Origin: Mycolicibacterium poriferae
GTDB lineage: Bacteria; Actinomycetota; Actinomycetes; Mycobacteriales; Mycobacteriaceae
Direction of reading: 5' to 3'
Length of the DNA stretch: 64,000 bases
Assembly: GCF_010728325.1 (NCBI RefSeq)
Contig: NZ_AP022570.1
Span: 806,001-870,000 of the forward strand
A model generated the notes under the pieces. That model was not told where the DNA came from. It was given only the letters and a program-made list of their open reading frames with translations, and searched no databases. The position numbers and the translations under genes were made by a program. Shown piece after piece: positions 1-64,000 of the stretch; position 1 is the first letter of the stretch; each line of letters starts with the position of its first letter.

Positions 1-1262
1 ACATCCGGGTCGGAGCACGGATCGTCGACGTCGCCGACAGGTTGGTGCCGCGACCCGGCGAGGATGTCTACGACGCGGCGGGCGGCACCGTGCTGCCCGG
101 GTTGCACGACCACCACCTGCACATCCGCGCGGCCGCGGCGGCGATGACGTCGGTGCATGTCGGCCCCGAGGTGGTGCGGAACCTCGACGATCTGCGCCGG
201 CTGCTCACGGGGGCACCCGTCGGTGCCGACGGCTGGATTCGGGCGGTCGGCTATCACGACGCCGGCGCAGGCGAACTCGACCGCGGGGTGCTCGACGCGG
301 CTGGCCCGCCTGTGCCGGTGCGGGTGCAGCACCGCAGCGGCGTGCTGTGGGCGGTGAATTCGGCTGGGCTGCAACGGCTCGGGCTGCCCGGGCATCCCGA
401 CGGCCGGCTGCGCAGCGCCGACATCTCGTGGTCGGCGGCGCTGCCGCGCACCGAGCCGGACCTGGCGCAGTTCAGCAACCGCTTGAGCGGTTACGGTGTC
501 ACCGGTCTGACCGACGCGACGCCCGATCTCGGTGCCGCGGACGCGGCGGTGATGGCCGAGGCGCGCCGGCGCGGGGACTTGCGTCAGGGCGTGCACCTTC
601 TGGCGCCGGGCAAGAGAATCCTGCACGACGACGGTCTCGATCTCGACGAGCTCACCCGGTGGGTGGGTGACCGGCATGCCGAGAATGTGCCTGTCGCGCT
701 GCACTGCGTCACCGCCGCGCAGCTGATCGTGGCGTTGGCGGCGCTGCGCAGCGCCGGCCGGCACCCAGCCGACCGCATCGAGCACGCCGCGACCGTGCCC
801 GACGACGCCGTCGCCGAGCTGGCCGCCGCCGGGGTCACCGTGGTGACGCAGCCGAACTTCGTCGCCGAGCGTGGCGATCAGTACCTGGTCGATGTTCCGG
901 CCGCACAACATCATGAGCTGTGGCGGGTGGCCACGCTGACCCGCGCCGGGGTTCCGGTCGCGCTGTCGACCGATGCACCGTTCGGCGATGCCGACCCGTG
1001 GGCGGCGATGCGCGCGGCGGTCCACCGACGCACCCCCGGTGGCGCCGTCCTGGGCCCGCGGGAAAGGATTTCGGCGCAAGCGGCGTTGACGATGTTCCTC
1101 GGCACCGCACAAGCGCCACTGTCCCCACGCCGGGTCTGCCCCGACGCCCCGGCAGATCTCTGTGTGCTGTCGGAGCCACCCGCGACTGTGCTCGGTGAAC
1201 TCGACGCCGGCCTGGTCGCGGCGACGGTGCTCGCGGGTGAGCTCGTGCTCGACCGCGGCTGA
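1..1262 (+). CDS. Amidohydrolase family 3 protein, 5' end cut by window
   Basis: A metal-dependent amidohydrolase; the substrate cannot be inferred. The frame is open from base 3, reading IRVGARIVDVADRLVPRPGE, so the true start lies before the window and the GTG at 42 is probably internal. Motifs seen: an HxH-type metal site in LPGLHDHHLHI, a later metal-site His region in ALHCVTAAQ, then RIEHAA and STDAPFGDADPW, the order typical of YtcJ-like (amidohydrolase 3) enzymes. There is no signal peptide in the visible part. The gene ends 5 bp before the convergent esterase stop. The family is well supported; the function is not. Confidence 0.85.
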   Translation, partial: IRVGARIVDVADRLVPRPGEDVYDAAGGTVLPGLHDHHLHIRAAAAAMTSVHVGPEVVRNLDDLRRLLTGAPVGADGWIRAVGYHDAGAGELDRGVLDAAGPPVPVRVQHRSGVLWAVNSAGLQRLGLPGHPDGRLRSADISWSAALPRTEPDLAQFSNRLSGYGVTGLTDATPDLGAADAAVMAEARRRGDLRQGVHLLAPGKRILHDDGLDLDELTRWVGDRHAENVPVALHCVTAAQLIVALAALRSAGRHPADRIEHAATVPDDAVAELAAAGVTVVTQPNFVAERGDQYLVDVPAAQHHELWRVATLTRAGVPVALSTDAPFGDADPWAAMRAAVHRRTPGGAVLGPRERISAQAALTMFLGTAQAPLSPRRVCPDAPADLCVLSEPPATVLGELDAGLVAATVLAGELVLDRG

Positions 1263-1267
1263 GTGTC

Positions 1268-2170
1268 TCAGGCCGCGGCCGGCGCGAAGGCGGTGGTGAG
1301 CATCGCGCACTGGCTTCGGAAGAACGACTGTGACACATCGGCTTTGGGGGTGATGCCGTCGAACCCGTGGAACGCTCCCTCGATCACCATGACCTCGCAG
1401 GCCACTCCGGCCGCGCGGAGGCGTTCGGCGTAGGCGAGGTCTTCGTCATGGAACAGATCGAACGTCCCCACGCCGATCCAGGCCGGGGGCAGCCCGGCCA
1501 GATCGTCGCGACGAGCGGGGACGGCTCGATCCGGATCGGCGTCGCCGAGGTAGGCGCGCCAACCGAACCGGTTGCTGGACTGGTTCCACAGCCGGTGCCC
1601 GGGATGATCCAGATCCTTGCGCAGCACGGTGCGATCGTCGAGCATCGGATACACCAGAAGTTGTGCGGCCACAGGGATCTCCCCGATATCGCGGGCGTGC
1701 AGTGCCAGGGCGGCAGCCAGTCCGCCACCCGCGCTGGCCCCACCGATCGCCACTCGGCCCGGATCCACCGCGGGCAGCGCGACCAACCAGCGCAGCGCTG
1801 CATAGCAGTCTTCGAGACCAGCCGGGTACGGGTGCTCCGGGGCCAGCCGATAGTCCACCGCCACCACCGTGGCACCGAGCTCGGCGGCGAACCGGCGGCA
1901 CAGCACGTCGTCCTGGGCGGCGTCGCCGATGACGTATCCGCCGCCGTGGATCCACAGCAGCGCGGGCCCCGGCCCGCTGCCGGTGGGCGGGCGGTGCAGG
2001 CGCACCTTGACTCCCGGCGCCAGGGTGAGCACCTCCACGCCCTTCGGTGGGTGGCGCCACATCATCCGGGTCGCGGCGCGGACGAACGGCAGCGTGACGG
2101 GGGTGATCATCTGCTTGGGGACGAGGCGGGCGCTGCGACGCAGCTCGGGGTGGAATTCGATGCTGGGCAC
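1268..2170 (-). CDS. Alpha/beta hydrolase, HSL family (LipW-like)
   Basis: Carboxylesterase or lipase of the hormone-sensitive-lipase family, about 300 residues. It shows the oxyanion-hole motif WIHGGGYVIGD, the nucleophile elbow GGASAGG and a C-terminal GAFHGFD carrying the catalytic His. The open frame continues upstream to 2548, but that part overlaps the divergent regulator and reads as low-complexity Arg/Pro/His. I chose the GTG at 2170 (VPSIEFHPELRR); a GTG at 2191 is the alternative, and neither has a clear ribosome site. M. tuberculosis has LipW near LipC, so this may be its counterpart, but intervening genes differ and I leave the symbol blank. Confidence 0.8.
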   Translation of the reverse strand: MPSIEFHPELRRSARLVPKQMITPVTLPFVRAATRMMWRHPPKGVEVLTLAPGVKVRLHRPPTGSGPGPALLWIHGGGYVIGDAAQDDVLCRRFAAELGATVVAVDYRLAPEHPYPAGLEDCYAALRWLVALPAVDPGRVAIGGASAGGGLAAALALHARDIGEIPVAAQLLVYPMLDDRTVLRKDLDHPGHRLWNQSSNRFGWRAYLGDADPDRAVPARRDDLAGLPPAWIGVGTFDLFHDEDLAYAERLRAAGVACEVMVIEGAFHGFDGITPKADVSQSFFRSQCAMLTTAFAPAAA

Positions 2171-2269
2171 CCGATAAGTATGCGCGGGCACGGCTGCCAC
2201 ACGGTGCGGTATCGCACTCGACCACCAGCACGGATGTCTGGGCCATTTGCTGGATGGCAGTATTGACGC

Positions 2270-5044
2270 GTGTTCCAGTATCCGGTGGGGCGGATTGTTG
2301 AATCCGAGAGGATTGCTGGATTCCTGCGTGCGGTCGAGTCGTGGCCCGCCGCACTGGTGCTCGACGGGGAAGCCGGCATCGGCAAGAGCACGGTGTGGGA
2401 GGCAGGTCTGCAGCGCGCCAGGGAGGCCGGCATGCATGTGCTGTCGGCGCGGGCGTGGGGAGCCGAGTCGGTGCGGGCCTGGGCGACGGTCGCCGAACTG
2501 CTGGCCGACGTCACGCCCGACATCGTCGCCGAACTGCCCGAGGTGCAACGCGGGGCGGTCACCGGCCTCCTGATGCGCGACCGGCTCGACGAGCCGGCGG
2601 ACCAGGCGCCCGTCGCGAACTCACAGGTGCTGGCCGCGGCGATGCTGTCGATCATCGACGCGCTCGAGCAGAGCGCGCCTGTCCTGATCGCGATCGACGA
2701 CCTGCAGTGGCTCGATCCCTCCAGCCAGGCGGTCATCGGATTCGTGGCGCGCCGTGTGCGGCGGCGCACGGCGCTGCTGCTCACCCATCGCACCGATGCC
2801 GACGCCGGGCACGCCTCGACCGCATGGCTGCATCTCGACAGCGTCAACGGGATCCAACGGATGCAGCTTCACCCGCTCACCCTGGGCGGCCTGCACGAGG
2901 TCATCGCCCAGCGACTCGGCAGGTCCTTTCCCCGGCCGACGGTGGTACGCATCGCCGACGTCTCGGGCGGAAACCCTTTCTATGCACTCGAACTCGCTCG
3001 CGCGCTCGGCAACCAACCCTTGCGCAGCGACACCGAACTCCCCACGTCGCTGGCCGAGCTGGTGCGCCTGCGGGTCGGTGCGCTGAGCGACGAGGTCCGC
3101 GCCGTCCTGCTGGTGACCGCCAGCACGTCCGACCCGACCGTCGAGATGATCTCCGCGGCCATGGGGGCGAGTGTCGAGCGCACCGTCGAGCTGTTGGAGA
3201 GCAGCGAGGGGGCGGGGGTGGTCACCGTGATCGGGAACAGGGTGAGGTTCAACCACCCGCTGCTCGCCCGGGGCGTCTACACCGATGCCGAGCCGCGGCA
3301 GCGACGGCAGGTACACCGGCGTCTGGCCGACCTGGTCGCCGAAACCGAGCTGCGGGCACGTCACCTCGCCCTGGCCGCCACGACCGCCGACCCGGTCACC
3401 CTGGCCGCGCTGGACCAGGCCGCCGCCGTGGCGCGGCACCGCGGAGCTCCCGCGGAGGCCGCCGAACTGCTCGAGCTCGCCATCGGGCTGGGCGCCGACA
3501 GTGCCCAGCGCCGAATCCAAGCTGCCGACAATCACATTCGTGCCGGCGACACCGGGACCGCGTCGTCGATCCTCGCTCCGGCCATCGAGCGGTCGGCGCC
3601 CGGCGTCACCAGATCGGTCGCGTACCTGTTGCGCTCGGCCGTGCTCATCCACACCCAGGGTTATCTGCGAGGCATCGACGACCTGCAGAGTGCGTTGGCC
3701 GATGCCTCCGGTGATGCGATGCTGACGGCGTTCGTCCGGACGATGCTGGCGTTTGCGCAGGTACGCGCGGATCTGTACGACGAAGCGACAGCGAACGCGC
3801 GGGAAGCGTTGGCCGAGGCGGAGCGGCTCGGGGTCGATCAGCTCATCAGCTCGGCGCTGGCCGTCAACGCGTGGATCGATTGCCTGTGCGGCAGAGACTA
3901 TGACCGGGCGGCCATGCGGCGGGCGCTGGAGTTGGAGGCGGTGGAACTCGATGCGCCGGTCACCTTGAGTGCCGGCGCCATCAACGCCGTGCTGCTGATA
4001 TGGACCGGCGAGGTCGAGGACGCGGCGGTGCAGCTGCAGGCCGTTCGGGACCGCCTGCTCGACCGTGGCGCCGACACCGAGATGCTCTGGGTGTCGCTGA
4101 ACGCCGTCATGCTCGGCATCCTGCGCGGCGATTACGCCGCGGCTGCGGCCGACGCCCGCGACACCGTCGAACGCGCCGAACGACTGGGCGGTGCGCACGT
4201 GATGAGCATTGCGCTGACGATGCGCGGTGCCGTGGCCGCCTACACCGGCGACGACGAGGCGGCCAGAACGGATCTGCGCACGGCGCTCGAACTGGCGAAC
4301 AGTTGCCGGTCCCCGTATGCCGATCTCGCCTCGGCGCTGCTGGCTTTCCTCGAGGTGTCGGTAGGGGCGTACGAGGCCGCGCTGGACACGTTGGAGCCGA
4401 TGCTGCGGGTCTTCGACACCGTTCCCGGCGCTGAGTTCGCCAGCAAGGGGTACCTGCCCGACGCGGTGGAGGCCCTGGTGGCGGTCGGCCGGTGGGAGCA
4501 GGCCGAACCGCTGGCAGCGGCCCTGGAAGACACCGGCCGTCGATTCCATCGGCCCTGGCAGCTGGCGGTGGGTGCGCGGTGCCGCAGCATGGTGCTGCTG
4601 GCGGCGGGCAAGGTGGTCGAGGCCGAAGCGGCCGCCGCCGAGGCGATGAGGCACCACCAGCGCCTCGCCATGCCCTTCGAACGGGCGCGGACGCAGCTGG
4701 TGTGTGCTCAGATTCAGCGCCGCCGGCGCCGTAGACGAGCGGCGGAAGCGCAGTTCGCCGAGGCGCTGGGCACCTTCGAGCGGCTCGGCGCGGCGCTGTG
4801 GGCCCGCCGGGCCGAAGCCGGGGCGGGGCCGGTGGGCGTCGATGCGGATGCCGGGCGCGCCTTGACCGGCACGGAGCGGCGCATCGCCGAGCTCGCCGCG
4901 TCAGGCCTGACGAACCGGGAGATGGCCGCAGAGCTGTACGTCAGCCCGAAGACCGTTGAGGCCCACCTGACCCAGGTCTACCGCAAGCTGGGTATCCGCT
5001 CGCGTGCCGAGCTCGGTCGCGTCATGGGCCGCTCGGCCCGGTGA
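2270..5044 (+). CDS. LuxR-family regulator with AAA-type ATPase (LAL/MalT class)
   Basis: Large ATP-binding transcription factor of 924 residues with a GTG start. The N-terminal part carries a Walker A motif DGEAGIGKST near residue 35 and a Walker B region IAIDDLQWLD near 140. The middle is a long helical, TPR-like stretch. The C-terminus is a LuxR DNA-binding domain (LTGTERRIAELAASG, then SPKTVEAHLTQVYRKL) at about 860-920. Proteins of this class usually sense an inducer through the middle region and activate nearby genes. It is divergent from the esterase and convergent with the fused acyl-CoA dehydrogenase 13 bp away, so either could be a target; this is inference only. Confidence 0.88.
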   Translation: MFQYPVGRIVESERIAGFLRAVESWPAALVLDGEAGIGKSTVWEAGLQRAREAGMHVLSARAWGAESVRAWATVAELLADVTPDIVAELPEVQRGAVTGLLMRDRLDEPADQAPVANSQVLAAAMLSIIDALEQSAPVLIAIDDLQWLDPSSQAVIGFVARRVRRRTALLLTHRTDADAGHASTAWLHLDSVNGIQRMQLHPLTLGGLHEVIAQRLGRSFPRPTVVRIADVSGGNPFYALELARALGNQPLRSDTELPTSLAELVRLRVGALSDEVRAVLLVTASTSDPTVEMISAAMGASVERTVELLESSEGAGVVTVIGNRVRFNHPLLARGVYTDAEPRQRRQVHRRLADLVAETELRARHLALAATTADPVTLAALDQAAAVARHRGAPAEAAELLELAIGLGADSAQRRIQAADNHIRAGDTGTASSILAPAIERSAPGVTRSVAYLLRSAVLIHTQGYLRGIDDLQSALADASGDAMLTAFVRTMLAFAQVRADLYDEATANAREALAEAERLGVDQLISSALAVNAWIDCLCGRDYDRAAMRRALELEAVELDAPVTLSAGAINAVLLIWTGEVEDAAVQLQAVRDRLLDRGADTEMLWVSLNAVMLGILRGDYAAAAADARDTVERAERLGGAHVMSIALTMRGAVAAYTGDDEAARTDLRTALELANSCRSPYADLASALLAFLEVSVGAYEAALDTLEPMLRVFDTVPGAEFASKGYLPDAVEALVAVGRWEQAEPLAAALEDTGRRFHRPWQLAVGARCRSMVLLAAGKVVEAEAAAAEAMRHHQRLAMPFERARTQLVCAQIQRRRRRRRAAEAQFAEALGTFERLGAALWARRAEAGAGPVGVDADAGRALTGTERRIAELAASGLTNREMAAELYVSPKTVEAHLTQVYRKLGIRSRAELGRVMGRSAR

Positions 5045-5057
5045 GTACTCCGAATGT

Positions 5058-7247
5058 TCACCGCAGCAGGGGATCTCGGGGCAGACCCAGGATCCGTTCG
5101 GCGATCGTGTTGCGGGTGATCTCCGAGGTGCCCCCGGCGATCGTCATGGCACGATTGCCCAGGTAGCTCAGCGTCAACTGCGGTGTTCGACCAGCAATGG
5201 CGGCGGTGCCGGCCAGCTCGAACGCCAGCTCGGTGAGCCGCTGCCCGGACTCGGCGACCAGCAGTTTCGTCACGTTGCCTTCCGGGCCAGGTTCGGCACC
5301 GGCGATCGCGCGGGTGGCGCGGCGCAAATTGAGCAGCCGCAGGGTGTGGATCTCGGCGATGACCTCACCGGCCTGCCGTACGTACCGCGCGGCCGTCTCG
5401 GGTGCGCTGTCGAGCAACGTGACCAGGTGATCGGGCGTGGTCCCGGTCGGCGCGCCCGATCCGCCGCCGATCGAGATGCGCTCGTTGCCCAGGGTCGCGC
5501 GGGCCACCAGCCAGCCCTTGTTGACGTCGCCGACCACATCGGAGTCGGGAACGAACACGTCGTCGAAGAACACCTCGTTGAAGTGGGAGTCCCCGGTGAT
5601 GCCCCGCAGTGGGTTGACCGTGACGCCCTCGGCGCCCATGTCGATCGCCATCATCGTCACGCCGGCGTGCTTGGCGGCATCGGGATCGGTGCGGACGGTG
5701 GCCAGCCCCCATTGGCACAGGTGGGCCAGGCTGGTCCAGACCTTCTGGCCGGTGACGCGCCAACCGCCGTCCACTCGTTTCGCCGAGGTGCGCACCGCGG
5801 CAGCATCGGATCCTGCACCGGGTTCGGAGAACAGCTGGCACCACATGACCTGCCCCCGCAACACCGGCTCGACCCAGCGTTCACGTTGGTCCTCGGTACC
5901 GGCCTGGGCAATGGTCAGCGCGACCCACCCGGTGATTCCCATGTCCGGGCGCTCGACTCCGGCGAACTCCTCCTCGATGACGAGCTGTTCGAGCACGGTG
6001 GCGCCCCGCCCCCACGGCTGCGGCCAGTGCGGGACCAGATAGCCGGAGTCGACCAGGAAATCGCGCTGTTGTTCGGCCGGAAACGCGCGGACTCGGGCCG
6101 CGGCTTCTCGCGCCGCAGCTCGATGGTCCTCGGCTTCCGGGGGCAGTGTGAACGAGGCGCCGTGCGCCTGGCCGCTGCGCCGGCCCTCCACCACGTCGAC
6201 CAGCGGGTCGCCGCCGTCGGCCATCAATGCCGCGAGCGTGCGCGCCCGGCGCAGATACAGGTGTGCGTCGTGCTCCCAGGTGTAGCCGATGCCGCCATGC
6301 AGCTGGATGTTGTTCTGCGTGGTGGACACCTGCGCGCGGATCGCCAGAGCGGCGGCGACAGCAGCGGCGAACCAGGCGCTGTCGAGGTCGTCGGCGCGGG
6401 CGGCGTCCCACGTGGCGGCCGTGGCGACCTCGACGTCGACGAGCATGTTGGCTGCGTGGTGTTTGACCGCCTGGAAGGTGCCGATGGTCCTGCCGAACTG
6501 TTCGCGGACCTTGGCGTAGTCGACCGCCATCTGCAGCGCGGCCCACCCGACACCCACCGCCTCGGCGGCGGTCAGGATGCGCCACACGGTCCTGGCGTTG
6601 CGTGCCGCCCCCCGCAGCACCCGGTCCTGGGGCACGGCCACCCCGCGCAGGGTCACCGAGCCCAGGCTGCGGGTGGTGTCCAGGGAATCCAGTGCTGTGA
6701 CGGTGACGCCGTCGGCGGCGGCGTCGACGACCACCAGATCGTCGCCGGCGGTCAGGACCAGCAGGTCGGCGTCGGGCGCGCCCAGTACGGTCGGTTGCTC
6801 GCCGGTGGCGACGTGGTCGGCGCCCACGGCGACGGTCCCGGCCACGCCGAGGGCCGCGACTGTCTGACCGTTCGCAAGTGACGGGAGTAGTTGGGCGGCA
6901 ACGGTGTCGGGCGCATACCGGTCGAGGACCACCGCTGCGCAGACGGTGGGGAGGAATGGTCCGGGTGCCAGGTGACGGCCCAGGCACTCCAGCACCACGG
7001 CCACCTCGCCGAGCCCGAACCCCGACCCGCCGTGGTCTTCGGCAACCGCCAGCCCGGTCCAGCCGAGTTCGCTTGCTGCCGACCAGATGTCGGCCGGATG
7101 CGTCGTGCCGCCGGCCAGCGTCGACCGCGCCTGCGCGAGGGCATCCAGCCGCGCCAGTTGCCCGGAGACGGCCTCGGCCAGGTCCTGGTGTTCTTCGGTG
7201 ATGGCAAGCGCGGACGTTTCCGCGACGGTCGGCGAGGTTCTGGCCAC
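5058..7247 (-). CDS. Fused double acyl-CoA dehydrogenase (FadE6/FadE34 type)
   Basis: Two acyl-CoA dehydrogenase domains in one chain of 729 residues, similar in length to M. tuberculosis FadE6, FadE22 and FadE34. The N-terminal domain ends with QLHGGIGYTWEHDAHLY. The C-terminal domain carries the flavin/substrate signature CQLFSEPGAGSD and the closing signature GGTSEITRNTIAERILGLPR. Such fusions replace the two-subunit enzymes that act on bulky or steroid side-chain CoA esters; the exact substrate is not visible. The open frame could begin at a TTG at 7283. I prefer the GTG at 7247 because GAAGAGGG sits about 7 bases before it. An inverted repeat lies between the two candidate starts. Confidence 0.87.
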   Translation of the reverse strand: MARTSPTVAETSALAITEEHQDLAEAVSGQLARLDALAQARSTLAGGTTHPADIWSAASELGWTGLAVAEDHGGSGFGLGEVAVVLECLGRHLAPGPFLPTVCAAVVLDRYAPDTVAAQLLPSLANGQTVAALGVAGTVAVGADHVATGEQPTVLGAPDADLLVLTAGDDLVVVDAAADGVTVTALDSLDTTRSLGSVTLRGVAVPQDRVLRGAARNARTVWRILTAAEAVGVGWAALQMAVDYAKVREQFGRTIGTFQAVKHHAANMLVDVEVATAATWDAARADDLDSAWFAAAVAAALAIRAQVSTTQNNIQLHGGIGYTWEHDAHLYLRRARTLAALMADGGDPLVDVVEGRRSGQAHGASFTLPPEAEDHRAAAREAAARVRAFPAEQQRDFLVDSGYLVPHWPQPWGRGATVLEQLVIEEEFAGVERPDMGITGWVALTIAQAGTEDQRERWVEPVLRGQVMWCQLFSEPGAGSDAAAVRTSAKRVDGGWRVTGQKVWTSLAHLCQWGLATVRTDPDAAKHAGVTMMAIDMGAEGVTVNPLRGITGDSHFNEVFFDDVFVPDSDVVGDVNKGWLVARATLGNERISIGGGSGAPTGTTPDHLVTLLDSAPETAARYVRQAGEVIAEIHTLRLLNLRRATRAIAGAEPGPEGNVTKLLVAESGQRLTELAFELAGTAAIAGRTPQLTLSYLGNRAMTIAGGTSEITRNTIAERILGLPRDPLLR

Positions 7248-7268
7248 GTTGACACCCTCTTCGGTGAA

Positions 7269-7285
7269 GTTGACAGTCGTCAACT
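7269..7285 (-). promoter_or_regulatory. Candidate operator and -10 box of the fused acyl-CoA dehydrogenase
   Basis: Perfect inverted repeat AGTTGAC-N4-GTCAACT. Immediately upstream on the minus strand is TAGCGT (bases 7292 to 7287), which fits the mycobacterial -10 consensus TANNNT and would place the transcription start inside the palindrome. The site is 22 bp upstream of the preferred GTG. The geometry fits a TetR- or GntR-type repressor; the regulator is unknown. Confidence 0.45.
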
Positions 7286-7404
7286 GACGCTATCGCGCAG
7301 GTCACGACCACGACCAGGGTGTGACCCACATCACCAAAAAGTAACGTCTGAAAAACAGTAGACAACTTGGGCCGGATTGTCTGTTTGGTATCCGGGGTAG
7401 GGGG

Positions 7405-7410
7405 TACGCT
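7405..7410 (+). promoter_or_regulatory. -10 box of a probable leaderless lipC transcript
   Basis: TACGCT fits TANNNT and ends six bases before the lipC ATG at 7417, so the predicted transcription start coincides with the start codon. No ribosome site is visible, consistent with a leaderless mRNA, which is common in mycobacteria. Confidence 0.4.
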
Positions 7411-7416
7411 CGCGCA

Positions 7417-8637
7417 ATGACGGAACGACCGGCCACCCGGTATCCCGGACCCACCCTGACTACCCGTTTGCACTGGTTGTTGAACGCGGGTCCGTCCGAT
7501 TACATGCTGGCGCTGAGCGTGGCGTCCGCGTCGCTGCCGGTCATCGGCAAACACCTTGAGCCGCTTGGCGCGTTGACGGCGGCAGGCGTGTGGGGCGCCA
7601 GGCACGCCCCCGACGTCGTCGGATCGCTGGCCAAGTCGCTGGTGGCGCCCAATGATGCCGAGAAGAAGCAGCAGGAACGGGACTGCACCAACGCCGTGAC
7701 GCAAGCCGCGCTGCGCGGACTGGTCTCTGCCAAGGACCTGGACATCGACTGGCCGCTGCCGGAACGGACGCCGCCGGTGTGGCGGATGCGCGACCACCGG
7801 CGTCACGTGCACAAGACGTCGGTGCGCTACGGACCGCGGCCGACCCAGCTGCTCGACGTGTGGCGCCGCGACGACCTGCCCGCCGACGCTCCGGTACTCA
7901 TCTTCGTGCCGGGTGGGGCCTGGGTGCACGGCAGCCGCATGTTGCAGGGCTACGCCCTGATGTCGCATCTGGCCCAGATGGGCTGGGTGTGTCTGTCCAT
8001 CGACTACCGCGTGGCTCCCCACAACCCGTGGCCGGCGCACATCACCGACGTGAAGACGGCGATCGCCTGGGCTCGCGCCAACGTCGACAAATACGGCGGT
8101 GACCGCAATTTCGTCGCCATCTCGGGGACCTCGGCCGGTGGGCACCTCGCTGCGCTGGCCGGGCTGACCGCCAACGACCCGGAGATGCAGGGCGAACTGC
8201 CGGAAGGCTCGGACACCTCCGTGGATGCCGTGATCGGCATCTACGGACGCTACGACTGGGAGGACAAGTCCACCGTGGAGCGGGTGCGCTTCATGGACTT
8301 CCTGGAGCGGGTCGTGGTGAAGCGCAAGTTCGACAAACACCCCGACGTGTTCCGCAAGGCCTCGCCGATGGCCAGGATCCACTCGGAGGCTCCGCCGTTC
8401 CTGGTGGTGCACGGAACCGGGGACAGCGTCATCCCCGTGGCGCAGGCCCGCAGCTTCGTCGAGCGGCTCAAAGAGGTGTCCCGATCGGTGGTCGGCTACG
8501 TCGAGCTACCCGGCGCCGGGCACGGTTTCGACATGACCGACGGGGCCCGCACCGGGGCGGCGTCGACCGCAATCGGATTGTTCCTCAACCATATTCACCG
8601 AAACAGAAGTCTTCTCGGAGCCAAAGAGGTTATATAG
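7417..8637 (+). CDS. lipC: Esterase/lipase LipC
   Basis: Alpha/beta hydrolase of 406 residues, matching M. tuberculosis LipC (Rv0220) along its length, including the characteristic end GAKEVI. Oxyanion region FVPGGAWVHGS near residue 165, nucleophile elbow SGTSAGGH with Ser at about 239, acid region PPFLVVHGTGDSVIP, and catalytic His in GAGHGFDM. LipC is known as a cell-surface-associated esterase of short-chain lipids. The WS/DGAT acyltransferase starts 23 bp downstream, as in M. tuberculosis, so the two are probably one transcript coupling ester hydrolysis with ester synthesis. A paralogue (LipO-like) lies 1.5 kb downstream on the other strand. Confidence 0.92.
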   Translation: MTERPATRYPGPTLTTRLHWLLNAGPSDYMLALSVASASLPVIGKHLEPLGALTAAGVWGARHAPDVVGSLAKSLVAPNDAEKKQQERDCTNAVTQAALRGLVSAKDLDIDWPLPERTPPVWRMRDHRRHVHKTSVRYGPRPTQLLDVWRRDDLPADAPVLIFVPGGAWVHGSRMLQGYALMSHLAQMGWVCLSIDYRVAPHNPWPAHITDVKTAIAWARANVDKYGGDRNFVAISGTSAGGHLAALAGLTANDPEMQGELPEGSDTSVDAVIGIYGRYDWEDKSTVERVRFMDFLERVVVKRKFDKHPDVFRKASPMARIHSEAPPFLVVHGTGDSVIPVAQARSFVERLKEVSRSVVGYVELPGAGHGFDMTDGARTGAASTAIGLFLNHIHRNRSLLGAKEVI

Positions 8638-8660
8638 GACGCCTCCAGGGAGGTGTCGCG

Positions 8661-10079
8661 GTGAAAAGGCTTCGCGGGTGGGACGCCGTGCTGTTGTACA
8701 GCGAAACCCCGAACGTGCACATGCACACGCTGAAACTGGCGGTGATCGAACTCGACGGCCTCGGCGGGGCCAGTTTCGGGGTCGAGGAACTCCGGCAGGT
8801 CATTCACAGCAGGCTCTACAAGCTCGATCCGTTCCGCTATGAACTGATCGACATCCCGCTGAAGTTCCATCACCCGATGTGGCGGGAGAACGCCGAAGTC
8901 GACCTCGAGTACCACGTGCGCTCGTGCCGGGTGGAAGCCCCGGGGGGGCGCCGCGAACTCGACGAGGCGGTCGGCCGACTGGCCAGCACCCCGCTGGACC
9001 GCAGCCGGCCGCTCTGGGAGATGTACCTGATCGAGGGTCTCGCGGGTGGCCGGATCGCGGTCCTGGGCAAGATTCATCACGCCCTCGCCGACGGCGTCGC
9101 GTCGGCCAATCTGCTGGCCCGCGGGATGGACATGCAGGACGGCCTCGGCGCCGACCGCGACTCCTATGCCACCGATCCGGCGCCCACGCCAGGTGAGTTG
9201 GTGCGCACCGCATTCGCCGACCACCTGCGCCAGATCGCCAAGCTGCCCGGCGTCATGCGCTACACCGCCGAAGGAATGCGCAGGGTGCGGCAGAGCCCGC
9301 ACAAGCTCTCGCCCGAGCTGACCCGGCCGTTCACCCCGCCACCGACCTTCATGAACCACATGCTCGACTCGACCAGGCGGTTCGCCACGACCACGCTGTC
9401 CCTCGATGACGTCAAGCAGACCGGCAAGCATCTCGGCGTCACGATCAACGACATGGTGCTGTCGATCTCGGCCGGGGCGCTGCGCACCATGCTGCTGCGC
9501 TACGACAACCGCGCCGACCACCCGCTGCTCGCGTCGGTGCCGGTGAGTTTCGACTTCTCACCCGACCGGATCTCCGGCAACTTCTTCACCGGCGTGCTGG
9601 TCAGCCTGCCGGTCGACGTCGAAGACCCGCTGGAGCGGGTAAGGGTCGCGCACGACTCGGCCGTCGCGGGCAAGGAAAGCAACACCCTGCTCGGGCCCGA
9701 GCTGGTCAGCCGGTGGTCGTCATACCTGCCGCCCGCGCCCGCCGAGGCGATGTTCCGCTGGCTGTCGAACAAAGACGGCCAGAACAAGGTGATGAACCTG
9801 CCCATCTCGAACGTGCCGGGACCCCGCACCCGGGCGCGGGTCGGCGGGGCATTGGTGACCGAGATCTACTCGGTCGGACCACTGACCGCGGGCAGCGGAA
9901 TCAACATCACGGTGTGGAGCTACGTCGACCAGATCAACATCTCGGTGCTCACCGACGGCAAGACGTTGAAAGACCCTCACGAGCTCACCGACGCGCTGAG
10001 AGAGGCCTTCATCGAGATCCGGCGTGCAGCAGGGCTTTCCGAGAAGCTCACCGTCGTCGAAACCGCGATGCCCGTTTAG
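8661..10079 (+). CDS. Wax ester synthase/diacylglycerol acyltransferase (WS/DGAT; Rv0221-like)
   Basis: Makes triacylglycerol or wax esters from acyl-CoA and diacylglycerol or fatty alcohol, usually at the cytoplasmic face of the membrane. Length is 472 residues. The catalytic motif HHALADG is at residues 139-145, preceded by the family start KRLRGWDAVLLYSETPNVH. The C-terminal half has NLPISNVPGPR and a conserved NITVWSYVDQ block. The GTG start has AGGGAGG about 8 bases upstream. It lies 23 bp behind lipC. The best match I recall is Rv0221 rather than Rv1425. The gene ends in the first unit of a tandem repeat array. Confidence 0.92.
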   Translation: MKRLRGWDAVLLYSETPNVHMHTLKLAVIELDGLGGASFGVEELRQVIHSRLYKLDPFRYELIDIPLKFHHPMWRENAEVDLEYHVRSCRVEAPGGRRELDEAVGRLASTPLDRSRPLWEMYLIEGLAGGRIAVLGKIHHALADGVASANLLARGMDMQDGLGADRDSYATDPAPTPGELVRTAFADHLRQIAKLPGVMRYTAEGMRRVRQSPHKLSPELTRPFTPPPTFMNHMLDSTRRFATTTLSLDDVKQTGKHLGVTINDMVLSISAGALRTMLLRYDNRADHPLLASVPVSFDFSPDRISGNFFTGVLVSLPVDVEDPLERVRVAHDSAVAGKESNTLLGPELVSRWSSYLPPAPAEAMFRWLSNKDGQNKVMNLPISNVPGPRTRARVGGALVTEIYSVGPLTAGSGINITVWSYVDQINISVLTDGKTLKDPHELTDALREAFIEIRRAAGLSEKLTVVETAMPV

Positions 10080-10177
10080 TCGGCTCCTCGACGTGTTTGT
10101 TCAGTCGGCTCGCCACGGTGTCTGTTCAGTCGGCTCGCCGACGTGTCTGTTCAGTCGGCTCGCCGACGTGTCGTGGC
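10078..10177. repeat. Four tandem 25-bp repeats with GC hairpins between convergent genes
   Basis: Units start at 10078, 10103, 10128 and 10153. Units 3 and 4 contain the perfect hairpin GTCGGC-TC-GCCGAC; units 1 and 2 are degenerate. The array begins within the WS/DGAT stop codon and runs into the last codons of the lipO-like gene, so it contains both gene ends. It probably acts as a two-way terminator. There are no spacers, so it is not CRISPR. Confidence 0.85.
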
Positions 10178-11395
10178 CGCCACCCACGACAGGAATTCCT
10201 CCACTGCCTGCGCGGTGTAATGCGCCCGCGGGGACCCGTAGTAGAAGTCGAACGCGTGCTGGGCATGTGGGATCTCCGCATACACCACCGGAGCGGTCGA
10301 GACTTCGCGCAACGCGTCGGCGAACTCGCGGCCCTCCTGCACCGGGATGATCGAGTCGTCCTGGCCGTGCAGGATGAAGAACGGCGGCGCATCGGCGCGG
10401 ACCCGGTACAGCGGCGAGGCGTCGACGTAGAGCTGATGGTGCTGCACGATCGGTTTCTTGGTGACGAATTTCTGCAGGAACGCGATGAACTCCTTGCGGC
10501 CGCTGCCGCGCGCAGACACCCAGTCGTAGCGGCCGTAGATCGGCACCGCGGCGACCACCGACGTATCGGCGTCCTCGAAACCGGGTTGAAACTGCGGGTC
10601 GTCGGCGGTCAAGGCCACCAGAGAGGACAGATGACCGCCGGCCGAGCCACCGGTGATCGCGACGAAGTCGGGGTCGCCGCCGTATTCGCCGATGCGCTCC
10701 TTGATCCAGGCCAAGGCACGTTTGACGTCGACGATGTGATCGGGCCAGGTGTGCCGCGGGCTGACCCGGTAGTCGATCGACACACACACCCAGCCGTGGT
10801 CGGCGAGGTGGCTGAGTAGCGGGTACGCCTGGGGGCGGCGCATGCCGATCGACCAGGCGCCACCCGGAACCTGCAGCAGCACAGGTGCTTTGCCGTCCCG
10901 GGGAAGGTCGGATCGCCGCCAGATGTCGGCCATGTTCACCGCGCCGTGCGGACCGTACTGCACCGTGTCGAGCTTCGTCACGTAACGCCGGCGGATCACG
11001 TCGTTGGGCGGAACCCCGATCCGGCGTCGTCGCCGGTCCGACTGCGCCTTCTCCGAGATGGCCTGATAGTCGGCGCCGAGCGCTGCCCGCAACGGATCTT
11101 CGAAGTAGGGCTGCGAGGCCACGTTGCGGCGGTGGATCAGCCACAGCAGAGCCCAGGCGACGGCGGTGAGAAGCAACGCGATTCGGCCCCGCACACCCCG
11201 GAAGTCACCACGCAGTCCTCGCCGGGCGGCGTCGAGCATCGAGCCGACCATGTAGAGCGGCGACATCTCCGAAGTCGGCCACCCGAAGGCGAACACCGGG
11301 ATGGTCACATACCCTTCGCGACCCAGCGGCCGCAGACCGTTGGCGGCGTTGAGCAGCTCCACGGCGGCGCGCAGCAGGGGTCGGCGCTCAGGCAT
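10151..11395 (-). CDS. lipO: Esterase/lipase, LipO-like paralogue of LipC
   Basis: Alpha/beta hydrolase of 414 residues, with oxyanion region QVPGGAWSIGM, nucleophile elbow TGGSAGGH, HGQDDSIIPVQ and C-terminal HAQHAFDFYYG carrying the catalytic His. There is a hydrophobic segment near residues 80-95 (IALLLTAVAWALLWLI), so the protein may be membrane-anchored. The ATG at 11395 overlaps the stop of the upstream acyl-CoA synthetase by 8 bases, suggesting translational coupling. The frame extends further upstream but only as an antisense-like shadow. In M. tuberculosis the order Rv1428c-fadD12-lipO is the same, which supports the symbol. The last codons lie inside the 25-bp repeat array. Confidence 0.85.
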   Translation of the reverse strand: MPERRPLLRAAVELLNAANGLRPLGREGYVTIPVFAFGWPTSEMSPLYMVGSMLDAARRGLRGDFRGVRGRIALLLTAVAWALLWLIHRRNVASQPYFEDPLRAALGADYQAISEKAQSDRRRRRIGVPPNDVIRRRYVTKLDTVQYGPHGAVNMADIWRRSDLPRDGKAPVLLQVPGGAWSIGMRRPQAYPLLSHLADHGWVCVSIDYRVSPRHTWPDHIVDVKRALAWIKERIGEYGGDPDFVAITGGSAGGHLSSLVALTADDPQFQPGFEDADTSVVAAVPIYGRYDWVSARGSGRKEFIAFLQKFVTKKPIVQHHQLYVDASPLYRVRADAPPFFILHGQDDSIIPVQEGREFADALREVSTAPVVYAEIPHAQHAFDFYYGSPRAHYTAQAVEEFLSWVAATTRRRAD

Positions 11396-13022
11396 TCTTT
11401 GCCCGGTCCTGCAACTCCTTGCGGGAGATCTTTCCGGTGGTGCCGCGCGGCAACTCGTCGAGCACGGTGATCGCCCGGGGCACTTTGAAATTGGCCAGGT
11501 GCTCGCGGACGTGTTGTTTGAGCTCCTCGGGGGTGGCCGCCGCGCCGGGGCGCAGCACCACGAACGCCTCGAGGCGCTGACCGAACTTCTCGTCGTCCAC
11601 ACCCAGCACCGCGGCTTCGGCGACGTCGTCGTGGGCGGCCAGCGTCTTCTCCACCTCGATCGGGTAGACGTTCTCACCGCCGGAGACGATCATCTCGTCG
11701 TCGCGGCCGACGACGAACAACCGGCCGGCGTCGTCGACGTAACCGACGTCACCGGAGCACATGAATCCCTCGTGGAATTCCTTGGTCTGCCCCGAGGTGT
11801 AGCCGTCGAACTGAGTCGAGTTGCGCACGTAGATGCTGCCGACCTCGCCGACCGGTAGCTCGTGCAGTTCGGCGTCGAGGATGCGGATCTCGGTACCCTC
11901 GGCCGGCCTGCCTGCTGTGTCGGGCGCCGCGCGCAGGTCGCGCGGTGTGGCCGTCGCGATCATGCCGGCCTCGGTGGCGTTGTAGTTGTTGTAGATCACG
12001 TCGCCGAAGCGGTCCATGAACGCGATGACGACATCGGGACGCATCCGCGATCCCGAGGCCGCGGCGAACCGGAGCGAGCGGCCGCTGTAACGGTCGAGGA
12101 CCTCGGTCGGCAGCTCCATGATGCGGTCGAACATGACCGGGACGACACACAACCCGGTAGCCCGGTGCCGATCGATCAACTCCAGCGTCGCTTCGGGATC
12201 GAACTTGCGCCGGGTGATGATGGTGCAGGACATGGACGCCGCGAACGCCAGCTGAGAGAAGCCCCACGCATGGAACATCGGCGCCACGACCACGACCGGC
12301 TGCTCGGTTCGCCACGGAGTCCGGTCGAGAATCGACTTGAGCACGCCGGGATCGCCCCCGGAATGGCTGGCGCCCTTGGGGGTTCCGGTCGTGCCCGAGG
12401 TCAGCAGGATCACCCGGCCCTTGGCGGAGGCGCGCTGCGGGTCCCGGTCGCCGTGCTCGGCGATCAGGCGCTCGAGGGTCGGGTAGTTCACCGGTCCGTC
12501 GGTCCATGCGACGATCCGCGCGGTGTCCGGCCGGCCGGCCACCGCCCGGTCGACGACCTCGGTGAACTCCTCGTCGTAGATGACCGCGACCGACTTGCCC
12601 TCCCCTTCGCGCTCCAGCACCTCGGCCATCGCCGGCCCGGCGAACGAGGTGTTGAGCAGCAGCACGTCGGCGCCGATCCGGTTCGCTGCGATCAGCGCGT
12701 CGACGAACCCGCGGTGATTGCGCGCCATCAGGCCGATCACCTCGGGCTGCCCGCCGGGCAGGGCCTGCAGTGCGGCTGCCAACGCGTCGGCGCGTCGGTC
12801 GATCTGTCGCCAGGTCAGGATGCCGAGCTCGTCGACCAGACCCGCCCGGTCCGGGCAGCGCTGCGCGGCGGCGGCGAAACCGGAAGTGATGGCCATGTTC
12901 TCGCGCTGCATCGCGGAGACGATCCGCAGGTACTTGTCCGGGCGCATCGGGGCGATCACGCCCGCCCGTGCCATCGTCGAGATGAGCCCCAGCGGTTTGG
13001 TCAGTGGATCGAGAATTCCCAT
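11388..13022 (-). CDS. fadD12: Long-chain acyl-CoA synthetase, FadD12-like
   Basis: Adenylates a fatty acid and transfers it to CoA. Length is 544 residues. ATP/AMP motif LTSGTTGTPKGASHS, then YNATEAGM, the hinge region CSGDVGYVDDAGRLFVVGRDDE, and the C-terminal catalytic Lys in PRGTTGKISRKEL. This is a standard FadD without the FAAL insertion. It lies between an LPLAT gene (3-bp gap) and a LipO-like esterase (8-bp overlap), so the three form one operon that activates, esterifies and hydrolyses acyl chains. The same order occurs as Rv1428c-Rv1427c-Rv1426c in M. tuberculosis. A KstR-type operator upstream of the first gene suggests induction by sterols. Confidence 0.88.
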   Translation of the reverse strand: MGILDPLTKPLGLISTMARAGVIAPMRPDKYLRIVSAMQRENMAITSGFAAAAQRCPDRAGLVDELGILTWRQIDRRADALAAALQALPGGQPEVIGLMARNHRGFVDALIAANRIGADVLLLNTSFAGPAMAEVLEREGEGKSVAVIYDEEFTEVVDRAVAGRPDTARIVAWTDGPVNYPTLERLIAEHGDRDPQRASAKGRVILLTSGTTGTPKGASHSGGDPGVLKSILDRTPWRTEQPVVVVAPMFHAWGFSQLAFAASMSCTIITRRKFDPEATLELIDRHRATGLCVVPVMFDRIMELPTEVLDRYSGRSLRFAAASGSRMRPDVVIAFMDRFGDVIYNNYNATEAGMIATATPRDLRAAPDTAGRPAEGTEIRILDAELHELPVGEVGSIYVRNSTQFDGYTSGQTKEFHEGFMCSGDVGYVDDAGRLFVVGRDDEMIVSGGENVYPIEVEKTLAAHDDVAEAAVLGVDDEKFGQRLEAFVVLRPGAAATPEELKQHVREHLANFKVPRAITVLDELPRGTTGKISRKELQDRAKNA

Positions 13023-13025
13023 CGG

Positions 13026-13850
13026 TCAGCCCAGCACCGGAAGTCGGCGCTTGCTGGCCAGTTCGTCGAGAGCCCGTTGCATGACCCGCCGGACGTGGGC
13101 GTCCACTTCGTCGATGTCGGGGTCCTCGCCGAATTCGGCGGCCACGTCGATGGGCGGCAGCGTCTGCATGGTGATCTTGGTCGGCAGCGGCACGTTGACG
13201 GGCAGCACCACCGACAATCCGAACGGAAAACCGAACGACACCGGCAGGATCTTCGTCCGGAACGCGCGTGCGATGGGCCCGAGCGCCTTGGCGATCTCGG
13301 TGCCGCGGGTGAGGAACAGCTGACTCTCCTGGCCGCCGATAGACACGGTGGGCACGATCGGGACGCCGTTGTTGAGCGCGGCGCGTACGTAGCCGGTGCG
13401 CCCGCTGAAGTCGATCTTGTTGGCGCTGAGCGTGGGCCGGTACACGTCGTAGTCGCCGCCGGGGAAGACGACGACCACGCCGCCGGAGCGCAGCGCCTCG
13501 TCGGCGTTCTCGTGGTTGGCGGGGATGAAGCCGGTCTTCTTGAAGAACGTGCCAGACGGCCCGACCATCAACATGTCATGGGACAGCGTGTACACCGGTC
13601 GGTCGTAGCCGAAATGGTCGTAGAAGCCGCTGGCGAACACCGGCACGTCCATGGCGAGCAGGCCGCCCGAGTGGTTCGACACCACCAACGCGCCGCCGGC
13701 GGGGAAGGTCTCCAGCCCGCGTACCTCGGCCCGGTGATAGCCCTTGAGAAATGGCCGCAGCACGCCCATCACCCGTTCGGTGAGCGCCGGATCCCACTTG
13801 GTGATCTCAGATGGCGTGATCTCAGACGGCGTGATGTCGGTCGCGCTCAT
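13026..13850 (-). CDS. LPLAT-superfamily acyltransferase (Rv1428c-like)
   Basis: Probable glycerolipid acyltransferase of 274 residues and first gene of an operon with fadD12 and lipO. It has the family block SNHSGGLLAMDVPVFA followed by the block III-like FPGGDYDVYRP. The spacing is H-x7-D rather than the textbook H-x4-D of PlsC enzymes, which fits the more distant MGAT-like branch. The ATG at 13850 is preceded by GAGGGAGC. The N-terminus contains an exact 5-residue duplication (ITPSE twice) from a 15-bp repeat. The acceptor lipid is unknown. Confidence 0.82.
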   Translation of the reverse strand: MSATDITPSEITPSEITKWDPALTERVMGVLRPFLKGYHRAEVRGLETFPAGGALVVSNHSGGLLAMDVPVFASGFYDHFGYDRPVYTLSHDMLMVGPSGTFFKKTGFIPANHENADEALRSGGVVVVFPGGDYDVYRPTLSANKIDFSGRTGYVRAALNNGVPIVPTVSIGGQESQLFLTRGTEIAKALGPIARAFRTKILPVSFGFPFGLSVVLPVNVPLPTKITMQTLPPIDVAAEFGEDPDIDEVDAHVRRVMQRALDELASKRRLPVLG

Positions 13851-13878
13851 GGCGTGCTCCCTCGAGAAGACGTCAGAT

Positions 13879-13892
13879 TGGAACGTGTTCTA
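13879..13892. promoter_or_regulatory. KstR-type operator upstream of the LPLAT-fadD12-lipO operon
   Basis: TGGAACGTGTTCTA matches the KstR consensus TnnAACnnGTTnnA at all eight fixed positions. It lies 29 bp upstream of the LPLAT start codon. KstR is the TetR-family repressor of sterol catabolism, released by a 3-oxo-cholestenoyl-CoA ligand. The match is seen directly; binding and function are inferred. Confidence 0.7.
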
Positions 13893-14097
13893 GTTTTGCG
13901 AGTGTACCCACTGCTCACGACCCCCAATCGACGCGGCCGCCGGCACCCCGGGTCATCCTGTCATCGCCGACGTCCGCTCAGTCGGGCTTTGACTGCGAAA
14001 TGCGACACACCTGGATGTCTCGTGCCGGGCACGTCATCTGTTGACGTGTCGGCGGAGAAGGGGCACGCCGAAGTCGCGGCCGCGGTAGCTTCCTAGA

Positions 14098-14135
14098 GGC
14101 TATGGCGGGACCTGGTCGGGGATTCCGCCATAGCC
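14098..14135. other. Perfect 11-bp stem-loop upstream of the AraC-DinB gene
   Basis: GGCTATGGCGG pairs with CCGCCATAGCC around a 16-base loop. It lies in the 352-bp gap between the divergent LPLAT and AraC-type genes, 67 bp before the GTG at 14203. There is no U-tract. Apart from this hairpin and the KstR site I see nothing coding in the gap. Confidence 0.5.
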
Positions 14136-14202
14136 GCAGGGCTCCGGGCGGAGCAGGAATTGTCATGTCCTGCCCGGCGGCCGGCGACCATACTCAAACA
14201 CC

Positions 14203-15144
14203 GTGACCGATCCGCTGTCCGTACCGGCGCCCGCCGGTCGCGACCGACTGCGTGAGCTCCTCGACGCGGTCACCGACGCCGGCAACACCGCCGTCGGCGA
14301 CATGGCGCGCAGTAGTTTCGCCTCGGAATTCCATTTCTCCCGCCAGGTCCGCCGGCTCACCGGAGAATCGCCCGCGGCGTTACGCCGCCGAGTCATGCTC
14401 GAACGTGCGGCGTGGCGATTGCAGCGCGGCGAGGCTGTCGCGGTCGTCGCCGCCGCCGAGGGATGGTCGTCGGCCGAAGTGTTCTCCCGCGCGTTCCGGC
14501 GCGCCTACGGCGTGCCGCCCTCGCGGGCCGCCGATGTGCACTTCAGGTTGACCGCGCCCAACGGGCTGCACTTCCATCCCCCCGAGTCGCTGTGGCTGGA
14601 CGCCGGTCCGGGCGCCGACCCGTCCGCGCCGTCGGTGTCCGCGCTGATGCTCGCCCACGACGTCGACGACACCGCCTGCCTGCTTGCCGCCGCGGCGCAG
14701 CTGAGCCCGCAACAGTGGGTGGCCGACGTTGCGCCGGGCCAGACAGTGCTGGAGTGGGACGGGCCCGAAGCCAGCGTCGGAGCGGTACTCGGCGCGATCG
14801 TGTGGACCAAAGAGGTGTGGCTGGCCACCATCGCCGGGCACGACTTCCCGTCCCGGACGGCGACGCGGCCGGAATCCGTCGACGCGCCCACGCTGGCTGC
14901 CCACCACGACGCCATCGCCGCGCGGTGGCGCGCGACGATCGCCGATCACTCGGCGGCCGGCCGACTCGGCGACACCGTGATCGACGCGCTGTGCGATCCG
15001 CCGGAATCGTTCCCCCTGCACGGCATCGTGGCGCACGTGCTGACCTATTCCGCGCACCGCCGCGAGCTCGCGCGCACGATGCTGGCCGCGCTCGGAGTGA
15101 GCGTTCCCAGCGGGGACCCGTTGAGCTGGATGAGGGAGATCTAG
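14203..15144 (+). CDS. AraC-type DNA-binding domain fused to a DinB-like domain
   Basis: Protein of 313 residues. Residues about 15-105 resemble two AraC helix-turn-helix units (DMARSSFASEFHFSRQVRRL and GWSSAEVFSRAFRRAYGVPP). Residues about 145-300 look like a DinB/YfiT four-helix metal-binding fold, with HDVDDTACLL near the start and HGIVAHVLTYSAHRREL near the end, the latter carrying the typical closing His pair. The function is unknown; the architecture suggests a small-molecule-responsive regulator. The gene starts at GTG, and its TAG stop abuts the ATG of the next gene with no gap, so the two are co-translated. Confidence 0.78.
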   Translation: MTDPLSVPAPAGRDRLRELLDAVTDAGNTAVGDMARSSFASEFHFSRQVRRLTGESPAALRRRVMLERAAWRLQRGEAVAVVAAAEGWSSAEVFSRAFRRAYGVPPSRAADVHFRLTAPNGLHFHPPESLWLDAGPGADPSAPSVSALMLAHDVDDTACLLAAAAQLSPQQWVADVAPGQTVLEWDGPEASVGAVLGAIVWTKEVWLATIAGHDFPSRTATRPESVDAPTLAAHHDAIAARWRATIADHSAAGRLGDTVIDALCDPPESFPLHGIVAHVLTYSAHRRELARTMLAALGVSVPSGDPLSWMREI

Positions 15145-15666
15145 ATGGGCACCGTCTACTACACCGCGTCCAGCCTGGACGGCTACATCGTCGACGACCA
15201 CGGCAGCCTGGACTGGCTGACCAGCCGAGCGATCGACCAGGCCGGCCCGTTCGGCATCGAACCGTTCCTGGCCACCGTCGGCGCACTCGTGATGGGTGCC
15301 GACACCTACGAGTGGATACTGGCCAACCATCCCGGCGAGTGGATGTACAGCCAGCCGTCCTGGGTGTTGACCCACCGGCCCGGCATCGTCGCCGCCGGGC
15401 ATCCGGTACACGTGTTCGACGGCGCCGTTGACGACCTGCACCCGGAGCTGGTGAGGGCCGCGGCCGGCAGGGATGTCTGGGTGGTCGGGGGAGGAGACGT
15501 CGCCAGGCAGTTCAGCGAGGCGGGGCTGATCGACGAGATGGTGGTCGCCTATGCGCCGTGCTCGCTGGGCGCGGGGTCACCGGTGCTGCCGATGCGTTCC
15601 GAATGGGCGTTGACGGATTCGGGCCGCAACGGTGATTTCCTCTGCGCCCGGTGGCGCCGCGGCTGA
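15145..15666 (+). CDS. Dihydrofolate reductase-like / RibD C-terminal domain protein
   Basis: NADPH-dependent reductase fold of 173 residues. Start YYTASSLDGYIVDDHGSLDWL, the MGADTYEWIL segment and WVVGGGDVARQF are hallmarks of the YyaP/YwjB branch related to RibD-C and DHFR. Members are mostly uncharacterised and are not housekeeping DHFR. The ATG follows directly on the TAG of the AraC-DinB gene, so the regulator probably controls or senses the product of this enzyme. Downstream is a long palindrome shared with the convergent aldehyde dehydrogenase. Confidence 0.82.
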   Translation: MGTVYYTASSLDGYIVDDHGSLDWLTSRAIDQAGPFGIEPFLATVGALVMGADTYEWILANHPGEWMYSQPSWVLTHRPGIVAAGHPVHVFDGAVDDLHPELVRAAAGRDVWVVGGGDVARQFSEAGLIDEMVVAYAPCSLGAGSPVLPMRSEWALTDSGRNGDFLCARWRRG

Positions 15667-15740
15667 GGGGCCGCGGGTCAATGCCTGCAGCGGCGACGAT
15701 CACGCACAGATCCGTCGACTCATCGAACGCCGCTGCTCAA

Positions 15741-15814
15741 GACGCCGACGAGATCCGACTTCTGCCGGAGAAGTACGAGAAAACCTCGGCAAAAGTCGGA
15801 TCTCGTGGAGCGTC
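15741..15814. repeat. Long-stem dispersed palindrome, copy 1
   Basis: Perfect 14-bp arms ACGAGATCCGACTT (15748-15761) and AAGTCGGATCTCGT (15793-15806), extended by outer GACGC/GCGTC arms, with a loop that itself folds through TGCCGGAG and CTCGGCA. It sits between two convergent stop codons, 2 bp from the aldehyde dehydrogenase stop. Its first 20 bases (15746-15765) recur exactly at 38257. It probably serves as a bidirectional terminator as well as being a repeat family. Confidence 0.8.
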
Positions 15815-15815
15815 G

Positions 15816-17291
15816 TCAGTCGGCGGGGGTGTAGCCGAACGGCAGCAGGATGCTCTTGGGCTCGCAGTAGGCCTCGATGCCCTCGGGACCGTTCTCGCGG
15901 CCGATGCCGGAGTTCTTGAAACCGCCGAACGGTGCGCCCGGGTCGAAGGCGTACATGTTGACCGCGTACGTTCCGGTGCGGATCTTGCGCGCGATCTTCA
16001 ACGCCTTGTCGTTGTCGGAGGTGTACACCGAGCCGGCCAGCCCGTAGACCGAGTCGTTGGCGATGTGCACGGCGTCGTCTTCGTCCTCGTAGGGAATCAC
16101 CGCGAGGACGGGCCCGAAGATCTCCTCCTGAGCGATGGTCATCGAGTTGTCGACGTCGGCGAACACCGTCGGCTGCACGAACCAACCGCTGTCCAGTCCC
16201 TCGGGGCGGCCGCCGCCGGCCACCACCCGCGCGCCTTCCTCGATGCCCTTCTTGATGTAGCTCTCCACCCGCTCGCGCTGCTTCTCGCTGATCAGCGGCC
16301 CGATCGCGGCACCGGGATCATCGGGCAGGCCGACCGGCATCGCGGCCACGGCCGCCGCCAACTTGTCGACGACCTCGTCGTATCGCGACCGCGGCGCCAG
16401 GATCCGGGTCTGGCCCACACATGCCTGCCCACAGTTCATCAAGCCGGAGAACACCAGCATCGGCAGCGTCGAGTCCAGGTCGGCGTCTTCGAGGATGATG
16501 GCTGCGGACTTGCCGCCGAGCTCCAGCGTGCACGGCTTGAGGTTGTCGGCGGCGATCTTGCCGATCTCCTTGCCGACCGCCGAGGAGCCGGTGAACGTGT
16601 ACTTGTCCAGGTTCGGATTCGCCGTCAGGGCGCGGCCCGTCTCGGCGCCACCCGGCACGATCGACAGCACACCCTCGGGCAGCCCTGCCTCGGCGAACAT
16701 TTCAGCCATCGCGAACACCGACAGCGGCGTTTCGGCGGCCGGTTTGAGCACCATGGTGCAGCCGGCCAGCAGCGCGGGCCCGAGCTTGTTGGCGGCCAGG
16801 AAGAACGGCACGTTCCAGGCGGTGACGGCGCCGACCACACCGATCGGTTCGCGCACCACCAGCGTCTGGCCGTAGACGCCGTCGCGGATCTCCTGCCAGG
16901 TGAACTTGTCGGCCGCGCCGGCGTAGTACTGGAACGCCGACATCGCCGCGCCGTACTGCATCATGTCCACGATCGTGGTGGGCTGCCCGGTCTCGGCGGA
17001 CAACAGGAACTTCAGCTCGTCGCCGCGTTCCTCCATGATCTTGACCGCGCGGCCGAGGATCTCGGCGCGCTCTTCCGGCGACATCTGCGGCCACGGGCCC
17101 TCGTCGAAGGCCTTGCGCGCCGCGGCGCAGGCCGCGTCGACGTCGGCGGCCGAGGCCAGCGGCACCTTGCCCACCAACTCGCCGGTGGCGGGGGAGTGCA
17201 CCTCGATGACATCCGAGGTGGCCGGCTCGACCCACTTGCCGCCGATGAACAGCTTGTCCCATTCGGTCTTGAAGGCGGTGCTCTGTGTCAT
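15816..17291 (-). CDS. Aldehyde dehydrogenase (Rv0223c-like)
   Basis: NAD(P)-dependent aldehyde dehydrogenase, 491 residues. Catalytic Glu in LELGGKSAAIIL, catalytic Cys in NCGQACVGQTRIL, and the nucleotide-binding FTGSSAVGKEIG are all present. The end GSVYTSDNDKALKIARKIRTG and PFGGFKNSGIGRENG is standard for the family. I start at the ATG at 17291 because a -10 box lies seven bases upstream (probable leaderless mRNA); the longer frame to 17345 is unlikely. The upstream methyltransferase lies 54 bp away in the same direction, but the gap holds its own promoter with a KstR-like site. A role in sterol side-chain or fatty aldehyde oxidation is inferred. Confidence 0.9.
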   Translation of the reverse strand: MTQSTAFKTEWDKLFIGGKWVEPATSDVIEVHSPATGELVGKVPLASAADVDAACAAARKAFDEGPWPQMSPEERAEILGRAVKIMEERGDELKFLLSAETGQPTTIVDMMQYGAAMSAFQYYAGAADKFTWQEIRDGVYGQTLVVREPIGVVGAVTAWNVPFFLAANKLGPALLAGCTMVLKPAAETPLSVFAMAEMFAEAGLPEGVLSIVPGGAETGRALTANPNLDKYTFTGSSAVGKEIGKIAADNLKPCTLELGGKSAAIILEDADLDSTLPMLVFSGLMNCGQACVGQTRILAPRSRYDEVVDKLAAAVAAMPVGLPDDPGAAIGPLISEKQRERVESYIKKGIEEGARVVAGGGRPEGLDSGWFVQPTVFADVDNSMTIAQEEIFGPVLAVIPYEDEDDAVHIANDSVYGLAGSVYTSDNDKALKIARKIRTGTYAVNMYAFDPGAPFGGFKNSGIGRENGPEGIEAYCEPKSILLPFGYTPAD

Positions 17292-17298
17292 AGGCGTC

Positions 17299-17336
17299 AC
17301 ACTACCGACCGTTGGGCAAAACGAGAACCTGTTGCA
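17299..17336 (-). promoter_or_regulatory. Aldehyde dehydrogenase promoter with KstR-like site
   Basis: TAGTGT (bases 17304 to 17299) fits TANNNT and ends seven bases before the ATG, predicting a leaderless transcript. The plus-strand segment 17323-17336, GAGAACCTGTTGCA, matches seven of eight fixed positions of TnnAACnnGTTnnA and overlaps the expected -35 region, so a bound repressor would block polymerase. Confidence 0.5.
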
Positions 17337-17345
17337 GTCCGGCAA

Positions 17346-18113
17346 TCAGGAGGGACGTAACACCAGCACCAGATTGCTCACCGCGAATTCCCGTAGGCCG
17401 GGCAGTTTCACCAGGCCCCAGGCCCATCGCGGGTGGTAGCGCGGGAATGCGGCGACCAGTGCGCCCGTGCCGCGGGCCCAGTCCAGCCCGGCCGCCGCGG
17501 ACACCGCGAACAACGACGAGCCGTAGTCGTTCTTGGGTCGATGCCCGTGCCTGCGGGTGTACCGATCGGCCGCGCGGCGGCCGCCCAGATAGTGGGTCAG
17601 GCCCATCTCGTGTCCACCGAACGGGCCCAGCCACACCGTGTACGACAAGATCGCCAAGCCGCCCGGCCGGGTGACGCGCAACATCTCCTCACCCAGCCGC
17701 CACGGCTCGGGCACGTGTTCGGCGACGTTCGACGACAGGCACACATCGACGCTGCCGTCGGCGAAGGGCAGCCGCATTCCCGAGGCGCGGACAAAGGAGC
17801 CGGTGAGACGGTGCGTGCGTGGGGCTGCGGCGTGCATCTCTCGTGGGTCCGGTTCCACCCCGAGGTAGCGCATCCCGGCGTCGGTGAACGCGGTCGCGAA
17901 GTAACCCGGACCACCGCCCACGTCGAGTACCCGGACCCCCGCCGGCGTCGTGCCGGTGGTGCCGGTCCAAAGGTCGCCGACCAGCGCGGCCGTGTCCGCG
18001 GCGAGTGCGCCGTAGAACCGGTCCGGGTCGGTCTGTTCGAAGCGGAACTGCCCGAGCAGCCGCACCGACCGGGACAGCGTCGCCCGGCGTGCGAACAGAT
18101 CGGTAGCGACCAC
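17346..18113 (-). CDS. SAM-dependent methyltransferase (Rv0224c-like)
   Basis: Class I methyltransferase of 255 residues. SAM-binding motif I RVLDVGGGPGYFATAF near residue 62, motif II region GVEPDPRE, and later VDVCLSSNVAEHVPEPW, typical of methyltransferase-11 proteins. The start is GTG at 18113. The length and position match Rv0224c of M. tuberculosis, next to a glycosyltransferase (Rv0225-like) transcribed divergently 35 bp away. The substrate is unknown; the location beside cell-envelope glycosylation genes suggests a lipid or glycan. Confidence 0.85.
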   Translation of the reverse strand: MVATDLFARRATLSRSVRLLGQFRFEQTDPDRFYGALAADTAALVGDLWTGTTGTTPAGVRVLDVGGGPGYFATAFTDAGMRYLGVEPDPREMHAAAPRTHRLTGSFVRASGMRLPFADGSVDVCLSSNVAEHVPEPWRLGEEMLRVTRPGGLAILSYTVWLGPFGGHEMGLTHYLGGRRAADRYTRRHGHRPKNDYGSSLFAVSAAAGLDWARGTGALVAAFPRYHPRWAWGLVKLPGLREFAVSNLVLVLRPS

Positions 18114-18148
18114 GTGGCAACCCTAAGCCGACGGTTAGGCTGGCCGGG

Positions 18149-19309
18149 ATGTCTGCCCCGCCCGTGAAGTCCGTGCTGCTGTTGTGCTGGCGCGACACCG
18201 GTCACCCGCAGGGCGGCGGCAGCGAGACCTATCTCCAACGCATCGGCGCCCATCTGGCCGCGTCCGGGATGCGGGTGACGCTGCGCACGGCGCGCTACCC
18301 GGGCGCGCGGCGGCGCGAGGTGGTCGACGGCGTGCACATCCAACGCTCCGGGGGGCCCCACTCGGTGTACATCTGGGCCGGTTTGGCGATGGTGGCCGCC
18401 CGGCTCGGTCTGGGTCCGCTGCGTCGAGTGCGACCCGACGTCGTCGTCGACACGCAGAACGGTCTTCCGTTCTGCGCGCGCCTGGCCTACGGCCGGCGGG
18501 TCGTCGTGCTCGTGCACCACTGCCACCGGGAGCAGTGGCCGGTGGCCGGCCGGGTGCGTGGCCGCATCGGATGGTTCGTCGAGTCCTGGTTGTCGCCCCG
18601 GCTGCACCGGCGCAACCAGTATGTGACGGTGTCGCTGCCGTCGGCGCGCGACCTGACCGACCTGGGGGCGCCCGCCGGCCACATTGCGATCGTCCGCAAC
18701 GGTGTGGACGCCGCGCCTGCGGACACGCTCACACCGGAGCGCTCGCCGACCCCACGGGTGGCGGTGCTGTCGCGGCTGGTGCCGCACAAGCAGATCGAGG
18801 ACGCGCTGGACGCGGTCGCACGGCTGCGCGGCGACGTACCCGACCTGCATCTCGACGTGCTGGGCGGCGGCTGGTGGGCCCAGCCGCTCGTCGACCACGC
18901 CCGGCGCCTGGGCATCGCCGATGCCGTCACGTTCCACGGGCACATCGATGACGCGGCCAAACACGCGGTGCTGCAACGCAGCTGGGTGCACGTGTTGCCG
19001 TCCCGCAAGGAGGGGTGGGGCCTGGCGGTGGTCGAGGCGGCCCAGCACGGCGTACCCACCATCGGTTACCGGTCCTCCGGCGGGTTGACCGACTCGATCG
19101 TCGACGGCGTCACCGGGTTGCTCGTCGACGACGATGACGGCCTGGTCGACGATCTGCGGCGCCTGCTCGGTGACCGCGTCCTGCGCGAACAGCTGGGCGC
19201 CAAGGCCCTGGTGCGCAGCGGTGAGTTCTCGTGGCCTCAGTCAGCCGAGGCGATGCGGACGGTCCTCGACGCGGCGCACACCGGACAGTTCATCACCGGG
19301 ATCGTCTGA
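18149..19309 (+). CDS. Glycosyltransferase family 4 protein (Rv0225-like)
   Basis: GT-B retaining glycosyltransferase of 386 residues. N-terminal HPQGGGSETYLQRIGAHLA is the acceptor-side glycine-rich loop. The C-terminal Rossmann half contains LSRLVPHKQIEDALDAV and the donor-binding E-x7-E segment SRKEGWGLAVVEAAQHG. There are no membrane spans, so the enzyme is likely cytosolic or peripheral. The start is ATG at 18149, divergent from the methyltransferase. It is conserved across mycobacteria at this position; donor and acceptor are not known from sequence. Confidence 0.88.
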   Translation: MSAPPVKSVLLLCWRDTGHPQGGGSETYLQRIGAHLAASGMRVTLRTARYPGARRREVVDGVHIQRSGGPHSVYIWAGLAMVAARLGLGPLRRVRPDVVVDTQNGLPFCARLAYGRRVVVLVHHCHREQWPVAGRVRGRIGWFVESWLSPRLHRRNQYVTVSLPSARDLTDLGAPAGHIAIVRNGVDAAPADTLTPERSPTPRVAVLSRLVPHKQIEDALDAVARLRGDVPDLHLDVLGGGWWAQPLVDHARRLGIADAVTFHGHIDDAAKHAVLQRSWVHVLPSRKEGWGLAVVEAAQHGVPTIGYRSSGGLTDSIVDGVTGLLVDDDDGLVDDLRRLLGDRVLREQLGAKALVRSGEFSWPQSAEAMRTVLDAAHTGQFITGIV

Positions 19310-19390
19310 CCGTTCACAACTATCGCACATAATGGGCTCCTACGTGCCTATTCAATGTCGAAAAAGGCGCACGCGGCTTCACATGACCAT

Positions 19391-19396
19391 TAACAT
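19391..19396 (+). promoter_or_regulatory. -10 box of the DUF2236 operon
   Basis: TAACAT fits TANNNT and ends six bases before the ATG at 19403, suggesting a leaderless transcript. The preceding 80 bases are locally AT-rich compared with the surrounding genes. Confidence 0.4.
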
Positions 19397-19402
19397 AGGG
19401 CC

Positions 19403-19630
19403 ATGGTCGGCGTGCTGCGCAAGGTGTTCGCCTACGAGATGACGATCGCCGAGTGGATCGGTCTGGCGATTCTGGTCAACATCCCCCACGTCCTGCTCGG
19501 TCTGCTGTGGACCGCCACCCATCCCGATCACCTCGCCGGCGCGCACGGTCTGGAGAAGGCAGCCGCACTCGTCGGTGGTGTCGCGTTCTGGCCGGTGCTG
19601 TGGGTCGCCGCGGTGGCGTGCCCGACATGA
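19403..19630 (+). CDS. Small membrane protein A of the DUF2236 cassette
   Basis: 75-residue protein of unknown function with two predicted membrane spans: WIGLAILVNIPHVLLGLLW and AALVGGVAFWPVLWVAAVAC. Its TGA overlaps the ATG of the DUF2236 gene (ATGA), so the two are translationally coupled. It resembles protein B at 20486: same size, a span ending in IP(H/Y)V(L/I)xGL, a middle His, and a final FWP/LWP plus AVxC ending. No homologue is recognised with a known role. It is absent from the Rv0225-Rv0226c interval of M. tuberculosis as I remember it. Confidence 0.72.
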   Translation: MVGVLRKVFAYEMTIAEWIGLAILVNIPHVLLGLLWTATHPDHLAGAHGLEKAAALVGGVAFWPVLWVAAVACPT

Positions 19631-20475
19631 CCGCCACGCGCATCCAGATCTCCCGGCGCACTGCACGGTGGGATGACGCCGCGGTCCGCGTCGGGGACGC
19701 GATGGATTTCTGGTCGTTCGCCGCGGGAGCGGCGAACGTCGTGATGCAGATGTCACGGCCCGGCGTCGGGCACGGGGTGGCCGAGAGCAGGGTCGAATCG
19801 GGCAGCCTGATGAAGCACCCGTGGAAGCGGGCGCGCACCACGTTCCAGTACCTGGCGGTCGCCGTGTTCGGAGACGAGGACGACCGCGCCGCCTATCGCG
19901 AGGCGGTCAACGGTGTGCACCGCCACGTGCAGTCCGGGCCGTCGAGTCCGGTGCGCTACAACGCGTTCGACCGCGACCTGCAGATGTGGGTAGCGGCCTG
20001 CCTGTTCGTCGGGCTCGAGGACACCTATCAGCTGCTGCGCGGCGAGATGACCCCCGAGCAGTTCTACCGATCAGCCTGGCTGCTGGGCACCACGCTGCAG
20101 GTCACCGACGACCAATGGCCCCCGACCCGCGCCGAGTTCGACCGGTACTGGGACGACGCCTGCACGCAGGTCGCCGTCAACGACGTGGTCCGCGCCTACC
20201 TGTCGGACCTGATCAACCTGCGCATGATCAACCCGCTTCTGGGGCTGCCGTTCCGGCCGCTGCTGACGTTCCTCACGACGGGTTTTCTCGCGCCGGTGTT
20301 CCGCGACGCCCTCGGCCTGACGTGGGGCCCGGTGCGACAGCATCTGTTCGAGCGCCTGTTCCTGATCGTGGCGTTCGCCAATCGCTTCCTGCCGGGGTTC
20401 ATCCGGCAGGGAGGCACCCACCTGCTGCTCGCCGATGTCCGGCTGCGGGTACGCCGACAGCGCCGTCTGGTCTGA
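19627..20475 (+). CDS. DUF2236 (MpaB/latex-clearing-like) oxygenase-domain protein
   Basis: 282-residue member of the DUF2236 family, whose best-studied relatives are haem-containing rubber oxygenase (Lcp) and fungal MpaB. Visible features include an N-terminal FWSFAAGAANVVMQM block, the conserved basic-His region SLMKHPWKRARTTFQYL, and AFDRDLQMWVAACLFVGLEDTY with the DxxxxxWV(A/H)A-type core. The frame reaches back to 19453, but the ATG at 19627 overlaps the stop of the small membrane gene and is the likely start. A second small membrane gene follows 10 bp later. The substrate is unknown; the two membrane partners suggest redox chemistry at the membrane (inference). Confidence 0.8.
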   Translation: MTATRIQISRRTARWDDAAVRVGDAMDFWSFAAGAANVVMQMSRPGVGHGVAESRVESGSLMKHPWKRARTTFQYLAVAVFGDEDDRAAYREAVNGVHRHVQSGPSSPVRYNAFDRDLQMWVAACLFVGLEDTYQLLRGEMTPEQFYRSAWLLGTTLQVTDDQWPPTRAEFDRYWDDACTQVAVNDVVRAYLSDLINLRMINPLLGLPFRPLLTFLTTGFLAPVFRDALGLTWGPVRQHLFERLFLIVAFANRFLPGFIRQGGTHLLLADVRLRVRRQRRLV

Positions 20476-20485
20476 GGAGACATCG

Positions 20486-20743
20486 ATGGGGGTGAAGACC
20501 GCCACGCGCCGGCTGCTGAGCCGGCGGGTCAGCGTGGCCGACATGGTCGAGTTCGGGTTGTGGCTCGGAATCCCATACGTGATCGTCGGATTGGTGTTCG
20601 CGTTCTTCGGCATCGAGCAGGTCCGTCACATCGAGTCGCTGGTCAGTCCGGTGCTTCCGGCCGGCGGCGAGATGGCCGGCTATCTGGTGGTCGCTGGTCT
20701 GTGGCCGGCCTTCCTGCTGCTGCCCGCGGTGTGCGGCGTCTGA
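20486..20743 (+). CDS. Small membrane protein B of the DUF2236 cassette
   Basis: 85-residue protein with two predicted spans (GLWLGIPYVIVGLVFAFFGI and YLVVAGLWPAFLLLPAVC), resembling protein A of the same cassette. The ATG at 20486 has GAGGAGA upstream and lies 10 bp after the DUF2236 stop, so the three genes form one operon. Its last 101 bp overlap the 3' end of the convergent Rv0226c-like gene. The function is unknown. Confidence 0.7.
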   Translation: MGVKTATRRLLSRRVSVADMVEFGLWLGIPYVIVGLVFAFFGIEQVRHIESLVSPVLPAGGEMAGYLVVAGLWPAFLLLPAVCGV

Positions 20744-22394
20744 CCCCACCCACGACCATCGCAAGCAGGCTGCCGAGGAGCTGGGTCAGCCAGACGAGGT
20801 GCGCCCCCAGCAGCACCCCGCGCTGCGAGGCCTGCGGAGCGTCGCCGCCCACCGCGTACACCGCGATGTCGGAGTCCCGATAGGTCAGCGGCAGCGGCAG
20901 TGATTGCGGGTCAGGGCCCTCGACGACCACCCAACGCACCCCGGCCTCGGCGAGACGCTGCGCGTCCGCCCCACCGATGAGCAGCTGTTGCACCTCACGG
21001 GCCCGGGTGCCCTCCCCGGGGATGAGCCGCCCGGCGATGACGAGGTCACCGGTGCTGAGGACCTCGGCACGCACCCAACGCGGCAGCGGATCGAGCACCG
21101 GTGCCGCACCCGCCCACGGGAACCGGCGCATGCTGTCGACCGGCAACACGGCGACCGGCCCCGGCTCGGCGTTGATCAGCGCTGCAGCCCGCTGCCACCC
21201 GGGCGGGTAGTGCACCGACCGCACCTGCCCGCCCACCCCCCAGACCAGATCGGGCAGGGTCGCCACCAGCACCGCGCAGCACACCGCCGCCGACACCAGG
21301 GCCGGCACCCGGGGTCGTAGCGTCACCACCGCCCCCGCGGCGGCCAACGCATACGCCGGCATGGCCAGCGCCACCCATTTCTGGCCGTCGCGCACCACGC
21401 CCAGCCCAGGAAAGCCCCGGATCACCGCCTCGACGAGGGCCAGCCCCGGGCCGGTCGCCATCAACGCCGGCACCGTGACCGCAACCAGCGCCAGCAGCAG
21501 CGGCGTCGCGACGCGCCGGCGGATCAGCAACGGCACACCGATCGCCACGAGCGTGAGCAGGGCGACCACCGACAGCACCGCGAACACGTTCGTCCGCGAC
21601 GCGGGCACCGCCTCGGCGTTCCAGATGCCGCCCAGGCCGGCCAGACTGCCCAGGGTGCCCAGCCCCGGCTCGGCACGCGCGGCGAACGCCGCCACCCCGG
21701 CGTCGGCGACACCAGCCTGAGACGCCCATCCCGGTGCCACCGCCGAGGCCGTCAGCCAGGGCAGCGCGGCGCCGACGGCGGCCCCCAGGCTCAGTAGCGC
21801 GCAGAACCGCCGGGACCGTCCGGCGCCGCCGGCCGCCGCGCACGTCAGCGCGACCGTGGCGGCCAGCATCAACCCGGTGGGCGTCAACCCTGCCAGCGCC
21901 ATCCAGAACAGCAGCGCCGGCACCAGCACCGCCCCGCGGGATTCGGACCGGCGCAACGACAGCACCGTCAGCCCCACCCACGGCAGGCAGCCGTAACCGA
22001 CCAGCAGGCTCCAATGGCCCTGCAGCAGCCGCTCGGCCACGTAGGGATTCCAGATCGCCACCGTCACCGCGACGGTTTGCCCGGCCAGGCCGGCGTCCGG
22101 CAGCAGCATCGCCACGAGCCGCGCGGCTCCCCAGCCCGCCAACCAGATGCCGAGTATCAGCAGAGCCTTGACGACCACCCCACCGTCGAGCACGTGCGAG
22201 GCCACCGCGACGGCGAAATCCTGCGGCAACGCGCGCGGCGCGGCCTGCGTCGCCCCCAGTGCCGCATCCGACAGATACGACCGAGGCGTCGACACCGCGT
22301 CACGCAGCAGCAGATAGCCCGGCGACAGCAGCGGACCGGTCACCGCCAGAGTCAGAGCCAGCGCGTAGGCCGGCGGGAACGCGCGGGTGATCAG
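20643..22394 (-). CDS. Conserved polytopic membrane protein (Rv0226c-like)
   Basis: About 583 residues with many hydrophobic spans (first FPPAYALALTLAVTG, then LLILGIWLAGWGAARLVAML and others to about residue 400) and a C-terminal soluble part with VAVLPVDSMRRFPWAGA. It matches the length and position of M. tuberculosis Rv0226c, thought to be an envelope-biogenesis protein with a GT-C-like fold. The start is unusual: no ATG, GTG or TTG is in frame where the homology begins. A CTG at 22394 overlaps the upstream stop as CTGA, and the nearest GTG (22343) would delete most of the first span. The frame continues upstream only as an antisense-like shadow. The C-terminal tail is Arg/Pro-rich and overlaps a convergent gene. 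Confidence 0.75.
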   Translation of the reverse strand: MITRAFPPAYALALTLAVTGPLLSPGYLLLRDAVSTPRSYLSDAALGATQAAPRALPQDFAVAVASHVLDGGVVVKALLILGIWLAGWGAARLVAMLLPDAGLAGQTVAVTVAIWNPYVAERLLQGHWSLLVGYGCLPWVGLTVLSLRRSESRGAVLVPALLFWMALAGLTPTGLMLAATVALTCAAAGGAGRSRRFCALLSLGAAVGAALPWLTASAVAPGWASQAGVADAGVAAFAARAEPGLGTLGSLAGLGGIWNAEAVPASRTNVFAVLSVVALLTLVAIGVPLLIRRRVATPLLLALVAVTVPALMATGPGLALVEAVIRGFPGLGVVRDGQKWVALAMPAYALAAAGAVVTLRPRVPALVSAAVCCAVLVATLPDLVWGVGGQVRSVHYPPGWQRAAALINAEPGPVAVLPVDSMRRFPWAGAAPVLDPLPRWVRAEVLSTGDLVIAGRLIPGEGTRAREVQQLLIGGADAQRLAEAGVRWVVVEGPDPQSLPLPLTYRDSDIAVYAVGGDAPQASQRGVLLGAHLVWLTQLLGSLLAMVVGGVRRRTPRAAAGRPATDQRPPDSRPSRRRPEAPD

Positions 22395-23599
22395 CCCGGT
22401 CTGTCCGGGGGCAGATCGGACGGCCGTTGCGCGGGCAGCTTCTCGGTCTTCGCCTCGGCGCCGGGTACCGGCTCGCCTTCGTCGTCGCGGTGACCGAAGA
22501 ACCGCCGCCCCGCGTCGTCGAGGCCCGGATCGATGAGCATCGACTCCGCGCGCAGGCTGAAGGCGCCCAGCAGCGCCCCTCCGACCAGCGCGATCAGGCC
22601 CAGCGCAGTGAAGGTGATCGGCAGGATGCGTCCCCACAGCGCCACCCGGTCGCGTTCATCCCGCGCCGCGGAGACCTGGGATTCGATCGACTCCTCGTTG
22701 GTGGTGACGCTGTAGTCGACGAAGGTGACCTCGGGTTCGAGCGCCTCGCGGGCGTAGTAGTGGTAGCCCCGATCGGTCTGTTTGACGATGGTCCCCGACA
22801 CCGGGTCCACCCAGAAGGTGCGCTGCGCGGCGTAGTACCGCGTCATCGTGATCGGTTCCTCGGGATCCTCGGCCTCGATGCCCCACAACCGGGCCGGTGC
22901 GGTCGCCCTGCTGTCGGCCTCGTCGTCATAGAGCGACGCATAGGGGATCGGGTCGACCAGTTCGCCGTCGCCGTCGAAACCGACGTTCTGGGTGAACTTG
23001 TAGGTCGTCAGCCCGTTGACGTCCTCTTCACCGTCGTAGTTGGCGTCGAACGCCTTCTGCGCGATCGGATCGAAGTACGGGTAGGTCTTCTTCTCGGTGT
23101 CGAACGGGAAGCGGTAGGACAGCCCCTCGTGCGGCAACGCGATGTTGGTGGGCGGTTCCTCGTTCTCGATCGCGCGCGGCTTCTGCACCGCGCCGCCCGG
23201 ATTGCTTTCGCTGGACACCGCCATCGCGGTCTCGCGGTCGAGGGTGACCGTGTCGACCATCGCCAGCAGCAGACCGTTCTCCTGCTGTTTGTCGCTGCGC
23301 CGCAATGTGCTGCCCACCTGCAGCGTCACCACGTCGGCATTGGCCGGGGACTCGACGGTGACCTGCTCCTGCATCACCAGCGGCACGTCTTCGTTGACCA
23401 CGAAGTTCTGCTCGTTCAGCGACGCCGGGTCGAACGCTGTCCCGCTGCCGTCACTGACCACCGTGTGGTCGATGTCCAGCGGGATCTTGGAGATGTTGCT
23501 CTTGGTATAGGTGGACAACAGCAACGCGGCGATCAGCAACGCGGCCCCCAGGCCCATGATTCCGCACGCGGCGATCCTCAGCGCGACTGCGCGGTTCAA
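22391..23599 (-). CDS. DUF3068 membrane protein (Rv0227c-like)
   Basis: About 402 residues. An N-terminal span (GIMGLGAALLIAALLLS), a large extracytoplasmic domain of about 320 residues (for example FDANYDGEEDVNGLTTYKFT and DPVSGTIVKQTDRGYHYY) and a C-terminal span (ITFTALGLIALVGGALLGAF) give the DUF3068/PorA-family layout. The M. tuberculosis counterpart Rv0227c is conserved in mycolate-containing bacteria. I chose the TTG at 23599 because AAGGGAGA is 8 bases upstream; a GTG at 23617 is the alternative. The stop overlaps the next gene by four bases (CTGA), indicating coupling. It is divergent from the acyltransferase at 23793. Confidence 0.85.
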   Translation of the reverse strand: MNRAVALRIAACGIMGLGAALLIAALLLSTYTKSNISKIPLDIDHTVVSDGSGTAFDPASLNEQNFVVNEDVPLVMQEQVTVESPANADVVTLQVGSTLRRSDKQQENGLLLAMVDTVTLDRETAMAVSSESNPGGAVQKPRAIENEEPPTNIALPHEGLSYRFPFDTEKKTYPYFDPIAQKAFDANYDGEEDVNGLTTYKFTQNVGFDGDGELVDPIPYASLYDDEADSRATAPARLWGIEAEDPEEPITMTRYYAAQRTFWVDPVSGTIVKQTDRGYHYYAREALEPEVTFVDYSVTTNEESIESQVSAARDERDRVALWGRILPITFTALGLIALVGGALLGAFSLRAESMLIDPGLDDAGRRFFGHRDDEGEPVPGAEAKTEKLPAQRPSDLPPDRPG

Positions 23600-23792
23600 T
23601 ACCGTGTCTCCCTTCACCTACCGCCACAACCCAGACCTGTGTTGTGGCGGCAAAACCCGTTCGACCCTAACAGCAGAGAATAAGGTCGTCGCTCACTACG
23701 AGCCGTTGACGGACCCGTTGGTACACGGCTCCGCGCGGGGGGTGACTACCCGTTCTCGCCGTCGTCGACCGCAGCGGGGCACACTGTTGGAC

Positions 23793-24995
23793 GTGACCGC
23801 CACCGCGACACCGCCCAGCGCGGCTCCCGACGCGGCGCAGAACGCCGTCGGCGGCACCCGCAGCTTCCTGCCCGCGGTAGAGGGAATGCGGGCGTGTGCG
23901 GCGATCGGGGTCGTCGTCACCCACGTCGCATTCCAGACCGGACACACCACCGGTGCGGTCGGGCGGGTGCTCGGCCGGTTCGACCTCGCGGTGGCCGTGT
24001 TCTTCGCGCTGTCGGGATTCCTGCTGTGGCGCGGCCACGCCGCGGCCGCCCGGGGGCTGCGGGAGCGGCCCAGAACCGGGCACTACCTCCGGTCGCGGAT
24101 CGTGCGGATCATGCCCGGCTACCTCGTCGCGGTCGTCGTGATCCTGACGCTGCTCCCCGAGGCCCAGGCCGACCTCACGGTATGGCTGGCCAACCTGACG
24201 CTGACCCAGATCTACGTGCCGCTGACGTTGACCGCGGGGCTGACCCAGATGTGGAGCCTGTCGGTGGAGATGAGTTTCTACCTGGTGTTACCGCTGCTGG
24301 CGCTGCTGTCCCGGCGGGTGCCGGTCCGCGCCCGGATCGCGATCATCCTCGCCGCCGCGGTCGCCAGCCTGTTCTGGGTGCACATCCCCTTCGACGGCGG
24401 ATCCGGCCACAACCTGTGGAACTGGCCGCCCGCGTTCTTCTCGTGGTTCGCCGCGGGCATGGTGCTGGCGGAGTTGACCGTCTCGAAGGTCGGCTGGCCG
24501 CACAGACTGGCGCGGCACCGCGTCCTGATGGCGCTGATCGCGGTGAGTGCCTTCGCCGTCGCCGCGTCGCCGCTGGCGGGTCTGGAAGGCCTGCACCCCG
24601 GCTCGATCGCGCAGGTGACGCTCAAGGCCGCGATGGGTGCGATCGTGGCCGGCGCGCTGCTGGCACCGCTCGTGCTGGACCGGCCCGATACGCGGCACCG
24701 AATTCTGGGCAGCGACACCATGGTCACGCTCGGCCGGTGGTCCTACGGGCTGTTCGTCTGGCACCTGGCCGCCCTGGCGATGGTCTTCCCGATGATCGGG
24801 GAATTCTCCTTCAACGGACACTTCACCGTGGTGCTGGTGTTGACCGTCCTGTTCGGTTTCGCGATCGCCGCGGTCAGTTACGGGTTGATCGAATCGCCCT
24901 GCCGCAACGCGCTGCGGCGATGGGAGCGGCGCAACGACCCCACCCCGCTGGACAGCTCGGTCACTGAGCAGATCGAGCCTGCCGTCGCGCGTTAG
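23793..24995 (+). CDS. Acyltransferase family 3 integral membrane protein (Rv0228-like)
   Basis: 400-residue polytopic O-acyltransferase of the OafA/YrhL type. The N-terminal RACAAIGVVVTHVAF carries the Arg and the catalytic His spaced as in the family, followed by FDLAVAVFFALSGFLLWR and some ten hydrophobic spans. SLSVEMSFYLVLPLLALLS is another family landmark. Such enzymes acylate sugars or lipids using acyl donors at the membrane. The GTG at 23793 fits the start of homology; the longer open frame upstream lies over the divergent promoter region. It ends 8 bp before an array of GC hairpins. The target is unknown. Confidence 0.87.
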   Translation: MTATATPPSAAPDAAQNAVGGTRSFLPAVEGMRACAAIGVVVTHVAFQTGHTTGAVGRVLGRFDLAVAVFFALSGFLLWRGHAAAARGLRERPRTGHYLRSRIVRIMPGYLVAVVVILTLLPEAQADLTVWLANLTLTQIYVPLTLTAGLTQMWSLSVEMSFYLVLPLLALLSRRVPVRARIAIILAAAVASLFWVHIPFDGGSGHNLWNWPPAFFSWFAAGMVLAELTVSKVGWPHRLARHRVLMALIAVSAFAVAASPLAGLEGLHPGSIAQVTLKAAMGAIVAGALLAPLVLDRPDTRHRILGSDTMVTLGRWSYGLFVWHLAALAMVFPMIGEFSFNGHFTVVLVLTVLFGFAIAAVSYGLIESPCRNALRRWERRNDPTPLDSSVTEQIEPAVAR

Positions 24996-25002
24996 CCGTG
25001 TT

Positions 25003-25126
25003 GCGCGGCCCGCCGCGCTGGGTCCGATTGCGCGGCCCGCCGCGCTCAGCCCGATTGCGCGGCCCGCCGCGCTCAGCCCGATTGCGCGGCCCGCCGCGCT
25101 CAGCCCGATTGCGCGGCCCGCCGCGC
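25003..25126. repeat. 4.6 tandem 27-bp repeats forming five GC hairpins
   Basis: Units start at 25003, 25030, 25057, 25084 and 25111. Each contains GCGCGGC-CC-GCCGCGC, a perfect 7-bp stem. The array lies at the junction of convergent genes and includes the last codons of the acyl-CoA ligase. Each full minus-strand unit downstream of the ligase stop also carries an in-phase TGA. This is a probable bidirectional terminator. Confidence 0.85.
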
Positions 25127-26584
25127 GATGACCTCGTCGCGGACCGCCGACCTCCGCGCCTTGCCCGCGTCGTCGCGCAGCGGCCGCGCGGTGAACTCCA
25201 CCGAGCGGGGCAACTTGTGCGCGGCGATCCGGGCGGCCAGGAACTCCCGCACCGTGTCCTCGGACATGTCGGCAGCGGATTGCACGATCACGTGCGGCAC
25301 CTGGCCGAGATCGTCGTCGGGCAACCCCACAGCCAAGCTGGACAACACGTGAGGATGCTCGGCCAGCGCCGACTCGATCTCGGCGGGATAGACGTTGCGC
25401 CCGCCCACGGTGAACATGTCCACGCGACGGTCGTTGAGGTACAGAAATCCATCGGCGTCGAAATAGCCCAGATCGCCGAGGGAATCCCAGCCGTCGCGGT
25501 TCTTCGCGGTGCTGCCGATGTAGCGGTAGGTCGGCCGGCTGCCCGGAGCGGGCCGCATGTAGATCTCGCCAGGCACACCCGGCGGGCACTCCTTTCCGTC
25601 GTCGTCGAACACCTTCATCTCACCGGACACGACCACCCCCACCGAACCCGGATGGCTCAACCACTGCGCACCCGAGATGAAGGTCAGCGCCTGTAACTCG
25701 GTGCCGCCGTAGAGCTCCCACACGACATCGGGCCCCAGCAGATCGATCCAGGCCTGTTTGACGGCCGGCGGGCAGGGCGCGGCGAGATGCCAGAACCGCC
25801 GGATGGACGACAGATCGTAAGCATCGGGATCGGCGCGGTGTACCGGCAGCAGCCGCTGCATGATCGTCGGCACGGTCGCCAGAAACGTCACCCGGTACTC
25901 GGTGACCAGCCGCAGGAACTCCTGCGGCTCGAATCGAGGCATCAGCACCAGATGGTGTCCCTGCAGCAGGCCGATGGCGAACGTGGTGAATCCCGTGTTG
26001 TGGCTCAGCGGAACCGAAACCAAGTTGACATCGCCGGGTTCGGCGCCCAGCGGGGCTCCGATCGTGGGCGGCACCCTGCTGTCGTTGCCGGCCTCGATGA
26101 GTTTGGGACGCCCGGTACTTCCGCCCGACGCCATCGACTTCCACACCGGCGAAACCGCCTCCGGCAGTGGATCATCGGAGAAGCCCGCGGCGATCTCGGC
26201 GACCGCGGCACCTGCACTCGGGGTGTCGCCGGTCGGGTCGGCACGCCCGACGAGCAGCGCCGGGGGACGCAGCTCGAGCAGTGCCGCAAGCTCGGTGTCC
26301 GGCATCCGCGCCGAGAGGGGTTGCGGCACCGCCCCGAGTTTCCAGCACGCCAGCACCGCGTACACCCAGTCCAGTGAGTTGGGCAGCACGATCGTCACAT
26401 AGTCGCCGACCCCGACGCCCTGCGACGCGAACGCTCTCGCGAGGCGGTTGGATGTCGCGTCAAGCTCGGCGCGGGTGATGGTGACTCCCGAACAGGTGAC
26501 CGCCGGCGCGCCAGGGGCCTGGGCGGCCAGCGCCGATACCTGGGTGCCGATCGGGGGAACTCGTTGGCTGCCTGGCTGGCTCAT
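25100..26584 (-). CDS. AMP-dependent acyl-CoA synthetase/ligase
   Basis: ANL-superfamily enzyme of about 494 residues that activates a carboxylic acid with ATP. P-loop SGGSTGRPKLIEAG, ELYGGTELQ, the hinge SLGDLGYFDADGFLYLNDRR and RNVYPAEIES are seen. The C-terminal Lys region LRDDAGKARRSAVRDE is present but divergent. The SGGSTGRPK form resembles bile-acid/cyclic-acid CoA ligases (BaiB-like) more than classic long-chain FadD. The start is ATG 26584 with GGAG just upstream; ATG 26593 is the alternative. The 5' end overlaps the AftD gene by about 125 bp in another frame. The acid substrate is unknown. Confidence 0.83.
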   Translation of the reverse strand: MSQPGSQRVPPIGTQVSALAAQAPGAPAVTCSGVTITRAELDATSNRLARAFASQGVGVGDYVTIVLPNSLDWVYAVLACWKLGAVPQPLSARMPDTELAALLELRPPALLVGRADPTGDTPSAGAAVAEIAAGFSDDPLPEAVSPVWKSMASGGSTGRPKLIEAGNDSRVPPTIGAPLGAEPGDVNLVSVPLSHNTGFTTFAIGLLQGHHLVLMPRFEPQEFLRLVTEYRVTFLATVPTIMQRLLPVHRADPDAYDLSSIRRFWHLAAPCPPAVKQAWIDLLGPDVVWELYGGTELQALTFISGAQWLSHPGSVGVVVSGEMKVFDDDGKECPPGVPGEIYMRPAPGSRPTYRYIGSTAKNRDGWDSLGDLGYFDADGFLYLNDRRVDMFTVGGRNVYPAEIESALAEHPHVLSSLAVGLPDDDLGQVPHVIVQSAADMSEDTVREFLAARIAAHKLPRSVEFTARPLRDDAGKARRSAVRDEVIARRAAQSG

Positions 26585-29500
26585 GGGCTCCATTGTCGTC
26601 TGTGGGCGGCTCCGTCCGGCCGGATTCGGGCAGGCCGGCCCTCTCGCTCTCCGGTGCGGCGGGCGGCACCGCGGCGGACACGGCGACCGCCACCACCGAC
26701 AGCAGCGCCAGCAGTTGGACACCGGCGGAGTGTCCGACGTACCCGTCGACCGACCGCCACGGGTTCTGGCTCAGGATCGCTCCGGCCAGCACCAGCCCTC
26801 CCGCCGCCGTGCCCAATGTCGCTACGCGGGTGATCCTTTCGTTCTGCCGGAACAGATGAGCCAGCGCCAGCGCGGCGCCGGCGACCATCGCTCCGGCCAG
26901 TCCCGAGATGACCGTGGCCGCGACGACGACCGCGGCGCCGCGCACCGCGGTCGGCGGGCACCATGGCCGTACCGTCGGGGGAGTGGTCTGGCGGCGCCGT
27001 CCCGGCACGAACGCCGCGACCAACAGCATCGGCAACAGCGCCAACCCGCCGATCAACCCCCAGCGGTAGGTGGCATTGGAGGCGAAGCTCATCGTGACGG
27101 CTCCCGCGGTGCCGGCGGGCACGATCCAGCCCTGCTGCCAACCGTTGACGGTGATGGCCGTCAGCGGCGCGCCGTCGGCGGTGGTCGCGGTCCAGCCCGG
27201 GTTGACGCTTTCAGGCACCACCAGCAGTCGTTCCCGGCCGGAGGGGGTCACGTCGACCTCGCGGTGGTCGTTGCTCCAGGCGTCCGCAGCCACGGGAAAG
27301 GCTGTGGCCGTGCGTAATTCGCCAGCGAGGGGCGTTGCGAGCTCGACTCCGTCGACCAGGAGGCCGGGCCCCGGGCTGACCAGCAGCTCCTGGTCGCCGG
27401 CGGGCAGGGTTATCGGTTCGCTGCGACAGGGTCGTGCGGCGATGGGTTGGTTGTCCAGCAGCGCGGCGACGGTGGTGGTGACCGACGTCTGGACGAACTG
27501 ACCCGCGACACCGATGACCGGCCCGCGTCCGCACGGCAGCGTGACGGCCCTGGCCCGGTTGGTCGCAGCGTCGGCGGGCGCGATCGGCGCGCCGGACTCG
27601 TCGAGGGGTACCACCTCGGCCAGCCCCGGTGGCTTGAGCTGATCGAAACCCAGTGCGGTGCGGTCGATCACGTCGTCCCAATCCATCAACGACAGCGTGA
27701 TCGTGTCGGTGCGGCGGGGCTGCAGGTCCAGTGTCTGCGTGCCGTCGATCCGCCTGACCTGGGGGCCGTCGCCGAGGTCGACGGCGATCATCGTCGGGTG
27801 GGCCGGCAGCGCTGAGGAACTCGGGGTGACGCGCAAGCCGGCCACGGTGCGCGGTTCGGGCAGTTTCACCACCAGCGTGGGGGGTGTGCGGGGCTGCACC
27901 ACGCGCTGCGGCGCGGTCCATGCGGTGCCGGGGTCACCGTCGGCGGCCGCGTACGCCGAGCCCAGTACGTCGAGCGGGTCGGCGTCACCGGCGGCGCGGA
28001 CCACCCCCGGCTGGGCGATCAGGTCGGCGAGGTTGGGTCCCTGACGGGCGCGTACCCACACCGTCGGATCGACCGGCGTCGGCTCGGGCACGGTCAGCGT
28101 GCGGCTGAGGTTGACCGGCTCCTCGGAGGCCAGCGCCATCGCCGCCGCACACCGGGTACCCGTCGGGCTGTCCGCACACCCCGGCCGTCCCAGTAGCTCG
28201 GTACCGAGATCCCATTGCGCGATGGCCGATCCCGGGGGAGGGCCGGGAACGTCGACGGTGTGGCGCAGGGCGATCGGGTGGGCGAACCCGTTCGCGTCGT
28301 ACTGGGTGATGCTGAAGTCGGTGATGCCGAACTGGACCCCCGGCGAACCGTCGTCGGTGGCGGCCGCGGTGATGCGTACCCACGGCGTCTCGCCATACGG
28401 CAGCGCGACGGTGACCGGGGTGCCCGGGTCCTCGACACGCACCGTGCTGGTGCCGTTGACGGTGGCCACCTCGAGACGGCGCACCTGCGCGCCGACGGCG
28501 GTGGCGCTGGGGGTGATGGTGAGCGTGGCGTTGGTGACCGGACGGTCGAAATCCACCTGCAGCCACTGCCCGACCGCCGCCTGCAGCGCGTTGGACACCC
28601 AGCTGGTGGACGCGTCGGCGTCGATCGCCGCGGCCGGCGAGGAGGCGGGTGACACATTGGGCAGCGCGGTCGAATCAGACGCGGCACTCGACACCGAGAT
28701 CCGCCCGCCGTCCCATCGCCCGTAGACCAGCTCGGCGCCGTCGGCCGGATAGTCGGGCACCCGGTTGAACGTGTTACGGGCGTCGCCGGGACTGCGCACG
28801 GCCGAGGAATGATCGTCGACACGGCCGTAGTCGGTTTCCCGCGCCAGTGGGGTGTCGGTGATGGTGACCAGGGGCACCGGCAGCCCCGCGCGTTGAGCAT
28901 CCTGGGTCAGCAGCATCGGGCCCAGCGGCTGCTGACCGCTCAACCGCCTGCGCTCGTCGAGGCGCAGCAGAGCCTCCGGTCCGCCGTCCACCCGCGCCAT
29001 GGTGTCGGCGTCCACCAGGAACGGCGCCGCCGGTGGCCGACCCGCGCCGTCCACCCGGTAGATCTCGACCGCCGGGTACCGCGGTCGCAATCCGCTGTCG
29101 GCAACGAACCCCTCCAGCGTCCCGGGGCCGACCGGGTCGCCGAACTCGGCGACCTTGGTCAGCCCGGGAGAACCGTCGACGGCCTGGTGCACCAGGATGG
29201 GCCGCGCCGAGCGCGACGCATCCGGATCCAGGTCGTTGCGCACCACCACATACGAGATGCCCTGCCGGATCAGCGTGTCGGCGAGCCCCGCTGACGGCCG
29301 GCCCGAGGCGAAGAGTCGCTGCACCGAGTCCAGCGCGCGGATGGTCTCGGGTGGGGTCAGCGGAATGGAATCGCGCACCCCCCAGGTGCTGTCACCGAGA
29401 ACCTGCAGAGGCTCGTCGTGGCTGTTGCCCCACACCTGCGTCGCGAACGGGGCACCGGGCGCGACCAGCACCCGTCCCGCGGGTCCGGCTGGGCCGGATT

Positions 29501-30983
29501 CGCCGGCTGGGCCGGATTCGCCGTCTCCGCCGCCTCCGCCTGCCGCACCGGTGTTGTGCTCGTCGAGCCACGCCGCCGTGTCATGCCAGTACTGCGGGAT
29601 CGCGTCGAATGCCCCGGGCGGGGTCAATCGGCTGGTCCAGGCCAGCGACGTCGCCGCGGTGAGCGCCGCCAGCACCACAACCCCCACCGCCACCCGCTTG
29701 TCGTTCTCCGGATGTGCGAACGCGGCCCGCCATACCGGGCGGGGGGCACTGCCCGGCAACGGAATTCGGCCCAGCAGGTGCGCCAAACCCAGAGCCAGCG
29801 GCAACCGCAGCAGCGGCTCCAGTTTGTGCAGATTGCGCAACGGGGTGCCGTCGGCATCGAGGAACGCCTGCACCTGAGCCGCGATCGGGGAGCCGAGCCC
29901 GCCGGAGTACCCAGCCGCCAACAGCGCGACACCGATCAGCAGCATCGTGATCAACCGACCGCGCGCCGGCATCGTGCGCAACGCCAGACCGGCCAATCCC
30001 GCCGCGGCCACCAGCGTCGTCGCCAGCACCGCGACCGACCCCGTCACCAGCGGAGCCCCCGCGGTGGCACCCGGCGCGACGTACGGCGTCCACGCCCCGG
30101 TGCCGCGCAGCATCTCGGTCAGCGACATCCACTGCGTGGTGACCCCGGAAGATTCGATGAAGTCGAGAAACGGTGGGCTGATGCGGCCGAGGTGCAGCAA
30201 TGCCACCACCCACCACGTCACCGCCAGCACCGTGCAACCCAGCCACCACGCGGTGAACCGCCACCACGTCCGGTTCGGGCGGTGCGCCAACAACCACACC
30301 ACCGCGCACAGGCACGCCGACAGCGTGGCGACCGCGTTGATCGCACCCATCAGCGCGATCGCCAGTGCTGATCGCGCCGCCAGCAGCCGAGTTCGCGGAT
30401 CAGCCCCTCCGGACCCAGCCCGGTTTTCTCCCGCCCCTCCGGACCCAGCCCGGGCCCCTCCCACCCCTCCGGACCCACCCTGGGTTTCTCCCACCCCTCC
30501 GGACCCACCCTGGAAGGCGAGGATGACCGGCAGCAGCACCCACGGCGCGAGCATCATCGGCCACGTCTCCGACGAAATCGCCCCGAGCGTGGTCAACACC
30601 CGCGGCGACAACGCGAACGCAATGGCGCCCAGCACCCGTGAGGTCGGCGTACCGATGCGCAGCGCCTCGGCCACGCGCAGCACACCCCAGAACCCGACGG
30701 TCAGCACCAGCGCCCACCACAGCCGCTGCGTCACCCAGCCGGGAATCTCGAGCAGGTCGCCGAGCAGGAAGAACGTCCCGTGCGGGAACAGGTAGCCGTA
30801 CGCCTGGTTCTGGGCCTGCCCGAACGGCAGGTCGCTGTTCCACAGGTCGAACGCGCGGGTCAGGAACCGCAGCGGATTGGCCGTCAGGTCCAGTTTGGTG
30901 TCGGGTGAGATCTGTCCGGGCGACTGGGCGAAGGTCAGGAGCAGAGCTACCGCGCCGACGAGCCACAGCCAGCGCCGTCGCAA
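26460..30983 (-). CDS. aftD: Arabinofuranosyltransferase AftD
   Basis: Very large polytopic GT-C glycosyltransferase (1507 residues from a TTG start) that adds alpha-1,3-branching arabinofuranose to arabinogalactan/lipoarabinomannan at the outer face of the membrane. The N-terminus with FAQSPGQISPDTKLDLTANP and NQAYGYLFPHGTFF is highly characteristic. About 400 residues of membrane spans are followed by a large periplasmic part with carbohydrate-binding-like modules (YGETPWVRITAAATDDG, ASTSWVSNALQAAVGQWLQV) and four C-terminal spans. It is longer than M. tuberculosis AftD (about 1400): a Gly-rich insert encoded by 30-bp repeats and a polar C-terminal tail overlapping the next gene account for much of this. 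A DUF2613 gene lies 25 bp upstream, as Rv0236A does. Confidence 0.92.
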   Translation of the reverse strand: MRRRWLWLVGAVALLLTFAQSPGQISPDTKLDLTANPLRFLTRAFDLWNSDLPFGQAQNQAYGYLFPHGTFFLLGDLLEIPGWVTQRLWWALVLTVGFWGVLRVAEALRIGTPTSRVLGAIAFALSPRVLTTLGAISSETWPMMLAPWVLLPVILAFQGGSGGVGETQGGSGGVGGARAGSGGAGENRAGSGGADPRTRLLAARSALAIALMGAINAVATLSACLCAVVWLLAHRPNRTWWRFTAWWLGCTVLAVTWWVVALLHLGRISPPFLDFIESSGVTTQWMSLTEMLRGTGAWTPYVAPGATAGAPLVTGSVAVLATTLVAAAGLAGLALRTMPARGRLITMLLIGVALLAAGYSGGLGSPIAAQVQAFLDADGTPLRNLHKLEPLLRLPLALGLAHLLGRIPLPGSAPRPVWRAAFAHPENDKRVAVGVVVLAALTAATSLAWTSRLTPPGAFDAIPQYWHDTAAWLDEHNTGAAGGGGGDGESGPAGESGPAGPAGRVLVAPGAPFATQVWGNSHDEPLQVLGDSTWGVRDSIPLTPPETIRALDSVQRLFASGRPSAGLADTLIRQGISYVVVRNDLDPDASRSARPILVHQAVDGSPGLTKVAEFGDPVGPGTLEGFVADSGLRPRYPAVEIYRVDGAGRPPAAPFLVDADTMARVDGGPEALLRLDERRRLSGQQPLGPMLLTQDAQRAGLPVPLVTITDTPLARETDYGRVDDHSSAVRSPGDARNTFNRVPDYPADGAELVYGRWDGGRISVSSAASDSTALPNVSPASSPAAAIDADASTSWVSNALQAAVGQWLQVDFDRPVTNATLTITPSATAVGAQVRRLEVATVNGTSTVRVEDPGTPVTVALPYGETPWVRITAAATDDGSPGVQFGITDFSITQYDANGFAHPIALRHTVDVPGPPPGSAIAQWDLGTELLGRPGCADSPTGTRCAAAMALASEEPVNLSRTLTVPEPTPVDPTVWVRARQGPNLADLIAQPGVVRAAGDADPLDVLGSAYAAADGDPGTAWTAPQRVVQPRTPPTLVVKLPEPRTVAGLRVTPSSSALPAHPTMIAVDLGDGPQVRRIDGTQTLDLQPRRTDTITLSLMDWDDVIDRTALGFDQLKPPGLAEVVPLDESGAPIAPADAATNRARAVTLPCGRGPVIGVAGQFVQTSVTTTVAALLDNQPIAARPCRSEPITLPAGDQELLVSPGPGLLVDGVELATPLAGELRTATAFPVAADAWSNDHREVDVTPSGRERLLVVPESVNPGWTATTADGAPLTAITVNGWQQGWIVPAGTAGAVTMSFASNATYRWGLIGGLALLPMLLVAAFVPGRRRQTTPPTVRPWCPPTAVRGAAVVVAATVISGLAGAMVAGAALALAHLFRQNERITRVATLGTAAGGLVLAGAILSQNPWRSVDGYVGHSAGVQLLALLSVVAVAVSAAVPPAAPESERAGLPESGRTEPPTDDNGAHEPARQPTSSPDRHPGIGAGRPGPWRAGGHLFGSHHHPRRA
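30405..30513 (-). repeat. 3.6 in-frame 30-bp tandem repeats inside aftD
   Basis: Units start at 30405, 30435, 30465 and 30495. They encode ten-residue Gly/Ser-rich units (GGSGGVGETQ, GGSGGVGGAR, AGSGGAGENR) in a loop between two membrane spans near residue 165. The unit length keeps the reading frame, so copy number can vary without disrupting the protein. Confidence 0.88.
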
Positions 30984-31008
30984 CGGCGTGACCGAGGCTA
31001 CGGACGCA

Positions 31009-31182
31009 TCAACTGCGGTTGCCGTACTCGACCCTGTTGAGCACTGACGACGCCGGATCGCCCGCCTGCAGCGGAGGCTTCGTGTCCTGCTGCACCATCA
31101 GCGTCACCCCGAACACGGCAGCCGCGCCCAGCAGCAGGCCGACGACGATGCTGGCCGCCGCGGGCACGAGAAACCGATCCAT
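31009..31182 (-). CDS. DUF2613 small membrane/secreted protein (Rv0236A-like)
   Basis: 57 residues: one N-terminal hydrophobic segment (FLVPAAASIVVGLLLGAAAV) followed by a short polar tail with LNRVEYG, the DUF2613 pattern. The ATG at 31182 gives exactly the length I remember for M. tuberculosis Rv0236A; a TTG nine bases upstream is less likely. It lies 25 bp before aftD on the same strand, so it may be an AftD accessory or a co-transcribed envelope protein. The function is unknown. Confidence 0.8.
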   Translation of the reverse strand: MDRFLVPAAASIVVGLLLGAAAVFGVTLMVQQDTKPPLQAGDPASSVLNRVEYGNRS

Positions 31183-31251
31183 GGCCGCCAAACTAGCACG
31201 ATGCGTGTGCTGCTCGATCGTTGCTGCATCGACCGGCTACTGTCGGGGCCT

Positions 31252-32454
31252 ATGGTCACACGCACGACGGTGCCGAGAGCACTGACCGGGGTGCTGGCGG
31301 CGGCGTCGCTGCTGGTGGGCTGCGCGTCGCCGGCCCAGGAACCCGCCGCGGGTCCCCGCTCGACGGTGACGATGGCCGCCGGTCCGGTACCGCCGGCCGT
31401 GGTGCCCCCACCGGCCGCTCCGGCCCCGCCGGCGTGCGGCGACCCGAACGCGGTCGTCGCATCGATGTCCACCCGCGACAAACTCGCCCAGCTGCTCATG
31501 GTCGGCGTGACCGGTGCCGCGGACGCCCGCGCGGTCGCCGACAGCCATCACGTCGGCGGCATCATGATCGGCAGCTGGACGGACCTGTCGATGCTGTCTG
31601 ACGGTTCGCTGTCCGAGATCGCGGCCGGGGCGGGACCGCTGCCGTTGGCGGTCAGCGTGGACGAAGAGGGCGGCCGGGTGTCGCGACTGTCCAGCCTGAT
31701 CGGCTCCCAACCCTCGCCGCGGGTGCTGGCACGCACCAGCAGCCCGGAAGAAGTCCGCCAGATCGCCGCCGATCGCGGCCGCCAGATGCGGGCCATGGGC
31801 ATCACCATCGACTTCGCGCCCGTCGTCGACGTCACCGACGCCGCCGACAACTCGGTGATCGGTGATCGGTCGTTCGGTTCGGACCCCACCGTGGTCACCG
31901 ACTTCGCCGGGGCCTACGCGCAGGGCCTGCGCGACGCCGGCATCCTGCCCGTCCTCAAGCACTTCCCGGGTCACGGCCAAGCCTCCGGCGACTCGCATGC
32001 CGAAGGCGTCGTGACACCGCCGCTGGACCAGCTGCTGGACCAGGACCTGGTGCCGTACCGCACGCTGACCTCCGCGGCGCCGGTCGGCGTGATGGTCGGC
32101 CACATGCAGGTCCCGGGGCTGACCGGCAGCGATCCGGCCAGCCTGAGCCCGGCCGCCTACGCGCTGCTGCGCTCCGGTGACTACGGCGGCCCACCGTTCG
32201 CGGGTCCGGTCTTCACCGACGATCTGTCGAGCATGCGCGCGATCAGCGACCGATTCGGCGTCCCCGACGCCGTGCTGCGTGGCTTGCAGGCCGGTGCCGA
32301 CGTGGCGCTGTGGGTGACCACGGCGGAGGTACCGGCGGTGCTCGACCGGCTCGAGGCGGCGGTTGCCGCCGGTGAACTGACACTGCCCAACGTCGACGCG
32401 TCGGTGCAGCGGGTGGTCGCGATGAAGGGGCCCTCACCGCGCTGCGGCGGCTGA
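31252..32454 (+). CDS. lpqI: Lipoprotein beta-N-acetylglucosaminidase LpqI (GH3)
   Basis: 400 residues. The N-terminal lipoprotein signal ends in the lipobox LLVGC (Cys at about 24), followed by a Pro/Ala linker and a glycoside hydrolase 3 barrel. NagZ-type motifs are present: KHFPGHGQASGDSH, GVMVGHMQVPG and FTDDLSSM with the nucleophile Asp. LpqI of M. tuberculosis removes GlcNAc during peptidoglycan recycling, outside the membrane. The ATG at 31252 puts the signal peptide at the right distance; the open frame from 31201 is probably upstream leader. It is divergent from the DUF2613-aftD pair. Confidence 0.92.
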   Translation: MVTRTTVPRALTGVLAAASLLVGCASPAQEPAAGPRSTVTMAAGPVPPAVVPPPAAPAPPACGDPNAVVASMSTRDKLAQLLMVGVTGAADARAVADSHHVGGIMIGSWTDLSMLSDGSLSEIAAGAGPLPLAVSVDEEGGRVSRLSSLIGSQPSPRVLARTSSPEEVRQIAADRGRQMRAMGITIDFAPVVDVTDAADNSVIGDRSFGSDPTVVTDFAGAYAQGLRDAGILPVLKHFPGHGQASGDSHAEGVVTPPLDQLLDQDLVPYRTLTSAAPVGVMVGHMQVPGLTGSDPASLSPAAYALLRSGDYGGPPFAGPVFTDDLSSMRAISDRFGVPDAVLRGLQAGADVALWVTTAEVPAVLDRLEAAVAAGELTLPNVDASVQRVVAMKGPSPRCGG

Positions 32455-32469
32455 ACAACGATTCGATGC

Positions 32470-32483
32470 TTACCCTGGGGTGA
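32470..32483. promoter_or_regulatory. TTAC-type palindrome upstream of the TetR gene
   Basis: TTACCC-TG-GGGTGA, an inverted repeat with one mismatch, 95 bp upstream of the TetR ATG. It resembles the perfect site between fabG4 and fadA2 and the pair upstream of fadE5. Three direct copies of GGTGAAC follow (32500-32540), partly within a second inverted repeat CACTGT-N7-ACAGTG. Confidence 0.45.
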
Positions 32484-32578
32484 AAAGCTCGCTGTACTCC
32501 GGTGAACTTCTTCTCCGGTGAACACTGTCGGGTGAACAGTGCTCTCGGTCCCACGGACCCGCTCAGGAAGGCTCTCGC

Positions 32579-33241
32579 ATGGCAGGTGGAACCAAACGGT
32601 TACCCCGTGCGGTGCGGGAGCAGCAGATGCTCGACGCCGCGGTACAGATGTTCTCCGTCAACGGCTACCACGAGACGTCGATGGACGCCATCGCGGCCAC
32701 CGCGCAGATCAGCAAGCCGATGCTCTACCTGTACTACGGCTCCAAAGAGGAATTGTTCGGGGCGTGCCTGGATCGCGAGCTGCGCAGGTTCGTCGACGAG
32801 GTCCGCGACAAGATCGACTTCGACGAGGCCCCCAAGGAGCTGTTGCGCAACGCGGTCTCGGCGTTCCTGCGCTACATCGACGAGCACCGCGCGTCCTGGA
32901 TGGTGCTCTACACCCAGGCGACGAGTTCGCAGCGCTTCGCCCACACGGTCCGGGAAGGCCGCGAACGCATCATCGACCTGGTCGGCCGGCTGCTGCGCAC
33001 CGGAACCCGATTCCCGGGACCGGACACCGATTTCGACATGATGGCCGTCGCGCTGGTGGGCGCCGGGGAGGCGGTGGCGTCGCGGGTCAGCACCGGCGAC
33101 GCCGATGTCGACGACGCCGCCGAGCTGATGATCAATCTGTTCTGGCTCGGCCTCAAAGGTGCGCCGTCCGACGGGGCCGGGCCGGTCCCGGACACCGATC
33201 TCGGCACCGGGACCGACGCGGACGTCGTCACCCGCGCGTGA
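32579..33241 (+). CDS. TetR-family transcriptional regulator (Rv0238-like)
   Basis: 220 residues. The N-terminal helix-turn-helix region is clear: DAAVQMFSVNGYHETSMDAI then ISKPMLYLYYGSKEELF, followed by a helical ligand-binding domain. AGGAAGG sits about 10 bases upstream of the ATG. The gene has the position of Rv0238, between lpqI and htdX. Its stop overlaps the convergent htdX stop by 14 bp. The related palindromes at its own upstream region and at the fabG4/fadA2 and fadE5 promoters make it the best local candidate for their regulator (inference). Confidence 0.88.
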   Translation: MAGGTKRLPRAVREQQMLDAAVQMFSVNGYHETSMDAIAATAQISKPMLYLYYGSKEELFGACLDRELRRFVDEVRDKIDFDEAPKELLRNAVSAFLRYIDEHRASWMVLYTQATSSQRFAHTVREGRERIIDLVGRLLRTGTRFPGPDTDFDMMAVALVGAGEAVASRVSTGDADVDDAAELMINLFWLGLKGAPSDGAGPVPDTDLGTGTDADVVTRA

Positions 33242-34088
33242 GCGGGCTGACCTTTCCGGTCAGATGTGGATAGCCCTTCGACAGGTGGCGCAGCGTCAGC
33301 TCCCAGCCGTCCTGGTCGTGCTCGACGTACAGACCGGCCCTCGCCGGTAGCACCACGGGTTTGGCGAAGCGCACCGAGTAACTCACCGCATCCGGCAGTT
33401 GGCCCTCGATGTTGGCCAGCACCGCGGCGGCGCTGTACATGCCGTGGGCGATGACGGTCGGGAAACCGAACAGCTTCGCGGCGATCGCATTGGTGTGGAT
33501 CGGGTTGTGGTCGCCACCGACCGACGCGTAGTGGCGGATCTCGCCGGGGGTGATGCGCAGCACGGCGTTGGGTGGACCCAGCTTGGGCTGCTTCTCCGGC
33601 GGCGGCTTGGGCTCATCCGACAGGCTCGTCCGCTGCTGGTGCAGGAACGTCGTGACCTGATGCCACGCCACGTCGTTGCCGACCTTGATGTCGGTGACGA
33701 TGTCGACGAGCAGACCCTTGCGGTGCTCCCGCAGGTTCTCGGCGTGCACCGCGGCGTCGATGGTGTCGGTCACCGAGATGGGCCGGTACTGGGTGATGTG
33801 GTTCTCCAGATGCACCGAGCCCATCGCGGCGAACGGGAAGTCGAAGCTGGTCACCAGCGACATCACCGTCGGGAACGTCAGCGCGAACGGATACGTCAAC
33901 GGCACCTGGTCACCGAACCGCAGACCCGTCACGCCCGCGTACGCGGCGACGTGATCGGGGTCGATGCTCAGATCCGACACCGTCAGCGTGCGGTTGGGCA
34001 GGCTCTCGCCGCGCGGTACGAACGGCAGCGCGCCGGCGGCGGCCCAGAACAGGTTCTTCAGCCCGGAGGGCTGTGCGCCTTCACTCAT
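33228..34088 (-). CDS. htdX: 3-hydroxyacyl-thioester dehydratase HtdX (MaoC)
   Basis: R-specific enoyl hydratase/3-hydroxyacyl dehydratase of 286 residues, double hot-dog fold. The C-terminal hydratase-2 motif SVGGDHNPIHTNAIAAKLFG contains the catalytic Asp and His, followed by HGMYSAA. The N-terminal half is the non-catalytic hot dog. M. tuberculosis HtdX (Rv0241c) works with FabG4 in a fatty-acid elongation or degradation cycle using long acyl-CoA. It starts 6 bp after the fabG4 stop, so the two are co-transcribed. Confidence 0.9.
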   Translation of the reverse strand: MSEGAQPSGLKNLFWAAAGALPFVPRGESLPNRTLTVSDLSIDPDHVAAYAGVTGLRFGDQVPLTYPFALTFPTVMSLVTSFDFPFAAMGSVHLENHITQYRPISVTDTIDAAVHAENLREHRKGLLVDIVTDIKVGNDVAWHQVTTFLHQQRTSLSDEPKPPPEKQPKLGPPNAVLRITPGEIRHYASVGGDHNPIHTNAIAAKLFGFPTVIAHGMYSAAAVLANIEGQLPDAVSYSVRFAKPVVLPARAGLYVEHDQDGWELTLRHLSKGYPHLTGKVSPLTRG

Positions 34089-34094
34089 GAAGAT

Positions 34095-35447
34095 TCACGC
34101 ACCCAGCATGGCCTGGCCGCAGACCCGGATCGTGTTGGCGGTGACCGCATTGGAGGCTGGGCTGGCGAAGTAGGCGATGGCCTCGGCGACGTCCACCGGT
34201 TGGCCGCCCTGGAACAACGAGTTGAGGCGGCGGCCGACCTCGCGGGTGGCCAGCGGGATCGCCTCGGTCATCTTGGTTTCGATGAAGCCGGGGGCGACGG
34301 CGTTGATCGTGATGCCCTTCTCGCCGAACTGGGGGGCCAGTGCCTCGGTGAGGCCGATCATGCCCGCCTTCGTCGCCGCGTAGTTGGTCTGCCCGCGGTT
34401 ACCGGCGATGCCCGCCATCGACGACAGACCGATGATGCGGCCGCCCTCACCGATGGTGCCGTTGCCCACCAGCCCTTCGGAAAGCTGCAGCGGTGCCAGC
34501 AGGTTCACCGCGACCACGCTGTCCCAGCGGGATTCGTCCATGTTCGCCAGCAGCTTGTCGCGGGTGATCCCGGCGTTGTTGACCAGGATGTCCAGCTTGC
34601 CCTCGTAGTGCTGGCCCACGTGTTCGGCGATGCGGTCCACCGCGTCGGCGGCGGTGACGTCCAGGGTCAGCGCGGTGCCGCCGATCTTGGTCGCGGCCTC
34701 GGCGAGGGCCTCGGCGGTGTCGGGCATGTCGACGGCGATGACCTTGGCGCCGTCGCGGGCGAACACCTCGGCGATCGTGGCGCCGATCCCGCGGGCGGCG
34801 CCGGTGACCAGGGCGACCTTGCCGTCGAGCGGGCGGTCCCAGTCCGCCGGCGGGGTGGCGTCGGCCGCGCCGACGTAGAACACCTGACCGTCGACGTAGG
34901 CCGACTTCGCCGACAGCAGGAAACGCAGCGTCGACTCCAGTCCGGTGGCCGCCGGTTTCGCGTCGGCCGCCAGGTACACCAGCGCGACGGTGGAGCCGTT
35001 GCGCAGCTCCTTGCCCAGTGACCGGGTGAAGCCTTCCAGCGCGCGCTGGGCGATGCGTTCGCCGACAGACTCGGCCTGCTCGGGCGTGGTGCCGACGACG
35101 ACCACCCGGCCGCTGTGGCCGAGATTGCGCAGCAGCGGGGTGAAGAACTCATAGAGCTGCTTGAGACCCGCGGGCTCGGTGATGCCGGTGGCGTCGAAGA
35201 CCAGCCCGCCGAACTTGTCGGCCCACCGACCGCCGAGGTTGTCGCCGACGACGTCGTAGTCCTCGGCCAGTGCGGCCCGCATCGGTTCGATGACGCGGCC
35301 CTCCCCGCCGATCAGCAGGGACCCGGCCAGCGGCTCCTGGCCGGGCCGGTAGCGGCGCAGCGGCTCGGGCTGCGGGACCCCGAGCTGTTTGGCCAGGAAC
35401 GAACCGGGGCCGGAGTTGACGACTTGGGACAGGAGATCGGAAGCCAC
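34095..35447 (-). CDS. fabG4: High-molecular-weight 3-oxoacyl reductase FabG4
   Basis: 450 residues. An N-terminal flavodoxin-like domain begins [20 protein letters not shown] as in M. tuberculosis FabG4 (Rv0242c). The C-terminal SDR domain has the cofactor motif [13 protein letters not shown] near residue 215, [10 protein letters not shown], catalytic Tyr-Lys in NYAATKAGM, and a C-terminal loop typical of HMwFabG. It uses NADH to reduce 3-oxoacyl-CoA. It is the first gene of the fabG4-htdX operon and divergent from fadA2, sharing a palindromic promoter region, so reductase, dehydratase and thiolase are probably co-controlled. Confidence 0.93.
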
Positions 35448-35540
35448 AGCGCTGCCTTTCGCGTGAGTCGAGGTGCACGGTCATTCGTGCCGCGTTGGAC
35501 GCGGCCGGGTGTTGGGTACCCCACTGTCGTGTCGATCACG

Positions 35541-35573
35541 AACTTACTCCAGAGTAAGAACGGTGGGTAGTAT
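35541..35573. promoter_or_regulatory. Shared fabG4/fadA2 promoter with palindromic operator
   Basis: CTTACTC-CA-GAGTAAG (35543-35558) is a perfect 7-bp inverted repeat. A minus-strand -10 candidate TAAGTT (35546 to 35541) for fabG4 lies inside it. A plus-strand -10 candidate TAGTAT (35568-35573) for fadA2 has its -35 region in the same palindrome. One bound regulator would therefore control both directions. The rest of the 170-bp gap shows nothing else. Confidence 0.55.
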
Positions 35574-35617
35574 GACCCTCGACACTGCAATGTTCCTCGC
35601 GACGCCGGGAGGCAGAC

Positions 35618-36919
35618 GTGGCTGAGACCAAGAACACCCGCCGAGTGGCCATTCTCGGAGGTAACCGGATCCCGTTCGCGCGGGCCGACGGCGCCTATGC
35701 GCACGCATCGAACCAGGACATGTTCACCGCCGTCCTGGACGGTTTGGCCGACCGTTTCGACCTGAAGGGCACCAAGCTCGACGCCGTGATCGGCGGCGCG
35801 GTGCTCAAGCACAGCCGGGACTTCAACCTGATGCGCGAATGCGTGCTGGGCAGTTCGCTGTCGTCCTACACGCCCGCGTTCGATCTGCAGCAGGCCTGCG
35901 GTACCGGCCTGCAGGCGGCCATCGCGGCAGCCGACGGCATCGCGATGGGCCGCTACGAGGCGGCCGCCGCGGGTGGGGTGGACACCGCCTCCGACGCTCC
36001 CATCGCGTTCGGCAACGATCTGCGGCGCGTGTTGCTCGGCCTGCGCCGTGCGAAGTCGAACGTTGATCGCCTCAAGCTGGTCGGCAAGCTGCCCGCCTCG
36101 GTCGGTGTCGAGATCCCGGTCAACAGCGAGCCGCGCACCGGGATGTCGATGGGTGAACACGCCGCGGTCACCGCCAAGGAGATGGGCGTCAAGCGCGTCG
36201 ATCAGGACGAGCTCGCCGCGGCCAGTCACCGCAACATGGCCGCCGCGTACGACCGGGGGTTCTTCGACGACCTCGTGTCGCCGTTCCTGGGTCTCTACCG
36301 AGACAACAACCTGCGCGCCGACTCGTCCCCGGAGAAGCTGGCCAAGCTCAAGCCCGTGTTCGGGGTGCGCAACGGCGACGCGACGATGACCGCCGGTAAC
36401 TCCACACCGCTGACCGACGGCGCCTCGGTGGCGCTGCTGGCTTCCGAGGAGTGGGCCGCGCAGCGCTCCATCCCCGTGCTGGCCTACTTCGTCGACGGTC
36501 AGACCGCCGCGGTGGACTACGTCAACGGCCGCGACGGGTTGCTGATGGCGCCGACCTACGCCGTTCCGCGGATGCTGGCCCGCAACGGGCTGACGTTGCA
36601 GGACTTCGACTTCTACGAGATCCACGAGGCCTTCGCGTCGGTGGTGCTGGCCACACTGGCAGCGTGGGAATCCGAGGAGTACTGCAAGGAGCGGTTGGGC
36701 CTGGACAGCGCGCTGGGATCCATCGACCGGTCCAAGCTCAACGTCAACGGTTCGTCACTGGCGGCGGGTCACCCGTTCGCGGCGACGGGCGGGCGCATCC
36801 TGGCGCAGATGGCCAAGCAGCTGGCCGAGAAGAAGGCCGAGACGGGGCAGCCGGTGCGCGGTCTGATCTCCGTCTGCGCCGCCGGTGGGCAGGGTGTCAC
36901 CGCGATTCTCGAGGCGTAA
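35618..36919 (+). CDS. fadA2: Acetyl-CoA acyltransferase (thiolase) FadA2
   Basis: 433-residue thiolase. Nucleophile Cys in QQACGTGLQAA, His in YEIHEAFASVV, the NVNGSSLAAGHPFAATGGR segment and the second Cys in CAAGGQG are all present, so the enzyme looks fully active. It cleaves 3-oxoacyl-CoA, or condenses in reverse, completing a cycle with FadE5, HtdX and FabG4. The GTG start has GGGAGG upstream. An intrinsic terminator follows 60 bp after the stop. It matches Rv0243. Confidence 0.93.
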   Translation: MAETKNTRRVAILGGNRIPFARADGAYAHASNQDMFTAVLDGLADRFDLKGTKLDAVIGGAVLKHSRDFNLMRECVLGSSLSSYTPAFDLQQACGTGLQAAIAAADGIAMGRYEAAAAGGVDTASDAPIAFGNDLRRVLLGLRRAKSNVDRLKLVGKLPASVGVEIPVNSEPRTGMSMGEHAAVTAKEMGVKRVDQDELAAASHRNMAAAYDRGFFDDLVSPFLGLYRDNNLRADSSPEKLAKLKPVFGVRNGDATMTAGNSTPLTDGASVALLASEEWAAQRSIPVLAYFVDGQTAAVDYVNGRDGLLMAPTYAVPRMLARNGLTLQDFDFYEIHEAFASVVLATLAAWESEEYCKERLGLDSALGSIDRSKLNVNGSSLAAGHPFAATGGRILAQMAKQLAEKKAETGQPVRGLISVCAAGGQGVTAILEA

Positions 36920-36978
36920 GAAATTTCTTTCGCGGCCTTGTAACGCCGGGCTGTGAGAGGTCGATACACGGGATAGCT

Positions 36979-37025
36979 CCGTGTTGCCGTCTGACCCCCC
37001 GACCCGACGGCAACACGGGGTTTTT
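36979..37025 (+). terminator. Intrinsic terminator of fadA2
   Basis: CCGTGTTGCCGTC pairs with GACGGCAACACGG (13 bp, 14-base loop), followed by GG and five T. This is the only textbook U-tract terminator I found in the window. It separates fadA2 from the LLM oxidoreductase gene. Confidence 0.9.
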
Positions 37026-37060
37026 CTGTTCCGTGCTACCTCCGGCGCTACAGTCCAGGC

Positions 37061-37993
37061 ATGCAGATCAGCATGTTCGGGCAGCTCTCCGGCCTCGGCG
37101 ACGGGTCGCCGATCGACGCCACGGTGGAGTTTCTGACGCTGGTACGCGACGAGGGCTTCGGCCGGGTCTGGATGAGCCAGCTGCCCTACGAGCCCGATCT
37201 GCTCACGGTGCTGGCCGTGGCACTGCACGAGGTCGATCGCATCGAGGTGGCCAGTGGCGTGGTGCCGATTCAGAACGTGCATCCGATGCTGATGGCGCAG
37301 CGGGCGTTGACGCTCAACCTGGCCTCCGGTGGCCGTTTCCTGCTCGGGCTCGGGATGACACACGCCGCGGTGACCGAGGGCATGTGGGGGATTCCCTGGG
37401 ACAAGCCGGTGCGTCGGCTCGGCGAGTACCTCGACGGACTGCTGCCGCTGCTGGCCGGGGAGGCGGCCGACGCGCCCGGGCAGACGGTCACCACCCGCGG
37501 TGCGCTGATGATCCCCGGCGCGCCGCGTCCGGACGTGTACATCGCCGCACTGGGTCCGCAGCTGCTGCGGCTGGCGGGCCGGCGCACGTCGGGCACGTGC
37601 ACGTGGATGACCGGGCCGCAGACGCTGCGCGGTCACGTCAGCCCCACCCTGCGGCAGGCGGCCGCCGATGCGGGTCGCCCCGAGGACGCGGTACGCGTGG
37701 TCGCGGCCCTGCCGGTGGCCGTCACCGACGACGTCGAAGGCGCGCGCACACAGGCCGCTGAGCAGTTCGCCGTCTACGGCACATTGCCGTCCTACCGGGC
37801 GATGCTGGAGCGCGAGGGTTACGACGGGCCGGCCGACGCCGCGATCATCGGCGACGAGGCGACGGTGCGGGACCGCCTCGACGAGGTGCGCGCCGCCGGC
37901 GTCGACGAGTTCGTCGCGGCGCCGTTCGACAGCTCACCGGAAGGACGCGCGCGCACCCGCGCGCTGCTGCGTTCCTACGCGGCGCAGAACTGA
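37061..37993 (+). CDS. LLM-class, probably F420-dependent, oxidoreductase
   Basis: 310-residue luciferase-like monooxygenase fold. Start QISMFGQLSGLGDGSPI, then ASGVVPIQNVHPMLMAQRAL and LASGGRFLLGLGMTH are typical of the F420-dependent TIM-barrel reductases of mycobacteria. A C-terminal IIGDEATVRDRLDEVRAAG and AAPF segment closes the barrel as in this family. It has its own ATG 35 bp after the fadA2 terminator. In M. tuberculosis no such gene separates fadA2 from fadE5, so this is an insertion in the conserved order. The substrate is unknown. Confidence 0.87.
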   Translation: MQISMFGQLSGLGDGSPIDATVEFLTLVRDEGFGRVWMSQLPYEPDLLTVLAVALHEVDRIEVASGVVPIQNVHPMLMAQRALTLNLASGGRFLLGLGMTHAAVTEGMWGIPWDKPVRRLGEYLDGLLPLLAGEAADAPGQTVTTRGALMIPGAPRPDVYIAALGPQLLRLAGRRTSGTCTWMTGPQTLRGHVSPTLRQAAADAGRPEDAVRVVAALPVAVTDDVEGARTQAAEQFAVYGTLPSYRAMLEREGYDGPADAAIIGDEATVRDRLDEVRAAGVDEFVAAPFDSSPEGRARTRALLRSYAAQN

Positions 37994-38039
37994 CGTTTAA
38001 CCCCTCTGGTGTGAGAAGCATCACAGGGGTAGCATCGAC

Positions 38040-38160
38040 CGCACGACGGGTTCGGGAGTGACCTATCCGAAGAGCCGAACAAGGGATGAAAGTCGGCCGC
38101 GCGAGACTGATGTGACGCGCCCACTGTCCTCCCGAACCCGCCCTTATGTGCTGTCTTAGC
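38040..38160 (+). ncRNA. Candidate F6-like small RNA (ncRv10243/SfdS position)
   Basis: In M. tuberculosis the SigF-dependent small RNA F6 lies between fadA2 and fadE5, on the fadA2 strand. Here the same interval, downstream of the inserted LLM gene, contains a non-coding structured region. A perfect 12-bp stem CGGGTTCGGGAG (38047-38058) / CTCCCGAACCCG (38129-38140) encloses two inner hairpins (ATCC...GGGAT and GCGCG...CGCGC). A SigF-like promoter is possible upstream: GGTGT at 38008 and GGGTA at 38027. That promoter overlaps a terminator-like hairpin (38000-38030) of the LLM gene. The ends are approximate. The assignment rests on position and structure; I cannot align it to the known F6 sequence. 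Confidence 0.5.
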
Positions 38161-38256
38161 CGCTCTTTTCGGCCGTGGTAACCCACGAGCCGTCACACCC
38201 CGCGCGCAGTCGCACCGTGTGACCAGTGTCCGATTGAGTACGGATGCACCCCGGCC

Positions 38257-38315
38257 CGACGAGATCCGACTTCTGCTGAGGACTTCTCGCGGAATGTCTG
38301 CAGAACTCGGCTCTC
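38257..38315. repeat. Long-stem dispersed palindrome, copy 2 (degenerate right arm)
   Basis: The first 20 bases are identical to copy 1 at 15746-15765. Left arm GAGATCCGACTTCTGC (38261-38276) pairs with GCAGAACTCGGCTCTC (38300-38315) with two mismatches. It lies five bases before the fadE5 terminator, again at a gene end. Confidence 0.75.
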
Positions 38316-38319
38316 AACG

Positions 38320-38354
38320 CAAGACGCCCCCGGGAAGAGTCCGGGGGCGTCTTG
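38320..38354 (-). terminator. Strong hairpin downstream of fadE5
   Basis: CAAGACGCCCCCGG pairs with CCGGGGGCGTCTTG, a perfect 14-bp stem with a 7-base loop, 18 bp after the fadE5 stop. There is no U-tract, as is common for mycobacterial terminators. Confidence 0.8.
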
Positions 38355-38372
38355 GTCGGTTGGGGCGAGCGG

Positions 38373-40208
38373 TCAGAACGCCGCCTCGTCCAGCTCCATG
38401 ACCTCGTTGTCGAGGTTGTCCAGGATGGACCGGGTGCTGGTGAGCATCGGCAGCATGTTCTTGGCGAAGAACGACGCCACCGCGATCTTGCCTTCGTAGA
38501 AGGCGCGGTCGTCACCCTGCGCACCGGCGTCGAGCTTCTCGATGGCCACCGCGGCCTGCTTGGCCAGCAGCCAGCCGATCATCAGATCGCCGACGCTCAT
38601 CAGGAACCGCACCGAGCCCAGGCCGACCTTGTAGATGCTGGCCTGATCCTCCTGCGCGGCCATCAGGTAGCCGGTGAGCGTCGCGGCCATGCCCTGCACG
38701 TCCTCCAGGGCGGTGGCCAGCAGCGCACGCTCGGCCTTGAGCCGGCCGTTGCCGGTCTCGGACTTCACGAACTGCTCGATCTGGCCGGCCACGTGGCCCA
38801 GCGCCACACCCTTGTCGCGGACGATCTTGCGGAAGAAGAAGTCCTGCGCCTGGATGGCGGTGGTGCCTTCGTAGAGCGAGTCGATCTTGGCGTCGCGGAT
38901 GTACTGCTCGATCGGGTAGTCCTGCAGGAAGCCGGACCCGCCGAGGGTCTGCAGGCTCTCGGTGAGCTTGGCGTAGGCCTGCTCGGAGCCGACACCCTTG
39001 ACGATCGGCAGCAGCAGGTCGTTGACCTTGACGGCCAGTTCGGGCTCGATGCCGTGCAGCGTCTTGGCGACCTCCGCGTCCTGATGGGTGGCGGTGAACA
39101 GGTACAGCGCGCGCAGCCCCTCGGCGTAGGCCTTCTGGGTCATCAGCGAGCGGCGCACGTCCGGGTGGTGGGTGATGCTGACGCGCGGCGCGGTCTTGTC
39201 CGTCATCTGCGTCAGGTCCGCGCCCTGCACCCGCTCCTTGGCGTACTCGAGTGCGTTGAGGTAGCCGGTGGACAGCGTGGCGATCGCCTTGGTGCCCACC
39301 ATCATCCGGGCCTGCTCGATGACGTCGAACATCTGGGCGATGCCGTCGTGCACCTCGCCGACCAGCCAGCCCACGGCGGGGGTGCCGTGCTGGCCGAGTG
39401 ACAGCTCGCAGGTCGCCGAGACCTTCAGGCCCATCTTGTGCTCGACGTTGGTGACGAAGACGCCGTTGCGCTCGCCGGGCTCGCCGGTCTCCGGGTCGAA
39501 GTGGAACTTGGGCACGAAGAACAGCGACAGACCCTTGGTGCCGGGACCGGCGCCCTCGGGGCGCGCCAGCACCAGGTGCATGATGTTCTCGAACAGGTCA
39601 TCGGAGTCGGCCGAGGTGATGAAGCGCTTCACGCCGTCGATGTGCCAGGTGCCGTCGGGCTGCTGGATGGCCTTGGTGCGACCGGCGCCCACGTCCGAGC
39701 CGGCGTCCGGCTCGGTGAGGACCATGGTCGAGCCCCAGCCGCGGTCGGCGGCGAGCTTGGCCCACTTCTTCTGCTCCTCGGTGCCGAGGTGGTAGAAGAT
39801 GTCGGCGAATCCGGCACCCATCGCGTACATGTAGACGGCGGGGTTCGCGCCCAGGATGTGCTCCTGCAGGGCCCACGACAGCGCCCGCGGCATCGGGGTG
39901 CCGCCGAGCTCCTCGTCGATGCCCAGCTTGTCCCAGCCGCCCTCGATGACCGCGCGCACCGACTTCTTGAACGCCTCGGGCAGCGTCACGGTGTGCGTCT
40001 TGGGATCGAAGACGGGAGGGTTGCGGTCGCCCTCTTCGAAGGACTCGGCCACGGGACCCTCGGCGAGACGGGCCATTTCAGCCAGCATCTCGGTCGCGGT
40101 CTCGGCGTCGAAATCGGCGTAGGCACCCGTGCCGAGCACCGTGTCGACGCCGTATACCTCGAACAGGTTGAAAACCTGGTCGCGAACATTGCTCTTGTAG
40201 TGGCCCAC
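38373..40208 (-). CDS. fadE5: Acyl-CoA dehydrogenase FadE5
   Basis: 611 residues, the same length as M. tuberculosis FadE5 (Rv0244c). The family start [19 protein letters not shown], the flavin-contact segment [19 protein letters not shown], the catalytic-base region [18 protein letters not shown] and [12 protein letters not shown] are present. FadE5 is a broad-range long-chain acyl-CoA dehydrogenase for the first beta-oxidation step. I start at the GTG at 40208 with GAGGAGGA about 7 bases upstream; the longer frame to 40424 overlaps the promoter and operators. It works with FadA2, FabG4 and HtdX encoded 3-7 kb away. Confidence 0.94.
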
Positions 40209-40260
40209 GGAAATTCCTCCTCGTCGAGAACGCCACGTGCGGTTGGGTACTCGGGACAAG

Positions 40261-40300
40261 TTACCCACCAGTAACTGTGCGTAACTATACCGGCTGGTAA
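40261..40300 (-). promoter_or_regulatory. fadE5 promoter flanked by two TTAC...GTAA operators
   Basis: A minus-strand -10 box TATAGT lies at 40289 to 40284. Site 1, TTACCCACCAGTAA (40261-40274), lies just downstream of the expected transcription start. Site 2, ATACCGGCTGGTAA (40287-40300), overlaps and lies upstream of the -10. The two are 26 bp apart and resemble the fabG4/fadA2 palindrome, fitting cooperative repression by one TetR-type protein. Confidence 0.55.
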
Positions 40301-40447
40301 CTTCAACGCAAGATGACTGTGGGCGATTTCCCGCCCCCGACCAACCGAGCGGTTGGCCGACCTGCGCTTCGTCGCGCTTGCGGGCCTCTGAGCTGCACTT
40401 TTCCTGATTTGTGATGCTGGTCACGTGACGCTGGATATGGTGTCCGA

Positions 40448-41548
40448 GTGCTGTCGCAACTCGGGGTCGCGGTGTGGGGAACGGGCAACATGGGGACGAC
40501 GGCGATCCGGTCGCTGACCGCGTTTCCGGGGCTGCGGTTAGCCGGTGTCATCACGTCGTCCGAGGACAAGGCCGGGCGGGATGCGGCCGCGTTCGCCGGC
40601 TTGGACAGGGAAACCGGCATCGCCGCGACGACCGACGTGGCGGCGGCGCTGGCGGGCTGCGACGCGGTGGCCTACATGGCCTCCGGCGACATCCGCCCCG
40701 ATGAGGCCGTCGCCGACATCGAACGCTGTCTGCGGTCCGGCGCCCACGTCGTCACCCCGTCGCTGTACTCGCTCTACGACCCGCGCTCCGCGCCGCCGGA
40801 CTGGGTGCAGCGGTTGACCGCCGCGGCCGAGGAGGGACGCGCCACGCTGCTGGTCAGCGGCGTCGACCCGGGGTGGGGCAACGACGCGCTGGCGGTGACA
40901 GCAGCCGGGCTGTGCACCCGCATCCGCACGATCACGTGTCAGGAGATCTTCGACTACTCGACCTACAACCAGCCGTACGCGGTCACGGTGTCCTGCGGCT
41001 TCGGCGGCTCGATGGACGAGACGCCGATGATGCTGCTGCCGACCATCCCGACGATGGTGTGGGGCGGCAACATCCGCCTGATCGGGCGCGGGCTGGGCAT
41101 CGAGATCGACGACATCACCGAAGAAGTCGAACGCGTTGCGCTGGAGCACACCGTCGAGACGGTGATGGGGTCGTTCGAGAAGGGCACCCAGGGGGCGTTC
41201 TACCTCAAGGTCATCGGATGGTCGGCGGGGCGGCGGCGGGTGGTGATCGAGCACATCACCCGGATCCACCCGTCCTGCGCACCCGACTGGCCGCAGCCCG
41301 ACGACGCCGCCGCCGGCGGGGCCGGCGACCACCGGGTCATCGTGGACGGCGACCCGCAGCTGACCATCGTCGTGCGCGCTGACGTGCCGGGCGGCACCCG
41401 CGCCGACGGCGGCAACACCACCGCCACCAACCGGCTGCTCGGCGCCCTGCCCTGGCTGGCGGAACAGAAACCGGGCATCTACGACGGGCTCGACGTTCCG
41501 CTGCACCCCCCGCTGCCCGCGCAGCTGGAGGCGCAGCGCTGGAGCTGA
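40448..41548 (+). CDS. DapB-like NAD(P)-binding oxidoreductase
   Basis: 366 residues. An N-terminal Rossmann fold [17 protein letters not shown] is followed by a dihydrodipicolinate-reductase-like C-terminal domain, including [13 protein letters not shown] and a pocket region [15 protein letters not shown]. Mycobacteria have several paralogues annotated as dihydrodipicolinate reductase or amine-dehydrogenase-like, and true DapB is shorter (about 245), so this is not the lysine enzyme. The GTG at 40448 is the chosen start, divergent from fadE5 across a 239-bp gap that holds the fadE5 operators. The substrate is unknown. Confidence 0.8.
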
Positions 41549-41554
41549 CGCCGG

Positions 41555-42346
41555 CTACTTGTGGGCGAGCTGCTTGTTGACCAGCCGGGTCAGCCAGCCG
41601 GGGGAGAACCGCGAGGCCAGCGCCAGTGTCTTGGCCTGTGCGCCGACCGGGAAGTGCACCTGGCGCAGCGTGCGGCGCGTCCACGGCGCGTCCACCGCCG
41701 CGACGATGTCGTCGGCGATGTCCTGTGCGGTCAGCCGGATCCCCAGCGACTGCGTGGTTCCGGTGGACACCCCTTTGGTCATCGCGGTGTTGACGTAGAG
41801 CGGCCACATGTCGATCACGCGGATGTCGTGGCCGGCCCACTCGATGTTGAGCGCTTCGGTGACGGCCCGGACGTAGAACTTGGTGGCGCTGTAGTTGGCG
41901 AGCTCGGCCTGCCCGTAGATCGCCGACGCCGACGCCAGGTTGATCACCGTGGAGCCTGGCGTGCTCTTCAGGAACGGAAACGCCAGATGCAGGCCGTTGA
42001 CGACACCCTTGACGTTGACATCGATGTCACGGTGGTGCGTGGCGAGCGGGATCTCCTCGAAGGCGCCGGCGGTGAGCAACCCGGCGTTGTTGATCATCAC
42101 GTCCAGCCGGTCGCCGGCGGCCGCGACGAACTCGGCCAGTCGGGTCGACATTTCCTCGACGTCGGTGACGTCGAGATGCCCCACCGTCCCGGTGCCGCCG
42201 ACGGCGGCGATATCCGCCTCGAGCACTTTCAGCCCGGCCTCGTCGAGGTCGTACCCTCCGACGAAGTAGCCCCGGCGGGCGAAGTTCAGCGCGGTCGCCC
42301 GGCCGATACCGGTGGCGGCCCCGGTGATGAACACCGATTTCTTCAC
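41555..42346 (-). CDS. Short-chain dehydrogenase/reductase
   Basis: 263-residue classical SDR. Cofactor motif TGAATGIGRATALNFARRG at the N-terminus, the Asp in GGYDLDEAGL suggests NAD(H), NNAGLL follows, and the catalytic YSATK is near residue 152. The C-terminus (WLTRLVNKQLAHK) is basic. It is convergent with the DapB-like gene (6-bp gap) and 28 bp downstream of tspO on the same strand. The substrate is unknown; closeness to the lipid cluster is suggestive only. Confidence 0.86.
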   Translation of the reverse strand: MKKSVFITGAATGIGRATALNFARRGYFVGGYDLDEAGLKVLEADIAAVGGTGTVGHLDVTDVEEMSTRLAEFVAAAGDRLDVMINNAGLLTAGAFEEIPLATHHRDIDVNVKGVVNGLHLAFPFLKSTPGSTVINLASASAIYGQAELANYSATKFYVRAVTEALNIEWAGHDIRVIDMWPLYVNTAMTKGVSTGTTQSLGIRLTAQDIADDIVAAVDAPWTRRTLRQVHFPVGAQAKTLALASRFSPGWLTRLVNKQLAHK

Positions 42347-42374
42347 TCGAATTCTCCTTCCAGAGCGGCGGGCG

Positions 42375-42869
42375 TCATGAGTTGAGTTGCCAGACCGCGA
42401 AGTTCAGTGACAGCGCGAACGCCGACCACAACAGATAGGGCACCAGCATCGCTCCGGCGGGCCGGCTCAACCGCCAGAACATCACCACCGTGGCGATCAG
42501 GACCACCAGCAGCACGCTGAGCTCGGCGAACGCGATGCCGCGCCAGCCGAGGCCGAAGAACAGCGGAGTCCACGCCGCGTTCAGTACCAGCTGCACGGCG
42601 TAGAACGTCAGCGCCAGGCGCGACTGGGCGGAGGGGCCGGTGCGCCACACCAGCCAGGCCGCCACCGCCATCAGCAGATACAGCACCGTCCACGTCGGGC
42701 CGAACACCCAGGACGGCGGCGCCCACGACGGCTGCTCGAGACGGCCGTACTCTTCGGACGCGCGGCTGCTGGCCAGCCCGCCCAGGCCCGAGGCCACCGC
42801 GACAGCGACCAGCGAGACCGCCAACGCAAGCAGCGATTTCGGCCGGGTTCGCGAGGAGTCGGCCACCAT
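42375..42869 (-). CDS. tspO: TspO/MBR family protein
   Basis: 164 residues with five membrane spans. The family block LEQPSWAPPSWVFGPTWTVLY is followed by a Trp-rich run and WTPLFFGLGWRGIAFAELS. TspO proteins bind porphyrins and sterols and have been tied to tetrapyrrole degradation and stress responses. It lies 40 bp downstream of the polyketide synthase stop on the same strand and could be read through with it; an SDR follows. The start is ATG at 42869. Confidence 0.9.
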   Translation of the reverse strand: MVADSSRTRPKSLLALAVSLVAVAVASGLGGLASSRASEEYGRLEQPSWAPPSWVFGPTWTVLYLLMAVAAWLVWRTGPSAQSRLALTFYAVQLVLNAAWTPLFFGLGWRGIAFAELSVLLVVLIATVVMFWRLSRPAGAMLVPYLLWSAFALSLNFAVWQLNS

Positions 42870-42909
42870 GGTCTGTCACCGTACCGCAGCGTCTCGCCGC
42901 CGAATCTGA

Positions 42910-45900
42910 TCATTCGGTGACAGGTGGTTCCTCCTGCGGGGCGGGCTCGGGTGTCTCGGCGTCCGGCAGCTGCCCGACGAGGTACTCGGCCAACCCGCCG
43001 ATGGTCGGATAGTCGAACACCGCGGTGGCGTTGATCGTGAACGCGCCACCGAACTGGCTGTGCAACCGGTTGCGCAGTTCGATCGCCATCAGCGAGTCCG
43101 TCCCGAGGTCGAGGAACCGACTGGTCGCGGCCGGCGGTTGAGCCAGCCGCAGGAAGTTCTGCACCTCGCGCTGCAGGAACTCGGTGACGAACCCGGCCCG
43201 CTGGGGCACCGGGATCTCCTGCAGCTGACGCAGCAGCTCGCTGTCCCCGGTCGTCTCCCCGGCGGCGCTCGGCAGCACGAGATCCAGAATCGGCGGACGC
43301 GCACTGCCCAGCACCTTGGCGGCACGCTGCCAGTTGGCCTTGAGCACCGTGGCCTGTCCGGTGCCGTTCGCGACCACCTCGGCCATCGCGCTCAGCGCGG
43401 CGGACGGCTCCAGCGGGATCAGACCCTGGGCACTGATGTTGGCCACCGCGGCCTCGGAGGAGGCCATGCCGCCCTGCGCCCACGGCCCGAAGTTGATGCC
43501 GGTGGCCGGCAGCCCCTGCGCGCGTCGCTGCGCCACCAGGCCGTCGAGCAGCGCGTTGGCCGCCGCGTAGTTGGCCTGGCCGGGCGAGCCGAACAGGCTC
43601 GACACCGACGACGACACGAGGAAGAAGTCGAGGTCGTCGTCGCGCGTCAGATGGTCCAGATGGCAGGCGCCGAATGCCTTGGGCGCCAATGTGGTCCGGA
43701 ACCGCTCCAGGCTCTGCTGGGACAGCAGTGCGTCGTCGAGGACACCGGCCAGATGTGCCACCCCCGCCAGCGGCGGCAACTCCGTGCGGATCCGCTGCAG
43801 CAACGCGGCCACCTCGGCGTCATCGCCGACGTCGGCGGTAAAGGTGTGCACGCGGCACCGGTACCGCTCGGTGATCTCGTCGATCACCCGCTGGGCGTCG
43901 GCATCGGGGGCGCGTCGGCTGGTCAGCACGATGTCCCCGGCGCCGAGCTGGGCCAGATACGCCGCGGTGTGCAGGCCGATCGCACCGAGTCCACCAGTGA
44001 CCAGGTAGCTGTGGTCGGGGCGCGGCTGCAGCGGGTGGGGGATCTGGACCACGATCTTGCCGATGTGGCGCGCCTGCTGCATCCGTCGGAACGCGGCCCT
44101 GGACTCCGTGATCGGGTAGATCTCGGCGGGCAGCGGTGCCCACTCGCCGGTGCCCAGCCCCTGCGACACCTCGGTCAACAGCCGGTGGATGTGACCGGGG
44201 TCCTGCAGCGTCGTGACATCGAGCGCGACGATCTCGTAGGCGATGTCCGGCCGGGCGGCGGCCATCTGTTCGGGGGTCCAGATGTCGCGCTTGGCGATCT
44301 CGGCGAAGCGACCGTTCGGAGCCGTGGCCCGCACCGTCGCCTCGACGAACCCGTCGTTGGTGAGGCTGTTGAGCACCACGTCGACGCCGGCGCCGTTGGT
44401 GTCGGCCAGGATCTGGTCGGCGAAATCCGTGCTGCGGGAGTCGTAGACGTACTTGACGCCCATCTTGCGCAGCGTGGCGCGCTTGAACGTGCTCGCGGTC
44501 GCGAACACGGTGGCGCCGCGTTGCTGCGCCATCTGGATCGCCGCCAGGCCGACACCGCCGCTGGCGGCGTGGACGAGGACGCGTTCCCCAGGCTGGATCT
44601 GCGCCCAGTCGAACGCCAACCGCACCGTGAGCGCAGCGGCCGGAATGGTGGCCGCCGCGACCGGGCCCAGCCCGTCGGGTACCGGAGCCAGCAGCTGTGC
44701 GGGCACGTTGAAGCGGCTGGAGAAGGCGCCCTGCATGAAGCCGTAGACCCGCTGACCGACCTCCAGGCCGTTCACGCCGGCCCCGACCTGGGTGACGATG
44801 CCGGCGAAGTCGCCGCCGATCGGGCCGGGGTCGCCGGGGTAGAGGCCCAGGACGTTGAGCACGTCACGGAAGTTCAGCCCCGCGGCCTCGACCCGGACCT
44901 GCACGTAGCCGTCGGCCGGCGGTGCCACCTCCACCTCGGACAGCCGCAGGTTGTCGATCGCGCCGCGCTCGGTGGGCGCCAGCACGTAGTCACCGGCCCG
45001 CGGCACCGCCAGATGACCGCTGCGTGCCCACGGCAACAACCGCGAGGCCAGCAGCTTGCCCTGCCGAAGCGCGCACTCGGGCTCCGTCACGGGGTTGCTC
45101 AGCAGTCCGGCCAGCGCCGACACCGCTTCCGCCGACCCGTCGACGTCGACCAGCCGGCAGCGCAGCGCCGGCTCCTCGTTGATGGTGGTGCGGCCCAATC
45201 CCCACAGCGCGGCCTGTACCGGGTCGACGGGCTCGCCGGACTCGCAGGCGACCCCGCGCTCGGTGACGATCCACAGCCCGTCGGGCAGGGTGACCGGTGC
45301 GCTCCCGGAGCCGCCCTGCACCGCGTGCACGGCGCTGAGCAGGTGACCGATCTCGGCCTCCAGCCGCGCTGCGACGTGGTCGGCGTCCGCGTTCTCGGTG
45401 GGCGCCGCGGCGCGCCAGACGACGCCGGAGAACGGCAGGCCGCGGTCCCGCGCCTCGGTGAGAACCTGACCCAACGGGGCCGCGTCGGGCCCCCGGTCGA
45501 GCGGGATGCAGCCGGGCACGGCCGCCGCCAGTTCGTCGAACCCGGCGATCAGCCAGGTGCCGGCGGCCTCGTCCTCGCGCGGCTCCGGTGGCGCGACCTC
45601 ATGCCAGCCCAGCGTGTAGAGCAGGCGGGTGGCGTCCCCGCCGAGGCCGCGCAGCAGCGCCTCGCGCGGTGCGCGTTTGACCGTGAACTCGCGGATCCCG
45701 CCCAGCAGGCGGCCGTCGCGGTCGACGAAATCGAGGTCGAAGACCTGGGTTTCGCTGTTCACCTCCGCCGCGTGCCACCTGGCGCGGCAGTAGAACCTGC
45801 GCGGCATCTTCTCCCGCAGCGTGACCTGCCCGTACCGCAGCGGCAGGAACAGGTCGTTGACGCCCTGCTCGGCGGCCAGCAGCGCCGGGAACGCCGGGAA

Positions 45901-48900
45901 CGCGACGCCGGTGCACAGGTCCATCAACACCGGGTGCATCGGTTCGGAGCCGAGCTGTTCGGCGAGCTCCGCACCCACCAGGATGTCACCGATCGCTTCG
46001 CCGTCGCCCAGCCACAACGACTTCAGCGACCCCGACCAGGTCGGTCCCCACGCCAGCTCCAGATCTGCGAACGTCTCGAACAGCTCCTGAGGCCGCATGC
46101 GGGTGCACCGCTCGATCGCGTCGTCGACCGCCTCGGCCTGCTCGGCGGGCTGCTCGTCGTCGAGCCCGGCGGCCACCGTGCCTTCGGCGTTCAACGACCA
46201 GTCGGTGTCGCGCTGACCGTAGGGCCGGCTGTGCACCTGGAACGTCCAGCCGCCGGTCTCCTGCGGGTGCAGCGTCAACTGGACCTCGCGAGAGCTCTTC
46301 TCCGGCAGGATGATCGGCTCGTAGAAGAAGACGTCCTGCACGCGTGCGGGGGTACCGACCGCGGCCAGGGCCATCGCGGCATAGGTCGCACCCGGAACGA
46401 CGACGGTGCCGTAGATGACGTGGTCACTGAGCCAGGGCTGCGACCGGACCGACAACCGGCTGGTGTACACGGTGTCGCCGGACGCGAGATCCTTGGCGCT
46501 GCCCAGGATCCCGGAGGTGGTCGCACCGCCGCCCTCCATCGCGACGCCGGCCGATCGGGGCCAGAAGCGACGGCGCTGGAACGGATAGGTCGGCAATTCG
46601 ACGCGGCGACCGGCACGGCCGTGGACCGCCGAGAAATCAGGACGGTGGCCACCGATGTACGCGGCGGCCAGGGCATCAGCGATCTGACGGCGGTCGGCGA
46701 CACCTTTGCGCAGCGAGACCACGGCCCGCGGTGCGGCCACGTGCTCGGGCCACACCTGGACCGCGGCCCCGGTCAACACCGGCTGCGGCCCGATCTCCAT
46801 CAGGATCGAGCACCCCAGCGCCGCCACGGTGCGCACACTCTCGGCGAACTGCACCGGCTGGCGCGAATGCCGGCGCCAGTAACCGGCATCGATCGGGGTC
46901 TGGGCGGTGAGCACGGTGCCGGTGCGGTTGCACACCAGCGGAAGTGTGGGCGAGGCGAACGTCATCCCCGCCGCGTAGGACTCGAACTCGTCGAGTACCG
47001 GGTCCAACAACTCGGAGTGGAACGCGTGACTGGTTTCCAGCCAGGTGCAGCGGATGCCGTCGGCGCTGAACCCGGCGACGATCTGCTCCAGGTCCTCGCC
47101 GGGGCCGGAGAGCACCGTGTTGGGACCGTTGTAGGCCCCGATCGACACTCGCGGGAACTGGGCGGCGGCTGCCTCGACACGGGTGGCGTCGGTGAACACC
47201 GCCACCATGCGCCCACCCGGGGGCAGGCTGCCGAACATCCGGCCGCGTTCGGCCATCAGCCGCACCCCGTCCTCGAGGCTGAACACGCCGGCCACGCAGG
47301 CCGCCGCGTACTGGCCCACGCTGTGACCGAGGACGACGTCCGGTTCGATGCCCCACGATTGCCACAGCCGCGCCAGACCCATCTCCACGGCGAACAGCGC
47401 CGGCTGCGCGAAGGACGTGTGCCGCAACCGTTCTCCGGCCTTGCCGCCGGTTTCACGGTCGGTGGCGAACAGCACCTCCAGCAGCGGATCGGCAAGCAGA
47501 TCGGCGACCGCCTCCGCGCAGCGGGTCACCGTGTCGGCGAAGACCGGTTCGGTGTCGAACAGTTCCCGGGCCATCCCCGGGTACTGGCTGCCCTGTCCGG
47601 TGAACAACCATGCCGTCGTGGGACGGTGGGTGTGCTCGCCGCGCACCACCCCGGGGCGCAGCCGATTCTCGGCCAGGTCGGTCAGCGCCGCGCGCGCACC
47701 GTCGATCGAGTCCACCACCAGCGCGGCGCGGTGCTCGAAATGCGACCGCCCCGTTCCGGCCGTCAGGCACACGTCGCTCAGATCGGCATCCGGGTGGGTG
47801 CTCAACCAGCTGTCGTAGCGCTGCGCCAAGGTCACCAGCGCTTCCGGTGAGCGTGCCGACAGCGGCAACACGCGCACGGCGGAGCGGTCCGCGGTGGGCT
47901 GCGGCGCAGTATCCGGTGCGCCAGAAAGCTCAGCTGCGGCCGGGGCAAGTTCCGGCTGGGGCGGTTCCTCGACCAGGACGTGGGCGTTGGTGCCGGTGAA
48001 CCCGAACGAGCTCACCCCGGCCCGGCGTGGCCTGCCGTTGGCCTGCCACGGCATCGCCTCGTCCACCACCCGCACGGGCAGCGAGTCCCACGGGATGTGC
48101 GGCGACGGCTGCTCGAAGTGCAGGCTCTGCGGCAGCACCCCGTGCTGCAGGGACAACACCACCTTGATCAGACCGGCTGCGCCGGAGGCGGATTCGAGAT
48201 GGCCGATGTTGGTCTTGACCGATCCCATCAGCAGCGGCCGGTCGGCGTCGCGGGAGTCGCCGTAGGCGGCTGCGGCGGCCTGCACCTCGATCGGGTCGCC
48301 CAGCGGGGTGCCCGTGCCGTGTGCCTCCAGGTAGTCGACGTCACCGCCGGACAGCCCGGCGCGGGCCAGGACCGTCGAGATGAGCCGCTGCTGGGCGCCG
48401 CCGTTGGGAACGGTCAACCCGCTGGAGGCGCCGTCCTGATTCACCGCGCTGGCGGGGATGACCGCACTGATTCGATCCCCGTCGCGCACCGCGTCGCTGA
48501 GCCGTTTGAGCACCAGGACGCCGCATCCCTCGCTGCGGACGTAGCCGTCTGCGGACGCGTCGAAGGTCTTGCACCGCCCGGTGGGGGACAGCATGCGGGC
48601 GCGGGACGCCGCGACGACGGTGACGGGACTCAACAGCACGTTGACCCCGCCGGCCAGCGCGAGATCGCAGTCGCCGGAATGCAGTGCCTGGCAGGCCTGG
48701 TGCACGGCGACCAGCGCCGAACTGCATGCGGTGTCCACGGCCACGGCGGGCCCTTCGAAGCCCAGGGCGAAGGCGACCCGGCCGGAGATCGCGTTGAGCG
48801 CGTTGCCGGTGATGAAGTGCGGTTCGATCTTGTCGATGGGCTCGGCGGAGAGCAGGTGGGCGTACTCGTTGGCGGCTACTCCCACGAACACCCCGGTGCG

Positions 48901-51900
48901 GCTGCCGCGCAGGGCCGACGGCGCGAATCCCGCTCTTTCCAGCCCCTCCCACACCGTCTCCAGCATCAGCCGCTGCTGCGGCTCGATCCAGACCGCCTCG
49001 CGAGGTGAGATACCGAAGAACTCGGGGTCGAACCCGTCGATCTCGTCGAGGAAACCGCCCGACCGGGTGTACGTCTTGCCCGCGGCGTCGGGATCGGGAT
49101 CGTAGAACTCGTCGATGTCGAAGCGGTCCTCCGGTACCTCGCGGATGGCGTCGACACCGCCGGCCAGCAGGTCCCAGAAGGCCTCCGGGTTGGGTGCGCC
49201 GGGGAAGCGGCAGGACAGGGCGACGACCGCGATCGGCTCGTCGGTCCGGGCGGCGACCACGGTCGCCGGTTTGGTGGCCGCCTGGCCGCTGAGTCCGAGT
49301 ACGTCGGCCAGCAGGTAGTCCGCCACATCGGAGAGCCTGGGGTGATCCATCGCCAGGGTGGCCGGGATCTGCGCGCCCACAGCCTGTTCGATGCGCTGGC
49401 GCAGTTCCACGGCCATCAGAGAATCCATGCCGAGATCGAAGAACCCGGCATCCTCGCGGATCTCGTCGGCGTCGATGCGGGTCACCTCGGCCACCGCGTC
49501 GCGCAGGTGGTCGATCAGCAGCGTGCGGCGCTGCTGCACAGGGGCATTGGTGAGTTTCTCGACCAGAGCCGTCCTCCCGGACGGAAGCGCCGCCACCGGC
49601 TGTGCGGGCAGACCGTGCTGCATCTCGGCCAGGAATGCCCGCTGGCCCGCCTGCTGATACAACGGCAGGAAGCGGGCCCAGTCGATGCGGGCCACCACGC
49701 CGTGCCCGGACGTGGTCGTCGCGACGTCGGCCAGCCCGGCCAGGGCGTCGGCGGGCGAGAGGGTCTGCACTCCGCGCTGCGCCAACCGCGCGCGGGACTG
49801 TTCGTCGGCCATGCCGGCCGACCAGGGGCCGAAGTTCACGCTGATCCCGGCGATGCCCTGGTCTCGCTGATACCGGCACAGTCCGTCGAGGAAGGCGTTG
49901 GCGGCGCCGTAGGCGGTCTGACCGAATCCACCCCACACGGAGGCGATCGAGGAGGTGCTGAGGAAGAAGTCGAGCTTCAGGTCCGCCGCGGCCTCACTGA
50001 GATGCCAGGCGCCCCAAACCTTTCCGGCGAAGACACGGTCGGTTTCGGCGTCGTCGAGGGCGCTCAACGGGGTGGTGCCGACCTCGCCGGCCGCATGCAC
50101 GATGCCGGCCAGCGGCGGAAGGTCGGCGGCGATGCCGGCCATCAGGCGCGCCACGTCGTGGGCGTCGGCGACGTCGGCGGTGATGACCTGCAGCGTGCAC
50201 CCGTGCTGCGCGCGCAGCGCGTCGATCCGCTGCGCGGTGGCGTCGTCGGGCGCGCGTCGGCTGGTGAGCACCAGATGTCCGGCGCCGTGGGCGGCGAGGT
50301 ACCCGGCGATCTCCAGTCCGATCGCCCCCAGTCCACCGGTCACCAGATAGGTGGCGTCGTCGCGCAGCGGCAGCGGGTCTGCTGCGGGCCGGCCGGTCCG
50401 GCGGACCAGACGGGGGACCAGCACCGCCTGGTCGCGGATCGCGACCTGGTCTTCCCGGGCGGCCGAGTCGGGTGGGCCCCCGATCAGGTCGGTGAGGCGG
50501 GCCCATTCGTGCGGCGCGGTGTCGCGGTCTGCGGCCAGGTCGGCGAGACCGCCCCACAGCTGCGGCAGTTCCAGAGCCGCGGCGCGGCCGAAGCCCCACA
50601 GACAGCTCTGCTCGGGCGCCACGGTGTCGGCGTCGGTGGCGTGTTGCGCGCCCCGGGTCACCAACCAGATCGGGCTGCGCAGTTCGGCGGCCGCTGCCGC
50701 ACGGAACAACCGGCGGGTGCCGCTGAGGGTGCGGTGCTGCATCCGCAGCAGTGAGCGCATCGACGGGCCGGCCGCCGCGGACGCGTTCGCGTCCAACGCG
50801 GCGAGGTGCACGACACGCACTGCCGAGCCATCCTCGGCCAGGGTGCGCAGCGCGGCGGCGAGCTGCTCGGCGTCGGCATCCGATGCCGGCAAGGCGACCG
50901 ACTCGCACCGCTGGCCGCGTGCGGTCAGCACGTCGACGAGGGGCTGCGCTGCCGCGGGGTCGCCGACCAGGACCCAAGTCGCGCTCGCGCTGGGCGAGGG
51001 GCGGAACGACGAGACCTCCTGCCAGTGGATCTCGTAGCGGTCATCGGTGATCGCCTGGGTGGTGCGTTGCTGATTGTGCTGTGCGGCAAGCTTGTTCAGG
51101 ACAGCCACCGTCTGCTGGTCGTCCGCGCTGTCGAGCAGTGCCGCGAGCTCGGCGATGCGCCCGTCCTCCAGGAGCCCGACGGCCTCGGTGCGCGGACCGC
51201 TGCGGCGTTGTGGCTCAACCGAATCGGCCGTGCCGTCGCGACGGTCGGAAAACCAGTACTGGCGCCGCTCGAACGGATAGGTCGGCAGATCCAGCTTGCG
51301 TGCCTCCGGCCGGCGTAGCGCGGCGAAGTGGGGCAGGTGGCCCAACACGTAGGCGTCGGCGAGGGCCTCGGTGATCTGGCGGTGGTCCGCGGTGGTCGGG
51401 CGCAGAGACGCGATCACCCGCGGCGTGGTCGCCGGGTCGGGCCAGGCGCCCAGAGCCGCGGCGGTCAGCACCGGTCGCGGGCCGATCTCGACCAGCACCT
51501 TGCAGTTCATCTCGGCGAGGGTGCGCACGCTCTTGGCGAACTCGACCGGCTGGCGTGCGTGCCGCCGCCAGTAGGTCCCGTCGAGTTTCACACTGCGCCC
51601 CAGCGCGGCCCCGGTGCGGTTGTCGATGAGGATCCGTTGCGGCTGGTTGACCTCGAATTGCGCTGCGAACGACTCGAATTCGTCGAGGATAGGATCGAGC
51701 AGCGCGGAGTGGAAGGCATGGCTGGTGTCGAGCCAGTCGCAGCGCACCCCGGCAGCGACCAGTCCCGAGGTAGCCTGCGCGAGGTCGTCGGCCGGTCCGG
51801 ACAACACGGTGTTCGCACCGTTGTAGGCGGCCACCGACAGGGTGGGGAACTCGTCGGTCAGCGCTTCGACCCGCTCCGGGGCCGTGAACACCGCGACCAT

Positions 51901-54030
51901 CCGGCCACCGGCGGGCAGGCTGGCGAACAGGCGGCCGCGCTCGGCCATCAGCCGTGCCCCGTCGGCGAGGTCGAAGACGCCGGCCACGCAGGCCGCCGAG
52001 TACTGGCCGACGCTGTGGCCCAGCACCACGTCCGGCTCCAACCCCCACGACTGCCACAGCCGGGCCAGGCCCATCTCCACCGCGAACAGAGCGGGCTGCG
52101 CGGCAGACGTCTGGCGCAGCTCCTCGTCGCTGGACCCGAAGATCACGTCGAGCAAAGGCTTCTCGAGCACGTCGGCGACCGCGTCGGCACACTGCCGCAG
52201 CGTGTCGGCGAACACCGGTTCGGTGTCGAACAACTCGCGGGCCATGCCGGGGTACTGGCTGCCCTGCCCGGTGAACAACCACGCCGTCTTCGGCGACTCG
52301 TGGGACTCGCCGCGCACCAGGCCCGGAGCGGGCCGATCGTCGGCGAGCGCGCCGAGGAGTTCGAGCGCCGCGTCCTTCGAGTCGACCACCAGTGCCGCGC
52401 GGTGCTCCAGGTGGGCACGGGCCGTGCCCGCCGTGTGGCACACGTCGGCCAGCGTCGCCTCGGGATGCTCGGCCAGCCAGCTGCGGTAATGCTCGGCGAG
52501 GGTTGCCAGTGCGGCCGGGGTGCGGGCGGACAGCGGCAGCAAGCGGTAGGAGGCCTCCGGCCCGGCCGCCGTGATGGTGGCCGGCTCCGCCGCGGGGTCC
52601 ATCAGCGGCCCCGCCGCGAGGCCCGTCAGCGGCTCCGCCGCGAGGCCCGTCAGCGGCTCCGCCGCGAGGTCCATCAGCGGCTCCGCCGCGAGGTCCATCA
52701 GCGGCTCCGCCGCCGGGGCCTCTTCGAGGATGACGTGGGCGTTGGTGCCCGCGAAGCCGAACGAGCTGACCCCGGCGATGCGGGGTTGGCCGTTGCGCTC
52801 CCACGGCACGGGATCGGTGACGACCTCGACCGCCAGCCGGTCCCACGGGATGTGTGGCGAGGGCTTCTCGAAGTTGAGATGCCGCGGCAGCATCTCGTTC
52901 TCCAACGACAGGATGACCTTGATGACCCCGGCGATCCCGGCGGCCGCCTCGAGGTGGCCGATGTTCGTCTTGACCGAGCCGATCAGCAGCGGCCGGTCGG
53001 CGGGGCGCCCGGCACCGAGCACCGCACCCGCGGCCTGAGCTTCGATCGGGTCGCCCAGCGACGTCCCGGTGCCGTGGGCTTCCAGGTAACCGACGTCGGC
53101 GGGGTCGACCCCGGCGCGATTCAGCGCATCGGTGATCACCCGTTGCTGAGCCACGCCGTTGGGCACCGTCAGCCCGCCCGAGGCGCCGTCCTGGTTGATG
53201 GCACTGCCGCGGATGACCGCGCGGATCCGGTCGCCGTCGCGAAGCGCATCCTCGAGGCGTTTGACGACGATGACGCCGCAGCCCTCGCCGCGCACATAGC
53301 CGTCGGCGGCTGCGTCGAACGTCTTGCACCGGCCGTCGGGCGCCAGCATGTGCGCGCTGGAGAAGGTGATCATCGTGGCGGGCGTGAGCAGCACGTTGGC
53401 CCCACCGGCCAGCGCCAGGTCGCACTCGCCGAGGCGGAGCGCCTGGCACGCCTGGTGGATGGCGACCAGCGACGAACTGCAGGCGGTGTCGACGGCGACC
53501 GCAGGCCCCTGCAGCCCCAGCCGGAAGCTGATCCGGCCCGCGGCGGCCGCGTTGGACGTCCCGATGGCCATGTAGGCCTCGATCTCGGGGTAGGTGAGTT
53601 CGTCGGAGGCCATGCCCAGGTAATCGTGGGTGGCCAGCCCGACGAACACGCCGGTGTTGCTGCCGGCCAGCGACGTCGGCGCGATCCCGGAGTGCTCGAC
53701 CGCGCGCCACGCGGTCTCCAGCAGCAGCCGGTGCTGGGGGTCCATCAACCGGACCTCGCGGGTCGACATCCCGAAGAACGGAGCGTCGAAGCCCGTCGCG
53801 TCGTCGACGAAACCCGCGCGCCGGGTGACCACCTTGCCCGGCGTGCCCGGCTCCGCGTCGAAGAACTCGTCGACGTCCCAGCGGTCACCGGGGACCTCGG
53901 AGATGGCGTCGCGGCCTGCCCGCAGCATGTCCCAGAACCGGTCGGTGTCCGGGGCGCCCGGGAAGCGCGCCGCGTAGCCGATGACGGCGAACCGCGGGGC
54001 CTGCCCGGTCGGCTTCTCGGCGGATCCCAT
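42910..54030 (-). CDS. pks: Bimodular type I polyketide synthase for polyphleic acids (TPP Pks)
   Basis: 3706 residues. Module 1: KS (Cys184 in DTACSSS, His319, His359), AT (Ser673 in GHSVGQ, HAFH 771-774), KR (TGGLGAIGL about 1231, Tyr1374), ACP (Ser1537 in LGMDSL). Module 2: KS (Cys1769), AT (Ser2237, HAFH 2335-2338), DH (His2537 in [10 protein letters not shown], Asp2704), ER ([13 protein letters not shown] about 3154), KR (about 3342, Tyr3488), ACP (Ser3646 in LGTDSL). HAFH indicates malonyl, fitting unbranched phleic chains. There is no DH in module 1 and no thioesterase. The ATG at 54030 has GGGAG upstream; the longer frame to 54186 is leader. It matches the M. smegmatis TPP synthase (MSMEG_0408) in size and context, divergent from papA3-mmpL10-fadD23-PE. 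Confidence 0.93.
52589..52708 (-). repeat. Five in-frame 24-bp tandem repeats in the pks KS1-AT1 linker
   Basis: Units start at 52589, 52613, 52637, 52661 and 52685. They encode eight-residue units AAEPLMDL or AAEPLTGL, at residues about 440-480 between the first ketosynthase and acyltransferase. Module 2 has no such repeat in the equivalent linker. Confidence 0.9.
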
Positions 54031-54071
54031 GCCGTTGTACTCCCTTGCTTCGACGGTGAGAATCTGACTGC

Positions 54072-54084
54072 ACAGGTCACCTGT
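54072..54084. promoter_or_regulatory. Palindrome in the pks-papA3 divergent promoter
   Basis: ACAGGT-C-ACCTGT, a perfect inverted repeat 41 bp upstream of the pks ATG. A minus-strand TAGTGT (54119 to 54114), a possible pks -10, lies upstream of it. The remaining 54085-54261 region contains GGCAC-N8-GTGCC and no convincing gene. The regulator is unknown. Confidence 0.4.
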
Positions 54085-54261
54085 CGCGCCCTGAGATCGA
54101 CTTCCCCCGACGGACACTATGGCACGTGTGCAGGTGCCGTGTGGGGTGTTGCTGTCCCGGGTTGGGGCGGCGCGGAACGGTGGCACCGGTATGTTGATCC
54201 AGCAGTAGTGGGCGCCGGTTCCGGAGTCGGCTGAGCGGGGTGTATTCGGGAGGGTCGAGTT

Positions 54262-55683
54262 TTGCGCATCGGCAAGATCACGGTTGGCGGACTTGACGAA
54301 TGGTCGCTGACCCCGGGTGCTGTCGTCTCATGGCATCCGACGGCGGAAGCGCAGGACAAGGCCCGGCAGGCGCCGGTCAGTGCGGTTCCGGTCAGCTACA
54401 TGCAGGGCCAGCATCTTCGTAACTACTGTGACCGTGCCGCGGCGGGTTTGAACTTCTCCCGCCAGATCATCGCCAGCTGTGACGTCGCGGGCCAGTGCGA
54501 CATCGCGGCGATGGACCATGCCGTCAACGCCTACCTGCGGCGGCACGACACTTTTCGCAGCTGGTTCCGACATGTCGGTGACAACGAATTCATCCGCCAC
54601 GCCCTCGAGGATCCGGCCGACATCGAATTCGTCCCGATCGAGCACGGCGTGATGACCGTCGAGCAGATTCACGAGCACGTGGTGGCCATCCCGAATCCGT
54701 TGGAATGGGGTTGTTTCACGTTCGGTGTCATTCAGAACGACGAATTCTTCACGTTCTTCGCCTCCATGGACCACGTGCACGGGGACGCCACCCTGATCGG
54801 TACCACGATGCTGGAAGCCAACGGAATGTATTCGGCGCTCAGTGGCGGCGGATCGGCGCTCACTCTTCCCGACGCCGGCAGTTTCGACGCATTCTGCGTT
54901 CGCGAACGCGAATACACCGCGGATCTGGATGTGGATTCACCCGGTGTGCAGGCGTGGATCGATTTCGCCGAGAACAATGACGGCGGTTTCCCCGAATTCC
55001 CGCTGCCGCTGGGGGACCCGCAGGAATCGGTGAGCAGCAGAATGACGTCAGAAGTGCTGATGGACGCAGCGCAGACGGAACGTTTCGATGCCGCCTGTGC
55101 CGGCGCGGGTGCGCGTTTCGTGGGCGGATTGTTCGCCTGCCTCGCCCAGATCGAGCACGAATTGACCGGCGCGTTGACCTATTACGGGTTGACTCCGCGG
55201 GATTCGCGCAACGCCGGCGACAATTTCATGACCCAGGGGTGGTTCACCGGGCTCATCCCGATCACGGTGCCGATCGGGGCGGCGTCATTCGGCGAAGCCG
55301 CGTGGTCGGCCCAGTCGTCGTTCGATTCCGGTTTGAACATGGCGAAGGTGCCGTATTACCGGGTGCTCGAGTTGGCGCCGTGGCTGAAATGGCCGCAACC
55401 GAATTTCCCGGTCTCGAATTTCCTGCACGGCGGCGCCGCTCCGCTCAACGCCATTCTGGCGGCCGGTGACATGGGCCTGGCCGACAACATCGGCATCTAC
55501 CCCGACGGCCGGTTCTCGTATCAGCTGACGATTTACATATTCCGCTACGGCGAGGGCACCGTGATGGCCATCATGCATCCGGACAATCCGGTCGCCGAGA
55601 AGTCGGTCACGCGTTATCTGCAGGCGATGCGGTCGGTGTGCGGGCAGGTCGCCGACATCGGTCATTGGGGACGCGTCGCCTGA
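54262..55683 (+). CDS. papA3: Polyketide-associated acyltransferase PapA3
   Basis: 473 residues, TTG start with GGGAGGG upstream, beginning MRIGKITV like M. tuberculosis PapA1/PapA3. The condensation-type active site is DHVHGDA, with His171 and Asp175 in the HxxxD spacing; the usual following Gly is Ala. In TPP synthesis PapA3 acylates trehalose to give the diacyltrehalose core on the cytosolic side. It is the first gene of the papA3-mmpL10-fadD23-PE operon, with mmpL10 36 bp downstream. Confidence 0.92.
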   Translation: MRIGKITVGGLDEWSLTPGAVVSWHPTAEAQDKARQAPVSAVPVSYMQGQHLRNYCDRAAAGLNFSRQIIASCDVAGQCDIAAMDHAVNAYLRRHDTFRSWFRHVGDNEFIRHALEDPADIEFVPIEHGVMTVEQIHEHVVAIPNPLEWGCFTFGVIQNDEFFTFFASMDHVHGDATLIGTTMLEANGMYSALSGGGSALTLPDAGSFDAFCVREREYTADLDVDSPGVQAWIDFAENNDGGFPEFPLPLGDPQESVSSRMTSEVLMDAAQTERFDAACAGAGARFVGGLFACLAQIEHELTGALTYYGLTPRDSRNAGDNFMTQGWFTGLIPITVPIGAASFGEAAWSAQSSFDSGLNMAKVPYYRVLELAPWLKWPQPNFPVSNFLHGGAAPLNAILAAGDMGLADNIGIYPDGRFSYQLTIYIFRYGEGTVMAIMHPDNPVAEKSVTRYLQAMRSVCGQVADIGHWGRVA

Positions 55684-55719
55684 CGGGGCGCAGCGAGGTG
55701 AGAGCGACATGCAGGTGAC

Positions 55720-58700
55720 ATGCGGAAACTAGCCGGCGTCGTGGTGCGCTGGCCCTGGGCCGTGATCGGGGTCTGGGTCGCGATGGCGCTCGCGCTGCCG
55801 CTGACGTTTCCCTCGCTCGGCGAGATGGCCGAGCGGCACCCGCTGGTCATCCTGCCCAGCGACGCGCCGTCGAGCGTCACCGCCACCAAGATGGCCGAGG
55901 CGTTCGGCGAAACCGGGTCGGACAACCTGATGGTCGTCGCGTTCATCAACGAGTCCGGGCTGACGCGGGACGACGAAGCGGTCTACCGCGACGTGGTGGA
56001 CGCATTGCGCGACGACATCACCGACGTGGTGTCGACGCAGGACTTCATCAGCACCCCGCAGCTGCGGCAGTTCATGACCAGCGAGGACAAGACGACCTGG
56101 GTGCTGCCGGTCAGCCTCGACGGCGAATTGGGCACCCCGCGGTCCTACGAGTCGTTCAACCGGGTGTCGACGATCGTCGACCACCACACCGCCACCGGCG
56201 CCTCGGGCGACGGCCTGGACGTCTATGTCACCGGGCCCGCGGCCACCGTCGCCGACCTGACCGTCGCCGGCCAACAGGACCGCCTGCCCATCGAGATCGC
56301 CATCGCGGTGCTGGTGCTGGGCGTGCTGCTGCTGGTCTACCGCAACCCGCTGACCATGCTGTTGCCGTTGGTGACCATCGGGTCGTCGCTGCTGATCGCG
56401 CAGGCCGTGGTGGCCGGCTACTCGCAGCTGACCGGCTCAGGGGTGTCCAACCAGTCGATCGTGTTCCTCAGCGCGATCATGGCCGGCGCCGGGACGGACT
56501 ACGCGGTGTTCCTGATCAGCCGCTACCACGACTATCTGCGCTCGGGCGCCGGTTACGACCAGGCGGTCACCCGGGCGATGATCTCCATCGGCAAGGTCAT
56601 CACCGCGTCGGCGCTCACGGTGGGCATCACGTTTCTCGTCATGAGCTTCGCCCAGATGGGGGTGTTCCGGACCATCGGGGTGTCGGCGGCGATCGGCATC
56701 GGTGTCGCCTACCTGGCCGGGGTGACGCTGCTGCCGGCGATCCTGGTGCTCGCCGGGCCACGCGGCTGGGTCAAGCCGCGACGGGAACTGACCGCCCGGT
56801 TCTGGCGCCGTTCCGGTATCCGCATCGTCCGGCGGCCGGTACCCCACCTGGTCGCCAGCGTGCTGGTGCTCGCGTTGTTGGCCGGCGGCGCGACGCTGGC
56901 GACCTTCAACTACGACGACCGCAAGGCCGTCGCGGACTCCGCGCCCAGCTCGGTGGGTTACGCCGCCCTGGAACGCCACTTCCCGATCAGCCAGTCGATC
57001 CCGCAGTACGTGCTCGTCCAATCGCCGCACGACCTGCGCACCCCCCAGGCGCTGGCCGACCTGGAGCAGATGGCCTCCCGCATCGCCCAGCTGCCCGACG
57101 TCGCCCGGGTCATGGGCGTCACCCGCCCGCTGGGTGAGGTGCCCCCGGAGTTCCGGGCGACGTTCCAGGCGGGCATCGTCGGTGACCGGCTGGCCGCCGG
57201 TTCCGCCCAGATCGGCGAGCGCTCCGGAGACCTCAACGAACTCGCCGACGGGGCGAACACGCTGGCCGACACCCTCGACGACGTGCGTGCCCAGGTCGAC
57301 GAGATCGCGCCCAGCCTGCAGAGCCTGATCGGCACGTTCTCGTCGGTGCGCGCCGAGTACGGCGGCGAGAAGCTGGTGCGCGACGTCGAAACCGCGGCCA
57401 AGCTCGTCGACAGCGTCAACAAGCTGGGCCTGTCGATGGGGGTCAACTTCCGCGCCGTGCGCGACATGTTCGCCTGGATCGGACCGGTGCTCACGGCGTT
57501 GCAGGGCAACCGGGTGTGTGACGCCAACCCGTCCTGCGTCGAGACCCGCGCCCAGTTCGAAAAGGTGATCGCGGCCCGCAACGACGGTCGCGTCGACGAG
57601 ATCAACCAGCTGGCCGGCGAGCTGCAGGGCGTCGACGACCGCCAGAGCCTGACCGCCACCGTGAACAAACTCAACGACGCGCTCGCCACGCTGACCGCGG
57701 CCGCAGCCGACCTGGGGCTGGACTCGCCCGCCGGTGCGCGGGCCGGGCTGGCCGACGTGCAGGACGGCGCTGACCGGCTGGCCGACGGCAGCCGTCAGGT
57801 GGCGGGTGGCGTCGATCAGCTCGTCGAGCAGATCAAGGTGATGGCGGCCGGCCTGGATCAGGCCTCGACGTTCCTGCTGACGATGCGCGCCGAGGCGTCG
57901 GGTTCGACGATGGCCGGTTTCAACATTCCCGCCGAGGTGCTCAACGCCGTGGAGTTCCAGCAGGCCGCCGAGGCGTTCCTGTCCCCGGACGGTCGATCGG
58001 CGCGCTACCTGGTGCAGACCGAGCTGAATCCGTTCAGCCCGGAGGCGATGGACCAGGTCAACGTCATCAGCGACGTCGCCCGCGGCGCGCAGCCCAACAC
58101 CACGCTGTCCGACGCGTCGATCTCGATGGGTGGCTTTCCCGCCGCGCTGCGGGACACCCGCGACTACTACGAGCGCGACATCCGTTTCATCATCATCGTG
58201 ACGTTGATCGTCGTGCTGTTGACGTTGATGGTGCTGCTGCGCTCGCTGGTCGCGCCGTTCTACCTGGTGGGCTCGGTGGTGTTGTCCTATTTCGCGGCCA
58301 TCGGCATCGGCGTGCTGTTCTTCCAGGTGCTCCTGGACCAGCAGCTGCATTGGAGTGTGCCGCCGCTGGCGTTCGTGGTGCTGGTGGCCGTCGGCGCGGA
58401 CTACAACATGCTGTTCGTGTCGCGGATGCGTGACGAGTCGCCGCACAGCGTGCGCTACGGCGTCATCCGCACCCTGGGATCCACCGGCGGGGTGATCACC
58501 GCGGCGGGGCTGATCTTCGCGGCGTCGATGGCCGGGCTGTTGTTCTCCAGCATCGGCATCGTGGTCCAGGGCGGGTTCGTCATCGGGGTCGGCATCCTGC
58601 TGGACACGTTCGTCGTGCGCACCATCACGGTGCCGGCCATCGCCGCGCTGGTGGGCACGGCGAACTGGTGGCCCTCCAAGCCCCCGCAGATCGGACCGCG

Positions 58701-58737
58701 CCGGTCGGAGCCGCGGGCGCCGGCAGAGATCGACTGA
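55720..58737 (+). CDS. mmpL10: RND-family lipid transporter MmpL10
   Basis: 1005 residues, the usual MmpL size. Twelve membrane spans in two halves, each with a large periplasmic domain. The proton-relay Asp-Tyr pairs are present in AGAGTDYAVFLISRYHD and VAVGADYNMLFVSRM. The second periplasmic domain contains a long helical, coiled-coil-like stretch (DLNELADGANTLADTLDDV to DGADRLADGSRQVAGG), typical of the MmpL8/10 branch. In M. smegmatis and M. abscessus it exports the diacyltrehalose precursor of TPP. It sits between papA3 and fadD23. It could be confused with MmpL8, but the gene context favours MmpL10. Confidence 0.92.
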   Translation: MRKLAGVVVRWPWAVIGVWVAMALALPLTFPSLGEMAERHPLVILPSDAPSSVTATKMAEAFGETGSDNLMVVAFINESGLTRDDEAVYRDVVDALRDDITDVVSTQDFISTPQLRQFMTSEDKTTWVLPVSLDGELGTPRSYESFNRVSTIVDHHTATGASGDGLDVYVTGPAATVADLTVAGQQDRLPIEIAIAVLVLGVLLLVYRNPLTMLLPLVTIGSSLLIAQAVVAGYSQLTGSGVSNQSIVFLSAIMAGAGTDYAVFLISRYHDYLRSGAGYDQAVTRAMISIGKVITASALTVGITFLVMSFAQMGVFRTIGVSAAIGIGVAYLAGVTLLPAILVLAGPRGWVKPRRELTARFWRRSGIRIVRRPVPHLVASVLVLALLAGGATLATFNYDDRKAVADSAPSSVGYAALERHFPISQSIPQYVLVQSPHDLRTPQALADLEQMASRIAQLPDVARVMGVTRPLGEVPPEFRATFQAGIVGDRLAAGSAQIGERSGDLNELADGANTLADTLDDVRAQVDEIAPSLQSLIGTFSSVRAEYGGEKLVRDVETAAKLVDSVNKLGLSMGVNFRAVRDMFAWIGPVLTALQGNRVCDANPSCVETRAQFEKVIAARNDGRVDEINQLAGELQGVDDRQSLTATVNKLNDALATLTAAAADLGLDSPAGARAGLADVQDGADRLADGSRQVAGGVDQLVEQIKVMAAGLDQASTFLLTMRAEASGSTMAGFNIPAEVLNAVEFQQAAEAFLSPDGRSARYLVQTELNPFSPEAMDQVNVISDVARGAQPNTTLSDASISMGGFPAALRDTRDYYERDIRFIIIVTLIVVLLTLMVLLRSLVAPFYLVGSVVLSYFAAIGIGVLFFQVLLDQQLHWSVPPLAFVVLVAVGADYNMLFVSRMRDESPHSVRYGVIRTLGSTGGVITAAGLIFAASMAGLLFSSIGIVVQGGFVIGVGILLDTFVVRTITVPAIAALVGTANWWPSKPPQIGPRRSEPRAPAEID

Positions 58738-58801
58738 CCGAGGTCGGCAGTGCTGCGCGAACCATGTGAAACTACGAGACCGAGGCCCTTCCCCGTGCCA
58801 C

Positions 58802-58846
58802 CCCTTATGACGCCAACCCTCATGACGCCAACCCTCATGACCTGTG
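58802..58846 (+). repeat. Three 15-bp tandem repeats between mmpL10 and fadD23
   Basis: Units begin at 58802, 58817 and 58832 with core CCCTCATGACGCCAA; the last is divergent. They lie in the 147-bp gap before the fadD23 GTG, so they may sit in its leader or promoter. Each unit carries an ATGA. Confidence 0.75.
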
Positions 58847-58884
58847 CCACCCCCCATGAGTCGACGAGCTGATACGGACCCATC

Positions 58885-60639
58885 GTGACGACAACGTCTG
58901 AGTCGACGATCCTGTCGATGCTGCACGGCCGTGCCAGTCTGCGGCCCGACGAGATCGCTTTCACGTTCACCCATTACGACCGGGATCCCGCCGGTGTCGC
59001 GGAGAGCCTGACGTGGTCGCAGTTGGCGCGACGGACGATGAACGTGGCCGTGCAGCTGCGGCGGCACGGATCGGCCGGCGATCGGGCGGTGATCCTGGCC
59101 CCGCAGGGCCTGGAGTACATCCTGGCGTTCCTGGGTTCGCTGCAGGCCGGTCTGGTCGCGGTGCCGTTGCCGCTGCCGTTCCCCGGGTCGGGTCACGAAC
59201 GCGTCGGTGCGGTGCTCACCGACACCGAGCCCGCGGTGGTGCTGACGACGTCGGCAGCCGCGGTCGACGTCGGTGACTACGTGGCGAAGGCCGACCTGGC
59301 GTCGCCACCTCAGCTCGTCGAGATCGACGGGCTGGACCTGGACGCCGATCAGGTCGGCGCGGGGCTGGAACCTGTTGGCGCGCAGAGCCTGGCGTACCTC
59401 CAGTACAGCTCGGGTTCGACGCGTCAACCGACCGGGGTGATGCTCTCGCACCGCAACCTGACCGTGAATTTCGAGCAGCTGATGCGCAGCTTCTTCGCGG
59501 CCGCGCCGCTGCCCCCGGACGCCACGCTGGTGTCGTGGCTGCCCTTCTACCACGACATGGGCCTGGTACTGGGGGTGTGCGCCCCGATCCTGTGCGGCCG
59601 GCGCGCGCAGCTGATGAGTCCGGTGGCGTTCCTGGAGAAGCCGTCCCGCTGGGTGCGCGCTCTCGCCGAGAACCCGCATGCGTGGTCGTCGGCGCCGAAC
59701 TTCGCGTTCGACATGGCGGCCCGCAAGACCGCCGACGCCGATCTCGCCGGCCTGGACCTGGGCGGGGTGGTGGGCATCATCAGCGGCGCCGAACGGGTCG
59801 AGCCGGCCACCCTGCACCGCTTCGTCGACCGGTTCGCCCACTTCGACTTCCGCGACCACATGATGCGCCCGGCCTATGGTCTGGCCGAGGCGACGGTGTT
59901 CGTGGCGACGGGAACGTGGGACGAATCGGCGCCGGCGGCGTTCTTCGACGCCGAGGCGTTGGCGCAGCGTCAGGTGCGGCCGTGCCGGGCGGGACAGGGC
60001 ACGGCGCTTGTCCGGTACGGGGTGCCGCAGTCCCCGGCGGTGCGCATCGTCGACGGCGACTCCGGACGCGAATGCGCTGCGGACGCCGTCGGTGAGATCT
60101 GGGTGCACGGCGACAACGTCGCCGACGGGTACTGGGGGCGCCCGCCCGCCGAGCAGGTCGGCTTCGGTGCGACGATCGTCGACCCGTCGCCGGGCACGCC
60201 GGCCGGGCCGTGGCTGCGCACCGGGGACCTGGGGTTCGTGCACGCCGGGGAGCTGTTCGTCGTCGGTCGCATCAAGGACCTGCTGATCATCCGGGGCCGC
60301 AACCACTACCCGGAGGACATCGAGGCGACGGTGCAGGCGATCACCGGCGGCCGGGTGGCGGCGGTATCGGTTCCGGTGCGCGGCACCGAGGAACTGGTGG
60401 CCGTCGTCGAGCTCAAGCGGCCGGCCGACCTCGACAGCGCCGCACACCGCCGGTTCGACGACGTCAGAAGTCAGGTCACCGCGGCGATCTCGACCGCGCA
60501 CGGGTTGAGCGTCGGCGACCTGGTGCTGGTGGCCTCCGGCTCGATCCCGACGACCACCAGCGGCAAGATCCGCCGCGCCGCCTGCGTCGAGCAGTACCGC
60601 AACAACGAGTTCATCCGGCTCGACGCCGAGGCGGAGTAA
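58885..60639 (+). CDS. fadD23: Fatty-acyl-AMP ligase FadD23 (FAAL)
   Basis: 584 residues, GTG start. FAAL class: [20 protein letters not shown] as the P-loop, [26 protein letters not shown], and [19 protein letters not shown] near the hinge; [13 protein letters not shown] contains the C-terminal Lys. FAALs make acyl-adenylate and pass it to a Pks rather than to CoA. In the TPP pathway FadD23 loads the starter fatty acid on the divergent Pks. The end is 38 bp before the PE-type acyltransferase gene. Confidence 0.93.
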
Positions 60640-60677
60640 GGTCTGAGCCAGTGCAGCCGAGTGGGTGGGGGAATGCA

Positions 60678-61829
60678 GTGAGGCGTCTGGTCGCGTTCGG
60701 CACCGCGCTGAGCACCATCGGCGCCGCGGGCTGGCTCGGGTTCGGCACCGCCGCAGCGGACGAGCCCGGCCCCGCGCCGGTCCCGCCGCCGGGGCCCGCC
60801 GCTGCGGCGGGTGGAGCGCCGGCGCTGGGCACCCCGGGACGCGCCTACGCGTTGGGCGGCGCGCACGTGCTCGGGATCCCGTACGACGAGTACATCATGC
60901 GCACCGGCGCGGACTGGTTCCCCGGACTGGAGCGCCAGATCGTCGACTACCCGGCCGGTCAGGTCCAGGGCCACACCCTGGAGCGGCTCTTCCCGGGTAT
61001 CGGCGCCTTCGGGGACCGCTTCGTGCCCGGCCTCGGCCTCGACGGCCCCAGCGTCGGCGAGTCCGTCGACGTCGGTTCGCCCGACACCATCGCCGCGATC
61101 CGGGAGGGCGGACAGGGCACCGCGATCGGTCTGTCGGAGGGCGCGATGGTGCTCAACGACGTCCAGGCGCGCCTGGCCTACGACCCGGCCGCCCCGCCTC
61201 CGGACCAGTTGAGCTTTGCCATGTACGGGGATCCGGTGGCGCGCCACGCCTTCGGCGAGAGTTTCCTGACGCAGAACTTCCCCGTCGGCAGCGTGGTGCC
61301 CTCGCTGGACTATCGGATCCCGGCGCCGGTGGAAAGCCAGTACGACACCTACCAGTTCATCTCCGCCTACGACAGCATCGCCGACTGGCCCGACCGCCCG
61401 GACAACTGGCTGTCGGTGGCCAACGCGATCGTGGGGCTGGCGACCGGCCACACCGCGGTGGCGTTCACCGACCCGAGCATGGTGCCGCCGCAGAACATCC
61501 GAACCAGCGTCAACTCCCGGGGCGCCACGACGACGACGTACATGATCCCCGAGGAGCACCTCCCGCTGGTGCTGCCGTTCAAGTACCTCGGCGTGCCCAA
61601 GGAGACGTTGATCGAGCTCGACGCGGTGCTCAAGCCGTACGTGGATGCCGGCTACTCGCGCAACGACGATCCGGCGACCGCCCCGGTCACCGTGGACCCG
61701 GTCAACGGCTACGACCCGGCGGCCGTCACCGCCCCGGCCACGCAGGCCGCGTTCGGTGGTGGCGCGGATCCGGTGTCGCAGTTGCTCTCCGGTCTGCAGT
61801 ACGTGCTGAACAACCCGCCGACCGGCTAG
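60678..61829 (+). CDS. Secreted PE-PPE-domain acyltransferase of TPP synthesis (PE)
   Basis: 383 residues. N-terminal signal peptide ([18 protein letters not shown] to GTAAADE), a Pro/Ala linker, then a PE-PPE/serine-hydrolase domain with nucleophile elbow [10 protein letters not shown] near residue 155 and a conserved [10 protein letters not shown] segment. In M. smegmatis the equivalent protein transfers polyphleoyl chains to exported diacyltrehalose to give TPP, outside the membrane, like Chp proteins in other trehalose lipids. GGGGGA precedes the GTG at 60678; a GTG at 60651 is the alternative and would add nine residues. It is the last gene of the operon and convergent with the Gap-like gene 9 bp away. 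Confidence 0.9.
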
Positions 61830-61838
61830 TCAGCCCGG

Positions 61839-63126
<1,288 letters not shown>

Positions 63127-63135
63127 CCGCCGGCG

Positions 63136-63297
63136 TCAGGGCCGCGCGCTGAGCTCCTCGCGGTAATGCGCGATGCGATGGTCCAGTTCGGCGGCATCAG
63201 CGTTGCGCCCCTCTTTGCGGGCGAGCTGTGCGCGGGCACTCAGTTCGCGGATCGCGGTGCGGATGTCGTTGATGCTCTGGGGTGCTTGGAGCGACAC
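63136..63297 (-). CDS. Small charged helical protein, unknown function
   Basis: 53 residues from a GTG with AAAGG seven bases upstream; an in-frame ATG at 63312 would add five. The sequence (SINDIRTAIRELSARAQLAR, KEGRNADAAELDHRIAHYRE) is rich in Arg, Glu and Ala with no Cys or membrane span, and predicted fully helical with heptad-like spacing. It is convergent with the flavin reductase (9-bp gap) and upstream of nothing on its strand. Codon use looks like real coding sequence. The family is not recognised. Confidence 0.6.
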   Translation of the reverse strand: MSLQAPQSINDIRTAIRELSARAQLARKEGRNADAAELDHRIAHYREELSARP

Positions 63298-63355
63298 AAT
63301 GCTGCCTTTCATCGTTGACTGGCTGCTTCCTGCAGCGTACCCCCGTGTCGGGCGT

Positions 63356-63805
63356 CTATACCGGTGTGCGCGAATCCTCGTCGTTGCCGACCGCGGCCGG
63401 CGGGACGGCGGTCAGCGGGTCCACGGGGCGGCGCGTCCGGCCCTGGTCCGACTGGATCGCGAACCCTTCCCGGACCCAGTACTCGAAGCCGCCGATCAAC
63501 TCACGCACCCGCGAGTAGCCCAGTTCGGCCAGGGCGTGCGCGGCCTTGGTCGCTCCGTTGCAACCCGGGCCCCAGCAGTACACGACGATGTCGGCGTCCC
63601 GGTCCGGCAGCACAGCGGTGGCGCGCGACGCGAGGTCGGCGCCGGGGATGTGCACGGCGCCTGGCACGCGCCCCTGCTGCCACGCCGGTAATGAGCGGGT
63701 ATCGACGACGACGGGAGCTCTGCCGGCCGCGCGGAGGGCGGCCAGGTCGGCGGGGTCGATCTCGAAGGCGAGTTTGGCGGCGAAGAACGCGCGGGCTTCT
63801 GTCAT
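63356..63805 (-). CDS. Rhodanese-like sulfurtransferase domain protein
   Basis: 149 residues, single rhodanese domain: VVVDTRSLPAWQQGRVPGAV, IPGADL, then the active-site loop YCWGPGCNGATKAA containing the Cys, and LGYSRVRELIGGFEYW. The CWGPGCNGA loop is longer than the CRxGxR loop of classic rhodaneses, so the substrate may not be thiosulfate. ATG 63805 is chosen; the frame to 63883 is probably leader. There is no signal peptide. Confidence 0.85.
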   Translation of the reverse strand: MTEARAFFAAKLAFEIDPADLAALRAAGRAPVVVDTRSLPAWQQGRVPGAVHIPGADLASRATAVLPDRDADIVVYCWGPGCNGATKAAHALAELGYSRVRELIGGFEYWVREGFAIQSDQGRTRRPVDPLTAVPPAAVGNDEDSRTPV

Positions 63806-63922
63806 GTGTTCATCGAAGCGCGGGCGAACCCGCGAAGGAACCAGTGAGCCACGGAAAAGGCGGCGTCCGCCCCGCGATTCCACGGATTCTCCAGCGTTGG
63901 GCCGGGGAATCCGCGGTATCGG

Positions 63923-64000
63923 TCAGGGGCGCATGGCGTAGGCGCCGTCGTAGTCCCGCACGTGCTCCCACACCCGGTCGAAGCGTGCCGGGTCGGTGGC
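63923..64000 (-). CDS. 3' end of a further gene, cut by window
   Basis: Only 25 residues are visible, ending RFDRVWEHVRDYDGAYAMRP before TGA. The codon pattern is mycobacterial. This is too short to identify. It lies 117 bp upstream of the rhodanese gene on the same strand. Confidence 0.5.
   Translation of the reverse strand, partial: ATDPARFDRVWEHVRDYDGAYAMRP

Follow-up and report, generated by a model that had tools for sequence, protein, structure and literature searches.

One dehydratase for two dehydrations: a proposed double elimination in the bimodular trehalose polyphleate synthase of Mycolicibacterium poriferae

Phleic acids were reportedly described in 1969, in a paper whose title is said to place the double bonds at positions 4, 8, 12, 16 and 20, and their biosynthesis is said to have been studied in 1976. 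The chains described for trehalose polyphleates (TPPs), in the part of the literature available to us, are C36:5 and C40:6 phleates; by arithmetic on these published formulae, they correspond to C16 plus five or six C4 units with one double bond each. The DNA analysed here (the window, 64,000 nucleotides of M. poriferae) encodes a TPP-type polyketide synthase, Pks, with the architecture KS-AT-KR-ACP / KS-AT-DH-ER-KR-ACP, and the question that it raises is how the one dehydratase (DH) of this protein would provide the two dehydrations of each cycle. The mismatch had been pointed out in an initial annotation of this DNA and was confirmed: Pfam recognizes two stretches each of KS, AT, KR and ACP on Pks and a single DH and a single ER, the sole DH (PF21089 and PF14765) covering residues 2561-2845, and the ten-domain order, traced with home-made domain HMMs, is kept in 56/56 aligned full-length homologues, the window included. 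No account of one DH serving two dehydrations was found in the literature searched, which excluded the main source, Burbaud 2016.

The Pks reading frame occupies 42910-54186 of the minus strand and encodes 3,758 aa when read from a GTG codon; the likely start is the ATG at 54030, residue 53 of the GTG-based numbering used here. The residue numbers of the initial annotation are smaller by 52, its His2537 being His2589 in the present text. The genes pks, papA3, mmpL10, fadD23 and pE adjoin (PapA, MmpL and FadD assigned by family, PE by position), and their order across 42910-62023 is that of MSMEG_0408-0412 as numbered in the available passages of PMC10465359. PE has been published as a transacylase.

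42910..54186 (-): TPP bimodular type I polyketide synthase, with the same architecture in 56/56 aligned homologues
54262..55683 (+): PapA3-like acyltransferase of the Condensation family, located where the M. smegmatis numbering has papA3
55720..58737 (+): MmpL10-like transporter, by TIGR00833 above cut-off plus position
58885..60639 (+): FadD23-like fatty acyl-AMP ligase, by NF004509 above cut-off plus position; proposed starter supply
60665..62023 (+): PE-like gene, 452 aa, named by position only, without family match

Within Pks, the domains follow each other from the N-terminus in this order:

52717..53994 (-): KS1, residues 65-490; active Cys236, His371 and His411 in 56/56
51457..52296 (-): AT1, residues 631-910; HAFH motif
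50365..51456 (-): AT1-KR1 linker and structural half of KR1, residues 911-1274; no DH by Lsd14 match, Pfam and spacing
49687..50364 (-): catalytic half of KR1, residues 1275-1500; A-type Trp1418; Ser1412, Tyr1426, Asn1430 and the Trp in 56/56
49303..49521 (-): ACP1, residues 1556-1628; Ser1589 in 56/56
47965..49242 (-): KS2, residues 1649-2074; KS1 is its sister in the KS tree
46765..47625 (-): AT2, residues 2188-2474; HAFH motif
45637..46527 (-): DH2, residues 2554-2850; the only dehydratase, CurH-type; His2589 and Asp2756
44032..44991 (-): ER, residues 3066-3385
43342..44022 (-): KR2, residues 3389-3615; B-type LDD in 56/56, Ser/Tyr/Asn in 56/56
42973..43191 (-): ACP2, residues 3666-3738; Ser3698 in 56/56

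The HAFH motif of AT1 is taken here to mark the malonyl type, and Trp1418 of KR1 and the LDD of KR2 are presumed to be A-type and B-type signatures, respectively. The best PDB match of the catalytic half of KR1 is the AmphB KR.

The initial annotation had seen no DH motif between AT1 and KR1, and this observation was borne out by Pfam, by a lenient HMM search and by a structure-template match. Residues 934-1264 match the structurally solved DH-less module Lsd14 (7s6c, E 1e-26) over their whole length, and their later part also matches a spinosyn KR with an N-terminal extension (4imp). The gap from the AT1 end motif to the KR1 nucleotide-binding motif is 365 aa in Pks and 327-384 aa across the 56 homologues, versus 922-965 aa from AT2 to KR2; in a wider set, this gap measures 249-718 aa without a DH (median 353, n = 35), 453-1,079 aa with a DH (median 551, n = 252) and 761-1,382 aa with DH and ER (median 899.5, n = 58), and because the ranges overlap at their edges, spacing by itself is no proof that a DH is absent. 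The lenient DH search of the module-1 linker gave E < 10 in 8/56 sequences, five of them listed at E 0.61-7.5. The comparison with other TPP Pks sequences for which the initial annotation had called returned no module-1 DH in any of the 56 homologues, and 0/55 first-module AT-KR junctions (53 of TPP type, CurG and the locus L103 discussed below) hold one; these junctions come from 64 PKS frames in 62 named loci, the other nine being cut by contig ends or split into shorter frames. A cryptic DH in module 1, the finding that the initial annotation had set against its own reading, is thus rejected at the level of sequence, on the end-to-end homology to Lsd14, the spacing and the lenient search.

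The best PDB sequence match of DH2 is the dehydratase of CurH (3kg7; 162 bits, E 2e-46, 31% identity), the next match scoring 74 bits and mycobacterial MAS 54. CurH is reported, in the available passages, to make dienes from 3,5-diols by sequential elimination. In a tree of 335 DHs, which includes eight of 60 TPP-type loci besides the window (L032, L036, L050, L052, L053, L059, L061 and L071), DH2 and CurH fall in one clade of 20 with a support of 0.95. The catalytic His2589 and Asp2756 are present in 56/56 homologues; Gly2760 replaces Gln/His, and Trp2713 and Trp2717 replace Tyr and Phe, the equivalents of these pocket residues in CurH being Arg for the Gly and Tyr/Leu for the two Trp. These pocket differences and the low identity to CurH speak against the double elimination proposed below. 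DH2 is called CurH-type here on its tree placement, its catalytic His and Asp, and the DH-less KR module directly upstream.

A KR-only module lies upstream of 8/8 clade representatives that have an upstream elongation module (TPP counted once), versus 20/207 DHs outside the clade (Fisher 3e-8, relatedness ignored), where the outside DHs are a non-random sample, the comparison set having been chosen by likeness to the L103 DH (120 of 205 matches listed) together with selected loci. Relatives were taken from a contig scan, as the best 80 of 561 confirmed. The contrast persists in clusters at 50% identity (5/5 versus 5/29, p = 9e-4), at 45% (5/5 versus 3/17) and at 60% (5/5 versus 14/96). Of the ten clade representatives, P0004 and P0008 have a FAAL-ACP loader upstream and no KR-only module, so a CurH-type DH is not tied to double elimination alone. 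Likewise, architecture alone is not diagnostic, since of the 20 outside DHs behind a KR-only module, four share the KS-AT-DH-ER-KR-ACP arrangement and have ordinary motifs; nor is an altered DH motif required for double elimination, as the DH of CurJ, another double eliminator, retains an ordinary DxxxQ. Sorting DHs by a regular expression for their motifs was dropped in favour of the tree, as it admitted Amycolatopsis DACTH sequences and missed the DHs of the window and of P0056, in both of which the pattern had matched an earlier stretch.

Like the DHs, the upstream KRs group together. The A-type Trp occurs in 6/8 KRs upstream of a clade DH (and in KR1 of 56/56 homologues), versus 2/181 KRs of upstream DH-bearing modules and 4/20 other KR-only modules. 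One KR clade, with 14 members and a support of 0.96, contains KR1 together with the KR of CurG and holds 7/8 of the upstream KRs; 13/14 of its members belong to DH-less modules. Against the pattern, two of the eight upstream KRs lack the Trp, and the upstream KR of P0007 lies outside the KR clade. The idea that KS2 belongs to a class of gatekeepers for hydroxyacyl chains was rejected: a tree of 143 KS domains, from 10 clade proteins plus 110 random picks, has no such group, and the common ancestor of the clade KSs spans 135/143.

Based on these data, we consider it probable from the sequence that Pks is a two-module TPP synthase, each round of which lengthens the chain by four carbons and introduces one double bond, with DH2 eliminating twice on one intermediate. 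The domain content, the conserved active sites, the CurH-type DH and the A-type signature of KR1 come from the present analysis, and the TPP genes, the phleate formulae and the chemistry of CurH from the literature; the starter route, the reaction order, the iteration and the second elimination by DH2 are what we infer. In this cycle, the FadD23-like ligase would supply a long acyl starter, module 1 would extend it by two carbons, and the A-type KR1 would reduce the ketone to a hydroxyl that is retained. KS2 would then accept and extend the 3-hydroxyacyl chain, and the B-type KR2 would give a 3,5-dihydroxyacyl-ACP2. From this intermediate, DH2 would first take off the 3-hydroxyl by an ordinary elimination and then the 5-hydroxyl through a conjugated (vinylogous) enolate, leaving a 2,4-dienoyl-ACP2, the 2,3 bond of which would be reduced by the ER; the resulting 4-enoyl chain would go back to KS1. 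The phleate lengths suggest that the module pair is probably reused five to six times; a C16 starter would reach C36:5 or C40:6 after five or six rounds. With a CurH-type DH, both eliminations would take place on ACP2 and the ER would act on the 2,4-dienoyl product, so that the ER need be neither withheld nor switched and the alternation would be hard-wired in the order of the modules and of the eliminations. The ER could, in principle, intercept the 5-hydroxy-2-enoyl intermediate ahead of the second elimination.

The initial annotation had proposed, as its first option, that the module-2 DH serves the intermediates on both ACPs, with the ER kept away from one of them; of this proposal, the single DH doing both steps is retained as the better-supported option, and the two ACPs and the withheld ER are less well supported, given the place of DH2 in the CurH clade. 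In its original form, with DH2 reaching back to the 3-hydroxyacyl chain on ACP1 and then acting on the ACP2 product alongside the ER, the option appears unlikely. Without help from a free enzyme, the only DH would indeed have to do both dehydrations, and the available passages on azalomycin F offer a cross-module precedent, the ER of module 1/2 acting on module 3; however, the closest solved relative of DH2, CurH, uses 3,5-diols, and the A-type Trp of KR1 in 56/56 homologues predicts an L-3-hydroxyl. According to the passages available on FosDH1 and FosDH2, the former converts the D-isomer to the E-product and the latter the L-isomer to the Z-product, and neither takes the other isomer. This selectivity, together with an A-type KR1, means that the reach-back route predicts Z bonds and a DH2 that takes both configurations. 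The literature searched, as far as its passages were available, contained no statement on the geometry or position of the phleate double bonds; their proton and carbon shifts are given in PMC5524727, in passages that do not mention geometry.

Help from a separate dehydratase, the other option of the initial annotation, found no support and is considered rather improbable. The candidates would be a FAS-II Had enzyme or the MaoC protein encoded at 33228-34088, which we take to be HtdX-like, acting on the ACP1 intermediate. Pks and the MaoC gene are 9 kb apart, and the genome contains 14 MaoC-domain matches, nine of them above the family cut-off; however, among the five TPP genes, only Pks carries a dehydratase family (the PE-like gene has no family match). 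Moreover, the MaoC gene is near-universal, being present in 196/198 genomes of the genus versus 137/198 for Pks, so it does not track TPP and was rejected as a partner of Pks. HadD, the only Had enzyme considered, is excluded as the second dehydratase by a published mutant, since HadD-less M. smegmatis still makes TPP, according to the passages available.

Pks module 2 aligns over the length of NF041183, the model for Pks2, the synthase of the phthioceranic/hydroxyphthioceranic acids of sulfolipid-1; the whole of Pks scores 1,890.8 bits, under the cut-off of 2,400. Pks2 is a single module with methyl-branched products, and mycobacterial Pks2 and Mas iterate as single modules. That module 1 of Pks is a spacer, or serves in the first round only, while module 2 iterates alone with its ER sometimes idle, as reported in the available passages for the first of two rounds of the iterative azalomycin module, is very improbable, given that the module order and the catalytic columns of module 1 (KS1 Cys and His, AT1 Ser and HAFH, KR1 Ser/Tyr/Asn, ACP1 Ser) are invariant in 56/56 homologues and that a pair of modules readily accounts for one double bond in every four carbons.

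Other known systems share parts of the double-elimination cycle proposed here. Like Pks, the mycoketide synthase Pks12 of M. tuberculosis is a bimodular mycobacterial PKS with two complete modules in one protein, described as 'modularly iterative' in the available part of PMC11574752; in contrast to Pks, both of its modules are fully reducing, its product is saturated and methyl-branched, and it joins head to tail via docking domains, whereas the tails of Pks are short (about 12 residues between the putative start codon and KS1, and some 20 behind ACP2). In azalomycin F, domain use also departs from one domain per module, according to the passages available, but its switchable ER is idle or works across modules, neither of which the proposed Pks cycle needs. 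The curacin PKS of cyanobacteria is closer: CurG, directly upstream of CurH, is a DH-less KS-AT-KR-ACP module with the A-type Trp, and is followed by KS-AT and a DH of the same clade. This pair occupies two frames in the Moorena contig, CurH being read up to its DH at the contig end, whereas in the TPP Pks a single protein holds both modules, includes an ER and probably works five to six times over, with two Trp and a Gly in its DH pocket. The same ten-domain bimodule with a CurH-type DH was found in L103, from an uncultured Rhizobiaceae, colinear with Pks (42.7% identity, 3,814 aligned positions); unlike Pks, it is fused to a FAAL and an NRPS (FAAL-ACP-[KS-AT-KR-ACP]-[KS-AT-DH-ER-KR-ACP]-C-A), and its frame ends at the contig end. 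Among 396 Actinomycetota genomes, nine have a DH match at E <= 1e-25, all of them in this genus and none outside it (at most 5 candidates were scored per genome, so weaker relatives could be missed).

On balance, we lean towards a portable cassette, consisting of an A-type KR-only module and a CurH-type DH module and occurring in mycobacteria, cyanobacteria and proteobacteria, to which the ER and the reuse are added in the TPP synthase, giving one double bond per four carbons via a half-reduced diene. If so, the double-bond period would follow from the domain content of Pks, the TPP synthase would offer a simple system in which to test vinylogous dehydration by an iterative PKS, and the products of similar bimodules in uncultured bacteria would become readable. 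TPPs are surface lipids required by the phages BPs and Muddy, according to the available passages of PMC10465359, and this need makes the chemistry of their chains of practical interest.

The putative TPP synthase is encoded by one long reading frame:

42910-54186, minus strand, Pks, a PKS reading frame of 3,758 residues

The ATG at residue 53 of this frame corresponds to the start chosen in the initial annotation, 54030. Pfam and our own HMMs gave the domain order KS1-AT1-KR1-ACP1 followed by KS2-AT2-DH2-ER-KR2-ACP2. Family searches identified PapA-like, MmpL and FadD-type FAAL genes as neighbors, together with a gene that is PE-like by position only, as its family search gave no match. This gene content, and an order that agrees with the MSMEG_0408-0412 numbering in PMC10465359, are those of a TPP locus, so that, as far as gene content goes, the label is well founded.

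Module 1 had been described initially as lacking a DH, and comparison with other TPP synthases bears this out. Residues 930-1280 of module 1 were searched against 198 genomes of the genus (E ≤ 1e-40), and a match was present in 137 of them, most of the listed matches sitting in frames of about 3,650-3,830 codons. Sixty loci were fetched, with PapA and MmpL matches at 50 of them and none at the other 10; 55 yielded a full-length two-module protein, and these were aligned with that of the window (56 proteins, eight from loci without PapA and MmpL). The ten-domain content is identical in 56/56, with no DH in module 1. At 327-384 aa, the AT1-KR1 spacing agrees with that of reference modules lacking a DH (249-718, median 353, n=35), not with that of DH modules (453-1,079, n=252). 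Furthermore, the module 1 stretch aligns end to end with the solved Lsd14 module (E 1e-26), and it also matches other KR structures, e.g., spinosyn 4imp.

Five fetched loci do not enter the alignment: L062, L065 and L070, with longest frames below 3,500 codons, and L059 (G157:C1:3811631-3831630) and L063, which have three modules, a KS-AT-DH-ER-KR-ACP being fused ahead of a TPP-like bimodule. The L063 frame ends at the contig end, and neither locus has PapA or MmpL matches within the fetched stretch. A second set of bimodular Pks (L032, L034, L036, L038, L053, L055, L061 and L064) is 66-72% identical to the Pks of the window, with PapA and MmpL matches absent from the fetched 20 kb; for seven of these eight loci, the same genome also supplied a fetched TPP-type copy. 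Near the TPP locus, at 33228-40424, are MaoC, short-chain dehydrogenase and acyl-CoA dehydrogenase genes, which we take to be HtdX-, FabG4- and FadE5-like; an acyl-CoA dehydrogenase also lies inside the stretch fetched around Pks in 21 of the 60 loci.

In the mechanism that we propose, one round through both modules would place a 3,5-diol on ACP2, DH2 would carry out both eliminations on it, and a single enoyl reduction per round after DH2 would leave a 4-enoyl. The phleic acid of M. phlei reportedly has double bonds at positions 4, 8, 12, 16 and 20, the last bond being where this scheme leaves one. The formulae of the known phleates C36:5 and C40:6 (PMC5902629) match a C16 chain lengthened by C4 five or six times, each addition bringing one double bond. 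Elimination on ACP1, which we consider unlikely, would yield the same lengths and bond positions, so these do not choose between the two models. More doubtful still is a separate dehydratase performing one of the dehydrations, as nothing in the gene families of the TPP locus, the gene distribution in the genus or the HadD study consulted points to one.

Among solved structures, DH2 best matches the DH of CurH, from the curacin PKS (162 bits), followed by GphF DH1 (74), CurJ (73), MAS (54) and PpsC (26-30). CurH reportedly forms dienes by removing both hydroxyls of 3,5-diols in succession. An alignment led by CurH was used to scan a genome collection of 84,980 species. Among the confirmed relatives (at least 561), the best 80 include Moorena CurH (L102), mycobacterial TPP synthases, a Chromatiaceae MAG fragment (L111) ranking among the latter, and the following protein:

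L103:275-16369, FAAL-ACP-KS-AT-KR-ACP-KS-AT-DH-ER-KR-ACP-C-A, from an uncultured Rhizobiaceae bacterium

L103 is colinear with the TPP synthase (42.7% identity, 3,814 aligned positions), with which it has the bimodule in common; it also carries FAAL-ACP and NRPS parts and is predicted to lengthen a fatty acid by a single phleate-like C4 unit ahead of an amino acid. CurG, encoded upstream of CurH, is a KS-AT-KR-ACP without a DH, like TPP module 1. The TPP-like Pks on the L111 contig is represented by its C-terminal portion (54% over 1,329 positions), which would reflect either inter-phylum transfer or mis-binning; by eye, the frame beside it resembles Sel1-type repeats.

The L103 DH was then used as the query against a protein collection (205 matches, 120 listed), and the proteins were split into modules. 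In the resulting tree of 335 DHs, a clade with support 0.95 is made up of 11 TPP-type DHs and nine more, among them those of CurH and L103. Judged by its sequence, DH2 is an unusual single DH. All 56 aligned synthases keep the catalytic pair, His2589 and Asp2756, as well as Gly2760, Trp2713 and Trp2717. At Asp+4, all 11 TPP-type DHs have Gly and the remaining nine clade members have Arg; outside the clade this residue is His or Gln in 309/315. The YGP Tyr position holds Trp in the TPP-type DHs and Tyr in 292/315 outside the clade, and the YGPxF Phe position holds Trp in the former, Leu in seven of the other nine clade members and Phe in 311/315 outside. According to PMC12828468, a His of the strobilurin PKS is not replaceable without loss of activity, and a second site, said to take part in vinylogous and isomerising reactions in other DHs, was found to have no such role there; equating these with the Asp+4 and YGP Tyr sites, respectively, is our reading of that description.

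Counting TPP once leaves ten clade representatives, whose upstream modules were taken from the same protein or, for CurH, from the neighboring frame. Eight have an upstream elongation module, and it is KR-only in 8/8, against 20/207 outside the clade; after clustering at 50% identity for relatedness the counts are 5/5 and 5/29 (p = 9e-4), with other cut-offs alike. In P0004 and P0008 the clade DH sits in the first module behind a FAAL-ACP loader so that, going by domain order, this DH type occurs also without a DH-less partner module. Four of the 20 outside DHs that follow a KR-only module lie in DH-ER-KR modules like TPP module 2, and their motifs are ordinary. P0006 has two successive KR-only modules and then a CurH-type DH-ER-KR module.

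A-type KRs are recognized by a Trp and B-type KRs by an LDD motif. The A-type Trp is found in 6/8 KRs upstream of clade DHs, in 2/181 where the upstream module has a DH of its own and in 4/20 other KR-only modules; the closest solved relative of KR1 is the AmphB KR, which is A-type. A-type KRs give L-products and B-type D-products (PMC12828468). In a tree of 340 KRs, a clade of 14 (support 0.96), of which 13 belong to DH-less modules, takes in seven of the eight upstream KRs (TPP, CurG, L103, P0002, P0005, P0006 and P0021); that of P0007 falls outside. The DH clade and the KR1 type do choose, moderately, between double elimination on ACP2 and elimination on ACP1.

The TPP synthase and its genes were already known, as was the CurH chemistry; the domains of the M. 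abscessus Pks have been mapped (PMC10465359), and modular iteration, on which point we liken the TPP synthase to Pks12, is established for the latter (PMC11574752). No literature joining polyphleates with curacin or vinylogous chemistry was found in the collection searched, of which Burbaud 2016 is not part, so, within that scope, connecting the TPP synthase with double elimination of the CurH type looks new.

The KS tree has no grouping such as that of KR and DH. TPP KS1 (52717-53994) and KS2 (47965-49242) are sisters in it (support 0.72), pointing to a module duplication or KS gene conversion, with separate histories for KR and DH. The pairing of KR and DH could be explained in part by common descent; that the two co-occur across phyla, and the KS does not accompany them, is what would be expected if the hydroxyl made by the KR were the second substrate of the DH.
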